Source: Thiotrichaceae bacterium (lineage in GTDB: Bacteria > Pseudomonadota > Gammaproteobacteria > Thiotrichales > Thiotrichaceae). Taken from it: a stretch of 47,367 bases of DNA. Shown here one piece after another: positions 1-47,367 of the stretch. The DNA is taken from NCBI GenBank assembly GCA_026989145.1, contig JALSJU010000096.1, positions 1-47,367 of the forward strand, in the 5' to 3' direction. The notes under the pieces are model-generated. The model worked only from the letters and a program-made list of their open reading frames with translations. It did no database searches and was not told the origin of the DNA. The translations under genes were made by a program, and so were the position numbers. Within the stretch, counting starts at the first letter, position 1. Each line of letters starts with the position of its first letter.

Positions 1-45
1 ACAACAAATAGTTTCAATCCGCTCCCAACCGTTAGGTCGGGAGAT
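1..45 (-). CRISPR. Leader-proximal end of a type I-C CRISPR array
   Basis: One repeat is visible at 11-45 and bases 1-10 are the start of the newest spacer; the rest of the array lies outside the window. Read on the minus strand the repeat has a 9-bp stem (arms at 35-43 and 22-30, loop 31-34) and ends in GGATTGAAAC, the 3' handle typical of type I-C. The one non-Watson-Crick pair (27/38) is A-C on the plus strand but a G-U wobble on the minus strand, which supports minus-strand transcription, the same direction as the cas genes. The repeat boundary at 45 is uncertain by a few bases because only one copy is seen. Only one repeat is present, so the call rests on the motif and on the adjacent cas genes. 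Confidence 0.88.
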
Positions 46-236
46 GTAGCTGAGCTACAATTCTATGATAACCTGAATTATTTTTTCGGCAAAGCGCGAA
101 CTGGCTTTTTATGGCGGGATTCAGGTTTTTCATTTTTCCTATTTTAACTCTCTTTTATTAATTTCAATCACTTAACTCTACCGCGAAAGGTACGGGGTTT
201 ATTCCATTGCTTTAGGTTCGCACAGCCTATAATTTC
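46..236 (-). promoter_or_regulatory. CRISPR leader region
   Basis: This 190-base A+T-rich stretch separates the cas2 stop from the first repeat and is transcribed toward the array. On the minus strand it holds a TTGAAA box (162-167) and a TAAAAT box (141-146) 15 bp apart, a slightly short but plausible sigma70 promoter for the pre-crRNA. A perfect 9-bp inverted repeat lies at 70-78 and 119-127. A 6-bp palindrome, GTAGCT-G-AGCTAC, lies at 46-58 and abuts the repeat. I found no IHF consensus by eye. Confidence 0.6.
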
Positions 237-530
237 TTAAAGTATCAATGGGGATTCAAAATCAGTCGCTTTAAATTTCCCAAATTCTTTAATGTGTTTT
301 TTTAGTGGCTCTACGAGTCGGTAGATACGTAGATTATCCTCTTTTTCGTCCATTTCTTCCAGTAATTCCGCTTCTAATATCTCATACGTTGCGGCATCTA
401 CGGTGCATTCAAACACAGAGTATTGAACACGTTCTCCATAGTCTTGACAGACTTTTGCTATTCGCCTTAAACGTTTTCTACCAGCGCTTGTGTCTGTGTT
501 TGATATATCGTAAGTAACCAGTATCAGCAT
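237..530 (-). CDS. cas2: CRISPR-associated endoribonuclease Cas2 (type I-C)
   Basis: Cas2 forms the central dimer of the Cas1-Cas2 spacer integrase. The 97-aa protein has the Cas2 ferredoxin-like opening ([10 protein letters not shown], with the conserved Asp at position 8), the basic [25 protein letters not shown] segment split over beta1-alpha1-beta2, and the usual family length. It is the last gene of the cas operon, 55 bases after cas1, with a good ribosome binding site (AAGGAAA) in that gap. The array leader follows immediately. The gene is intact. Confidence 0.95.
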
Positions 531-585
531 AGTATTTTCCTTTTTTGCCTATCCCCAACCTTCCCGTGCTAACTAGATAAAAACG

Positions 586-1620
586 CTATTTATGCAAATA
601 AGGTATATAGGCTTCAATATCTTCGCGTAAATAGCGCGCCAACATGCGGGCTTGAATCAAGGGCAATAAGCCAATTTCTACATTTTGATCTAATAGCGGA
701 TGATTTAGCGTTTCTTTTTTACGTTCTTGATAAGCGACCAACAATGTTTTTCGACCGGTATCATTGAGTAACACGCTGCCACCTTCTCTAAAATCAAAGT
801 CTTTAAGACGAATTTGTCCGCGGTTAATCAGCGTCATCGCTAAACGATCACCCAACACGGCACGAAATTCTTCTAATAAATCCAATGCCAAAGCATGTCG
901 CCCGGGTCTTACGGTATGCAAGAAGCCCAGTTGAGAATCTAAGCCAACCGTTTCTAATGCGCTACGACAGTCATTTAGCAATATCGAATACAAAAATGAA
1001 ATCAATGCATTAATCGCATCTTTTGGAGGTCTTCGACTGCGTTTAGTAAACTTGAAATCATCACGCATTTTAGGTTTTATCATTACATTAAACTGCTCGA
1101 AATAAACCCGTGCCGCATCGCCTTCAAACCCTCTTATTGAATCATGTGATTCGGCATACTCAAGATTGCGTAAGTTTATAGCTAATGACTTTGCCGCACG
1201 TTTCAAGCTTTTTTTATCAGCCTCATCTTTACTATCTCGCGCACTACGTTGTAATACTTGGCGGCTATTGCGAAGCTTTCCTGCAATAAAGGCTTTTGCT
1301 AATAATAAGGTTTTTTCTTTTTTATCAGCACAACGAAACTGTGCTTGGCGCAGTAGAATATTACCATTAACGCCACCTTCTACCCGCGCCTGAAAACGCC
1401 CATGATGATTAAGCCACACAACCGTTCTACCGTCTTCGGCATTACGCGCCATTAAACCTGAACTCATACTCACCCGACCAATACAAACAATGCTCCCCAA
1501 ATGATGCAGAGGTACTTGCATGCGTTTTTCTTTATCCACCATGACCACCAAGGTTTCACGTTCGAGACGCAAGTACGAACCCTCCGTCATAATATACAGC
1601 GTGTTTAAAATTTGCCTCAT
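586..1620 (-). CDS. cas1: CRISPR-associated integrase Cas1 (type I-C)
   Basis: Cas1 is the metal-dependent integrase that inserts new spacers at the leader-repeat junction. The 344-aa product has an N-terminal beta domain and the conserved catalytic region: E166 in FEGDAARVYF, H235 in FLHTVRPGRHALALDLLEEF and an acidic residue near 250. Its length is standard for the I-C subgroup (about 340 aa). Its ATG overlaps the cas4 stop in an ATGA quartet (1617-1620), so the two are translationally coupled, in line with Cas4-Cas1 acting as a complex in type I-C. No damage is seen. Confidence 0.96.
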   Translation of the reverse strand: MRQILNTLYIMTEGSYLRLERETLVVMVDKEKRMQVPLHHLGSIVCIGRVSMSSGLMARNAEDGRTVVWLNHHGRFQARVEGGVNGNILLRQAQFRCADKKEKTLLLAKAFIAGKLRNSRQVLQRSARDSKDEADKKSLKRAAKSLAINLRNLEYAESHDSIRGFEGDAARVYFEQFNVMIKPKMRDDFKFTKRSRRPPKDAINALISFLYSILLNDCRSALETVGLDSQLGFLHTVRPGRHALALDLLEEFRAVLGDRLAMTLINRGQIRLKDFDFREGGSVLLNDTGRKTLLVAYQERKKETLNHPLLDQNVEIGLLPLIQARMLARYLREDIEAYIPYLHK

Positions 1621-2252
1621 TCGTCTTCACCTTCTGGAATAAACAAGGTTTTTTGCATCTGTTTGATTCTCTCTTTACCAGCCACTAACTCTGGCTGACA
1701 GGTTTGCTTTAAGGAGCATGCTCGGCACAAGCTTTTATCATCAACAGGTTCTGGCATTTTCCCCGATGCGACCAACGCATGGACTTTATTAATTAGCTCA
1801 ACCGTGTGCTGACGTAATTCATCCGTTATTTTTACCACACGACGACGGTGGCTTTTATGATGGTAGATTGCACCTTCTAGAATCACCTTGCCGATCATTT
1901 CTTCAAGACATAAAACCTGCGCCATTAACTGCACATCATCATGCATTTTTTTCTGGCGACTGCCGTGTTTATACTCCACAGGGTACGGCGTACCATCGGC
2001 TAAAAACTCAACCACATCTGCTTTGCCCGTTAGTTGATATTTATCGCTATACAAAGGCAAACTACGTTCAACTTGCACACCATCATCAAAACCACTCTCA
2101 CCGCTATCCACCCGCTTATGCGCCAAATTGCCTTTTACCGTAAACACATTATCGGTAAAGGTTTGCTCTTGATGGATTAAGGCACACTGGCGCGGGCAAT
2201 AACTATAATGTTGCAAGGCAGAAAGCATAATGGGGTGTTTTTGTTTTAACAC
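1617..2252 (-). CDS. cas4: Cas4 exonuclease (RecB-like, Fe-S), type I-C
   Basis: Cas4 trims prespacers and selects PAM-containing ends for Cas1-Cas2. The 211-aa protein shows LSALQHYSYCPRQCALIH (first cluster cysteine), the RecB nuclease core around GKADVVEF and PVEYKHG, and the C-terminal CRACSLKQTC cysteines that complete an iron-sulfur site. The GTG start at 2252 is chosen because a GAGGA ribosome binding site lies 5-6 bases upstream; an in-frame ATG eight codons later lacks one. In most type I-C loci cas4 directly follows cas7. Here a divergently oriented parDE pair separates them, so cas4-cas1-cas2 probably needs its own promoter. Confidence 0.93.
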   Translation of the reverse strand: MLKQKHPIMLSALQHYSYCPRQCALIHQEQTFTDNVFTVKGNLAHKRVDSGESGFDDGVQVERSLPLYSDKYQLTGKADVVEFLADGTPYPVEYKHGSRQKKMHDDVQLMAQVLCLEEMIGKVILEGAIYHHKSHRRRVVKITDELRQHTVELINKVHALVASGKMPEPVDDKSLCRACSLKQTCQPELVAGKERIKQMQKTLFIPEGEDE

Positions 2253-2263
2253 GTTGTCCTCAT

Positions 2264-2294
2264 GCCATAAATGCTATAAATTGACATTTATGGC
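2264..2294. promoter_or_regulatory. Perfect 10-bp inverted repeat, probable ParD operator in the cas4/parD divergent region
   Basis: The arms GCCATAAATG (2264-2273) and CATTTATGGC (2285-2294) are perfect inverted copies separated by 11 bp, 21 bp centre to centre, i.e. two helical turns. The right arm lies between the -35 and -10 boxes of the parD promoter and overlaps the -35 by two bases; the left arm lies 11 bp upstream of the cas4 GTG. RHH antitoxins such as ParD normally repress their own promoter through paired sites of this kind. That ParD binds here, and that this affects cas4-cas1-cas2, is inference. Confidence 0.65.
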
Positions 2295-2331
2295 TGAAAT
2301 AATTAAACTATTTAAAATAATTGTCGAGGTG
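2281..2331 (+). promoter_or_regulatory. parDE promoter and ribosome binding site
   Basis: A consensus -35 box TTGACA (2281-2286) is followed after 17 bp by TAAACT (2304-2309, 4 of 6 matches to the -10 consensus). The ribosome binding site GAGGTG (2326-2331) lies 6 bases before the parD ATG. Confidence 0.65.
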
Positions 2332-2337
2332 TAAACC

Positions 2338-2592
2338 ATGTCTACCAACGTCTCCTTAACCAATGAACTTGAATTATTTATTCAACAAAAAGTAAATACT
2401 GGCTTTTATGCTTCTACCAGCGAAGTGATTCGTGCAGGTCTTCGGCTACTTAAAGAGCAAGACAGCTACCAAGAAACTAAACTAGAAATCCTTAAAAACG
2501 AAATCCAAAAAGGCTTAGAAAGTGGTAACACAAGTCCGCTAAATATGGCAAATATCATTGCAGAAGCACGCGCAGACTATAAAACCAAGTAA
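2338..2592 (+). CDS. parD: ParD-family antitoxin (ribbon-helix-helix)
   Basis: The 84-aa protein has an N-terminal ribbon-helix-helix DNA-binding domain (VSLTNELELFIQQKV then TSEVIRAGLRLLKE, residues about 5-40) and a longer C-terminal tail expected to wrap the toxin. This is the standard ParD layout and length. It should neutralise ParE and repress its own promoter. The parE ATG begins three bases after its stop. It sits on the strand opposite all the cas genes, between cas7c and cas4, which is not a standard position in type I-C loci. Confidence 0.9.
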   Translation: MSTNVSLTNELELFIQQKVNTGFYASTSEVIRAGLRLLKEQDSYQETKLEILKNEIQKGLESGNTSPLNMANIIAEARADYKTK

Positions 2593-2595
2593 GCC

Positions 2596-2892
2596 ATGAT
2601 CGCTGTTTATAAAACACCCCAAGCCAAAATTGATCTATTGGATTGCTGGCTTTATATCGCAACTGAAAACAGCCCAAATACAGCAGATAAGGTACTTTTA
2701 AAAATAGAAAAGACCTTATCCATGCTTAGCAATAACCCCGATGCTGGCACGTCACGACCAGAACTAGGGAGAAACTTGCAAAGTTTTCCTACATCAGGCT
2801 ATACCTTGTTTTATGAGCATGATATTAAACAACTAACGTTAGTTAGAATGCTTCATGGGTCTATGGATGTTGGGTTGCATCTTAAGGATTAA
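2596..2892 (+). CDS. parE: ParE/RelE-superfamily toxin
   Basis: The 98-aa protein matches the ParE fold by its features: a short first strand (IAVYKTPQAKIDLLDCWLYIA), a helical hairpin with SPNTADKVLLKIEKTLSML, the PDAGTSRPELG turn, and the C-terminal strand pair ending LTLVRMLHG. ParE toxins poison DNA gyrase, while RelE relatives cleave mRNA; the pairing with ParD favours ParE. Its TAA stop and the cas7c TAA stop on the other strand share the palindrome TTAA (2889-2892), so the two genes meet tail to tail with no room for a terminator. The frame is intact, so the module is probably functional. Confidence 0.88.
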   Translation: MIAVYKTPQAKIDLLDCWLYIATENSPNTADKVLLKIEKTLSMLSNNPDAGTSRPELGRNLQSFPTSGYTLFYEHDIKQLTLVRMLHGSMDVGLHLKD

Positions 2893-3713
2893 AACCCGTC
2901 AATAACTTCCGGCTTTAACCCATCAAGTGTTAGCAGCTCAAAACTTCCATCATCCTGTATTGTATCTCGTAAAGTCTGATGCACTTTAGAAGAAGAATAC
3001 TGCCCGCCTTTACTATTATGTTGCCACCAGATAACTTTCAACACTTCCATACTGCCATCAGGTCTAGCTGATGATGTATCGTTTTCTAACATTTTAGGTA
3101 ATATCTGTTTGATGGTTTCTGCATCTTCATCACTGAAGCCTGTTTTTACAGCTAATTGTGGATTCATACTTCCGTAGAATACATAGATACCTTTATCTAC
3201 ACGGTGTTTCATGCCCATTGTGTCAGAGGCTTTTTTTCCAGATGCGGTATCTTCACCACTGACACTTTTAGTAATTTGTGTGCTGGTTATGGTTACTGGC
3301 TCGACGCTAAAAGCGGAATGGACACTCATCGGCCCACGAATTGCAATTGAAACGCCATCTCCCTTTTTCTTGCCTTTAAAAGCTAGCACTTGTCCAAAAG
3401 TACGAACATCAAACCATGTTTCACAGGCTAGTTCTGCTGCTCCATCTTCTGTCAATTTTTCACCTAAAGCTTTATCAGCACGATCTTTTAAGCTAGTGGC
3501 ATCATCAACTTTTCGATCATCTGATTGAACAAATATGGTTTCTCCTTTTTCTATCAAACGATCACGAATCTTGCGTTTAATCGCTACATCGGTGATTTCT
3601 CCAAATCCCTCATAATCTGTTCGAGGGCGATTACCATTTAAGGGATCACCATTGGGATTAGCATTTTCAACACGTAGTACAACGGCAAAATCTATTTTGT
3701 TTTGTAATGTCAT
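2889..3713 (-). CDS. cas7: Cas7c (Csd2) Cascade backbone protein
   Basis: Cas7c polymerises along the crRNA as the backbone of the type I-C Cascade. The 274-aa sequence has the family's opening IDFAVVLRVENANPNGDPLNGNRPRTD, with the RNA-binding RRM core, the DVRTFGQVLAFKG segment and GPMSVHSAFSVEPVTITSTQITKSV split over the thumb region. Its length is normal. It starts 2 bases after the cas8c stop, with an AGGAG site inside the end of cas8c. It is the last gene of the interference half before the parDE insertion. Confidence 0.95.
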   Translation of the reverse strand: MTLQNKIDFAVVLRVENANPNGDPLNGNRPRTDYEGFGEITDVAIKRKIRDRLIEKGETIFVQSDDRKVDDATSLKDRADKALGEKLTEDGAAELACETWFDVRTFGQVLAFKGKKKGDGVSIAIRGPMSVHSAFSVEPVTITSTQITKSVSGEDTASGKKASDTMGMKHRVDKGIYVFYGSMNPQLAVKTGFSDEDAETIKQILPKMLENDTSSARPDGSMEVLKVIWWQHNSKGGQYSSSKVHQTLRDTIQDDGSFELLTLDGLKPEVIDGF

Positions 3714-3715
3714 TT

Positions 3716-5632
3716 TTAAACTCCTAATTCTTCTGTAGTATTTTCTGTTTTATCTTGGCTATCTGATTTCTTCCACAGCTCTTTTCGCTGACTATGGAAG
3801 GCTAATAAGAATTCACTAGATAATGGGGATGGGTCTATAAAGTTGTCACTTGTAAATTTATCCATCACATCATCAATTAAGTTATCTAGCTTGTACAACA
3901 AACCAGGATGAATTCGAGGTTTATATGAGGTGAGTGCAAGTTCAATGTTCTTCCATGTCTTATATGGACGCATTGAAAACTGATGCATCAACCTTGTTGC
4001 GCTAGTTGGGCGCTTACTTTCTCTATCCAGTGCGCTATATTCAAGATGATCTGCAATCGCTAATAAACGACCATATAGATAATCACGCGATATTCGATCT
4101 GTTTCTAATGCCATTTTATAACTCCTTTCTTTTTGTGAGCCTCTAACTAAGGCACAAGTAATACCCAATGTTTTTTCCCATTCCCAAGCATCCATTCCTA
4201 CTCGATTACATAAACGATTATGTGAGGAGGTTATTAAATCTTGTGGGATAGCTACACCATCAATGATGCAAGGTAGCAAACGCTCAACCGTTGCCTTTCG
4301 TAATTTGTCATCGATTCGTTGACCATAAGCTGCCTCAGCAATATCCTTTGGTGAAGGTGCACCTATAAATTTAATATCTTTGGAATAGTTTTGATCCCAT
4401 GAAACACTTTCATGCCAGTTTTGAATGCGTTGTAAAAAGTCAGAACCTGTTAGCTCTCTATAGTAAGTAATCGCCATACGACCAGGAGTTGCTGAATCCA
4501 GCCCCATAATGATGATTTGTTCAGTAGAGCCTAATTTTGATTGATAACCTGCAATTTGTTTTGATAGTTTCTTGGCAAAAGCCTGACCTATATCACCTGT
4601 AGTTTGAGAGCTGTTTTCATTCTCAGCTTCCATACCAAATAATTGGTTAGTGTTAGAAAAGGGGTCTGGAATATCTGTACCTGCTTTAGCCCATGCTACA
4701 AAGACTTGATCACCATAACGATAAGCTTGCTTTCTTTGGATCAACCAACGTAAAGCATTGTGAGCTTTTTGTGTCACTTCTGAACTAACCGTGCAAGCTT
4801 GGCTTCCTGTCTTATCGGTGAAGCGACCTCTATAGGTGTAACCAATTTTATCATTTGAAGAGATGAGTTTTGCTTTGTCAGCTCCATGTCGTAAACCCGA
4901 TGGATGTTGTTCAGCAAGAGTAGACTCTTTACCCGTTACCATGCAAAGTCCTTTAGCTGCATCGCGTGTGGTGTAGTAATTAATCCAAGCTTGCATAAGA
5001 CTTCTATCTTCCCAAGTTGCTGATTGAGGTTCACCAACCGTTTCAACTCGCCAGCGAACAAAAGCACCTTCGGGACTTTGACCAGCAGGAATAATTTTGA
5101 AAAGCTCAGGTTTGTCTTCCTTGTCACCGTCCCAGTTTTTTAAAAGCTTATTTTCATCATCCACTTCTAATATCTTGGCTTTAACTAAATCAGCAATAAG
5201 CTGCCCCTTGTTTACATAGGTTGATATGGCTTCAATTTTGGGATGGGTATAAGGTGAATCTAGCCAAGCGGTAAGCTGATCTAAATAATTCTGGTGTGGC
5301 TCTTCTGGGTTTTTCTTAAATCCTGTTGTCACTATGCCCCCAAAGTGCAAAAAGTCTCCTGATAAATATTGCAGTTTGTCACAAAGAGGATGGTTAACGG
5401 GCTTAGAACCAGAGCGACCACCCGATGCTTCTGTACAAGGTATAATGGTTGATAATTCACCTTTTGATAATACTTTTGCTCGTAAAAACGCCCCTGTGTT
5501 AGAAATAATCACTTCAATATGTGCATTTTGATAAGTATGACAAATAGGTAATAAGGGGTTGTCTGAATCTATAAACTCTGGCTTTTCAGCGCACTGTTCA
5601 TAAGTTTCATATAATTGATTTAACCAGCTCAT
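3716..5632 (-). CDS. cas8c: Cas8c (Csd1) large subunit of type I-C Cascade
   Basis: This is the 638-aa large subunit that recognises the PAM and helps open the target duplex; in type I-C an internal start inside this gene also makes a Cas11-like small subunit. Recognisable Csd1 features are LPICHTYQNAHIEVIIS at the N terminus, the VTGKESTLAEQHPSGLRHGADKAKLISSND block, and IMGLDSATPGRMAITYYREL in the middle. It overlaps cas5c by the quartet ATGA. The segment from about residue 500 onward is the likely Cas11c region, but I did not identify a specific internal start. The gene is intact. Confidence 0.94.
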   Translation of the reverse strand: MSWLNQLYETYEQCAEKPEFIDSDNPLLPICHTYQNAHIEVIISNTGAFLRAKVLSKGELSTIIPCTEASGGRSGSKPVNHPLCDKLQYLSGDFLHFGGIVTTGFKKNPEEPHQNYLDQLTAWLDSPYTHPKIEAISTYVNKGQLIADLVKAKILEVDDENKLLKNWDGDKEDKPELFKIIPAGQSPEGAFVRWRVETVGEPQSATWEDRSLMQAWINYYTTRDAAKGLCMVTGKESTLAEQHPSGLRHGADKAKLISSNDKIGYTYRGRFTDKTGSQACTVSSEVTQKAHNALRWLIQRKQAYRYGDQVFVAWAKAGTDIPDPFSNTNQLFGMEAENENSSQTTGDIGQAFAKKLSKQIAGYQSKLGSTEQIIIMGLDSATPGRMAITYYRELTGSDFLQRIQNWHESVSWDQNYSKDIKFIGAPSPKDIAEAAYGQRIDDKLRKATVERLLPCIIDGVAIPQDLITSSHNRLCNRVGMDAWEWEKTLGITCALVRGSQKERSYKMALETDRISRDYLYGRLLAIADHLEYSALDRESKRPTSATRLMHQFSMRPYKTWKNIELALTSYKPRIHPGLLYKLDNLIDDVMDKFTSDNFIDPSPLSSEFLLAFHSQRKELWKKSDSQDKTENTTEELGV

Positions 5633-6339
5633 GATTCCAGCCCCTCTTCTTTCAGCCCAGAAAAGTTCTCTTCTGGTTTAAAAACCTTGGCTTCCATTTC
5701 TCGGACAAATTTCTTTATGGTGCAGTCTTCTGGGCGTGGAAATTTAATAACACCATCGACCATTACAGGGTTCCAAAAGCGAGTCTCAAGTTTGTTCTCT
5801 CCTGTTTCATCGGGGTAGTCGAAGCCATGAAACATAAGTGCATACGCAAGTTCGCCATTATTATCGAAGACACTTTCACCAGAGCCGAATTTGCAGGGTT
5901 CTACATAGCCTTGGCAATCGCGAGTTCCTAGAAATACATCCTGTCTTCCTCCACGTTTTAGCATTCGTTCGGCAATCTGTTGGTGCTTGGGTGCAATGCG
6001 GTCATCAGCCAGTTCGGGGCGGTGCATATTCCATTCGAAGTGTGCTTTCACCTGATATTCGACATTGTGTAGAAAGGTATAAATTGCCAAGGTGTTACCA
6101 CCATTATAATTCTGTGGTTTTGTCCCTTTGGTTTGTGTCCTAACCTGATTAATGACTCTTACCTCATCAATAATCCAGATAAAAGTAGGCTTCCAGTAGA
6201 TAGACTTTGCAATACCCTTTAAAGCTTCATAAGTGGGGATGTGGTAAGAAAACTTCTCACCCCCTGTTTTAGTTACAGGGTCAGTAAAGAGGGCATAACG
6301 TCCCCATACTTTGAATTCAATAGGTTTTGATTTAAACAC
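5629..6339 (-). CDS. cas5: Cas5c (Cas5d) crRNA-processing endoribonuclease
   Basis: In type I-C, which lacks Cas6, Cas5c cuts the pre-crRNA at the base of the repeat hairpin and stays on the crRNA 5' handle. The protein shows the family signature FKVWGRYALFTDP and the IAPKHQQIAERMLKRGGRQDVFLGTRDC region, which contains the Lys-His pair aligned with catalytic residues of characterised Cas5d. I prefer the GTG at 6339 (236 aa): GGAG lies 7 bases upstream and it overlaps the cas3 stop by 8 bases. An upstream GTG at 6372 would add 11 residues unlike the family start. It overlaps cas8c by 4 bases. Confidence 0.93.
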   Translation of the reverse strand: MFKSKPIEFKVWGRYALFTDPVTKTGGEKFSYHIPTYEALKGIAKSIYWKPTFIWIIDEVRVINQVRTQTKGTKPQNYNGGNTLAIYTFLHNVEYQVKAHFEWNMHRPELADDRIAPKHQQIAERMLKRGGRQDVFLGTRDCQGYVEPCKFGSGESVFDNNGELAYALMFHGFDYPDETGENKLETRFWNPVMVDGVIKFPRPEDCTIKKFVREMEAKVFKPEENFSGLKEEGLES

Positions 6340-8797
6340 AATAGTTCTCCATTTCTCCTGTTGGTTCTTCACTCAAACCAAACTCAAGATCGTAATACTC
6401 TGTTCGTAGATAGAGCACTTCCATCTCTTCTGGTTGAGCAGGATGAACCGCTCCACTTTCTTTTAATTTATCTAGCAAATACGGATATACATTGACGGTA
6501 AATTGTTGAGCTTCGCGTAATAATTTAATCCGTTTCGTAATGTCAGATACGGCGCACAAATCAGTAATAATCTCTTTACCTTTCTCGCCATAGGGAACAA
6601 CTATGCCCTGAGTCGGTGCATCTATGGTTCTGAATGCTTTAGCTGCCGACATAAATGCTTGTTTAAAATAGATATTTGGGTGTTTTTTATTTTCCCGTTT
6701 GTATTCGCCAACCGCATTGTTGTTTTGAGTAAGTAAATTCATCAAGCTGTCATCATGTCCAATATCTTTTGTAGTTAATGGGTAATCCATGTCTTGTTTT
6801 CGATCAAAAAAGTAATACTGGAAATATTGCTGCATGGCTTTTGGACCAATCAGATCATTGTCAAAATGCTGAGGGTTATCTGCATATTCAAGTAACATTC
6901 TTTCGGTGTTTTCTTTACCAATTTTAATACTCGGCAACATATCCAAATTTTCTTTACTTGGATTGACAATATAAACCTTCCCTATCTTCCGCTTACCATT
7001 TCTATTACAACGCCCAGCCGCTTGGGCGATAGAATCAAGCCCTGCGGTAAAGCGAATCACCGAACCAAAATCAACATCTACACCTGCTTCTATAAGCTGC
7101 GTACTGATACAAATAAGATATTCATCTGAATCTAAAGACCTTCTAAGCTCTTTGAGTATTTCTTTACGATGTGCAGGACACATATTGGTACTTAAATGCA
7201 TGACTTTGTATCTGCTGTTATCACGGCAATACTGATAAGTTTCTTGCGCGGCATTCTTTGTATTGACGATAACCAAACAACTATTACTCCCTTCTGTTTC
7301 CTCAATAGCTAGATCAGCTATTTCATCAAATGACCAGCCTCCCACCTTTGTCTCATTAATGACCTCTACACGCTTTAAGTCTTCAAATAGTTTCTGAGTG
7401 TCACTGACAATTTCATTTTGCTCTGTGAAAGTTAATGCACCTTTCTGCGGGTCGACTTTATTGAGTAAGGGCTGAGTAGCCGTGCATAACACCACTGAGC
7501 TTTTACAGCTATCAATTAGAAAGTTGATAGCATTACAAAACAGGTGTGTGCAGTTGATAGGAAGCGTTTGTATTTCATCAAAAATAATGACTGAATTAGC
7601 AAGCTGATGCATTCGTCTTACTCCCCGTGTACCCGACGAAAACAAGCTTTCTAAAAATTGAACCGAAGTCGTGTACACAATTGGAGCATCCCAGTTTTCT
7701 GAGAGGATTTTATTGTGATAGGTTTGGTTTTCTGGAGCGAGATTAGAATGATGCTCTAGCACTATATCGCCATCGGTGTCATTGAGCGTGTTTCTTGCTT
7801 CTTGTGCATTTTGATCAATAATAGAGGTGAAGGGAACAATATAAATAATACGATCTAGCTTATGCTTTTCAGCATGTCGTAGTGCAAAGCGCAAGCTTGC
7901 CAAGGTTTTACCGCCTCCTGTTGGTACAGATAATGTGAAGATTCCTTGTTTCCGTTCTGCTGCTGCTAAGCATTCATTTGATATTTGATGACGGATTTTA
8001 TTTACATCACTATCTACTTTAAAGCTAGACAATCTATTTTCTAGTCTCTCTAGCAACTGATTAAAGCTATGGTAACTATTGTTCTGCCGTTGCTTTGCGG
8101 TTTCAGGGCTTTCAAAATCAGCCGAATCTTGACGGTCTGCATCAATAAGACAGCTAAATAAGAAGCGGATAACAAGTCCTGAGTGAAATTGAAATAAGGC
8201 TGGGTTACTACTCTGTTTTGTCCCTATTTTTGTCAATACATCCTGAAAACTACTGATCAGTTCAGGATGTTCTAGCAACTCAACATAGTGTTTTTCAATT
8301 CCCACATCCATGTTTGCAATTGCTTCTTTTAGGTGTGTTTTATCATCTTTTTTTGCCATGCGCTTAGAGAAGCCATCTTCTCCTGTGCTTTTTTTATTTG
8401 AGGTAATATTATCAATCAGACCAGAGTGATGAGATGCAATACAGAGCGCTAATACTTGTGCAACAATATTTTCTACTTGCCCTCGCCCTGAAAGTTTTTG
8501 CCAAATTAATTGCGCCCCTGCACTTGAGTGATCTATCTTTCCTTTCATAGCCTTTGCATCAATATATTCATCCGCATCAGGGTCAATATTTCCTTGCGCT
8601 GAATTTATATAATCTTGAAATTGACGGCTGTACTTTCCAAAGTCATGCAGTAAACCAATCAGCTCACCACTCTTTTTCAAGTTTATTTTTGAAGCATGTT
8701 GTTTTGATAAGTTAGAAACACCCTTGAGGTGCGATTCTAAAGATTGACATCTTTTATCAAATTCTCTTTGCCGCGCTATAAATTTATCATCTCTCAT
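6332..8797 (-). CDS. cas3: Cas3 nuclease-helicase (type I-C)
   Basis: Cas3 unwinds and degrades the target DNA recruited by Cascade. About 821 aa: an N-terminal HD nuclease (LLHDFGKYSRQF with H51-D52, and IASHHSGL), then an SF2 helicase with Walker A SVPTGGGKT (about 291), DEIQ in IIFDEIQTLP, and the motif VI region QAAGRCNRNGKR. Its length is normal for a single-chain I-C Cas3. The ATG at 8797 is chosen because the protein then begins just before the HD domain; a TTG at 8830 has no ribosome binding site. It heads the interference half of the cas operon. Confidence 0.94.
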   Translation of the reverse strand: MRDDKFIARQREFDKRCQSLESHLKGVSNLSKQHASKINLKKSGELIGLLHDFGKYSRQFQDYINSAQGNIDPDADEYIDAKAMKGKIDHSSAGAQLIWQKLSGRGQVENIVAQVLALCIASHHSGLIDNITSNKKSTGEDGFSKRMAKKDDKTHLKEAIANMDVGIEKHYVELLEHPELISSFQDVLTKIGTKQSSNPALFQFHSGLVIRFLFSCLIDADRQDSADFESPETAKQRQNNSYHSFNQLLERLENRLSSFKVDSDVNKIRHQISNECLAAAERKQGIFTLSVPTGGGKTLASLRFALRHAEKHKLDRIIYIVPFTSIIDQNAQEARNTLNDTDGDIVLEHHSNLAPENQTYHNKILSENWDAPIVYTTSVQFLESLFSSGTRGVRRMHQLANSVIIFDEIQTLPINCTHLFCNAINFLIDSCKSSVVLCTATQPLLNKVDPQKGALTFTEQNEIVSDTQKLFEDLKRVEVINETKVGGWSFDEIADLAIEETEGSNSCLVIVNTKNAAQETYQYCRDNSRYKVMHLSTNMCPAHRKEILKELRRSLDSDEYLICISTQLIEAGVDVDFGSVIRFTAGLDSIAQAAGRCNRNGKRKIGKVYIVNPSKENLDMLPSIKIGKENTERMLLEYADNPQHFDNDLIGPKAMQQYFQYYFFDRKQDMDYPLTTKDIGHDDSLMNLLTQNNNAVGEYKRENKKHPNIYFKQAFMSAAKAFRTIDAPTQGIVVPYGEKGKEIITDLCAVSDITKRIKLLREAQQFTVNVYPYLLDKLKESGAVHPAQPEEMEVLYLRTEYYDLEFGLSEEPTGEMENYCV

Positions 8798-8856
8798 AAG
8801 TACCACTACCCTAACCGAAAAATAAACCAATTTAAACCATTAATAGATTCAACCTA

Positions 8857-9051
8857 TCACGTATCATTTATATCTCCAACAGATTTATTCTCCGTTTTAG
8901 CTTTGCGTTTTTTCGGTTGCAGGCTAAAGATTGTTAAACCCTGCTCACCGCAGTCTGGGCATTCTAAATAGCCTTCGGTTTGTAGCGATTGCGGGCCGAG
9001 TGTGGTTGCCCAACTACATGCTGGGCATTGAAATCTGATTGCTTTGCTCAT
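8857..9051 (-). CDS. Small two-CxxC zinc-ribbon protein, function unknown
   Basis: A 64-aa protein with two CxxC knuckles, FQCPACSW (residues 8-13) and LECPDCGEQG (about 30-35), spaced as in a zinc ribbon, followed by a basic tail (PKKRKAKTE). An AGGT site lies 9 bases before its ATG. It lies 59 bases upstream of the cas3 start on the same strand, so it could be the first gene of the cas transcript; it is divergent from argD. It is not one of the standard type I-C genes and I do not recognise a named family. It could equally be an unrelated chromosomal gene next to which the cas locus was inserted. Confidence 0.65.
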   Translation of the reverse strand: MSKAIRFQCPACSWATTLGPQSLQTEGYLECPDCGEQGLTIFSLQPKKRKAKTENKSVGDINDT

Positions 9052-9105
9052 TGTTTACTACCTATTTATTAATAACTCATTGTTAAGAATTGTAGCCGTG
9101 GTGCT

Positions 9106-9146
9106 CCCTCAATTCGTGAGGGTGTGATTGCCGTTTATCGGCTTTT
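9106..9146. other. Two small hairpins between the zinc-ribbon gene and argD
   Basis: CCCTCA (9106-9111) pairs with TGAGGG (9117-9122), and GCCG (9130-9133) pairs with CGGC (9139-9142) followed by TTTT. The second is terminator-like on the plus strand but has only four stem pairs and no gene ends just before it. The role is unknown. Confidence 0.35.
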
Positions 9147-9195
9147 GTGGTTACTGTCGTGTTTTCCATCTGAGGGTTTGGGTAAGCCTCATTTA

Positions 9196-9223
9196 TTGAC
9201 AAATAATAAAAAAACGGCATAAT
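9196..9223 (+). promoter_or_regulatory. argD promoter
   Basis: TTGACA (9196-9201), 16-bp spacer, CATAAT (9218-9223, 5 of 6 matches to the -10 consensus). This is the best sigma70 promoter seen in the window, and it is followed 60 bases later by the argD ATG. I see no clear ArgR box around it. Confidence 0.75.
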
Positions 9224-9237
9224 CGATCGTTTTTTCA

Positions 9238-9266
9238 CAAAAGGGTAGAGCCATTCTGCCCTTTTG
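9238..9266 (+). promoter_or_regulatory. Stem-loop in the argD 5' leader
   Basis: CAAAAGGG (9238-9245) pairs with CCCTTTTG (9259-9266); the stem extends inward with wobble pairs to about 13 bp and a 3-base loop. It is downstream of the argD promoter and 17 bases before the ATG at 9284. There is no U-run after it, so it is not an ordinary terminator. An influence on argD translation or mRNA stability is inference. Confidence 0.5.
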
Positions 9267-9283
9267 TCGTTTGGGTAAAGACT

Positions 9284-10468
9284 ATGTCAAACAATGCTTC
9301 AAACCATTTAATGTCTACTTATGCACGGCTTCCCGTTGCATTTAAAAGCGGCCGCAGTGTTTACTTAACCGATACTAACGGCAAAGAATACCTTGATGCG
9401 ATTTGTGGAATTGCGGTTTGTGGCTTAGGCCATGCACATCCTGATATTGCTACAGCTATTGCTGACCAAGCAAAAACGCTAATTCATACTTCTAACCTTT
9501 ATGAAATTCCACACCAAACAGAGCTGGGCGATAAGCTTTGTGAGCTTGCGGATATGGATAAGGTGTTTTTTAGTAATTCAGGTGCTGAGGCGAACGAAGC
9601 CGCTATTAAGCTGGCGCGCTTATACGGCAAGCAACAGGGTATTGAGCGCCCCAATATTATTGTTACCAATGGTAGTTTTCATGGGCGTACTTTAGCAACG
9701 CTTTCAGCGACCGGAAACCGTAAGGTTCAAGCAGGTTTTGAGCCCTTAGTGGATGGCTTTGTGCGTGTGCCTTATAACGATATTGAGGCGATAAAAAAGA
9801 CTGCTGAAATAAATAAAGACGTCGCTGCAATTTTAGTTGAGCCAGTGCAAGGCGAAGGTGGCGTGGTGATACCTGATGCCGATTACCTTAGCCAAATTCG
9901 TACGTTGTGTGATGAAAACAACTGGCTGATGATGCTGGATGAAATCCAAACAGGGCTTGGCAGAACCGGAAAATGGTTCGCGCATCAACATGCAAACGAT
10001 GCTAAGCCTGATGTAATGACACTGGCAAAAGCACTGGGTAACGGTGTGCCGATTGGTGCCTGTTTAGCCGCTGGTAAAGCATCGACCGTATTCGCGCCGG
10101 GCAATCATGGCTCAACCTTTGGTGGCAACCCACTTGCTACGCGTGTGGGGTTAACCGTGCTAGAGCTGATTGAACAACAAAACTTATGCAACAATGCAGC
10201 CAATATGGGCAATTATTTATTAGCTGGATTCAAACAAGAATTAGGCGAGGTAGAAGGCGTTACCGATATTCGTGGACTGGGTCTAATGATTGGCATTGAG
10301 CTTCAAAATGATTGCCCCGAATTAGTCAAACTCGCGATGGAGTATGACTTGTTAATCAATGTGACAGCGGGCAACACCATCCGCTTATTACCTGCATTAA
10401 TCACTACTAAAGAGCAAGCCGACACGATTATTAAAGTCGTCTCTATTCTTGTTAAAACAACGCTATAA
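9284..10468 (+). CDS. argD: Acetylornithine aminotransferase
   Basis: A class-III PLP aminotransferase of 394 aa that converts N-acetylglutamate semialdehyde to N-acetylornithine in arginine synthesis; such enzymes often also serve in lysine synthesis. Visible features are FSNSGAEANEAAIKLAR (phosphate binding), SFHGRT, the LVEPVQGEGG and LDEIQTGLGRTG blocks with the PLP-pyridine Asp at 219, and the Schiff-base Lys at about 249 in TLAKALGNG. The length fits ArgD. argF follows 32 bases after the stop, so the two form an arginine operon under the strong promoter at 9196. Confidence 0.94.
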   Translation: MSNNASNHLMSTYARLPVAFKSGRSVYLTDTNGKEYLDAICGIAVCGLGHAHPDIATAIADQAKTLIHTSNLYEIPHQTELGDKLCELADMDKVFFSNSGAEANEAAIKLARLYGKQQGIERPNIIVTNGSFHGRTLATLSATGNRKVQAGFEPLVDGFVRVPYNDIEAIKKTAEINKDVAAILVEPVQGEGGVVIPDADYLSQIRTLCDENNWLMMLDEIQTGLGRTGKWFAHQHANDAKPDVMTLAKALGNGVPIGACLAAGKASTVFAPGNHGSTFGGNPLATRVGLTVLELIEQQNLCNNAANMGNYLLAGFKQELGEVEGVTDIRGLGLMIGIELQNDCPELVKLAMEYDLLINVTAGNTIRLLPALITTKEQADTIIKVVSILVKTTL

Positions 10469-10500
10469 ACCAATAAAAATAACATCCTAAAGGCAACACC

Positions 10501-11421
10501 ATGACAGCATCAACTCGACACTTTCTCACTTTAATGGATTTCTCGCAAGATGAGTTACAGCAGCTCCTCGCTAAAGCTATTGAAATGAAGAAGGACTTTA
10601 AAGCCGGTAAAATTTATGAGCCTTTAAAAAATATGACGCTGGCAATGATTTTTGAAAAGTCATCCACGCGTACCCGCGTATCGTTTGAAGCAGGCATGAA
10701 TCAGCTTGGCGGACATGCTATGTTTTTATCATCACGCGATACGCAGCTTGGTCGTGGTGAGCCGATTGAAGACAGTGCACGTGTAATTTCTAGCATGGTC
10801 GATGTGGTTATGATTCGTACCTTTGGTCATGACATTGTTGAAAATTTTGCCGCACACTCTAGCGTGCCCGTTATCAATGCGCTTACCGATGACTTTCATC
10901 CCTGCCAGCTACTTGCCGATATGATGACGTATGTTGAGCACCGCGGCAGCATCAAAGGCAAAACTGTCACCTATGTCGGCGATGGGAATAATATGTGTCA
11001 TTCGTGGATGAATGCGGCAAAGCAGTTTGGCTTTCATCTTAATATGGCATGCCCAAAAGGTTATGAGCCAGATTCAGCATTATCAGAAAAACTCAGTGAT
11101 CACGTTACCTTATTCCATGATATACATGAAGCGGTTAAAAATGTTGACCTTATCACGACCGATGTTTGGGCGAGCATGGGCCAAGAAGATGAGCAAAAAA
11201 TTCGTGAAAAGGCTTTCAAAGATTTTAAAGTCGATGATACCGTCATGGCGCTAGCCGCTAAAGATGCCCTCTTCATGCACTGTTTACCTGCACACCGCGA
11301 AGAAGAAGTCAGTGCCTCAGTGATTGATGGCAAACAAAGTGTAGTTTGGGATGAAGCTGAAAACCGCTTGCACGCACAGAAAGCGTTATTAGTATCGCTG
11401 GTCGTTGGTTTACCGCAATAG
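10501..11421 (+). CDS. argF: Ornithine carbamoyltransferase
   Basis: A 306-aa enzyme that makes citrulline from ornithine and carbamoyl phosphate. It has the carbamoyl-phosphate motif STRTR (55-59), the FHPCQ motif, the ornithine-binding SMG loop (WASMGQEDE) and the HCLPAHR motif with the catalytic Cys. These separate it from aspartate carbamoyltransferase. It is second in the argD-argF operon. The start is ATG at 10501, with an AAAGG site about 8 bases upstream. Confidence 0.96.
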
Positions 11422-11542
11422 TACTCTCATTCGCGTTTCTTTCTGGAGATTAAGGATATTTGTGCTTATTTTATGACATCGTAAATAAGCTATGTTTTCC
11501 ATATAATGCGTTATCTGCCTGCGCTATATATAAGAGAGCCCC

Positions 11543-12208
11543 ATGAATAAGTTCGTATTTCTATCCACCCTTTTTATTTTTTTCCCTCAGTTCACTTCAG
11601 CAGAACCAAGCTATAATTTTGAGGCTATTTCAGGGGCTCTTCAGGCAGAGTATCAAAATCAGCTAAAACACAATCAACGTGCTAAGGCACAGCAACGAGC
11701 CAAATCAAAACCACGCCAGAAAAACCGAGTAAAACCAAAACCACCTCGCAAAGCAAACCAACAACGACAAGCCTATAGACGCTTACCTGCGAACAGAACA
11801 CCTGCTGTAAGAAATAATATTCCTCAAGAAAAACCACAAATTGAAAACTTCTTTAAAGCCGCAAGTACTGGCAGAACTCAATATTTAGCCCAGTTGCTCC
11901 AACAAAATATAAATGTTAATAGTGCTAATCAGTACCGTGAAACAGCTTTGCATATGGCCGCTGCTAATGGTCATTACCGAACGGTTATATTTTTAGTAAG
12001 CCACGGAGCTAATATACATTTACGCACGGTAAAAGGCTGGACAGCTCTGCACCATGCAGTGAGATTTCGCCAGGCTTCAATAGCACAATATTTATTACAA
12101 CGTGGCGCCTCACCTTACCAGCGTACTTCCGATGGATTAACCGCAATGGATATGGCGAAAAATTCAAATAACAAATATTTATTACAAATTCTGGAAGGTA
12201 GCAGGTAA
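11543..12208 (+). CDS. Secreted ankyrin-repeat protein with basic linker
   Basis: A 221-aa protein with a signal peptide (residues 1-20, FVFLSTLFIFFPQFTSA then EPSY), a basic low-complexity linker rich in Lys/Arg/Gln/Pro (about 45-95), and three ankyrin repeats (about 105-215) with the typical ETALHMAAANGH and GWTALHHAV consensus. It should act in the periplasm or outside the cell as a protein-binding module. No enzymatic domain is visible. A TATAAT-like -10 box lies about 45 bases upstream. The gene is convergent with the thioredoxin-fold gene, with a 1-base gap. It resembles the second ankyrin protein at 18798 in overall plan. Confidence 0.8.
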   Translation: MNKFVFLSTLFIFFPQFTSAEPSYNFEAISGALQAEYQNQLKHNQRAKAQQRAKSKPRQKNRVKPKPPRKANQQRQAYRRLPANRTPAVRNNIPQEKPQIENFFKAASTGRTQYLAQLLQQNINVNSANQYRETALHMAAANGHYRTVIFLVSHGANIHLRTVKGWTALHHAVRFRQASIAQYLLQRGASPYQRTSDGLTAMDMAKNSNNKYLLQILEGSR

Positions 12209-12209
12209 T

Positions 12210-12737
12210 TTACTTTGAAGTACTTGTAGCTGCGAGATCAGCATCAATATTGGTTTTTAGCTTATCTATCTCAGCATCAAGATAAGCACCAAATAACTCA
12301 ACCGTGTTTATGCCAATCATTTTTTCGGCTTTTTCGTTGCCTTGGTAATCTAAAAATACTAGCGTAGGTGTTAAGGTTGCGTCGTATCTATTTGAGAAAT
12401 CTGACGGCTCAATAATCTTACCCGTAAAATCTTTAATCTGCCTTGATTCATCAATTTGTAACTTACGGATAAGCACTTTTTTATCATACTCTTTGCTTTT
12501 TACCATGGGAGATAAAATATCGTTTTCCATAAGCGCACAATAAGGGCAATGCTCTGCGTGAAACATTAACACTAAGCCGAGCGAGTCTTTTTTCATTTGT
12601 TGGGAAAGTTTTTGAAAGTCGCTTTCTTCTATGAGAGCGGACTTAATGACTTCCGAAGCGCTTTCTGTTGTACTTTCTTTGGCACAAAGGTTAGTGGATA
12701 GAAAAATACAAAAAATACTGCTTAGAATGAATCTCAT
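12210..12737 (-). CDS. Periplasmic thioredoxin-fold protein (CPYC)
   Basis: About 175 aa with a signal peptide (MRFILSSIFCIFLSTNLCA) and a thioredoxin-like domain with the redox motif HAEHCPYC near residue 67, a TPTLVFLD strand containing the cis-Pro region, and a C-terminal helix. It resembles SoxW/DsbC-type periplasmic disulfide reductases or thioredoxin_2-like proteins; the exact substrate cannot be told. I prefer the ATG at 12737, where the signal peptide begins and an AGG site lies upstream; an ATG at 12764 would put nine extra residues before it. Confidence 0.75.
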   Translation of the reverse strand: MRFILSSIFCIFLSTNLCAKESTTESASEVIKSALIEESDFQKLSQQMKKDSLGLVLMFHAEHCPYCALMENDILSPMVKSKEYDKKVLIRKLQIDESRQIKDFTGKIIEPSDFSNRYDATLTPTLVFLDYQGNEKAEKMIGINTVELFGAYLDAEIDKLKTNIDADLAATSTSK

Positions 12738-12850
12738 TGCTTCGTAACCTTTTTTGGAACACATTAATCGCTAAAGTCAGTTACAATATAGCGCATTAAA
12801 CCATTGAGTCAACGTACTCACCTAGTAACTGTTCTAAAAAAGTACCAAAG

Positions 12851-13795
12851 ATGATAAATACACTACGAATTGCCACACGTAAAAGCCCTTTAGCGCTTTG
12901 GCAGGCTGAAGAAGTATCACGCCTCATTAAACAATTTCACCCAGGAATAAAGGTTGAGCTTGTTACAATGACCACTCAGGGCGATAAAATTTTAGATACT
13001 CCCTTAGCTAAAATTGGCGGCAAAGGGCTTTTTGTAAAAGAACTTGAGGTAGGCATGCTGGCAGGCGATGCTGATATTGCGGTACACTCCATGAAGGATG
13101 TACCGATGGCCTTTCCTAGCGGCTTGCACCTTGCGGTCGTGCTTGAACGTGAAGACCCTCGCGATGCCTTTGTTTCTAACAACTATAAAAAACTTGCAGA
13201 TTTACCCCTCAATGCAAAAGTAGGCACCTGTAGTTTACGCCGGCAAACACAGCTTAAAGAAGCGCGCCCTGATATCCAGATTTTAGACCTACGCGGCAAT
13301 GTGAATAGCCGTTTAGCTAAGCTTGATAATGGCGATTATGATGCCATTATTTTGGCATCGGCGGGGTTAAAGCGCTTAGGCTTTGATGACCGCATAACCG
13401 AAAGCATTACCCCTGAACAAAGTTTGCCCGCTATTGGTCAAGGTGCTATTGGTATTGAGTGCCGCAGTGATGACGAAGCTGTTAACGCCTTGCTTGCACC
13501 CTTAAATCACCCCGAAACTGCTTTGCGCGTATCTGCTGAACGCGCGCAAAATACCCGCTTAAATGGTGGCTGCCAAGTACCTATCGGCGGCTACGCAGAA
13601 TTGATTGATAATGACCAAATTCGCTTGCGCGGTTTACTTGGCTTCCCTGATGGCTCGCAAATATTTCGTAGCGAAAAAACAGCAGCTCGTTCTGATGCCG
13701 AGGCTCTAGGCGTTGCTGTTGCTGAGGACTTACTTTCCCAAGGTGGTGATAAAGTACTAATGCAACTCGATATTGATTTTAACGCCAATACTTAA
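12851..13795 (+). CDS. hemC: Hydroxymethylbilane synthase (porphobilinogen deaminase)
   Basis: This enzyme joins four porphobilinogens into hydroxymethylbilane for heme synthesis. The 314-aa sequence has the family start [27 protein letters not shown], the DPRDAF motif with the catalytic Asp, LRGNVNSRL, and the dipyrromethane-cofactor cysteine C241 in [10 protein letters not shown]. The length is normal. It is the first gene of hemC-hemD-hemX-hemY, all on the plus strand with tight spacing. Confidence 0.96.
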
Positions 13796-13804
13796 GCGAG
13801 CCGT

Positions 13805-14608
13805 ATGAGCCGATCCGAACCGCCTTTACTAAAAGACAAATGGATTGTTGTGACTCGCCCTGCACATCAAGCAGGGCAGCTTTGTAATAAATTAAAAAAG
13901 GCAGGCGCAGGGGTTATTCTATTTCCTCTAATTGAAATTAGTCCACCGCAGGATTTAGCGTTAGCAAAACAACAACTCAGTCATTTAACTGACTATGATT
14001 TAATCATATTTATCAGCCCTAACGCAGTTGAAGAATGTTTAAAATGGGCAGATGCGAAAACACTACAAACGCTCAATATTGCATCTGTAGGGGCTAAAAC
14101 GACGGCCACGTTGTTAAAGCATGATATTCGAGTGACTATAAGCCCGCAAAAAAACTATAATAGTGAGGCGCTATTGGCACTACCTGAAATACAACAGTTA
14201 GGCTTAACAACTCAGGGAAAGCCTCACAAAATAGCGATTTTACGTGGCGAAAGTGGACGTGAATTTTTAAAAGACTCACTAGAAAAACAAGGCTGCAGAG
14301 TTGAATATATTGAGCTTTATAAACGCACTTGTCCGCAAAAGTCTCTTCAACAACTGACCGATAAAGCGCAACAAAAACAGCTGGACATGATCGTAATGAC
14401 CAGTGGTAGTAGCATTGAACATTTATTCGCCTTGCAAACACAAAACAATAGCAGCTGGCTAATAAATGCCCCCTTATTAGTCGGTAGTGAACGTATGAAG
14501 CAACTGGTTTTAAAAACTACATCGCACCGCGGGACGCTATTATCGACACAAAATCCAAGTGATGATAATGTCTTCGAAGAACTATTGAATTGGAGCAAGC
14601 GTACATGA
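13805..14608 (+). CDS. hemD: Uroporphyrinogen-III synthase
   Basis: It cyclises hydroxymethylbilane with inversion of ring D. HemD proteins are poorly conserved; this 267-aa protein is recognised by WIVVTRPAHQAGQL at the start, FISPNAVEECL, ASVGAKTTATL, ILRGESGREFLKDSL and the C-terminal MTSGSSIEHL, plus its place between hemC and hemX. It begins 9 bases after the hemC stop. Its TGA overlaps the hemX ATG. Confidence 0.92.
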   Translation: MSRSEPPLLKDKWIVVTRPAHQAGQLCNKLKKAGAGVILFPLIEISPPQDLALAKQQLSHLTDYDLIIFISPNAVEECLKWADAKTLQTLNIASVGAKTTATLLKHDIRVTISPQKNYNSEALLALPEIQQLGLTTQGKPHKIAILRGESGREFLKDSLEKQGCRVEYIELYKRTCPQKSLQQLTDKAQQKQLDMIVMTSGSSIEHLFALQTQNNSSWLINAPLLVGSERMKQLVLKTTSHRGTLLSTQNPSDDNVFEELLNWSKRT

Positions 14609-15714
14609 CACAAGGTTTGAGCGATGAACAAAAGTTATTAAAAAAACTGAAGCGGCGTACGCGTTTTACTCAGTTTCTTGCTTGGCTAGCACTTTTTTTT
14701 ACCGCAATCGGTATCGCGGCAGGTTACAGTAATTGGCTGCGTATTCATGAACGCTCTAAAGACAATCGCGCCGAAATTGAACAGATCAATAAAATGATTC
14801 CACTGTATGCCAACAAGGATCAAGTTAATAAACTCCAACACGATGTTAACACCAATCTGACTAAAAATATGGAGCACCTGCAAGGGGCTTTATCACAATT
14901 ACAAAATATTCAAGACAGTACTCAGCACATTGCCGATTCGGTCTACTCACAAGTGGAAACACTAACTCTACAACAAGAAAAAATCATCACTACGCGCACT
15001 CCAACCATGCAAGATTGGTCGCTAAGCGAAGTGCGTTTTTTATTACGCTCTGCCAATCAAACCCTAATGCTAAAGAGCGACAGGGTTGGTGCACTAGATG
15101 CATTAAACGCGGCTGATAAACTATTAATTAAACTTGGCTCCACACGAGTACTACCCTTGCGCAAACAGATCAGTCAAGATATCGCTGCCCTTACACAATA
15201 TATGACTCCCGATATTGATGAGTTATCTCAACAGATTGACCAATTAATCGACCAATTAAAACCTGAAAATAAGCCAGAAATCACCCCTATCAAGGAGTCA
15301 AATAAGCAGTTCAAACATTCAGCCACCAAACCTAGGAGCACTCAAGAAACCTTAGTAAGCCGTGTAAAAAAGAGTTTTACGGATGCAGTAACAATTCGTA
15401 AGTTTGATAAGTCCTTACACAATGAAATGAATAATGAAACTAAAAATAGTCTCTACCACCTACTTTCCTTACGCCTTGAAACCTTACGTTTAATGTTATT
15501 ACAACAGCGTAACGCTGGCTATCATAGCCAGCTCAAACGAATTAAGGAGTTATTCGAAGCCTATTATTCTGGTGAAAAGCTAGAACAGCTTAGAACAGGT
15601 CTAGAAAAGTTAGAAGAAGTACAATTAAACCCCGTTAAGCCAGTACTTTCTAAATCGTTAAAAATACTGGAATCACTATCATTTTCGCAACAACCTACAG
15701 AAAAACTAAAATAG
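14605..15714 (+). CDS. hemX: HemX-family membrane protein
   Basis: About 369 aa: a cytoplasmic N terminus, one membrane span (about residues 24-44, FLAWLALFFTAIGIAAGY), then a long helical periplasmic domain with coiled-coil character (LQHDVNTNLTKNMEHLQGALSQL) and the HemX-typical segment SLSEVRFLLRSANQTLMLK. It is annotated in many genomes as a uroporphyrinogen-III methyltransferase, but it lacks the SAM methylase fold, and its true role is unproven. The ATG at 14605 is chosen because it overlaps the hemD stop as ATGA and has GGAG upstream. Confidence 0.88.
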   Translation: MTQGLSDEQKLLKKLKRRTRFTQFLAWLALFFTAIGIAAGYSNWLRIHERSKDNRAEIEQINKMIPLYANKDQVNKLQHDVNTNLTKNMEHLQGALSQLQNIQDSTQHIADSVYSQVETLTLQQEKIITTRTPTMQDWSLSEVRFLLRSANQTLMLKSDRVGALDALNAADKLLIKLGSTRVLPLRKQISQDIAALTQYMTPDIDELSQQIDQLIDQLKPENKPEITPIKESNKQFKHSATKPRSTQETLVSRVKKSFTDAVTIRKFDKSLHNEMNNETKNSLYHLLSLRLETLRLMLLQQRNAGYHSQLKRIKELFEAYYSGEKLEQLRTGLEKLEEVQLNPVKPVLSKSLKILESLSFSQQPTEKLK

Positions 15715-15724
15715 GAATTTAAAA

Positions 15725-17011
15725 ATGCGTTATTTTATTTCATTGTTATTCTTTACCATCGGTGCATTCTGGTTAGGTAGCTACGCTTTTGAGCATTCCG
15801 TGAATGTGAATATAGAATGGGGGGATTGGGGCAACATCGCTCTTACCAGCACAACTATTTTAATCGCTACAATACTTGGTTTTATTGCTCTGTATGCCAC
15901 AGTAGCCCTACTACGCACCTTATTTGGCTTGCCGAAACGTATCCGGTTATACAAACAGAATAAATTATCCAATAAAGCAAACCACGAGCTAACACAGGGG
16001 CTAATACACTTTACCGAAGGGCACTGGCAGGAATCGGAAAAAACATTAATGAACACCGTGAGGCACTCCAAAGCCCCCTTATTAAACTACCTTGCTTCTG
16101 CCAGAGCAGCCCACATCCAAGGTAATATAGAGCAGCGAGATCACTACTTAAAAATTGCCACAGAGTTAGGGAATGGGGCGCAAACAGCAGTATCAGTCTC
16201 TCAAGCTGAAATGCAATTTAGTGCAGGCCAGTTTGAGCAGGCACGAGCGACACTTATCAACCAGCTCGAAGTCACTCCAAAACATGCCTACGCTAATAAG
16301 TTATTAGCAAAAGTCTATTTTAAGCAAGAGGATTGGAGCAACCTTTTCAAACTATTACCCGACTTAGACAAAGAAGACTTACAACGGAATAATTTATTTC
16401 AACAATACGAAGACAACGCATTTGCTGGGGTGCTGCATAATCTAGCACATAAGAAAAACCTGACAGAATTACAAGCACTTTGGAAAAAAATACCCTCTAC
16501 TATCAAAGAAAAGCCACGTTCTATTTTGCTTTATTGTGATGCACTAGCAACCGCAGGGGATGACCTTGCAAGTAATAAATTACTAACCTCTAGTCTCAAT
16601 AAAAATTGGAATGAAGGTCTCGCAGAACACTATGGCTTACTCGACCACCCTGCCCTTGGAACCGCTATAAAACAAGGCGAGAAATGGCTAAGCAATCACC
16701 CAAGAAGCCCTATGTTGCTACTATCTCTAGCGAGGCTTAATCGTCAATACCAGTTATGGGGGAAAAGTAAAACTTACTACAATACCTGCCTCAACCTTTC
16801 TCCTAGCACAGAAATCTTTTTAGAACTTGCCGAACTATTAGAAGAGTTAGATGAACAAGAAAATGCCCAAATCTGTTACAAGCTTGGACTTAATTACAGT
16901 ATTCATCAGAAAGGGCAAATCTTTAATCTTAAAGCATCAGAAAAAGGCAGCAGCAGTACTCTTTCTGTAGTGCCTAAAATTGATGAAAGTATTGCTAATA
17001 CGTCTATTTGA
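15725..17011 (+). CDS. hemY: HemY-family TPR membrane protein
   Basis: A 428-aa protein with two N-terminal membrane segments (about 3-21 and 40-65) followed by a tetratricopeptide-repeat region reaching the C terminus (for example ARATLINQLEVTPKHAYANKLLAKVYF). This is the HemY_N/TPR family found at the end of hemCDX operons in gammaproteobacteria; it is not protoporphyrinogen oxidase. It starts 10 bases after hemX and ends the operon. No terminator is obvious after it. Confidence 0.9.
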   Translation: MRYFISLLFFTIGAFWLGSYAFEHSVNVNIEWGDWGNIALTSTTILIATILGFIALYATVALLRTLFGLPKRIRLYKQNKLSNKANHELTQGLIHFTEGHWQESEKTLMNTVRHSKAPLLNYLASARAAHIQGNIEQRDHYLKIATELGNGAQTAVSVSQAEMQFSAGQFEQARATLINQLEVTPKHAYANKLLAKVYFKQEDWSNLFKLLPDLDKEDLQRNNLFQQYEDNAFAGVLHNLAHKKNLTELQALWKKIPSTIKEKPRSILLYCDALATAGDDLASNKLLTSSLNKNWNEGLAEHYGLLDHPALGTAIKQGEKWLSNHPRSPMLLLSLARLNRQYQLWGKSKTYYNTCLNLSPSTEIFLELAELLEELDEQENAQICYKLGLNYSIHQKGQIFNLKASEKGSSSTLSVVPKIDESIANTSI

Positions 17012-17176
17012 AGAAAACTTTTTGGATGATTTTGGGTCCTTAGTTTTCGATACCAGTTCAAAGTCACTGATATTACATTTAGCTAGTAGAAGTAGAAAAA
17101 AGAGATAAAGAATTTTAAAGTTTTGCAAAAAAGAAACAAAGTGTTAGTACCACACGTCACCGATAAAACTGGTGCC

Positions 17177-17293
17177 ATAATTGAGTAATTCGTTTAAAAA
17201 GACCAAGCGGTAAGCTCAGCTCACTAACGACTCGCGTTGCTCGTTCTAATAATTGAGTTATCCATTTAAAAAAGACTAAACGGTAAGCTCACT
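17177..17293. repeat. Imperfect tandem direct repeat (2 x about 43 bp) downstream of the 6S RNA gene
   Basis: Copies at about 17177-17218 and 17249-17293 share ATAATTGAGT, TTTAAAAA, AGAC and CGGTAAGCTCA in the same order with few differences, 30 bp apart. On the minus strand, the direction of 6S transcription, each unit reads GAGCTTACCG then a T-rich run. The rest of 17012-17176 shows no gene. Whether the repeat has a role in 6S 3'-end formation is unknown. Confidence 0.6.
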
Positions 17294-17294
17294 A

Positions 17295-17489
17295 AAAAAG
17301 GGTGCCGACCAGTATTACCGTAAAGTGAACATCGACCTTGAACCGGTTAGGTTCAAGTGGGAGTTCTAATTAATTTATTAGGCTTACCACCGTAGCGGTC
17401 ATGCTCACAAAATTGCTTCGAAGTCCCGGAGTTTGTAATTAGGCTCAAGGGATTACCCATTCACTTTACGAGTAATCCAGAGGACACCC
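17295..17489 (-). ncRNA. ssrS: 6S RNA
   Basis: 6S RNA binds sigma70 RNA polymerase and regulates transcription in stationary phase. Read on the minus strand, this segment matches gammaproteobacterial 6S in order: a long closing stem (5' arm 17460-17489, 3' arm 17300-17329, with CGTAAAGTGAA pairing TTCACTTTACG), CCCTTGAGCC, then GTGAGCATG and AAGCCT, then the hairpin CTTGAACC-TAACC-GGTTCAAG (17338-17358) on the 3' side of the central bubble. The length, about 190 nt, is standard. The 3' stem ends in CACCC followed by TTTTTT (17299-17294), which suits termination. A TATTAT -10 box lies at 17495-17500. It is not next to zapA, its usual place in gammaproteobacteria. Confidence 0.9.
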
Positions 17490-17749
17490 GTGCAATAATA
17501 CTAAACCATAATATGGCGCTTGTTAAGTGCAGTTGGTCGTAAAAATACTATCCCAATACTTTTTTAAAGATCAGTCAGAATGAATAGCATTTTTGAAAAT
17601 AAATAATAACCATATTTATCAATATGTTAAAAATAGTCCACTAGAAAATCCTTCGTACTATTCGAAAATAAAATTTTCCTATCGTTTGTTTTTATAATGA
17701 TTATTAAAAGAAACATTAGAAATACTTAAAACAGAACAGAGAAACTTCT

Positions 17750-17798
17750 TGCGTGTTGCTTTTTTGTTCGCTATAAATAGCACTAAGAACAAATAGGA
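17750..17798 (+). promoter_or_regulatory. lexA promoter with overlapping inverted repeats
   Basis: TTGCGT (17750-17755), 16-bp spacer, TATAAA (17772-17777), and an AGGA ribosome binding site (17795-17798). The -10 box sits inside the inverted repeat GCTAT-AA-ATAGC (17770-17781), itself nested in TTGTTC...GAACAA (17764-17769, 17787-17792). No CTGT-N8-ACAG SOS box is present. One of these repeats may be the autoregulatory LexA site; this is inference. Confidence 0.5.
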
Positions 17799-17805
17799 AA
17801 CTACA

Positions 17806-18396
17806 ATGCTCACATCCAAACAATCACTCGTCTTACAAGTCATTAAGCACTTAAGCCAACAAATGGGCTATTTGCCAACCCTAGAAGAAATTGGGCAAGA
17901 CATCGGGATAGGCAGAAGCACTGTACATAAGCATATCCAGACACTTATCAATAACGGCTACTTACAAGAGGCTGATGGAAAATCTGCTTATCAACTCTCT
18001 GAAGCCATTGAAGATGAAAATACACTACCGTATATGGGCAGGATTGCCGCTGGTTGCCCAATTGAGGCAATACCCGATCAACAAAATATTAATATGGCAC
18101 AACTCTTTTGTGGACCAGACCGCTATGTATTAAAAATTGCCGGAGATTCAATGATTGAAGCAGGTATCTGGGATGAGGATTACGTCGTCATTCAAAAACA
18201 AAGCCATGCTCGCGAAGGTAATATTATTGTTGCATTGGTAGACCGCTACGAAGCTACACTAAAATATTATCACCCCAAAGAGACGGGTGTTGTTGAATTA
18301 AGACCCGCTAACTGCCAATTAGAATCGATGTTCTACCCCGCCGAGCAAGTTGAAATTCAAGGGATAATGGTGGGCGTTTTTAGGGACTATCAATAA
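17806..18396 (+). CDS. lexA: LexA repressor (SOS regulator, S24 peptidase)
   Basis: A 196-aa protein with an N-terminal winged-helix domain (KQSLVLQVIKHLSQQMGYLPTLEEIG and the recognition-helix region IGRSTVHKHIQTL) and a C-terminal self-cleavage domain. The Ala-Gly cleavage bond is at 82-83 (IAAGCP), the nucleophile Ser115 is in GDSMIEAG, and the general base Lys153 is in ATLKYY. All the elements of RecA-stimulated self-cleavage are present. It is likely autoregulated through the unusual repeats at its promoter. Other S24 repressors (UmuD, phage CI) are less likely given the full LexA-type HTH. Confidence 0.9.
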   Translation: MLTSKQSLVLQVIKHLSQQMGYLPTLEEIGQDIGIGRSTVHKHIQTLINNGYLQEADGKSAYQLSEAIEDENTLPYMGRIAAGCPIEAIPDQQNINMAQLFCGPDRYVLKIAGDSMIEAGIWDEDYVVIQKQSHAREGNIIVALVDRYEATLKYYHPKETGVVELRPANCQLESMFYPAEQVEIQGIMVGVFRDYQ

Positions 18397-18403
18397 CACA
18401 ATT

Positions 18404-18705
18404 ACAAGCAAAGCACTAAGTATTAGTATGCCCTAATTCCCAGATAGAAAACATGATGGATCAAGGCATGTGAGCTTTTAATGAACGCTTGTAACATGGT
18501 GCAACGAGCCTTTAAAGTGAACATAACACATAGACTGGGAATTTGACTAAGTCGCGTCAGCATAATATGAGGGGCAAGGCTCTAGGATAGCATCTCCGTT
18601 ATTCTATTTCTCATGAAGGCAATAAGCATTCATGAGAATATGCCTAGGATATACTGCCCTAGAGACTTACAGAGCCTTATGGGGCTTAATCAGGTTTTCC
18701 TTAAT
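18404..18705. repeat. Dispersed repeat, copy A (degenerate)
   Basis: This gene-free stretch shares ordered blocks with copy B at 19665-20026: CAAGCAAAGCACTAA (18405-18419), a GGGAATTTGACTAAGTCGCG-like block (18537-18556), TGCCTAGGAT (18641-18650), and CTTAATCAGGTTTTCCTTAA near its end. Similarity is patchy, so it looks like an old mobile-element remnant. The ankyrin gene at 18798 lies between the two copies. A short block CCTAAT-CCCAGATAGAA (18432-18449) recurs at 34402-34419. Confidence 0.55.
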
Positions 18706-18797
18706 AACTCTCAGATAGAATTATTCTTTTTCTAATATTCTTGTTAAGATACTGCTTAATTTATCAGCAGCCATATAAGAAACAAGGGAAGATAAGT

Positions 18798-19655
18798 ATG
18801 TGTGAGTTACCTAAACAAACTATATTTTATAAGTTCTTTTTTGTGCTGTTTCTGACCGCTAGTTTGAGTGCAACAGCATCTGCAAAAGGTGGCTTACTTG
18901 ATGCAAATGGAGTACCTCTCTCACTAGAGACGCTCGAATTATTATCCTCAGCATCCAGTAAAATCACACCCAAATCAAGTAAACCCAATAAACAAAAAAA
19001 TAGCCTTAATAATACAGCACCAGTTAGTTCCAAAAAACACTCAAGCCGCGCAGAAGAACGTGAACTTTTTGAAGCCCTGAAGTCCGGACAAGTTACCCGT
19101 GCAAAACACTTGCTAAAAAAAGGCGTACGCCCTACCTATAAAGATGAATATGGTGTCACACCGATCGAAGTTGCAGTTTCGAAAGGCTGGGCATCAATGG
19201 TAGTTGAATTAATTGATAACGGAGCAGATATAAATGAAAAAGGAGCTCGAGGTTTAACACTTTTGCATACCGCGGCAGCTCGTAATCTTGTTGATGTTGC
19301 TAATGTCCTTGTAAAAGCAGGTTTGCGTCCCTCTAAAAAATCAAAAACAGGATGGACACCACTTCATGTTGCAGCAAGATACGGCCATTGGAAACTCGTG
19401 CAATTTTTCTTGAAAGCAGGCGTAAACCCAAATACCTATAATGATAGAGGACTAACAGCGTTAGGTTTGGCCAGGAAGTTAAACCACCTTGGAATTGTAA
19501 AGATTCTTACGAGAGTAACGTCAGCACCTGACTTAGATATTTCGCCTAGAAAAAAGACTAAACGAAAAAAAGCAAAAAAAAGTAAGAAACGTAGAAAAGT
19601 GAAAAACCGTAAGTCGAAAAAACGCAAATATAAAAAACGAAAAAAACATGCCTAA
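18798..19655 (+). CDS. Secreted ankyrin-repeat protein with Lys/Arg-rich tail
   Basis: About 285 aa: a signal peptide (FYKFFFVLFLTASLSATASA, cleaved before KGGLLD), a Ser/Lys/Asn-rich linker (about 50-85), four ankyrin repeats (about 88-240; TPIEVAVSKGW, LTLLHTAAARN, WTPLHVAARYGHW, LTALGLARKLNH), and a C-terminal tail of about 35 residues that is mostly Lys and Arg. The tail could bind nucleic acid or acidic surface polysaccharide; that is inference. The ATG at 18798 is chosen over 18741 because AGGGAAG lies just upstream and the signal peptide then starts near residue 1. It is flanked by two copies of a dispersed repeat. Confidence 0.8.
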   Translation: MCELPKQTIFYKFFFVLFLTASLSATASAKGGLLDANGVPLSLETLELLSSASSKITPKSSKPNKQKNSLNNTAPVSSKKHSSRAEERELFEALKSGQVTRAKHLLKKGVRPTYKDEYGVTPIEVAVSKGWASMVVELIDNGADINEKGARGLTLLHTAAARNLVDVANVLVKAGLRPSKKSKTGWTPLHVAARYGHWKLVQFFLKAGVNPNTYNDRGLTALGLARKLNHLGIVKILTRVTSAPDLDISPRKKTKRKKAKKSKKRRKVKNRKSKKRKYKKRKKHA

Positions 19656-19664
19656 TAGGCCAAA

Positions 19665-20026
19665 AATCTGATTAAGGACGTTCTGAACAACCTAGCTGAG
19701 TTCTGGCAACGCCAAGTTTTCAAGTACGAGGCATTTGTTTTTTGCATAGTTATTCTGCATGCGCTTTTAAGTCATTTGCAAGCAAAGCACTAAATATGGT
19801 AAAAACAAATAACGAATAAATTGGAAACTTGGCTAAGCCGCGCAAGCTAACAAAAGTGGTGAGCTTACAAGGCATCAATTCCGTTGTTGTGATTTTTTGT
19901 GAAGGGTTGTTGCACCATGCCACGGGCGCATCCATTCTCAAAAATACGCCTAGGACTTGACGCCTTGTAAGCTCGCAGAATTCAACTAGGTTATTCAGAG
20001 ATTCCTTAAGGAGAACCTGATTAAGT
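19665..20026. repeat. Dispersed repeat, copy B, with inverted ends
   Basis: The block CTAGGTT-TTCAGA....CCTTAA occurs at 19982-20008 and, inverted, at about 19672-19697, giving imperfect terminal inverted repeats of about 25 bp around a gene-free core. The core contains CAAGCAAAGCACTAA (19779-19793), CTAAGCCGCG (19833-19842) and CGCCTAGGAC (19948-19957), all shared in order with copy A. A further end fragment, TTGATCAGGCTTTCCTTAA, lies at 20152-20170 against the end of the SseB-like gene. Between them, 20027-20150 shows an inverted repeat around GATTTTTC/GAAAAAT but no gene. Confidence 0.55.
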
Positions 20027-20165
20027 CGATTAGAATTTAGCGCAGAAAAATCTGTCGCTATTTTTCATGAAGTGAGACGTAATAGTTATTCTATTGCGCC
20101 GATCTTCGTGAAAAATATCGGCGGATTTGACAAGCTAAAAATAATTGGACTTGATCAGGCTTTCC

Positions 20166-20936
20166 TTAATGAACGGTACGATCCCCAATCGTATAGAACG
20201 GAGTGACATTCTCAATCATAAAGTCACTTATATCTTGATCATCTTGGTCAATCACATAAAAATCAACAACCGCATATGGCTGTTCTCCTTTTAATAAGGA
20301 GATTTTTTGCACCGCAATGTCTATAATTTTCTGAAAATCCCCTGAACCTTTTATCCCAACCATTAGATGCTCTTCGTCGTCTTGCGCTGGAATTTGTATA
20401 GTGCCTAAGTACGCAGACTCTATTTGACTGTTTTTAGCAAAATGTTGAGACAATACAGATATGAACTCCTCCGGTACATCATGCGGAACCCCTAATAAAA
20501 CTTCCGTTTCTTCATCAAGAATATGCTCGCTATTCACCATCAAATCAGTGTCTAATAAAGTAGCCACATCATCGGGCTCAAACTCCATACCAAATTCTGA
20601 GTTAGGGTTTAACACCAAAGGAGCTCCCATTGTAAGTTCAAATAACGTTGTGGTAGGCAGTTCTAAATAGGGCTCATCTGTATCAATGGCATGTTGCAAC
20701 ATTTGTAATGATGTAAAAAAAGGCACTACAGGACTTTTATCTGCTTCGCGCTCCCAGTGCTGAATAATTAATGCTTGCTCTTCTTCTAAGGTGAATTTCC
20801 CAGTGTCATCTTCTTCTGGCTTACCTAAGATGAAAACTTTAGCATCCATGAGCTCATCATAAAAGGCGGGGGCTTGTGAGTGATCTGCGGCTGCCTTATG
20901 AAGGGCTTTTTCTAAATCATTAGCTGGAAGTAACAT
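20166..20936 (-). CDS. SseB-family protein (N- and C-terminal SseB domains)
   Basis: A 256-aa cytoplasmic protein with the SseB N-terminal domain (ALHKAAADHSQAPAFYDELM..., VPFFTSLQMLQHAI, LFELTMGAPLVLNPNSEFGMEFEPDDVATLL) and the SseB C-terminal domain (PEEFISVLSQHF, IESAYLGTI, HLMVGIKG, and VDFYVID near the end). Family members were named for enhanced serine sensitivity; the biochemical role is not established. It stands alone on the minus strand. Repeat fragments lie on both sides (20152-20170 and 20972-21012). Confidence 0.8.
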   Translation of the reverse strand: MLLPANDLEKALHKAAADHSQAPAFYDELMDAKVFILGKPEEDDTGKFTLEEEQALIIQHWEREADKSPVVPFFTSLQMLQHAIDTDEPYLELPTTTLFELTMGAPLVLNPNSEFGMEFEPDDVATLLDTDLMVNSEHILDEETEVLLGVPHDVPEEFISVLSQHFAKNSQIESAYLGTIQIPAQDDEEHLMVGIKGSGDFQKIIDIAVQKISLLKGEQPYAVVDFYVIDQDDQDISDFMIENVTPFYTIGDRTVH

Positions 20937-20971
20937 GTTTTTCTCTTCTCATTGTTTTTTATCTATTAAAT

Positions 20972-21012
20972 TAAGGAAGCGCTAGGCTAGTTATTCAGAG
21001 GCTCCTAAAGGC
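20972..21012. repeat. End fragment of the dispersed repeat family
   Basis: ATTAAGGAAG, CTAG and TAGTTATTCAGAGGCTCCT match, with a few changes, the end of copy B (CTAGGTTATTCAGAGATTCCT at 19985-20005). It lies just upstream of the SseB-like gene. The following bases 21013-21120 show nothing I can name. Confidence 0.45.
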
Positions 21013-21155
21013 TTGTTTACGCAATGATTATACGCAAGCTTAAACAAGTCAAGAAAGTACTGATTAATGTATATAGGTTTCGACCAATTGTTTGTTATAG
21101 ACCCACATTCGGAGAACTGAATTAGAATTTTATAATATTCAGATATAATTCTACT

Positions 21156-21298
21156 GATTGACAATTATCAAGCCGTCATGCATTGTGTTTTCATCTACAC
21201 GAAATTCCTCCCCGCTAGGAGGTATATAGTCGGTAAAGGCGGATGCTCCCCCGAACCGGCACATCTAAAAGACCTATTCTTAAGAGTAGGTCTTTTTC
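21156..21298 (+). ncRNA. Probable small structured RNA with intrinsic terminator
   Basis: This segment has no ORF but has promoter boxes and stable structure. One promoter reads TTAGAA (21122-21127), 16 bp, TATAAT (21144-21149); a second -35-like TTGACA lies at 21158-21163 with a weak CATTGT at 21181-21186. Predicted hairpins are CCTCC/GGAGG (21207-21211, 21218-21222) and GTCGGT/ACCGGC (21229-21234, 21255-21260) enclosing GGCGGA/TCCCCC, followed by a terminator. I checked it by eye against 6S, tmRNA, SRP RNA, RNase P RNA and common riboswitch motifs without a match. The exact 5' end is uncertain. Confidence 0.45.
21267..21298 (+). terminator. Rho-independent terminator
   Basis: GACCTATTC (21271-21279) pairs with GAGTAGGTC (21284-21292, one G-U wobble) around a 4-base loop, followed by TTTTT and preceded by AAAA. 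Reading from the plus strand it ends the predicted small RNA; the flanking A-run could make it partly bidirectional. Confidence 0.75.
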
Positions 21299-21363
21299 TT
21301 GGCCACAGATCAATATGATGGACATCATAAGGCTTAACACTACATAAGCTAGACGATAAACAT

Positions 21364-21399
21364 TCAACGGTAACAATTATAAAAATTTACGACCGTTGA
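21364..21399. promoter_or_regulatory. 8-bp inverted repeat upstream of the SPOR gene
   Basis: TCAACGGT (21364-21371) and ACCGTTGA (21392-21399) are perfect inverted copies around a 20-bp A+T-rich spacer. It could be an operator or a promoter-proximal hairpin for the SPOR-dacA operon. No regulator can be assigned. Confidence 0.35.
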
Positions 21400-21550
21400 G
21401 TCTCTATTCCCAGTTAATAAACAAATTAGTCAGCTGTCAATATTTATTTAGAATCCTTATTCATGCTACTATTCAAGATAAAAATGAGGCTCACCAGAAA
21501 TTGGTGATAAAATAATTTGAGTCTCAAGATAATTTTAAATGGGGTATTAA

Positions 21551-22024
21551 ATGCAATCAACGTTGCGTCTATTAAGTGCTGTAATTGTTATGTTAATTTC
21601 AATGAACAGTTGTAGTTATTTTACAAAAAAACCTAGCAAAACAACGTCTATCTCTAATGAGATGAGTTTCCCGCCCACGCTCAACACGGCACCATCACGA
21701 CCTAAATTAAAGACAGCAGAACCAAAACTTAACAATATTGTAACAAAAAAAATTACTAAGACAGACTCTCCTGTAATTAACCCAAATAAGAACTACTATA
21801 TTATAGTTGGTGCTTACCCTAATAATAATCAGGCATTAGATATGTTTATTAAAATGTCATCCTTAGGTTTTACCAATACTGCAATGGAAACACGTAAAAC
21901 TCAGCAAGGAAGCTCTCTGCACATGGTGCGCTTAGGCCCGTTTAACAAACAAAATGATATTGATAAAACAACAAACGCCCTAAGCAATGCGGGCATGACA
22001 CAATTCAAGGTTGTAAAAAACTAA
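21551..22024 (+). CDS. SPOR-domain probable lipoprotein
   Basis: A 157-aa protein with a hydrophobic signal segment ending MNSC at about residue 21 (a marginal lipobox), a Thr/Pro/Lys-rich linker, and a C-terminal SPOR domain (NYYIIVGAYPNNNQALDMFIKM through LHMVRLGPFNKQNDIDKT). SPOR domains bind denuded septal peptidoglycan. In many relatives an RlpA with a SPOR domain precedes dacA; here the double-psi-beta-barrel of RlpA is absent, so this may be a shortened RlpA-like or an independent SPOR protein. dacA follows 38 bases later. Confidence 0.8.
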   Translation: MQSTLRLLSAVIVMLISMNSCSYFTKKPSKTTSISNEMSFPPTLNTAPSRPKLKTAEPKLNNIVTKKITKTDSPVINPNKNYYIIVGAYPNNNQALDMFIKMSSLGFTNTAMETRKTQQGSSLHMVRLGPFNKQNDIDKTTNALSNAGMTQFKVVKN

Positions 22025-22062
22025 ACATTTGAATCGATAAACAACAACATGATATTTAATAA

Positions 22063-23232
22063 ATGAAAATTAATCTTCAATACACCTTCTTACAAAAGTT
22101 CGTAGCAACAACTTGCCTTTTGTTTTTAAGCTTTACGACGGTATCGAATGCGGCTCAAAATGAGTTCCCCAAAGGTCCAGAACTGGATATCAAAAGCTAT
22201 CTATTGGTTGACTATCACAGCGGTGTTGAACTTGCCAAAAAGAACCCTGATAAACGTGTAGAACCTGCCAGTATTACCAAATTAATGACGGCGTATGTTA
22301 TTTACCAAGAGCTTGAAAAGAAGTCTATTTCACTTGACGATAAAGTCTTAATCAGTAAAAAGGCGTGGAAAATGGAAGGGTCACGCATGTTTGTGGAAGC
22401 AGGTAAGAAAGTACCCTTTAATCGCATACTGCACGGCCTGATTATTCAATCTGGGAATGATGCCGCTGTCGCTTTAGCAGAGCATATATCAGGTACTGAG
22501 GTAGCCTTTGTTGAGCGGATGAACCAACAAGCAAAGAAACTGGGAATGAACTCTACACATTTTGTAAATGTCACCGGATGGCCTGATAAAAACCATTATA
22601 CGACACCTAGAGATATTGTAATCCTAACCCGTGCGCTGATTAAAAATTACCCCGAGCATTACAAAATCTACAAAACTAAAGAATACAGTTACAACGGCAT
22701 TAAACAATACAACCGTAATAAATTATTATGGCGAGATAAAACTGTTGATGGCGTTAAGACAGGCCATACGAACTCGGCTGGCTACTGTCTGGTAGCTTCG
22801 GCAAAACGGAATGAAATGCGTCTAATATCCGTTGTTTTGGGCGCTAAAGATGATAAATCGCGCGCCGATAATTCTCAGGAGCTAATTGAATATGGCTTCC
22901 GTTTATATGAAACACACAAGCTTTATGATGCAGGCTCTGTGCTTTCTGAAGCACGTATCTGGAAAGGGCAACAAAATACTGTCCCTGTTGGCATTTTAAA
23001 TGATTTCTATGTCACGGTAGAAAAAGGCCATTATAAACAACTTAAAGGCTTAATGGAGCTAAACAACAAACTTGACGCACCTATTAAACGCGGCGATGTT
23101 GTCGGTAAAGCCATCATAATGGATGGCACAACAAAGGTCATTGAAGTCCCCCTGCTAGCGCTTGATAATGTCGATAAAGGTGGATTTTGGAGCGGCGTAA
23201 CCGGCAGTATTAAAAAAATATTTGTAAAATAA
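22063..23232 (+). CDS. dacA: D-alanyl-D-alanine carboxypeptidase (PBP5/6 type)
   Basis: A periplasmic enzyme that removes the terminal D-Ala of peptidoglycan pentapeptides. The 389-aa protein has a signal peptide (about 1-30), the nucleophile motif S70-I-T-K73, SGN (130-132), KTG (232-234), and a C-terminal beta domain ending in a short amphipathic helix (GSIKKIFVK) that usually anchors PBP5 to the inner membrane. All catalytic motifs are intact. It is upstream of ybeD and lipB, the common gammaproteobacterial order. Confidence 0.95.
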   Translation: MKINLQYTFLQKFVATTCLLFLSFTTVSNAAQNEFPKGPELDIKSYLLVDYHSGVELAKKNPDKRVEPASITKLMTAYVIYQELEKKSISLDDKVLISKKAWKMEGSRMFVEAGKKVPFNRILHGLIIQSGNDAAVALAEHISGTEVAFVERMNQQAKKLGMNSTHFVNVTGWPDKNHYTTPRDIVILTRALIKNYPEHYKIYKTKEYSYNGIKQYNRNKLLWRDKTVDGVKTGHTNSAGYCLVASAKRNEMRLISVVLGAKDDKSRADNSQELIEYGFRLYETHKLYDAGSVLSEARIWKGQQNTVPVGILNDFYVTVEKGHYKQLKGLMELNNKLDAPIKRGDVVGKAIIMDGTTKVIEVPLLALDNVDKGGFWSGVTGSIKKIFVK

Positions 23233-23246
23233 ACGTGTGACAAACT

Positions 23247-23534
23247 ATGGCAGATAAATGCACCCCACCCGATTTAGAAGAGTCACTAATTGACTTCCCC
23301 TGTGACTTTCCCGTAAAGGTCATGGGTGCTTCAATACCTGAGTTTCATACCGTAATTGCAAAAATTGCGGCAAAACATGACACTGAATTTGATAACGATG
23401 ACACCACCAGAAATGTCAGTAAAACAGGAAAATATGTCAGTTTAACGTTAAACATCCATGCCAAAGACAAACCACAGCTAGACGCGCTATACCTTGATTT
23501 AACCAATAACGAGCTAGTCCTTTGGGCGCTTTAG
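23247..23534 (+). CDS. ybeD: YbeD/DUF493 family protein
   Basis: A 95-aa member of the DUF493 family (LIDFPCDFPVKVMGA, then GKYVSLTLNIHAKDKPQLDALYLDL). The family has an ACT-like fold and sits between dacA and lipB in many gammaproteobacteria; its function is unproven, with a suggested link to lipoate metabolism. It begins 15 bases after dacA, and its end overlaps the lipB start by 13 bases. Confidence 0.9.
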   Translation: MADKCTPPDLEESLIDFPCDFPVKVMGASIPEFHTVIAKIAAKHDTEFDNDDTTRNVSKTGKYVSLTLNIHAKDKPQLDALYLDLTNNELVLWAL

Positions 23535-24166
23535 TCAAATCTTATTCCTCCCCTCTTCTTATAAAAAATATAGGCTTGCAAGATTACTTAACTGTTTGGC
23601 AAGCCATGCAAGATTTTACCCAAACACGTGATGAAAATACCGCTGATGAATTATGGATTGTCGAGCACCCTGCAGTCTACACGCAAGGGCGTAATGGCAA
23701 AGCCGAACATATTTTAAAACCCAATAATATACCTATTGTTAAAGTCGATAGAGGTGGCCAAGTCACTTACCACGCCCCAGGGCAAATTATTATTTATACC
23801 TTAATTGATTTGAAACGCCGTAAACTAGGTGTGCGTCGCTTAGTCACCCTGTTAGAAGATGCTATTATTTCACTACTTAAAGACTATCACATCGAAGCGC
23901 AAAATGACCCCAAAGCACCCGGCGTTTATGTAGCCAATAACAAGATTGCCGCACTGGGGTTGCGCGTTTCACGAGGTTGCACAACGCACGGTTTAAGCTT
24001 AAATGTAGATATGGATTTATCGCCGTTTAACGATATTAATCCTTGCGGCTATCAAGGCTTGCAGATAACTCAATGTAAAGATCTAGGTATTACTGAAAAA
24101 TTACCACATTTATCCAGTCAATTAGCCACCAAACTAAATAATCTAATCATAAAAGAGTCTGTATGA
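23522..24166 (+). CDS. lipB: Octanoyltransferase LipB
   Basis: It transfers octanoate from acyl carrier protein to lipoyl domains. The 214-aa protein has WIVEHPAVYTQGR, the RGGQVTYHAPGQIIIY motif, KIAALGLRVSRG with the catalytic Lys, and INPCGYQG with the nucleophile Cys. The start is probably the TTG at 23522, inside the end of ybeD; no ATG or GTG lies closer to the family start. lipA, which usually follows, is absent: a MITE begins 9 bases after the stop. Confidence 0.93.
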   Translation: MGALVKSYSSPLLIKNIGLQDYLTVWQAMQDFTQTRDENTADELWIVEHPAVYTQGRNGKAEHILKPNNIPIVKVDRGGQVTYHAPGQIIIYTLIDLKRRKLGVRRLVTLLEDAIISLLKDYHIEAQNDPKAPGVYVANNKIAALGLRVSRGCTTHGLSLNVDMDLSPFNDINPCGYQGLQITQCKDLGITEKLPHLSSQLATKLNNLIIKESV

Positions 24167-24174
24167 ACTTTTAT

Positions 24175-24326
24175 TAGAGACCTTTGCACGAGTCGGTGGC
24201 GAAAGAAAAACCGGGTGAAATTTTACTGATTGAGGCGGAAAGCGAAGCTAATAGCTAGTTTTTCAACGAAAAGCAGTGAAATTTTAACCATTTTTACTCG
24301 TCATCCGACTCGTGCAAAGGTCTCTA
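24175..24326. mobile_element. MITE-like element with perfect 22-bp terminal inverted repeats
   Basis: The ends 24175-24196 and 24305-24326 are perfect inverted copies beginning TAGAGACCTTTGCACG. The 108-bp core has no ORF but contains two copies of GTGAAATTTTA. The outermost TA on each side may be the target duplication, as for IS630/Tc1-type transposases, or part of the repeat. The element lies directly behind lipB and may have separated it from lipA. The parent transposase is not in the window. Confidence 0.8.
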
Positions 24327-24368
24327 TGAATACCTATCACTAGTCAAAAAAACTTTGAAAAAAACTGT

Positions 24369-26138
24369 TTAGCCAGGTTTCTCCCCCGCTTTAAACGGCA
24401 AGTATTGTGCCTTCCAGGCATTGTCTTCAATAAATTTTTCCATATTAAGTGACGCTATTCCTTGCCTACTTGCAGTCCCCTCTTTTATCGCTAACTCTAA
24501 TACGCGTTTAGTAATGAACATGCTAACAGACTGCAAATCAGAGATAGGCGGGTAAATCTGGCTTTTTTGCTTTGCGTTATGAATATAGTATTTTTCAGTA
24601 TACTCAGCCAACGCATAAGCAGACTCAATAATCATAGAATCAGTTATCTTGGTACATTCGCCCAACACACTGGCAAAACCTAAACCGGGGAAAATAAATG
24701 CATTATTACCTTGCCCAATTTTAAAACACTTTCCATCCATAATCACATCAGCGAATGGACTGCCTGATGCCACAATCGCATTACCTGTGCCAGCATTAGC
24801 ACACCATTGGTAGATATCTTCGGGAACAGCTTCTACATTTGAGGTGGGATTAGAAAGAGGAAAAATTATAGGCAGATTATTGTTTTTGGCCATCTCCTCA
24901 ATAACATTTTGGGTAAATAATCCAGAAACACCGGTTAGTCCCAATAAAATAGTCGGCTTAGCTTGATTGATAACCTCCATGAGTGATGGAACCTTACCTT
25001 CAACCTCCCAGTTTTCGTAACTTTCAGGAAACTGCATAATCGGTTCTTTGTACTCATCAGGACAAATACCTTCAATAACAAGACCAAACTCATCTAGAAT
25101 AAACATTTGCTTGCGTGCTTGTTCTCGCGTGAGCCCTTCACGCACCAACCCATCTTGAATAAGTTTTGCGACACCAACACCACCCGCTCCCGCGCCAACG
25201 ACAACTATTCGTTGCTCAACTAAAGGCTCCCCTTTAATTTTACAAGCACTCAAAAGACCTGATAATACGACAGCTCCGGTGCCTTGGATATCATCATTGA
25301 AACTTGCTAGTTTATCCTTGTATCGCTCTAAAACGGTAAAAGCAACATCTTTTGCAAAATCTTCCCATTGAATAATAGCTTTTGGCCAACGTTTTTTTAC
25401 CGCATCTACAAATTGATCGATAATCTTGAAATACGCATCACCAGTAAGGCGTTTCTCATGCTCCCCAAGATACCCCTCATCTTCAAGTAACTCTTGTCTA
25501 TCGGTACCCACGTCAAGGTTAACAGCCAATGTATTATAAGGGCTTAACCCACCCCCAGCAGTGTACAGTGCAAGTTTACCGATACTAATCGCTAGGCCAC
25601 CATGACCTTGGTCACCAATACCTAAGATTGCTGATGAGTCTGTTGCAACAATCATACGAACATCATTCCAAGGGTAGTTACCAACAATTGAATCTGCTCT
25701 GCAAATATTATTGGCTGTAAATGTTAAACCACGAGGTGAACGATAGAGCGAACTGTATTGCTGAACAGCTTTACCGACTGTAGGCGTATAAATAATAGGC
25801 ATCATCTCCTCTAAGTATTTGGAGATAAGTGCGTAAAACAATACCTCGTTACGCTCTTGAACTGCTCGTAAAAACTGATATTTAGCAATGTCAGATGCTT
25901 GACTGGTAAAGCCGACATAGAGTCTATTAACTTGATCTTTTAGCTTGACCACAACAGGAGGGAGAAGTCCTTCGAAGCCAAATTCAATACGTTCTTCCTC
26001 TGTAAAAGCAGTTCCTTTATTTAACGCTGTTAAGCGTAGTATTTCGATACCCCGTGAGTATATTTCAAGGTATTTTTGTTTATTATCATCTACTTTAAGA
26101 TCAAAAAAAGGGCTTAGAGTTGGCGTTCGATAAGTCAT
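24369..26138 (-). CDS. maeA: NAD-dependent malic enzyme
   Basis: It oxidatively decarboxylates malate to pyruvate. The 589-aa protein (the large malic enzyme subgroup of about 560 aa) has the catalytic IYTPTVGKAVQQYS, the NDDIQGTGAVVLSGL divalent-metal region, and the dinucleotide-binding IVVVGAGAGGVGVAKLI. The long-form architecture supports the SfcA/MaeA type; NAD rather than NADP preference is inferred from the subgroup. The start is ATG at 26138 with no strong ribosome binding site. It is transcribed alone. Confidence 0.92.
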   Translation of the reverse strand: MTYRTPTLSPFFDLKVDDNKQKYLEIYSRGIEILRLTALNKGTAFTEEERIEFGFEGLLPPVVVKLKDQVNRLYVGFTSQASDIAKYQFLRAVQERNEVLFYALISKYLEEMMPIIYTPTVGKAVQQYSSLYRSPRGLTFTANNICRADSIVGNYPWNDVRMIVATDSSAILGIGDQGHGGLAISIGKLALYTAGGGLSPYNTLAVNLDVGTDRQELLEDEGYLGEHEKRLTGDAYFKIIDQFVDAVKKRWPKAIIQWEDFAKDVAFTVLERYKDKLASFNDDIQGTGAVVLSGLLSACKIKGEPLVEQRIVVVGAGAGGVGVAKLIQDGLVREGLTREQARKQMFILDEFGLVIEGICPDEYKEPIMQFPESYENWEVEGKVPSLMEVINQAKPTILLGLTGVSGLFTQNVIEEMAKNNNLPIIFPLSNPTSNVEAVPEDIYQWCANAGTGNAIVASGSPFADVIMDGKCFKIGQGNNAFIFPGLGFASVLGECTKITDSMIIESAYALAEYTEKYYIHNAKQKSQIYPPISDLQSVSMFITKRVLELAIKEGTASRQGIASLNMEKFIEDNAWKAQYLPFKAGEKPG

Positions 26139-26238
26139 ATTTACTATCTGATAAATTATTAAGGTTACACTTAACTCTTTATAGAAGTATTCAAGGAAAA
26201 CACAAGCTAAATAACTATTAGAAATACGATAATAGTCG

Positions 26239-26261
26239 GGGGTTTGATTCTTCCCCCCCCC
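26239..26261. repeat. Poly-G/poly-C hairpin with a C9 tract between maeA and trmL
   Basis: GGGGG (at about 26238-26242) faces a run of nine C (26253-26261) across a short spacer in the divergent maeA/trmL region. The C9 run is long enough for slippage. It lies roughly 100 bp upstream of each start and may affect promoter spacing; this is inference. Confidence 0.4.
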
Positions 26262-26380
26262 TCCCTAAACAAATACTTGATTGTTATTCTATCCGGAGGC
26301 TATGGGCAAAGAGTCCACTTGAAGCCTAACAGTATTAAATTCATAATGAAGCATTAACTTACTCCCATATACGGCCAACC

Positions 26381-26845
26381 ATGTTTGAAATAGCCCTCTA
26401 CGAACCTGAAATACCGCCCAACACGGGTAATATTATGCGCTTATGTGCCAATACTGGCTGTCGTTTACATTTAATTCACCCTTTAGGTTTTAATCTGGAT
26501 GAAAAAAGTTTACGCCGTGCAGGCTTAGATTATCGGGATGCGGCGACAATTCACGAATATGACAACTTTGAGGCATTTAATGCTGCAATGAAAAATAAGA
26601 ACCTCTTCGCCTTAACCACTAAAGGATCAACAAACTACACTGAAATAAGTTTTAAGCAAGGTGATGTTTTGCTGTTTGGACCAGAAACGCGTGGTTTACC
26701 TGCTGAGGTTTTAGAGACGATTACTACACAAAATAAATTACGCTTACCAATGCTAGAAGATAGCCGCAGCCTCAATCTATCTAACACCGTCGCCATCGTC
26801 AGTTACGAAGCGTTACGCCAACAAAACTTTGCAGGCCTAGCTTAA
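26381..26845 (+). CDS. trmL: tRNA (cytidine/uridine-2'-O-)-methyltransferase TrmL
   Basis: A SPOUT-fold enzyme that 2'-O-methylates the wobble base 34 of two leucine tRNAs. The 154-aa protein has [25 protein letters not shown] at its start, [11 protein letters not shown] in the middle, and [19 protein letters not shown], which forms the trefoil knot SAM site. The length is standard. ribF starts 3 bases after its stop. Confidence 0.94.
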
Positions 26846-26848
26846 CAT

Positions 26849-27820
26849 ATGCGAATCATTCGAGGAATAAATGCTATTCAGCCGCAAACTCATTGCGTAG
26901 CCACAATCGGTAACTTTGATGGTTTGCATCTTGGGCATCAAAAAATCATTGCTAAACTTAAGAAGAAAGCACAGTCACTTGATTTACCCCTGACTGTTAT
27001 TAGCTTTGAACCACTCCCCGCAGAGTTCTTTATGCCCGAACCACCTGCACGAATATTTCCTATGCGGGATAAAATCCGCTTACTCAATCAGCTAGGCATT
27101 GATAATTATTTATGCCTAAAATTTGATAAAAGATTTTCCAGCATTTCCGCTGAGGATTTTATTCAGAGAACCCTACTAGAACAGTTAAAAGTAAAGTATC
27201 TAGCAGTAGGCGATGACTTTCGTTTTGGGTATAAACGCTCTGGAAATTTTGAGCTATTAAAAAAAATGGGGCGCCAAGCAGGAATGGAAGTTTCCGATGC
27301 ATCAACTTTCAAACAAAACAACCAACGCATCAGCAGTACGAGAATTCGAAAATACCTGCAACTTGGCGATATAGAACATGCCAATCAACTATTAGGGCAT
27401 CACTACCAACTTTCAGGAAGGGTACGCCATGGCGATAAACGCGGTAGAACCATTGGCTTCCCTACTTTGAATTTGCGTGTACCCAACAATATCGCCCCTG
27501 CACGTGGTGTTTATGCAGTGAAGGTGAAAGGTCTTTCTAACCAAAAGTCTGACCAACCGTTACTCGGGGTAGCAAATTTAGGTGCACGCCCCACCGTGAA
27601 TGGCACAGAAAACCGCTTAGAAACCCATCTATTTGATTTTACCGATGAAGCCTTTAGCGCCTATGGAAAGCATATCTGCGTTGAACTGGTTAGATTTATA
27701 AGGGCAGAAAAAAAGTTTGATGATTTTGAGGCTTTAAAAACACAGATTGTTACAGATGCAGATCAGGCTAAAGCTTTTTTAAAAGACGTCCACGAAAAAC
27801 ACGAAATTCACGAAAAATAA
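26849..27820 (+). CDS. ribF: Bifunctional riboflavin kinase / FAD synthetase
   Basis: It makes FMN and then FAD from riboflavin. The 323-aa protein has an N-terminal adenylyltransferase domain (TIGNFDGLHLGHQKII; SSTRIRKYLQLGDIEHANQLLG) and a C-terminal kinase domain (GDKRGRTIGFPTLNLRV; YGVxxLGxRPT-type LGVANLGARPTVNG). The last 12 residues, KDVHEKHEIHEK, are encoded by a copy of an intergenic repeat (27785-27819) that recurs twice downstream, so the C terminus appears extended by repeat insertion. In many relatives ribF is followed by ileS; here it is not. Confidence 0.94.
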   Translation: MRIIRGINAIQPQTHCVATIGNFDGLHLGHQKIIAKLKKKAQSLDLPLTVISFEPLPAEFFMPEPPARIFPMRDKIRLLNQLGIDNYLCLKFDKRFSSISAEDFIQRTLLEQLKVKYLAVGDDFRFGYKRSGNFELLKKMGRQAGMEVSDASTFKQNNQRISSTRIRKYLQLGDIEHANQLLGHHYQLSGRVRHGDKRGRTIGFPTLNLRVPNNIAPARGVYAVKVKGLSNQKSDQPLLGVANLGARPTVNGTENRLETHLFDFTDEAFSAYGKHICVELVRFIRAEKKFDDFEALKTQIVTDADQAKAFLKDVHEKHEIHEK

Positions 27821-28180
27821 AAAACGGTGAATATATGCCACAAGCAATAAAACTTTCAGATCAATTAATCGAAGATGCGAGAATTAATGGTAAGGCACAG
27901 CAGCAAATTGAATACTGGGCTAAAATTGGGAAAATAGCCTATGAAAACCCGATCTTCCATTATCTTTTATAAAAGGTACTTTAAATAGGAAAGAAATTGA
28001 AGCGGAAAGGTTTCTGAGTATCAATTCGGGTGAACTCTACAGTCAAAATATCTAACGTGATCTAAAGAAGCATTAATAATTAGAAGACATCCACGAAAAA
28101 CACAAAACTCTCGAAAAATATAAACTACCGAAATAATATTTCTTTTTTCGTGTTTTTTCGTGCCGTTCGTGGACTTCCTT
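27785..28180. repeat. Three copies of a CCACGAAAAACAC-type intergenic repeat
   Basis: Direct copies lie at 27785-27819 (inside the ribF 3' end) and 28086-28122; an inverted copy lies at about 28143-28176, touching the znuB stop. All contain CCACGAA and AACACGAA-like words. Copies two and three can form a large imperfect hairpin between the convergent transcription units and may serve as a bidirectional terminator. The ParD-like remnant lies between the direct copies. Confidence 0.6.
27835..28055 (+). pseudogene. Frameshifted ParD-like antitoxin remnant
   Basis: The ATG at 27835 opens a 45-codon frame (AIKLSDQLIEDARINGKA then QQQIEYWAKIGKIAYENP) typical of the ParD_like antitoxin family, ending at 27970-27972. 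At about 27950 the match jumps to another frame, which reads DLPLSFIKGTLNRKEIEAERFL to a stop at 28053-28055. Adding one base at about 27950 joins them into one protein of about 75 aa. Family members also have several more residues between GKA and QIEYW, so a small internal deletion is likely too. No toxin gene follows. It probably does not make a working antitoxin. Confidence 0.75.
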
Positions 28181-28181
28181 T

Positions 28182-28964
28182 TTATCCACGTGAACCCACA
28201 AGCTGGCTGATTAAAAACAAGCCCGAACTAGCCACAACAATTGACGGCCCCGCTGGTGTATCCCAAAGCATTGATGCACTTAAGCCAAGCATCACCGCAA
28301 TCATCCCAACCACTACTGAAAGTACTGCCATTCCTTCGGGCGTTGATGAGAATTTTCGCGCCGTGGCAGCGGGTATAATTAACAATGAGGTCACTAACAG
28401 CGCGCCAATAATCTTCATTGAAATAGCCACTAAGACTGCAATAAGCAAGGTGTAAAGTGCGCTAATTAAAGCTACGTTTACGCCTTCTACGCGGGCTAAT
28501 TCTTCATGCACGGTGAGTGATAGCAATGGTTTCCAAATAAAGGCTAACACGCCCAAAATCAGCACTACACCTGCACCTATCACCCATAAATCTTGCCAAC
28601 TTACCGATAGAATATCACCAAATAACAGCGCATTTAAGTCTACCCGCTTCTGTACAAAGCTCATTACAATTAACCCTAAAGACAAGGCGCTATGTGACAA
28701 GATGCCGAGCATGGTATCGCTGCCGAGTTGTTTTTTTCGTTGTGACAAAATCAGCAATACTGCCATCGTTATCGTGGTAATTAAAATACCGATATTGAAA
28801 TTAATAGATAACAAAAAACCTAGCGCAACGCCTAAAATAGCCGAGTGAGAAAGCGCATCGCCAAAATAAGCCATGCGCCGCCATAAAATAAAAACGCCTA
28901 ACGGCCCTGCAATTAATACTAACGCTAAGCCCGCCAATAGCGCTCGAAGAATAAAATCATCCAT
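28182..28964 (-). CDS. znuB: Zinc ABC transporter permease ZnuB
   Basis: Inner-membrane channel of the ZnuABC zinc importer, about 260 aa with seven to eight hydrophobic segments and the ABC-3 family signature (GPLGVFILWRRMAYFGDALSHSAILGVALG; LLVTSLLIIPAATAR). The ATG at 28964 is chosen because AAAGGA lies 8 bases upstream and it overlaps the znuC stop by 8 bases; an upstream ATG at 28997 adds 11 charged residues. It ends within an intergenic repeat. Confidence 0.93.
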   Translation of the reverse strand: MDDFILRALLAGLALVLIAGPLGVFILWRRMAYFGDALSHSAILGVALGFLLSINFNIGILITTITMAVLLILSQRKKQLGSDTMLGILSHSALSLGLIVMSFVQKRVDLNALLFGDILSVSWQDLWVIGAGVVLILGVLAFIWKPLLSLTVHEELARVEGVNVALISALYTLLIAVLVAISMKIIGALLVTSLLIIPAATARKFSSTPEGMAVLSVVVGMIAVMLGLSASMLWDTPAGPSIVVASSGLFLISQLVGSRG

Positions 28965-29787
28965 GCGGCGCATCCTTTTGTTCATCTGACGAGCCATTAT
29001 GCTCTGGATGCTTACAACTACCCGTTACTACATTACCCTGTAAATCATGACAGTGATCATGCTGATGCGTATAAACAGCCAAACCTGCCGCTGGCAAGTC
29101 ACCAAATAAACGCTGGTATTCTGGATGGTTACTGACATCATCCGGTTGACCACTGCAACAAATGTGTTGGTTTAAACACAGCACTTGATCGGTCTTTTGC
29201 ATCACCAAATGCAAGTCATGTGAAATCATTAATACGCCAAAACCATGCTTATCTTTAAGTGCAGATATTTTCTCATAAAGCTCTGCCTGCCCAATTACAT
29301 CAACGCCTTGAGCGGGTTCATCCAATATCAATAACTGTGGTTTTTGCAATAACGCGCGTGCTAACAAAACCCGCTGAAACTCACCGCCCGACAAACTAGT
29401 GATCGCTTGTTTATTCAGATGAACGACACCCGCTTCAGCCAGCGCGTCATTTACTTCATTATTATTTTTATGTTTTGCCAATGCTACAAAACGCTCAACG
29501 GTTAACGGCATTAGCTCGTTTATAGTTATTTTTTGTGGCACATAGCCAAGACGTAGTTTAGGTTTAAGCCAAACTTCACCTGCGTCAGGTGCTTGTAAAC
29601 CCAACAAAACACGAATTAAAGTCGATTTACCCGCTCCGTTTGGGCCAATCACAGTTAGTATTTTTCCAGCTTGCAATTCTAGGCTGACATCATGCAGAAT
29701 GCTCTTGCCTTGGAGGTTTAAGCTTATCTGCGTAAGAGAGGCCAACCGTTCTTTCGTAATCGTTTCTTTTGTAAGGGATGCAGACAT
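28957..29787 (-). CDS. znuC: Zinc ABC transporter ATPase ZnuC
   Basis: ATPase of the zinc importer, 276 aa: Walker A GPNGAGKSTL, signature LSGGEFQRVLLARALL, Walker B LLILDEPAQGVD, the H-loop SHDLHLVM, and a His/Cys-rich C terminus (HQHDHCHDLQGN, CKHPEHNG) common in ZnuC. Its ATG (29785-29787) overlaps the divergent znuA ATG (29786-29788) within CATG, so no intergenic space exists. The upstream AAGG is far from the ATG; a TTG at codon 15 is an alternative start. Confidence 0.92.
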   Translation of the reverse strand: MSASLTKETITKERLASLTQISLNLQGKSILHDVSLELQAGKILTVIGPNGAGKSTLIRVLLGLQAPDAGEVWLKPKLRLGYVPQKITINELMPLTVERFVALAKHKNNNEVNDALAEAGVVHLNKQAITSLSGGEFQRVLLARALLQKPQLLILDEPAQGVDVIGQAELYEKISALKDKHGFGVLMISHDLHLVMQKTDQVLCLNQHICCSGQPDDVSNHPEYQRLFGDLPAAGLAVYTHQHDHCHDLQGNVVTGSCKHPEHNGSSDEQKDAPHG

Positions 29788-30769
29788 GCGCCGTATTGTA
29801 CCTTTTTTCTTTATTATTATTCTATGTCTACTCGGCTTGTTTTTTATTTCGCAAAACCGAGGAGATTCACCTGAAAAAGGTTCCCCGCAGACATCAGATA
29901 AACTACAGGTTCTTAGTACGATTAAACCGATTCAAGCCTTAGTTTTAGCCATCGCAGGCGACCACGTTGAAAGCGCTCAACTTATCCCTGATTACGCCTC
30001 ACCTCATACCTATAGTTTTAAGCCCTCCGATATTTCACGCATAAAACAAGCGGATGTGATTTTTAGAATTGATGAAAACTTTGAGCGTTTGCTTAATCAT
30101 GCCTTTGATAATAAGTTAGCTAACACAGATATTATTTCTTTGGCAGATGATAAAAATATTCAGCTTTTAAATCATGTGGGTAAGCGGAATCATGGCGCTG
30201 CTAACACCGTAAAACCTAAATCCAAAAATGAACAACATAGCCACGATACGCACGATGAAAAAGATTTACATATCTGGACATCACCAAGAAATCTACAAAT
30301 ATTAGCGACTAATATTGCTACCACCCTGAGTAAATTAGACAGTAAAAACAAACAATTTTATGCAAGCAATCTCGCACATTTTAATCAACAACTCACCCAA
30401 CTAAAAAAAACAATTCAAGCTGAGTTAGCACCTGTAAAAACACAGCCCTATATTGTTTTTCACAACTCATGGCAGTACTTCGCAGAACAGTTTGGTTTAC
30501 AAAAACCAGTCATTGTTGATTTTCATGAGGTGGTTTCGGCGGGTAGTAAAAGCATTAACCGTATTCGCAAAAAAATTCGTAATGCAAACATCCGTTGTGT
30601 AATAAGTAGCCCAGGCGTAAAGGTTGAGCGGATTAAAGCAATTACTGAAGGGACTTTAGTCAACATTGAAACCATTGATATTTTAGGGGCTAACGTAGCC
30701 CTTAATAAAAATACCGTGTTTACGATACTGCAAAAAACAGGACAGAAGATAGCCCGTTGTTTGCACTAG
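29786..30769 (+). CDS. znuA: Zinc ABC transporter substrate-binding protein ZnuA
   Basis: Periplasmic zinc-binding protein of about 327 aa with an uncleaved or cleaved N-terminal hydrophobic segment (IVPFFFIIILCLLGLFF). Zinc ligands are suggested by His in YASPHTYSF, the His/Asp-rich loop around EQHSHDTHDEKDLHIW, and His in IVFHNSWQYFAEQFGL. The start at 29786 has AAGGGA about 8 bases upstream; an in-frame ATG at 29699 would run through znuC and lacks a leader. znuA is divergent from znuCB with overlapping start codons, so both promoters must lie inside the opposite coding region. Confidence 0.9.
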   Translation: MRRIVPFFFIIILCLLGLFFISQNRGDSPEKGSPQTSDKLQVLSTIKPIQALVLAIAGDHVESAQLIPDYASPHTYSFKPSDISRIKQADVIFRIDENFERLLNHAFDNKLANTDIISLADDKNIQLLNHVGKRNHGAANTVKPKSKNEQHSHDTHDEKDLHIWTSPRNLQILATNIATTLSKLDSKNKQFYASNLAHFNQQLTQLKKTIQAELAPVKTQPYIVFHNSWQYFAEQFGLQKPVIVDFHEVVSAGSKSINRIRKKIRNANIRCVISSPGVKVERIKAITEGTLVNIETIDILGANVALNKNTVFTILQKTGQKIARCLH

Positions 30770-30911
30770 GAGCTTGTCCGAGAACTAGAAACCTACTGCA
30801 AATTCCACAATCATCATAATTTGAGCTTATTGAAAACGGTAAAAAGTTGCCTCACCATTTGATATAACTGAATAAGTCAAAATTCAAGAGCGCCTTCATG
30901 CAGTATGCGGG

Positions 30912-31967
30912 CTAGGTCAGCATTGCTAATTTTTCTAAAAACACATCCATATCAGCATCTGTACCAATGGTTATGCGCAAATAACCCGCTATTCGAGGCG
31001 AATTAAAATAACGCACTAACACACCTGCTGCTTTTAAATCTAAATAGAGTTTTTCGGCATCGGCTTTATTCGGTTTGGCAAAAACGAAATTAGCTTGTGA
31101 GGGTAACACGCTAAAATCCATTTGCTCTAGCGCTTTGCTCACTTTGTCTCGTGTATTGATTATTTTTTGACAGGTCTCATCGAAATAAACTTTATCTTTT
31201 ATGGATGCGGTAGCACCTGCAATTGCAGCACGATCAAGCGGGTAGGAGTTAAACGAGTTTTTAACCCGCTCCAAACCATTAATTAAATCCGCTTGCCCCA
31301 TTGCAAAACCGACCCGTAAACCGGCTAATGAACGTGACTTAGAAAAGGTTTGGGTAATTAATAAATTAGGATATTTATTTATCAACGGCACAGCCGTTTC
31401 ACCACCAAAATCAATATAGGCTTCATCAATCACCACAACCACGTCCTGATTTGCCATTAATATTTTTTCAATATCCGCTAATGAAAGTGCAATGCCACTA
31501 GGTGCATTAGGGTTAGGAAAAATAATACCGCCGTTATCGGCTGCATAGTCTTGAGGGTTGATCGTAAAATCATCTGCCAACGGAATTCGTGTCGTTTCAA
31601 TATTAAACAAACCACAATAAGCAGGGTAAAAGCCGTAACTAATATCAGGAAAGAAAAGAGGCTTATCTTTTTTCAATAACGCCACAAAAGTATGCGCTAA
31701 AACCTCATCCGAACTATTTCCAACAAACACCTCTGACACATCCAAATCATAAAAATCAGCTACCGCTTGCTTTAAGCTTTTCGCCATTGGGTCAGGGTAC
31801 AAACGCATATCCTCATCCGCTGCTGCACGCATTGCATCAATCGCTTTGGGTGACGGTGGGTATGGATTCTCGTTAGTATTGAGCTTAATATACTGCTGGT
31901 TTTGCGGTTGCTCACCCGGCGTATACGGGTCTAGCTCGTGGGTGCGTTTGCTCCAAAATTTGCTCAT
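30912..31967 (-). CDS. hisC: Histidinol-phosphate aminotransferase
   Basis: PLP enzyme of histidine synthesis, 351 aa: LNTNENPYPPSP substrate loop, FVGNSSDEVL, NPNAPSG, DEAYIDFGG, and the Schiff-base Lys210 in QTFSKSRSLAGLRVGF. The length is typical. It stands alone and converges with znuA across a 142-base gap holding no clear feature. Confidence 0.93.
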   Translation of the reverse strand: MSKFWSKRTHELDPYTPGEQPQNQQYIKLNTNENPYPPSPKAIDAMRAAADEDMRLYPDPMAKSLKQAVADFYDLDVSEVFVGNSSDEVLAHTFVALLKKDKPLFFPDISYGFYPAYCGLFNIETTRIPLADDFTINPQDYAADNGGIIFPNPNAPSGIALSLADIEKILMANQDVVVVIDEAYIDFGGETAVPLINKYPNLLITQTFSKSRSLAGLRVGFAMGQADLINGLERVKNSFNSYPLDRAAIAGATASIKDKVYFDETCQKIINTRDKVSKALEQMDFSVLPSQANFVFAKPNKADAEKLYLDLKAAGVLVRYFNSPRIAGYLRITIGTDADMDVFLEKLAMLT

Positions 31968-32181
31968 GGTTATTTTTTTATACTATGACTAGGGTGAAAA
32001 CAAATATAACAGGATTAGCATAGAGGTTAAATGTAAAAAACCGTTAGAAATATCTAATAAGCGACTATAATTTAGAACTGAAAAAACAAAGCACTAAGCT
32101 CTTTGCTAGAAATTTTGAATAGTCAGACTAAACCCTGTACTATTAAACGCTTATTAGAACGCTGTTTGCTTAGGAGCCTTT

Positions 32182-32385
32182 ATGGACACACAATCTAACT
32201 CATTGCAAAATAAAGTGGATACGCTTGAATCAACCATTAAAAAACTCTTGATTCATTGTGAAACCGTCCAAAACAGCAATAAAGAATTAATGCTTGAGCG
32301 CTCTGAGCTATTAAATAAAAATGAAAAGGTTCGCACACAAATTGAAGGCATGGTTGAGCGCTTAAAATCAGCCGAGTCTTCATAA
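32182..32385 (+). CDS. Small coiled-coil protein, TIGR02449/ZapB-like
   Basis: A 67-aa protein that is one continuous coiled coil (NKVDTLESTIKKLLIHCETVQNSNKELMLER and on). Proteins of this family sit directly upstream of zapA in many gammaproteobacteria and resemble ZapB, a FtsZ-ring organiser. A good AGGAG ribosome binding site lies 7 bases before the ATG. zapA follows 33 bases later. Confidence 0.85.
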   Translation: MDTQSNSLQNKVDTLESTIKKLLIHCETVQNSNKELMLERSELLNKNEKVRTQIEGMVERLKSAESS

Positions 32386-32418
32386 GTCACCTAAACTTGA
32401 ACCCAAAGGACGTTAAGC

Positions 32419-32730
32419 ATGACTAAAAACACCATTCCCGTCAGCGTTCATGTGATGGGCAAAGAATATAAAATTTCTTGTCCCGAAGGTGAACACGATT
32501 CATTACTTGCCTCAGCTAAACACGTTGACGATAGTATGAAAAAAATCCGTGCGGGGGGCAAAGCATTAGGAGCGGAGAGAATCGCCGTTATGGCAGCTAT
32601 AAATATTGCTAGCGAGATGCTACGTGGATCGTACATCAATAGTGAAAGTGATGCACTCTCTTCGGAAATTGATACTTTACAAGCGACGTTGGATGAAAAG
32701 TTAAAAAAACTTCAAAGCTCAGGTGATTGA
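32419..32730 (+). CDS. zapA: Cell division protein ZapA
   Basis: A 103-aa protein with the ZapA N-terminal domain (VSVHVMGKEYKISCPEGEHDSLLASAKHVDDSMKKIR) and a C-terminal coiled coil; it bundles FtsZ filaments. An AAAGGA site precedes the ATG. In most gammaproteobacteria the 6S RNA gene and a 5-formyltetrahydrofolate cyclo-ligase gene follow zapA. Here a capsule gene follows after 86 bases, and the 6S gene is about 15 kb away. CCTGA-TT-TCAGG (32761-32772) is a small palindrome in the gap. Confidence 0.93.
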   Translation: MTKNTIPVSVHVMGKEYKISCPEGEHDSLLASAKHVDDSMKKIRAGGKALGAERIAVMAAINIASEMLRGSYINSESDALSSEIDTLQATLDEKLKKLQSSGD

Positions 32731-32816
32731 AATACCACCTAAGCTATGCATAAAAAACATCCTGATTTCAGGTCACCACTGAATCCGGTTAAATAATAAA
32801 AAAACAAGGGGTCGCT

Positions 32817-34400
32817 ATGCGAATTTTTCTCATCATAATTTTAGCTACACTAACTTACCCAAATATTCTCGCTGCAAAACCTTGGCTAGAACCTGGCGAC
32901 ATGCGATTACGCCACAACTTACAGGTTTTATCCGATGCTGGCTATTTAAAATCTCCCCTCACCACATGGCCACTGGCTAGCGAAGATATTGATGATTTAC
33001 TCAGGCAGCCCGTCGCACGTGAAGTGTTAAAACCTGCCGTAAAAGCCGCATTAAAATACGTTAACTCAATTGTCAAGAAAAAAACCAACTACACAAATTT
33101 AAGCGTGGGCGGAAAGATCCACAGCAAAGCACTGTTAATTAGAGATTTTTCAAGTGACGGTCGTGAAAAATACCTCAACTGGGTGGCTGGCTCTTGGGGC
33201 AAGAAAAATATTGATGCGCGACTTAAAATAACTGCCGCAAGACAGGCGCGAATCCAACGCTATTTATTTTCTGATCATAACCGTAATGAAGCAACTAGTA
33301 CTGCCGATGATAATTTTGCTGAAATTATTAATACCAACTCCAATGTTATCCACCCCAATGACTCCCCTATTCGACTTGATGAGTCATACCTCTCAGGTGA
33401 ACTAGGCAACTGGAAAATTACCGCAGGCACGCAATCCCGTTGGTGGGGGCCTGCCTGGGATGGCTCTTTTATACTCTCCAATAATGCCCGCCCTATTCCT
33501 GCTATTTCACTACAAAACATTCATTCTAAAGCCTTTGAAAGCAAATTATTCAACTGGATTGGACCAAACAACTTTCATATGTTTGTAGGCTTACTTGAAA
33601 AAGACAGATATGTATCCAAGCCCAAACTCATAGGCTTTCGCTATAACTTTAAGCCAAAAATCTTTAAAGATTTCGAGGTTGGTTTAAGCCGCACTTTAGT
33701 TTGGGGCGGCAAAGGCAGTAATGAAAGCCTCTCGGCCCTAACCAAATCGCTCTTTGGTATTAACAAAAACAACTACGGTGACCGGCTCCTCGGTGACAAC
33801 CTTGCGCAAATCGACATGCGCTGGAAGTTACCGCTAAAAAACAGCAATGAATCCTACGCTTTATACGGCCAATATTTAGCCGAAGATACCGGCGACTCTA
33901 TTTTTGGTGGCAATGAAACCTTACAACTAGGCGCATCGGTCACAGGTTACTCAAAAACACTCCAAGGCAGTTGGCGCGGCTACGCAGAATGGGTTGATAC
34001 CAGCTCCGGCATATTTGCAGGAGAAGACAGAAACAACACCACCTACAACCACGACTTCTACTTAGACGGCTACCGCCACCTCGGCACATCAATGGGATAC
34101 GGTATAGACTCAGATAGCACCATGGTGAGCCTAGGAGGTATATTATCTAAAGACAACGGTGACTTCTGGCGAACATGGGTGAAAATTACAGAACTTGATT
34201 TATTAAGAACCCAAGATGGACTCAACCCCATTGCCGACCCCGATGGCAAAAAATGGTCAGCCATTGGCCTAAGCTTGGACAGTCAATTTAATAAACAAAT
34301 ACATTTCAACCTAGGCACTCAATTAATTAGCGAAAATCCGCTAAAAAGCAAACGTAAAACATCGTTAGGAATTTCTACTGGGCTTAAGTATCAGTTTTAA
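32817..34400 (+). CDS. wzi: Capsule assembly Wzi-family outer-membrane protein
   Basis: A 527-aa protein with a signal peptide (about 1-20, IIILATLTYPNILAA) and the Wzi family architecture: an N-terminal helical segment (GDMRLRHNLQVLSDAGYLKSPLTTWP), followed by a beta barrel rich in alternating aromatic strands with the family block AGTQSRWWGPAWDGSFILSNNARPIPA and ending in an aromatic residue (KYQF). Wzi anchors group 1 capsule to the outer surface. It begins the polysaccharide locus. An AAGGGG site precedes the ATG. Confidence 0.88.
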   Translation: MRIFLIIILATLTYPNILAAKPWLEPGDMRLRHNLQVLSDAGYLKSPLTTWPLASEDIDDLLRQPVAREVLKPAVKAALKYVNSIVKKKTNYTNLSVGGKIHSKALLIRDFSSDGREKYLNWVAGSWGKKNIDARLKITAARQARIQRYLFSDHNRNEATSTADDNFAEIINTNSNVIHPNDSPIRLDESYLSGELGNWKITAGTQSRWWGPAWDGSFILSNNARPIPAISLQNIHSKAFESKLFNWIGPNNFHMFVGLLEKDRYVSKPKLIGFRYNFKPKIFKDFEVGLSRTLVWGGKGSNESLSALTKSLFGINKNNYGDRLLGDNLAQIDMRWKLPLKNSNESYALYGQYLAEDTGDSIFGGNETLQLGASVTGYSKTLQGSWRGYAEWVDTSSGIFAGEDRNNTTYNHDFYLDGYRHLGTSMGYGIDSDSTMVSLGGILSKDNGDFWRTWVKITELDLLRTQDGLNPIADPDGKKWSAIGLSLDSQFNKQIHFNLGTQLISENPLKSKRKTSLGISTGLKYQF

Positions 34401-34637
34401 TCCTAATCCCCAGATAGAATCACGAATGAGAGTGCAAGACTTTGGTTTCATAGTTTTAGTTTGTACAGTATATTCGAAAAAATTCCGTTTCACCCGTAGG
34501 TTTAGTGAACTCTACCGCACACGGTTATGCTTAGTACCATCAGACATTCTTGTGATCATGTTCGTAAATCACTCAAAAAGCTTTGAAATGCTCAATGACG
34601 ATACTATTCAGATTCTTGCGTGGTATTATTTTTAAGT

Positions 34638-35624
34638 ATGGAAAATTCAACACCTCAATGGCTTAAATTAATCTTCTTTAGAATCAATCCTAAGGTCAGA
34701 AATGCCCTCTTTTACGCTTTAAGTTTTATCGCTCCCTACTCTACGAAAATGTACTTTGGCTGGGGAAGAAAAAAAACAGGAGAATATGCCTTTCATAAAC
34801 AGAAGAAATATGGAGGAAAACTGATTCGTTTAGAAGACGGTTTCATTCGTTCCGTTGGACTTGGGGTAAACAAGTCACCTTCATTTTCATTGATTGAAGA
34901 TGATATTGGTCTTTACCTTGATGCTACCGCCCCTTCTAAATTAGAAAATATGCTAAATAACTACCCCTTCTCTAGCGAACCTAGTTTAATTGAGACTGCA
35001 GAAAAAGCTATTGCATTGATAAAAGAAAACCATATATCCAAATATAACCATGCCCCAGAACTCAAGAATGACTTTTTCAACAATGCCAATAAAGTTAAAG
35101 TGCTTATCATTGCTCAAACCGCAGGAGATGCCTCTTTGCAGTATGGCTTAGCAAATGAAGCCACTATTGATAAAATGATAAAAGATGCAATTAACGATAA
35201 TCCAAACGCCTCTATTTACCTAAAAATACACCCCGATGTACTTTCGGGTAAAAAGAAATCAAGTATTTCTCTGAAAGACCTACCCAAACAATGTGAGGTG
35301 ATTTCACAAGACATAAACCCAATTTCATTACTAAAAGAAATGGATATTATCTACACCTGTACATCCGGCATGGGAATGGAAGCACTTATTCTGGATAAAA
35401 AAGTCATTTGTTATGGTGTACCATTTTATTCAGGCTGGGGGCTTACGATAGACAAACAAATATGCAAGCGCAGAAAAAGAAAACTGACTAAAGAAGAGTT
35501 ATTTGCAGGAGCTTATATTCTCTATACACAATACTACAACCCCTACAAAAAAAGACCCTCGGATATCATTGATACAATCAACGAAATTATTAAACAAAAG
35601 CTTAACGATCATAACGTGTCGTAA
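34638..35624 (+). CDS. KpsC-like capsule biosynthesis protein (single module)
   Basis: About 328 aa related to the Kdo-transferase modules of KpsC/KpsS: MYFGWGRKKTGEYA, IRLEDGFIRSVGLG, LGLY-type DIGLYLDATAPSKLE, VLIIAQTAGDASLQYG, YLKIHPDVLSGKK, and TSGMGMEALILDKKVICYG. KpsC itself has two such modules (about 675 aa); this has only one. The ATG at 34638 is preferred to a GTG at 34620. Its 3' end overlaps the convergent GT2 gene by 23 bases. Confidence 0.82.
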   Translation: MENSTPQWLKLIFFRINPKVRNALFYALSFIAPYSTKMYFGWGRKKTGEYAFHKQKKYGGKLIRLEDGFIRSVGLGVNKSPSFSLIEDDIGLYLDATAPSKLENMLNNYPFSSEPSLIETAEKAIALIKENHISKYNHAPELKNDFFNNANKVKVLIIAQTAGDASLQYGLANEATIDKMIKDAINDNPNASIYLKIHPDVLSGKKKSSISLKDLPKQCEVISQDINPISLLKEMDIIYTCTSGMGMEALILDKKVICYGVPFYSGWGLTIDKQICKRRKRKLTKEELFAGAYILYTQYYNPYKKRPSDIIDTINEIIKQKLNDHNVS

Positions 35625-36564
35625 ACAAAATTCGATACAAGCTAGCCAACCTAAAAACCACCCCTTCTTTAAAAAAACCTTTCCTCAGTAAAAACAAATA
35701 TAAGGATAATCTACTCCCTTTAAAAGTAAGATAATTACAAAAACCTTGAATTAGCTGATAATCTTCTTCACCCACTGGATATTCTGAAAGCAATTTTTGT
35801 AATGCGATTTCACGATGATCATCCATAAAAGGCAATACTAATTCAGCTCTTTTTTTGAACCAGCTTTTACGGGTTTTTATAATTCTATTATTAGCGCTGT
35901 TATTATCATTATGAATGCGATAACCAACTAGCGGCTTTTGTATTGCCTTTCGTATACCAAAAATCTCATTAACAACTGCAAACCAATAATCGTGATACTT
36001 AAGCCCTTCAGGGAAAGGTAAGGCCTTATCCACCAATATTCGATTCATTAAAATCGTATTACCCATCACGCCACAATGCCCCAGTATATGACTTAATGAT
36101 TTTTCGTTCGGCAAAGTTAATCCTTTCTTTTCAAAAAAAGAGCCATGTATTTGCTCCCCCTTGTCATCAATATAAGACAAGTCAGAATGAACCAATACAG
36201 GAAGGTTCGGCTGTTTCTTTTCGAGATCCATTAAAGCCTCCATACAAAGTTGCAACTTATCTTTATGCCAAATATCATCTTGATCAGATAGAGCGATATA
36301 AGCCGCTGAAGCGCTATTCAGTGCTTGCTCAAAGTTACCTAAAAAGCCTAAATTATTAGTATTTTTATAAAGGACTATATTAGAAAATTTCTGACAAAAA
36401 ACACCCACAATATCACACGTTTGATCTGTAGAACGGTCATCGAAAACCAGAACTTCAAAATTCACATAACTTTGATCCAAAATAGATGTAAGTTGCTCTG
36501 TAATAAACCTCTCACCTTGATAGGTGCATACAATCACTTGAATTAATGGTTCTTCCTTAGTCAT
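35602..36564 (-). CDS. GT2 family glycosyltransferase
   Basis: A 320-aa GT-A-fold enzyme: VIVCTYQGERFITEQLTSILDQ, the nucleotide-binding VFDDRSTDQT, LSDQDDIWHKDKL with the DxD-like metal site, and the acceptor region KYHDYWFAVV. It resembles rhamnosyl- or galactosyltransferases of O-antigen and rhamnan synthesis; the sugar cannot be told. It overlaps the upstream GT2 gene by 8 bases (ATGACTAA), so the two are coupled. Confidence 0.88.
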   Translation of the reverse strand: MTKEEPLIQVIVCTYQGERFITEQLTSILDQSYVNFEVLVFDDRSTDQTCDIVGVFCQKFSNIVLYKNTNNLGFLGNFEQALNSASAAYIALSDQDDIWHKDKLQLCMEALMDLEKKQPNLPVLVHSDLSYIDDKGEQIHGSFFEKKGLTLPNEKSLSHILGHCGVMGNTILMNRILVDKALPFPEGLKYHDYWFAVVNEIFGIRKAIQKPLVGYRIHNDNNSANNRIIKTRKSWFKKRAELVLPFMDDHREIALQKLLSEYPVGEEDYQLIQGFCNYLTFKGSRLSLYLFLLRKGFFKEGVVFRLASLYRILFTTRYDR

Positions 36565-38209
36565 GTTCTATTCTATCCAAGCCTAATGAGAAGTCTTCAC
36601 GTAATAAAGTAAGATTTGGATTATAAGCAGGATCAGAAAAAAGATGCTCTCCCCATTTTTTTACTAAATAATCCGACTCTCTTTTTAACTGCTTTTTTTG
36701 CTCTTTATTACGCTTTTTCCCACGTGATTTTGACTCATGATGAATCAACTCTGCATGGGGTGTAAAAAGATTTCGATAGCCCGCTTCACGCACCTTTAAG
36801 CAAAAATCAACATCATTGTATGCAATCTTTAGATTCTTATCATCAAAGCCCCCAACCTTATTAAAAATTGATTTTTTAACAAGTAAACAAGCAGCAGTTA
36901 CTGCCGACACATTATGCGTTACAACTAATCGGTTAAAGTAGCCTTTACTATTCCCCTCAAATCCTTTGTGCGCGTGAGAGGCATAACCTTTTAAACCTAA
37001 AATAACGCCTGCATGTTGAATCATCCCATCAGGGTAATATAACTTTGCTCCAACACAGCCAATCTCAGAACGTTGCGCATTTGAGGTCATTTCATGCAGC
37101 CAATCATCTTTAATGATTGAAATATCATTATTTAAAAAACAGATAAGCTCCCCTTTCGCCATCTTCACCGCTTGATTATTCATCTCAGAAAAATTAAAGT
37201 CATCCGCATAATGCATAACTAAAACTCTGGCATCATGCTCAAGGTCGGATAAATACTCTAACACTTCTAAATCACGACTATTATTATCTATAATAATAAC
37301 TTCAATATTCTTGTATGCCGTATCCTCAAGCACCCCCTCAACACACGGTTTCAACAAATCTAAGCTATCTTTAGTAGGGATGATAATACTAACTAATGGT
37401 ACTGGCTCAGCAAGGTTATATCGTCGTCTCAGTATTACCTCAGGCTCAATAGGCAAAAGAAAATGAAAAAGAACGTGTGGGATATGCAGAATTTGCTTGC
37501 CCGCTAAGCCCTTAGTAACACGCAAAGCCAGGTCATGGTAAGGCGAGTCAGACTCAGAATTAAACCCTCCCACATCATTAAAACAATCCTTTTGGTAAAC
37601 CACACCTTTTGAAAAATAATTATAATTATCAAGATAATCAGGATTCCAATCTGGTTTAAAGCAAGGGTTATGTCGTTCACCTCTTTCTAGATAATCCTCA
37701 TCAGTGTATATAATTTTAATAGCTGAATACTTACCCCCTTCAGCCGTATTACTCTCATCAATAATACGAGAAATAGATGGCATAAAAAATGGAGAGATTA
37801 AGTCACCCACGTCCAAAAAGGTAACCCAGTCAGACTGAATTGACCTTAGCGCATTATTAATACAAGAGTACTTATTGAGGGTCGCCAATTTTTCTTCATA
37901 GATAACAGTTACAGCAGAAGCCTGTACGCCTAAACTATCAAAGTTGATACCAATATCAGTAACAAGAATCAACTCCCAACTATTAATCTCTTGATTAACA
38001 ATAGAATCAATCGTTTGTTTTAATAATGAGATTGAAGCCTCTTCCACAAACAGGAGAAAGGAAATACAGAAATCCCCCCCCCCATTACCCACTCTCACAA
38101 ACGACTCGCCTTCTATAGACTTTATCCAGGCACTATAAGAAACATCTTTATTATTGCTTAAGCCTAATAATTGTTTAATTTTATTTTTAAAATACAATTG
38201 AATATCCAA
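36557..38209 (-). CDS. Tandem GT2 glycosyltransferase with in-frame poly-G tract
   Basis: A 550-aa protein with two GT-A domains: a degenerate first (about 47-260; SLLKQTIDSIVNQ, VTFLDVGD, IYTDEDYLE) and a complete second (about 270-520; VSIIIPTKDSLDLLKPCVEGVL, VIIIDNNSRD, FLNNDISII, the acceptor HHESKSRGK). It resembles large GT2 enzymes of O-antigen or exopolysaccharide synthesis. Codons 43-46 contain ten consecutive G (38074-38083 as C on the plus strand), just before the first domain. As sequenced the frame is open; a change of one G would truncate the protein at about residue 50. It is divergent from the giant gene at 38319. Confidence 0.87.
   Translation of the reverse strand: MDIQLYFKNKIKQLLGLSNNKDVSYSAWIKSIEGESFVRVGNGGGDFCISFLLFVEEASISLLKQTIDSIVNQEINSWELILVTDIGINFDSLGVQASAVTVIYEEKLATLNKYSCINNALRSIQSDWVTFLDVGDLISPFFMPSISRIIDESNTAEGGKYSAIKIIYTDEDYLERGERHNPCFKPDWNPDYLDNYNYFSKGVVYQKDCFNDVGGFNSESDSPYHDLALRVTKGLAGKQILHIPHVLFHFLLPIEPEVILRRRYNLAEPVPLVSIIIPTKDSLDLLKPCVEGVLEDTAYKNIEVIIIDNNSRDLEVLEYLSDLEHDARVLVMHYADDFNFSEMNNQAVKMAKGELICFLNNDISIIKDDWLHEMTSNAQRSEIGCVGAKLYYPDGMIQHAGVILGLKGYASHAHKGFEGNSKGYFNRLVVTHNVSAVTAACLLVKKSIFNKVGGFDDKNLKIAYNDVDFCLKVREAGYRNLFTPHAELIHHESKSRGKKRNKEQKKQLKRESDYLVKKWGEHLFSDPAYNPNLTLLREDFSLGLDRIEHD
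38074..38083 (-). repeat. G10 homopolymer inside a glycosyltransferase gene (candidate phase-variation tract)
   Basis: Ten G in a row on the coding strand spell part of Asn-Gly-Gly-Gly-Asp near the start of the GT2 gene. Runs of this length slip during replication, switching the gene on and off, as is well known for surface-glycan genes in several pathogens. Other runs in the locus are shorter (G7 at 44267-44273, G6 at 44901-44906). Confidence 0.75.
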
Positions 38210-38318
38210 TAACCAGATTAGAAAAGTTGAGTGATGAACTCATGATTTTATCATTAATAAGCAAGTGTAGGTGTGCTATCCTTTTCAAACACCTTGCGAG
38301 AGAAGTACTAGGAAGCCA

Positions 38319-41300
38319 ATGACACAAAAAACACTGACCCAACTATATGCATCACATACGGGAAAAGTATCCGATAAATGGAGTTCCTACCTTGTAGAGT
38401 ATGATCGCTTATTTAACCCTTATCGTCACAAGCCCATTAACCTACTTGAAATAGGCATTCAAAATGGCGGATCAATTGAAATATGGGCTAAATATTTTGA
38501 AAAAGCACAAACTATAATCGGCTGTGATATAAATCCTGATTGTGAATCTCTCCGATATGATGATCCTCGTATTTCTATCGTTGTAGGCGATGCTAATGCA
38601 ACAAAAACTTATCAAAAAATAACAAAAATAAATACAGGTTTTGATTTAATTATTGATGATGGTTCGCATACATCAGGTGATATAATCCAAACCTTCGATA
38701 AATACTTTCCACAAATAAAAGAAGATGGTTTATTCGTTGCAGAAGATTTACATTGTAGTTATTGGAAAAACTACGAAGGAGGCTTATTCAACCCTCATTC
38801 ATCCATTTCCTTTTTTAAATTACTTGCCGATATTATTAACCACGAGCACTGGGGAGTTGATAAAAAAACCCAACAATTAATCGCTGGCTTTAATAAAAAG
38901 TACCATACAACTCTAACGCCAGAATTACTAGAACAAGTACATTCCATCAAATTTATAAACTCTATTTGCGTGGTAAGAAAACAAGCAACAAATAAAAATA
39001 ATCTTGGCGAACGGTTTATTTCAGGCATGGATGAGTTTATTCAAGAAGGTATCATCTCGCTACATGGTTCAAAATCTTCTACTCCTCCCCAAACAGATAA
39101 TACTTGGTCCGCTAGAAAATACTCCCCTAGCGAGGAACTACCCATAAGACTAAAAGAACTAATTGAGCTAAAACAAAAAATAGAAGTTCAAGTAGACAAG
39201 GAAGAAAGTTTAAACTCTAGGATAGACGATCTAAAAAAAGAGTTGACAGCTTCAAAGAGTGAAATTGAAAAAAAGACACTGAGCTTTGAACAGGCCGAAG
39301 CACTTTCAAAAAGGCTATCTACCGAACTTGATTCGAAATCAGCTAAACTTGACAATGCTAATGCGAAAATTAATCAGCTATTAACGAAAGTTAATCACGC
39401 TGAAGAGATTTTAGAAGAAGTATTAAGTAATAATAATAAATATAAAAAATTAAGAAAAATTCCTAGTAAATTCAGTATTTCATACTTCTTAAATAAAGAA
39501 AAAAGAAGGTTAATTAAGGATAAGCAGGTTATTGCGAAATCTGGTTTATTTTCACCTGCCTACTATTTACTTCACAATTATGATGTATGGAAAGCTGATA
39601 CTAACCCGTTAAATCATTTTTGTAACTTTGGCTGGATCGAAGGACGCGAACCTAGCTCATCTTTTAATTGTGATAGTTATCTAAAGAAAAATAAAGATGT
39701 TGCTAATAGTAAAACTAATCCGTTAGTACACTATATCCGCTATGGAGAAAAAGAAAGAAGACAATTTTCTAGCCAAGCTGTATTCGATTCGAACCAAATC
39801 ATTCAATTTGCTTACCCTAAAAACCATACAAATAAAGCTCATAAATCATCTATTATTAAAATTTTATACGATATAAAAGATGACAATGAATTGTTAAATG
39901 ATGAGGTGATAAAACTATCAAAACAAATTATAAAAACTAGAGCCTTAAAAATTTCAGTTATTATGCCAACATGGGAAAGAGAGAATGTTATCGCTCTCGC
40001 CATTGACTCTGTTTTACAACAAAGCCACCTTCCTCATGAGCTCATTATTTCAGATGATGGAAGCGTCGATAACACAATAAAACTAATTAAGAATAAATAT
40101 AAAAAAGAAATTTCTACAGGACTTATTAAAATAATTTCAAATACACACAACGGTGTTAGTGCCACCCGAAATGCCGCTTTACAAGTTGCTACCGGCGATT
40201 TAATCGCTTACTTGGATAGTGACAATCAATGGAGAAAACACTACCTTTTGTTAATGATAGCCATCTTTAGTGAAGACGATGAAACGAACTGTGCATATTG
40301 TGCACTAGATATTCATAATAACAACTCAAATAAACGAAAAATTTTATTAACTGAATTTGACCGAAGAAGTCTGCTCACTGAGAACTTTATTGATCTAAAT
40401 GTTTTTATGCACCGGTCGTACCTATATACACAGTTTGGCGGTTTTGACACAACACTAAATCGTCTTGTTGACTGGGATTTAATTATCCGCTATACCAAAA
40501 ACTACCCCCCTGCTGTTGTTCCTTTTGTGGGTGTGGATTATTTTCTTGATAATAATAGTTTAAAGAATATTACGACCACTGTTAGCTTGGATGGTATTTT
40601 CTCTAAAATTTATCAAAAGAATTTTTCTGAGAGAGTGAATTTAGGGCTCGAAAAATTAAAGATTGCTTATGTAATATGGGACTTCCCTGCTTTATCACAG
40701 ACATTTGTTATGAATGAGCTAAGGTGGTTGGTACAGCAAGGCTTTGATGTAAAAGTCTATTATTCAACTGACCCAGAAAAAAGTGCAGAGCTTGATTTCA
40801 AAATCAAGTCATATCATGTCACTGATTCAAATCAATTAGCTGAGCTTTTAGTGGCACATGAGAGAAACCTATGCCACAGCCAGTTTGTATACCCAGCAGT
40901 CACATTGCTTACCTACCCTGCTGCAGTAAAAGTAGGCATACCCTTTACTTTTATGCCCCATGCTGTAGATTTATTTCATCACCTAAATAAAAAAAGAAAT
41001 AAAATTAGTGAGATAGTAAGTCACCCTTTATGTTTAAAAGTCTTTGTGTATGGGGATTTTCATAAGCAGTTCTTAATGGATCAAGGAGTTCCTGAAAAAA
41101 AAATAGGGTTTAATTTTCAAGCAGTTAATTTAACTGATTTTAACGTTTCAAAAACGCCTTCTAATAATAAAATAAATTCTCATAGCGAACAAAAAATACA
41201 GAGCGGCTTAGTTATAGCGCGATTCATTGAAAAAAAAGGAATAAAGTACTTAATCGAAGCTGCAAATCTATTAAGAAAGGAAAGTGTAGAATTTAATATC

Positions 41301-43034
41301 TACGGCTATGGCGAATTACAAAAAACATATGAAAAAAAAGTATCAAGGTTAAAGTTAAAAAATATTCACTTTAAAGGTGTTATTGAAAATTCAAAAGAGC
41401 TGTCAGAATCCTATAAAAAAGCAGACTTTTTGATTGTACCTAGCGTTATTGCTGAAAATGGAGATATGGACGGATTCCCAACCGTGATTTTAGAAGCAAT
41501 AGCTGCTGATTTACCTATTATCACAACTGACGTTTCAGCAATCCCTGATTATTTAACAAATGGTGTAGATGCTATTGTAGTACCTGCTAAAAATAAAAAA
41601 ACTTTAGCTGATGGAGTTACAAAACTCTTAGGAATGTCACCAGAACAAAAAAGCGCAATGGTCAAGCGCTCTCATAACTTCCTTCATAAAATGGTAGGGG
41701 TTCACAAGTCAATGAAAGTAATGTTAGATACTTGGGAAAACTATACTATTGACATTATTTTGGTAACATACAATACGTCAGAATACGATGATCAAAATGA
41801 AACCTTTGAAATTATTAGCCGCATTTTAAAACATACAACAACACCCTTCACTTTAACTATAATTGATAATAATAGTGATAATAAATTCTGGTCTAAACTA
41901 AGTAACAGATTTATAGGATACGAAAATATACGTATAATTCGAAAATATAATAATCAATATTGTGGGCCAGCATCAAATATTGCTCTTGAATTATGTAAAA
42001 GTGAGTTTGCAATTTATATTTGTAGTAAAGAAGGCTTTATTAATAAACACGGCTGGGAACGAACTTTAATAGATCATATGAGAGAGAACTCTGATAACGT
42101 GATGGCTGGCCATTACTCGCAAATGCCAAATTATATTTATGGTCGAGAATATATAAATCATCCAGAATTTTCAAAATTCCGTAACCCTGACTTTGCTAAG
42201 AATAACCCTAACAAAATCTTTAAACATGTTCAGGGTGGTGTTTATATTATTCAGAAAGCATTTATTAAAGAACATGGTGGCTTTAACCCAGCAACCCCTC
42301 ACAATGGCATGGATATAGAGATGTCCTACTATATTGAAAGCTTAGGGTATGAATTAGGTGAAATACCAGAGGTGGCTTCTATCACAGTTAAAACACTCCC
42401 TAAACTACCTGCTATTTTAAATGAAAATACGGTTATAGCTCACCCCTTTAGCATGAAAAACATAAATAACGACTTTGACTCACTAATAAAAACAAATGGT
42501 CACCGTTGTAGCATATGTGGTTGGAAAGGCAAACTATTTGAACAAGGTCAAAAATGCCCCGAATGCTATTCAACTGGCTTTGGAAGAAGTTTATTAAAAA
42601 TACTGTCCAACAATCATCATATTTATAGGAATGAAAAAGCCTTAATCTTAACAAGTGACCCTACTGTAAAAGAATTTACAACCCCCTTCTTTAACTCTTT
42701 ATTAGTTACTGATAACGAAGAAATCTTCAAGTCTACTCTTAGTATTTCAACAGCCAAGCTTGATTTAATTATCGTAGATTTTGATTGTATTAAAGAAAGT
42801 ACAAAATTATGGAAGCTAATGCTAACAAGCCTATCAGAAATTGGCGAAGTGATTTTTACTGATGCTTTATTTTTAGACGAATGCTCCATTGGAGCTAGCA
42901 AAAGTAGAAACACAAACATCAAGAATGCTTTCTCATCCAAACAGGACAACAATATAATAAAATACACAGATTTTACAAGCTATTGTATAGCCTATGATTG
43001 GAGAAGGTTTGGAGTGGTTCAACGAAATGCTTAA
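38319..43034 (+). CDS. Giant multidomain polysaccharide protein: methyltransferase, GT2, GT4, GT2-like, zinc-ribbon
   Basis: About 1571 aa. From this start: a class I methyltransferase (about 35-225; LLEIGIQNGGSIEIW, DFDLIIDDGSH); a coiled coil (about 280-375); two copies of an F-Y-NPL-HY-G-EGR module (about 405-490); a GT2 domain (about 543-760; ISVIMPTWERENVIALAIDSVLQQ, ISDDGS, YLDSDN); a GT4 domain (about 780-1135; FPALSQTFVMNEL, GLVIARFIEKKGI, FPTVILEAIA); a divergent GT2-like domain (about 1143-1350); a zinc ribbon (Cys 1397, 1400, 1413, 1416); and a C-terminal fragment like a degenerate methyltransferase. ATG 38319 has AGGA 5 bases upstream; an in-frame start at 38271 does not. The last 8 bases overlap the epimerase gene. 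It probably builds and caps a surface glycan. Confidence 0.85.
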   Translation: MTQKTLTQLYASHTGKVSDKWSSYLVEYDRLFNPYRHKPINLLEIGIQNGGSIEIWAKYFEKAQTIIGCDINPDCESLRYDDPRISIVVGDANATKTYQKITKINTGFDLIIDDGSHTSGDIIQTFDKYFPQIKEDGLFVAEDLHCSYWKNYEGGLFNPHSSISFFKLLADIINHEHWGVDKKTQQLIAGFNKKYHTTLTPELLEQVHSIKFINSICVVRKQATNKNNLGERFISGMDEFIQEGIISLHGSKSSTPPQTDNTWSARKYSPSEELPIRLKELIELKQKIEVQVDKEESLNSRIDDLKKELTASKSEIEKKTLSFEQAEALSKRLSTELDSKSAKLDNANAKINQLLTKVNHAEEILEEVLSNNNKYKKLRKIPSKFSISYFLNKEKRRLIKDKQVIAKSGLFSPAYYLLHNYDVWKADTNPLNHFCNFGWIEGREPSSSFNCDSYLKKNKDVANSKTNPLVHYIRYGEKERRQFSSQAVFDSNQIIQFAYPKNHTNKAHKSSIIKILYDIKDDNELLNDEVIKLSKQIIKTRALKISVIMPTWERENVIALAIDSVLQQSHLPHELIISDDGSVDNTIKLIKNKYKKEISTGLIKIISNTHNGVSATRNAALQVATGDLIAYLDSDNQWRKHYLLLMIAIFSEDDETNCAYCALDIHNNNSNKRKILLTEFDRRSLLTENFIDLNVFMHRSYLYTQFGGFDTTLNRLVDWDLIIRYTKNYPPAVVPFVGVDYFLDNNSLKNITTTVSLDGIFSKIYQKNFSERVNLGLEKLKIAYVIWDFPALSQTFVMNELRWLVQQGFDVKVYYSTDPEKSAELDFKIKSYHVTDSNQLAELLVAHERNLCHSQFVYPAVTLLTYPAAVKVGIPFTFMPHAVDLFHHLNKKRNKISEIVSHPLCLKVFVYGDFHKQFLMDQGVPEKKIGFNFQAVNLTDFNVSKTPSNNKINSHSEQKIQSGLVIARFIEKKGIKYLIEAANLLRKESVEFNIYGYGELQKTYEKKVSRLKLKNIHFKGVIENSKELSESYKKADFLIVPSVIAENGDMDGFPTVILEAIAADLPIITTDVSAIPDYLTNGVDAIVVPAKNKKTLADGVTKLLGMSPEQKSAMVKRSHNFLHKMVGVHKSMKVMLDTWENYTIDIILVTYNTSEYDDQNETFEIISRILKHTTTPFTLTIIDNNSDNKFWSKLSNRFIGYENIRIIRKYNNQYCGPASNIALELCKSEFAIYICSKEGFINKHGWERTLIDHMRENSDNVMAGHYSQMPNYIYGREYINHPEFSKFRNPDFAKNNPNKIFKHVQGGVYIIQKAFIKEHGGFNPATPHNGMDIEMSYYIESLGYELGEIPEVASITVKTLPKLPAILNENTVIAHPFSMKNINNDFDSLIKTNGHRCSICGWKGKLFEQGQKCPECYSTGFGRSLLKILSNNHHIYRNEKALILTSDPTVKEFTTPFFNSLLVTDNEEIFKSTLSISTAKLDLIIVDFDCIKESTKLWKLMLTSLSEIGEVIFTDALFLDECSIGASKSRNTNIKNAFSSKQDNNIIKYTDFTSYCIAYDWRRFGVVQRNA

Positions 43035-43989
43035 TACAAGCCCCACCTCCAAAACTTCTTCTTGCCTCATAGTTGGGGCTGGAGGATTTATTGGTTTTAA
43101 TTTATGCCTCGAACTCGTAAAAAAATATGGTACTGTTTTTGCTTGTGATACCTTTTTCTCAGAAAGTATTACCCTACGGTTGAGAGAGAAAAATATTGAA
43201 ATAATAGAAGGAGGTGTAGAAGGCTTTGTTCTATCATTTGAAAGGTATAAAAACATCCGAGATATATTTTATTTTGCAGGAAAATCAACACCTTCACTTT
43301 TAGAAAATGAAATGAGTAAAGGATATTTTTTTGACCAAGAAAACTTGGTTATGATGCTTGAATCTTGTAGTGAAATGCCTTGTCTCCATTCTTTTATTTA
43401 TGGGTCATCAGGAGGAACAGTCTACGGAGAGAATGACAATTTATGTAATGAAAGTGACATTTTAAAACCAATCTCAGCTTATGGCCTATCGAAACAAATA
43501 CAAGAAAGTTATATCAATTTTTATGCACGAAGATTTCATTTTTTAGCCAAAATAGCTAGAATATCTAACCCTTATGGTCGGGCACTTACTCATGGCACTA
43601 AACATTTACAGGGTGTTGTTGATACAACAATAAATAAAATAAAATACAATGAAATAATTGAAGTATGGGGTGACGGAAATGTAGTCAGAGACTATATTTT
43701 TATATTAGACCTAGTACAGGGCATTACTGCAATCTCAAAAAAAATAATACCTGCTGGTGTCTATAATATAGGAAGTGGTATAGGTCACTCAATAAATGAT
43801 ATTATCAAACTTTATAAAGGGATAGAACTCCAGTTTAAAGTCAAATATAAAGACTCAAGAAAGATAGATGTTCGCTCAAACATTTTAAATATTAATAAAA
43901 TTAAAAATTCTACAGGGTGGGTACCTACTTATGATTTAGAGACAGGAGTAAAAGAGTTAATCAATCAAGAGTTAATCAATCAAGATTAA
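43027..43989 (+). CDS. NAD-dependent epimerase/dehydratase (extended SDR)
   Basis: About 320 aa with the nucleotide-binding VGAGGFIGFNLCLELV near the N terminus, YGSSGGTVYGE, the catalytic SAYGLSKQ (Tyr-x3-Lys), NPYGR, and GVYNIGSGIGHSINDI. It is a nucleotide-sugar epimerase or dehydratase of the GalE/RfbB type; the substrate is unknown. The ATG at 43027 overlaps the preceding stop by 8 bases, with GGAG upstream; an in-frame ATG at 42994 is possible. The C terminus contains a short tandem duplication (ELINQ repeated). Confidence 0.87.
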   Translation: MLNTSPTSKTSSCLIVGAGGFIGFNLCLELVKKYGTVFACDTFFSESITLRLREKNIEIIEGGVEGFVLSFERYKNIRDIFYFAGKSTPSLLENEMSKGYFFDQENLVMMLESCSEMPCLHSFIYGSSGGTVYGENDNLCNESDILKPISAYGLSKQIQESYINFYARRFHFLAKIARISNPYGRALTHGTKHLQGVVDTTINKIKYNEIIEVWGDGNVVRDYIFILDLVQGITAISKKIIPAGVYNIGSGIGHSINDIIKLYKGIELQFKVKYKDSRKIDVRSNILNINKIKNSTGWVPTYDLETGVKELINQELINQD

Positions 43990-44023
43990 ATTAACTAAAA
44001 GCTAATATAAAAGGATAGGCATA

Positions 44024-44689
44024 ATGAATATCAACTGTAATATTTGTGGCCATAAAGGTTTTGGGGCAGGACCAGGAGGGAGAATGTCTGCAAGTGGCCT
44101 GCCTCCACGCTGTGAAAAGTGCAATTCATTAGAACGGCACAGAGCTTATAAAGAAGTTTTTTTTAAACTTATTGAGGACTCCTACAAAAGAAAATCATTT
44201 ATTCAATTTAGTCCGGATGGTACTGTGGAGCCTGAGTGGTTTGCTTCATATGAGGTATCTACCTACGGGGGGGAGAACTCGCTAGATCTACAAAAAATTG
44301 ATAAACCTAGCCATAGTTACGATATTGTAATGTGTAATCACGTACTGGAACATGTTCCTTATGATAATGCTGCATTAAATGAATTATTGAGAATCACAAA
44401 AACAAATGGTTTTGTTTTTCTTACCGTTCCCTCTCCTGCAACTCAAGAACGAACTACAGACTGGGGATACCCAAAAGAAGAACAGCATGGCCATTACCGT
44501 ATTTATGGCAACGATTTCAAAGAAATATTAAAACGTTATTTACCTAATGCATGGATATTATCAGTTGAGGCAATAGACTCAGTGACAAAATCAAATGATT
44601 TGGTGTTTTTTCTATTGCACAATAAGTCTAGTGCAGCCAAATTACAAGATACACAACTGCCAATAATCGTATTACAAAAGGGATCCTAA
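44024..44689 (+). CDS. Zinc-ribbon class I methyltransferase
   Basis: A 221-aa protein: N-terminal four-Cys zinc ribbon (CNICGHKGFGAGPGG...PRCEKCNSLERHR) and a methyltransferase-11-type domain whose core is SYDIVMCNHVLEHVPYDNAALNELLRITKTNGFVFLTVP. The first SAM-binding Gly motif is weak or missing, so SAM binding is uncertain. The C-terminal part of the giant protein has the same ribbon-plus-domain plan. It carries a G7 run at 44267-44273 in frame. It probably acts on a glycan precursor. Confidence 0.8.
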   Translation: MNINCNICGHKGFGAGPGGRMSASGLPPRCEKCNSLERHRAYKEVFFKLIEDSYKRKSFIQFSPDGTVEPEWFASYEVSTYGGENSLDLQKIDKPSHSYDIVMCNHVLEHVPYDNAALNELLRITKTNGFVFLTVPSPATQERTTDWGYPKEEQHGHYRIYGNDFKEILKRYLPNAWILSVEAIDSVTKSNDLVFFLLHNKSSAAKLQDTQLPIIVLQKGS

Positions 44690-44768
44690 CTCTAACAATC
44701 CTTCTACAATACCTAGGATAAAACGGTAACAATAATATTCGTCTCATCCAACTTAGAGTTTAAAAACC

Positions 44769-46088
44769 GTGTCAAATTTTATCGAAAATCTTTATAAAAA
44801 GTTTAATCTTAGAAGAAAAATTCAAGTTATTAACCGCAGTGGTTTATTTGATAATAATTTTTACCTTAGACTATATCCTGATACTAAAGAATTCACAGGC
44901 GGGGGGATTACCCATTATATTACTCATGGTGAAAAAGAAGGTAGGCAACCTAATTTATTTTTTTCTCCTCATTGGTATGCAAGTGTACACACCATATCAA
45001 GTGATGAAAGCCCTTTACTACATTATATTGAGCGCGGTGAATCAAAGGGTTTCCAACCTTGTCCTTGCTTTGACCCTATTTGGTATCATAAAAACTATAT
45101 GACCGATGGATGCAAACCATTAAAACATTTCCTTGATATTGGCTTACCAAAAAAACTCCTCCCAAATAAAAACTACATTTCAGATACTGACGATAACCGC
45201 CATGGGAATATTGCTGCTACCACGAAGATTGCGGTTGTAATTCATGTTTATTATTTAGAGATGCTTCCATCAATTCTATCCCGAATAACAACAGTGCCTT
45301 TAAAAAGTGATTTGTTTTTTACGGTACCTCCTACTATTGAAGGTAGTTTGGTAAAATCACTTAATTCTTTCGGCATCAAAAACTATGAAATTATTACTTA
45401 TACCAGTGGCGGTTATGATATAGCCCCATTTATACTGCTACTTTCTCATTTGCAGGATAAAAATTATGATTTACTTTGTAAAATACATACTAAAAAAGGG
45501 GACGGTGAACTCGGTGAATTTTGGTTTCAGCTTTTAATAGATTCTATATTTGGCTCTGAACATACAGTTAAAGAAATAATATCTAAATTTGAATCAGATA
45601 AAGACCTGGGGTTAGTGGGAGGTATCGAAGTATACAAATCCGCTCAAAAACTAATGTATGGTAACACCCCTTTTATAGAGAATATATTGTCTACAACTTC
45701 TATAAATCACGATTTAAATAAAGACTGGGGCTTTTTTGCAGGTACTATGTTTTGGGCAAAATTAGACATGTTTAAGCCTTTAATTGATAATAAAAGGTTA
45801 CATTACTTAATCCATTTAGAAAGCCATAATGAAAAAACAGGAGCAAGTGCCTCAATCTTTCATGCTATAGAAAGGTTTTTCGGCTTACTACCTCAATTAA
45901 CGAATATGAAAATAGCCTTTTCACATCCCACAAACTTAAAAAAAAGTAGGCATATTATTAAAACGCATTCTAGAGACAACCTACCAATATCTTCCGTGGC
46001 GATAAGTATGACTCTACAAAGTGAGCTTAAAATGCTAAATACCCTTAAATGTTATTACAAAGCAGAAAACAATAAGGAAGATAGATGA
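44769..46088 (+). CDS. Rhamnan synthesis F (RgpF)-like protein with N-terminal repeat modules
   Basis: A 439-aa protein. Residues about 22-135 hold two and a half copies of a module (SGLFDNNFYL...THYITHGEKEGRQP; FFSPHWY...PLLHYIERGESKGFQP; FDPIWYHKNY...PLKHFLDIG) also found in the giant protein at 38319. Residues about 150-420 match the RgpF family (IAVVIHVYYLEMLPSILSRI, TYTSGGYDIAPFI, LLCKIHTKKG, WGFFAGTMFWAKLDMFKPL, AIERFFGLLPQL). RgpF proteins work in rhamnose-glucose or O-antigen polymer assembly. The start is GTG at 44769. Confidence 0.83.
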   Translation: MSNFIENLYKKFNLRRKIQVINRSGLFDNNFYLRLYPDTKEFTGGGITHYITHGEKEGRQPNLFFSPHWYASVHTISSDESPLLHYIERGESKGFQPCPCFDPIWYHKNYMTDGCKPLKHFLDIGLPKKLLPNKNYISDTDDNRHGNIAATTKIAVVIHVYYLEMLPSILSRITTVPLKSDLFFTVPPTIEGSLVKSLNSFGIKNYEIITYTSGGYDIAPFILLLSHLQDKNYDLLCKIHTKKGDGELGEFWFQLLIDSIFGSEHTVKEIISKFESDKDLGLVGGIEVYKSAQKLMYGNTPFIENILSTTSINHDLNKDWGFFAGTMFWAKLDMFKPLIDNKRLHYLIHLESHNEKTGASASIFHAIERFFGLLPQLTNMKIAFSHPTNLKKSRHIIKTHSRDNLPISSVAISMTLQSELKMLNTLKCYYKAENNKEDR

Positions 46089-46329
46089 TGCCTGTCAAAA
46101 ATAAGAATACTATCTAAAAAGGGGCATTTAGGAACCAAGATGAGAGTAGACCCGATGAATACTGGAGGCTCTATGGTAATAAACAAAATAAAAGTTAATG
46201 AGCTCTCCTGAGTATTCAAATGTTTGCTTATCCAAATAACTAAGGGCTTCATCGGGCAATTTATCATCAAATAGCTAAAACACAGTATTATAATGGTATT
46301 ATAAAAATAACCTAATATTTGAAATACCC

Positions 46330-47367
46330 ATGCAAAAAATTAACCCGTTATTAAAAATAACAATACTTTCTAGCATTCTCTTCTTCAGTTTTATTTTCTT
46401 AACTGCTTGTGGTGCCGCTAACTCTGAAAATAATAAATCGAATGACAAAGTGATCTCGGGAAAATTACTCCCTCCTTCTGACGGGCAAATCTATTTTGGT
46501 TCATTTGCTAATTTTGGTGCACCAGAAGATGAAGTAAGTATTGGAAAGATTGAAACCTTTGATGACCTTACTGGTAAGCCTTCGGCATGGTCTTATTTTT
46601 CTAATAACTGGATGTATAATGACGCTGACGGACAGCATAAACCTGAAATACGCTATCCTTATTATAATATTCACCAAGTTGTAGAAACAGGTAAAACACC
46701 ATTCGTTCGCCTTATGCCTTGGACTAGTCCACATATTTTAGGAAACCCCACGACTAAAGCTCGCGAAACTGAGAATGCACTTGATTTAACCAGCGTTTGT
46801 ACTGAGTCCCAAATATTTTCCCATAATGAGACTCGTTTAATTACAAAATCTGAATTACAGGAATTCCTTAATAATGGGGCTACAGAAGGAGTTTGCATGG
46901 ATGACTTCTCACTGCAATCAATTATTGATGGGCACTGGGATGATGATTTAAGGCAATGGGCAAATGATGCAAAAAATGACCGTGATGACAATGACGATAT
47001 CATTCCTCTCTTAGTTACTTTCACTGTCGAAATGGAAGGTAGTTGGTTTCCTTGGAGCGGCATTTATAATGGCGGTACTGAAAATAACTATAAACCACAA
47101 GATGGTTTAGCCGATGGCCCGGAACGCTTTCGTGATGCTTATCGTCACATAATTGATTTATTCAAAGGAGAAGGCGCTACAAATATCACTTGGTTCTTTT
47201 CACCAATGATTATCCCACCACAAGAAAAGTGGATGAAATTCTATACACAAGACTGGAATCATCCAAAGAATTATTACCCTGGTGATGATTATATCGACTG
47301 GCTAGGAACAACCATTTATGGCTCATCAAATGAAACTTCTAATAACGCCAGTTTGTTTTCTTCTCGA
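46330..47367 (+). CDS. GH26-like lipoprotein (partial, runs off the window)
   Basis: An open frame of 346 codons from the ATG at 46330 to the window end, with no stop. It starts with a lipoprotein signal (FIFLTACGAA, Cys27) and continues with a glycoside-hydrolase-26-like catalytic domain: GSFANFGAPE, FVRLMPWTSP, the acid/base region VEMEGSWFPWSG (E234), WFFSPMIIP and YIDWLGTTIYGSS. Classical GH26 enzymes read HEMNG here, so the His is replaced by Val. The nucleophile should lie beyond the window. Such enzymes cut beta-mannans or related glucans; a role in trimming the surface glycan made by this locus is inference. TATTAT boxes lie at about 46286-46302. Confidence 0.78.
   Translation, partial: MQKINPLLKITILSSILFFSFIFLTACGAANSENNKSNDKVISGKLLPPSDGQIYFGSFANFGAPEDEVSIGKIETFDDLTGKPSAWSYFSNNWMYNDADGQHKPEIRYPYYNIHQVVETGKTPFVRLMPWTSPHILGNPTTKARETENALDLTSVCTESQIFSHNETRLITKSELQEFLNNGATEGVCMDDFSLQSIIDGHWDDDLRQWANDAKNDRDDNDDIIPLLVTFTVEMEGSWFPWSGIYNGGTENNYKPQDGLADGPERFRDAYRHIIDLFKGEGATNITWFFSPMIIPPQEKWMKFYTQDWNHPKNYYPGDDYIDWLGTTIYGSSNETSNNASLFSSR

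Follow-up and report, generated by a model that had tools for sequence, protein, structure and literature searches.

The locus

The window (the whole 47,367-nucleotide stretch analysed here, from contig JALSJU010000096.1 of the Thiotrichaceae bacterium assembly GCA_026989145.1) contains a gene group that a preliminary description of this DNA had called a capsule locus, a view borne out by its capsule-type members (Wzi, Capsule_synth and RgpF). Within this group, ten C on the plus strand at 38074-38083 form a G10 run on the coding strand of the minus-strand glycosyltransferase ORF 38209..36557 (Table 1). The run begins exactly at codon 43 (GGG GGG GGG GAT). The gene is ON as assembled, with 550 open codons, and the in-frame G10 reported at the start of a glycosyltransferase gene is indeed present. 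The same description had the next GT2 gene overlapping this one by 8 bases, and we find that overlap, which reads ATGACTAA.

Table 1 Features of the capsule-type locus, with positions in the window
Feature	Position	Strand	Remarks
Wzi-like capsule assembly protein, 527 aa	32817..34400	+	82% aa identity to sister genome G004
Capsule_synth (PF05159) protein, 334 aa	34620..35624	+	Convergent with the GT2 gene, 3' ends overlap
GT2-family glycosyltransferase, 320 aa	35602..36564	-	Overlaps the tandem glycosyltransferase gene by 8 nt, 36557-36564
Tandem GT-A glycosyltransferase, 550 aa	36557..38209	-	Pfam GT2 on second domain, first domain from model
G10 tract	38083..38074	-	Codons 43-45 and first base of Asp46 of the tandem glycosyltransferase
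Methyltransferase / GT2 / GT4 multidomain protein, 1571 aa	38319..43034	+	Divergent from the tract-bearing gene
NAD-dependent epimerase/dehydratase	42994..43989	+	Same locus
RgpF-family protein	44769..46088	+	Same locus

From sequence comparison, the window genome (G000) is taken to share a genus with Cocleimonas sp. isolate 4-1410 (G007; NZ_CANLZW010000046.1), and the genus is taken as Cocleimonas. The nearest sister by DNA comparison is G004 (76-81% over its four longest matches), which at this locus carries zapA, wzi, one GT2 gene of 290 aa whose product has no match among the window proteins, and the multidomain gene. The window's Capsule_synth, GT2 and tandem glycosyltransferase genes are missing at the corresponding place in G004, and the best match to the tandem glycosyltransferase anywhere in that genome has 29% identity, over the second domain. 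In isolate 4-1410, homologues of all three genes lie together and in the same direction, on a different contig from the wzi homologue; the Capsule_synth homologue there has 695 aa, as against 334 aa in the window. Because it is absent in place from G004, and its homologue in isolate 4-1410 lies on another contig from wzi, the tract-bearing gene is part of an exchangeable set.

Two repeated elements lie nearby. A stretch at 34387-34533, just after wzi and at the border where the gene contents of G000 and G004 diverge, is repeated in several genomes of the genus. Repeats as borders of the cassette were considered and rejected: this stretch is on the Wzi side, but blastn against the window gave no copy at 38205-38325, and no copy at G004's gap was found among the matches listed. 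An element of ~81 nt at 30764-30847, which we take to be REP/BIME-like, has many copies in G000, G004, G001, G009 and other genomes, often as facing pairs ~5-25 nt apart.

The preliminary description had also mentioned a CRISPR defence, which holds in part: type I-C cas genes (cas2, cas1, cas4, cas7c, cas8c, cas5c and cas3, by PADLOC models) lie at 237-8830 of the window, but no CRISPR array was found at 1-21000, and the array perhaps lies beyond the contig start. A 304-aa ORF at 18741-19655 matches the PADLOC candidate model PDC-M72A (E 5.5e-27) and an ankyrin model, and is a possible further defence gene.

The tract precedes both predicted catalytic domains

Profile and fold both place the predicted activity of the tract-bearing gene product in the GT2 family with a GT-A fold: PF00535 (GT2) matches residues 274-452 (E 1.8e-23; Pfam), and an AlphaFold model built with 29 relatives has a mean pLDDT of 89.2. 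In the model, tract residues 43-46 fall in the loop between a helix (residues 25-39) and strand 1 of the first GT-A domain (residues 49-55), in agreement with the earlier placement of the tract before the first catalytic domain. As this strand comes after the tract, both GT-A domains would be lost through a frameshift at codon 43. Model confidence is lower around the tract (blocks of 61 and 72 at residues 31-50) and the linker varies in length and sequence among relatives, which makes this loop a place likely to tolerate glycines.

Foldseek returned two-domain polymerases as top matches (2z86, 2z87, 8vh7, 8vh8 and 8viw; E 1e-20 to 1e-16), with both domains aligned. These structures are Escherichia coli K4 chondroitin polymerase (K4CP; 2z86/2z87) and heparosan synthase (8vh7/8vh8/8viw), to which the window protein has 11-16% identity, a whole-chain TM of ~0.3 and an rmsd of 16-23; the two domains are alike, whereas their relative arrangement differs, and the likeness is one of predicted fold. 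The DxD-like metal motif of the first domain is DVGD (DxDD in 41 of 80 relatives) and the second-domain motif is NND, as in 72 of the 80.

Homology to Cocleimonas 4-1410 runs in frame on both sides of the tract, and Tyr25, upstream of it, is invariant in 30 aligned sequences and matched by Tyr in 72 of the 76 relatives (of 80) that have a residue there; the frame upstream of the tract is therefore coding. With ATG, GTG and TTG considered, the only possible in-frame start codons ahead of the N-terminal homology are the TTG at 38209 and that at 38197, so the exact start is uncertain between these two; two GTG codons (38098 and 38092) sit just before the tract.

In modelled alleles, tract lengths of 8, 9, 11 and 12 G ended the protein at 66, 62, 67 and 63 aa, respectively, and 13 G opened the frame again (551 aa). 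The repeat is placed as in simple-sequence-repeat phase variation, where one unit shifts the frame early (here at codon 43 of 550). A one-base slip had been expected to cut the protein at about residue 50; truncation stands, but residue 45 is the last one left unaltered and the stop falls at about 62-67.

The long run is private to this genome among the relatives compared

A first-order model of the window predicts 0.010 G/C runs of at least 10 in the window, where 1 is observed; applied to the 2.63-Mb genome, the same model predicts ~0.57 and 4 are observed, with lengths 10, 11, 10 and 11. Across 25 window genes, GGG accounts for 101 of 648 Gly codons (the tract's own three included), and three consecutive GGG codons occur in this tract alone, against 0.0098 expected. 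G10 thus exceeds the expectation from base composition, yet the genome has a general excess of long G runs. The second long run in the window is a C9 on the plus strand at 26253-26261, with GGGGG ten bases ahead of it, in the divergent intergenic stretch between a malic enzyme gene (24369-26138, minus strand) and a SpoU-methylase gene (26381-26845, plus strand).

We compared the best 80 of 98 relatives of the glycosyltransferase, 78 of which cover the interval homologous to residues 21-71 (51 residues). At this interval the longest G/C run is 2 in 8 relatives, 3 in 41, 4 in 23 and 5 in 6; the nearest relative, a Cocleimonas homologue of 55-56% identity, also has a run of at most 5 at the site. 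Over the homologous ORF (up to 600 codons), the longest run is at most 7 in all 80 of these relatives, and a whole-genome search found no run above 8 in 29 loci from other genomes. A search of viral contigs yielded no relative. None of the relatives fetched shares G10. Phase variation would be supported by a tract at this site whose length differed between related genomes, but a run above 5 was seen there in 0 of 78 relatives. The preliminary description had named a short tract in all relatives as an outcome that would refute it, and this is the outcome in all 78 that cover the site, a set drawn from other species.

Long G runs of the genus lie mostly outside genes

Runs of at least 10 are present in 11 of 12 genomes of the genus, with 4 in G000, 74 in ten others and none in G005. 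We called a position coding by a longest-ORF rule (at least 90 aa, stretch ends left open) and not by a gene finder, a rule that needs an ORF through the run and so favours in-frame runs. By this rule, 8 of the 74 runs in the other genomes are coding, as against 5834 of 7400 random positions in the same stretches (Fisher p ~2e-35). The remaining 66 lie outside called genes, 54 between two called genes and 12 at a stretch edge, where some sit at the very end of a contig and poly-G can be an artefact. Runs span 10-24 across the genus (for example G20 at L165, G16 at L202 and G24 at L200, the last near a contig start), and those between called genes are slightly more often convergent than random positions (17/54 versus 163/817, p 0.055).

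The 65 runs of at least 7 in G000 (recovered from 100 of 105 matches) show a coding share of 41/58 for lengths 7-8, 2/3 for 9 (a multicopper oxidase and a protein without a Pfam match) and 1/4 for at least 10. Inside this genome alone the drop with length is not significant (p 0.09); runs of 7-8 are somewhat less often coding than random positions (41/58 versus 84%, p 0.01). We infer that long runs arise often and are mostly removed from genes, or do not arise there.

By Pfam, the eight other coding runs of at least 10 fall in a response regulator, an APH-like phosphotransferase, a MarR-like regulator (L198, whose run opens the ORF and may lie outside the gene), a TPR protein, a LysE-type transporter, an ABC ATPase, a Dus protein and a 1000-aa stretch without a Pfam match, and none in a surface-glycan or glycosyltransferase gene. 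One glycosyltransferase among nine coding runs is no clear enrichment, and the coding long runs are rare survivors. With most runs of the genus extragenic and no surface-glycan gene among the eight coding cases, finding a long run is by itself a poor indication of an evolved switch.

All called coding runs of at least 10 in the genus, G10 included, lie in open frames (consensus ON), an outcome with a chance of (1/3)^8, or ~1.5e-4, under free slippage for the 8 runs that lie well within ORFs. If slippage were free and unselected, many runs should be out of frame; as it stands, the consensus pattern fits selection for ON or slow slippage, given that minor OFF variants are hidden in a consensus and that an OFF gene may escape detection when its part before the run is short. 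No convincing case of a gene broken at a run came out of two frame scans covering 81 runs. One scan gave one weak candidate and the other three, all rejected by eye: the three look like runs shortly before gene starts or a spurious frame, and the one lies on the strand opposite a response regulator. A further run (L176), listed in the first scan, sits inside an open frame of 49 and 98 codons that is not called a gene.

Mismatch repair genes

Mismatch repair genes were examined because their loss raises slippage. MutS domain V was detected in 9 of 12 genomes and not found in G000, G004 and G009, in each of which a full-length MutS query recovered fragments at contig ends (residues 6-240 in G000); MutS loss as a cause of slippage was accordingly rejected. 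Contigs C79 of G000 and C3 of G004 both end, at base 2, in the same mutS residue (240), and their sequences there are near-identical, with one difference in the first 130 bases; mutL was found in neither genome.

The MutL profile reached its cut-off in 7 of 12 genomes, with nothing in G000 and G005 and short weak matches in G002, G004 and G011; a 641-aa MutL query found nothing in any of these five genomes and a fragment in G009. In G010, mutL has the miaA (IPP-transferase) gene as its neighbour; G000 and G004 also have miaA, flanked by a GT4 gene and no mutL, but mutL does not adjoin miaA in the fetched flanks of G003, G006 and G007. Since the ten-contig genome G002 was without both mutL and miaA in these searches, the absence of MutL from G000 may be technical (an assembly gap). 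By eye, genomes with and without MutS or MutL show no clear difference in how many long runs they have.

Interpretation of the G10 tract

On balance, we lean towards reading G10 as mutation-prone and of recent origin, lying in an accessory gene for a surface-glycan glycosyltransferase and producing OFF cells from time to time. On the published precedents discussed below, the run probably slips at some rate: replication slippage would add or remove a G now and then, slipped alleles would encode stubs of 62-67 residues without either GT-A domain (OFF), and a second slip could restore the frame. OFF cells would also make less of the GT2 protein, as the ribosome would no longer reach the overlapping start, and the glycan may, as the preliminary description proposed, matter as a phage receptor. 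Its reading of the gene as probably phase-variable is supported in part. The site is more probably an accidental, mutation-prone one, tolerated by a dispensable accessory gene, than a long-maintained evolved phase switch, although an accidental site may now be useful to the cell.

It is possible, if rather doubtful, that the tract is an evolved contingency locus, kept by selection for a reversible ON/OFF surface glycan, for example under phage or host pressure. Its length, its N-terminal place before the first GT-A domain and the kind of gene would all fit; it is the sole run of at least 10 called coding in this genome (1 of 4), and the gene belongs to an exchangeable capsule cassette missing in place from the nearest sister genome. 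As far as the relevant passages of the two reports go, poly-G of similar length switches the capsule MeOPN transferases of Campylobacter jejuni (PMC8713573), and homopolymer runs of at least 8 are mostly variable in Neisseria meningitidis (PMC5084427). The failure to find MutL in this genome or in its sister G004 would, if true, raise slippage, but it may reflect an assembly gap, and part of MutS is encoded where a contig ends. Also against an evolved switch are the short runs in all 78 relatives covering the site and the lack of any group of coding tracts in surface-glycan genes of the genus.

In a broader scheme, the poly-G runs found across the genus, mostly extragenic and in some cases shortly before a gene start, would adjust expression through their length; here, in a lineage whose mismatch repair may be impaired, they would have spread to a capsule glycosyltransferase and there yielded heritable, reversible surface-glycan variation in a marine bacterium. 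We consider this improbable.

Homopolymers are a common place of sequencing error, and the tract length could be a consensus or assembly error, the true run being shorter or of another length. Five G runs of isolate 4-1410 are no more than 90 bases away from the end of a contig, and certain runs of other genomes stand at the very start of one (for example L175 and L200). The G10 tract, however, is 9 kb away from the closer end of its contig; with ten G a single frame of 550 codons is open, with conserved residues on both sides, which is not so with 8, 9, 11 or 12, and the same assembly has two other runs of 11 and one of 10. An error in length is quite improbable. Long homopolymers can also cause transcriptional slippage, but RNA polymerase slippage on G10, giving a mixed mRNA pool with full-length and truncated protein in every cell and no genetic switching, is the kind of explanation we hold to be very improbable, with no long run at the same place in relatives.

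Comparison with known systems

Poly-G switching of surface glycans is best known from host-associated pathogens and commensals, and G10 is a candidate further case. If its length varies in nature, such switching would extend to an environmental marine genus, and the question would open of whether glycan heterogeneity answers phage pressure beside type I-C CRISPR; if it does not vary, G10 would be an example of an accidental long run in a surface gene, in a genus whose runs are mostly extragenic. Our search of the open-access literature found no paper joining Cocleimonas or Thiotrichaceae with phase variation, and none joining phase variation, homopolymer, glycosyltransferase, metagenomics and marine.

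In the part of the C. jejuni report concerned with capsule transferases, N-terminal poly-G of 9 is on and of 10 off (PMC8713573). The genes cj1421, cj1422 and cj1426 resemble the one described here: they encode capsule transferases and have a poly-G tract of 9-10 in their N-terminal coding part. That study measured mixed tract lengths as well as effects on phage, whereas here a single assembly and other genes are concerned (PMC8713573). The same part reports phage resistance for strain NCTC11168 and states that phase variation alone does not explain the resistance of the strains studied (PMC8713573). Cocleimonas further differs from the C. jejuni capsule switch in that its long runs lie mostly outside genes.

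The Helicobacter canadensis poly-G genes are likewise similar in holding G9-G14 within genes, and the pertinent sections of that report give variable genes of these lengths with ranges from read data such as G8-11, as against one consensus here; those sections show no glycosyltransferase with a tract (PMC2823697). E. coli K96 kpsC offers another homopolymer frameshift in a capsule gene, described in an extract of its report as reversible (A7/A6); it differs in being poly-A, in another gene and shown experimentally (PMC13410964).

The criteria for phase variation set out in one passage of a further paper are genetic variation at one locus, reversibility in both directions without selection, and a minimal rate (~1 in 1e5, so that switching is detectable without selection), and there the C7 tract of N. 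meningitidis siaD is treated as accidental and mutation-prone, not as evolved phase variation (PMC11868660). The siaD tract, to the extent that this passage describes it, is a capsule-gene homopolymer, as G10 is, whose slippage costs the gene its expression; although C7 is shorter, it is the closest in spirit to our preferred reading of G10 as an accidental, mutation-prone run (PMC11868660).
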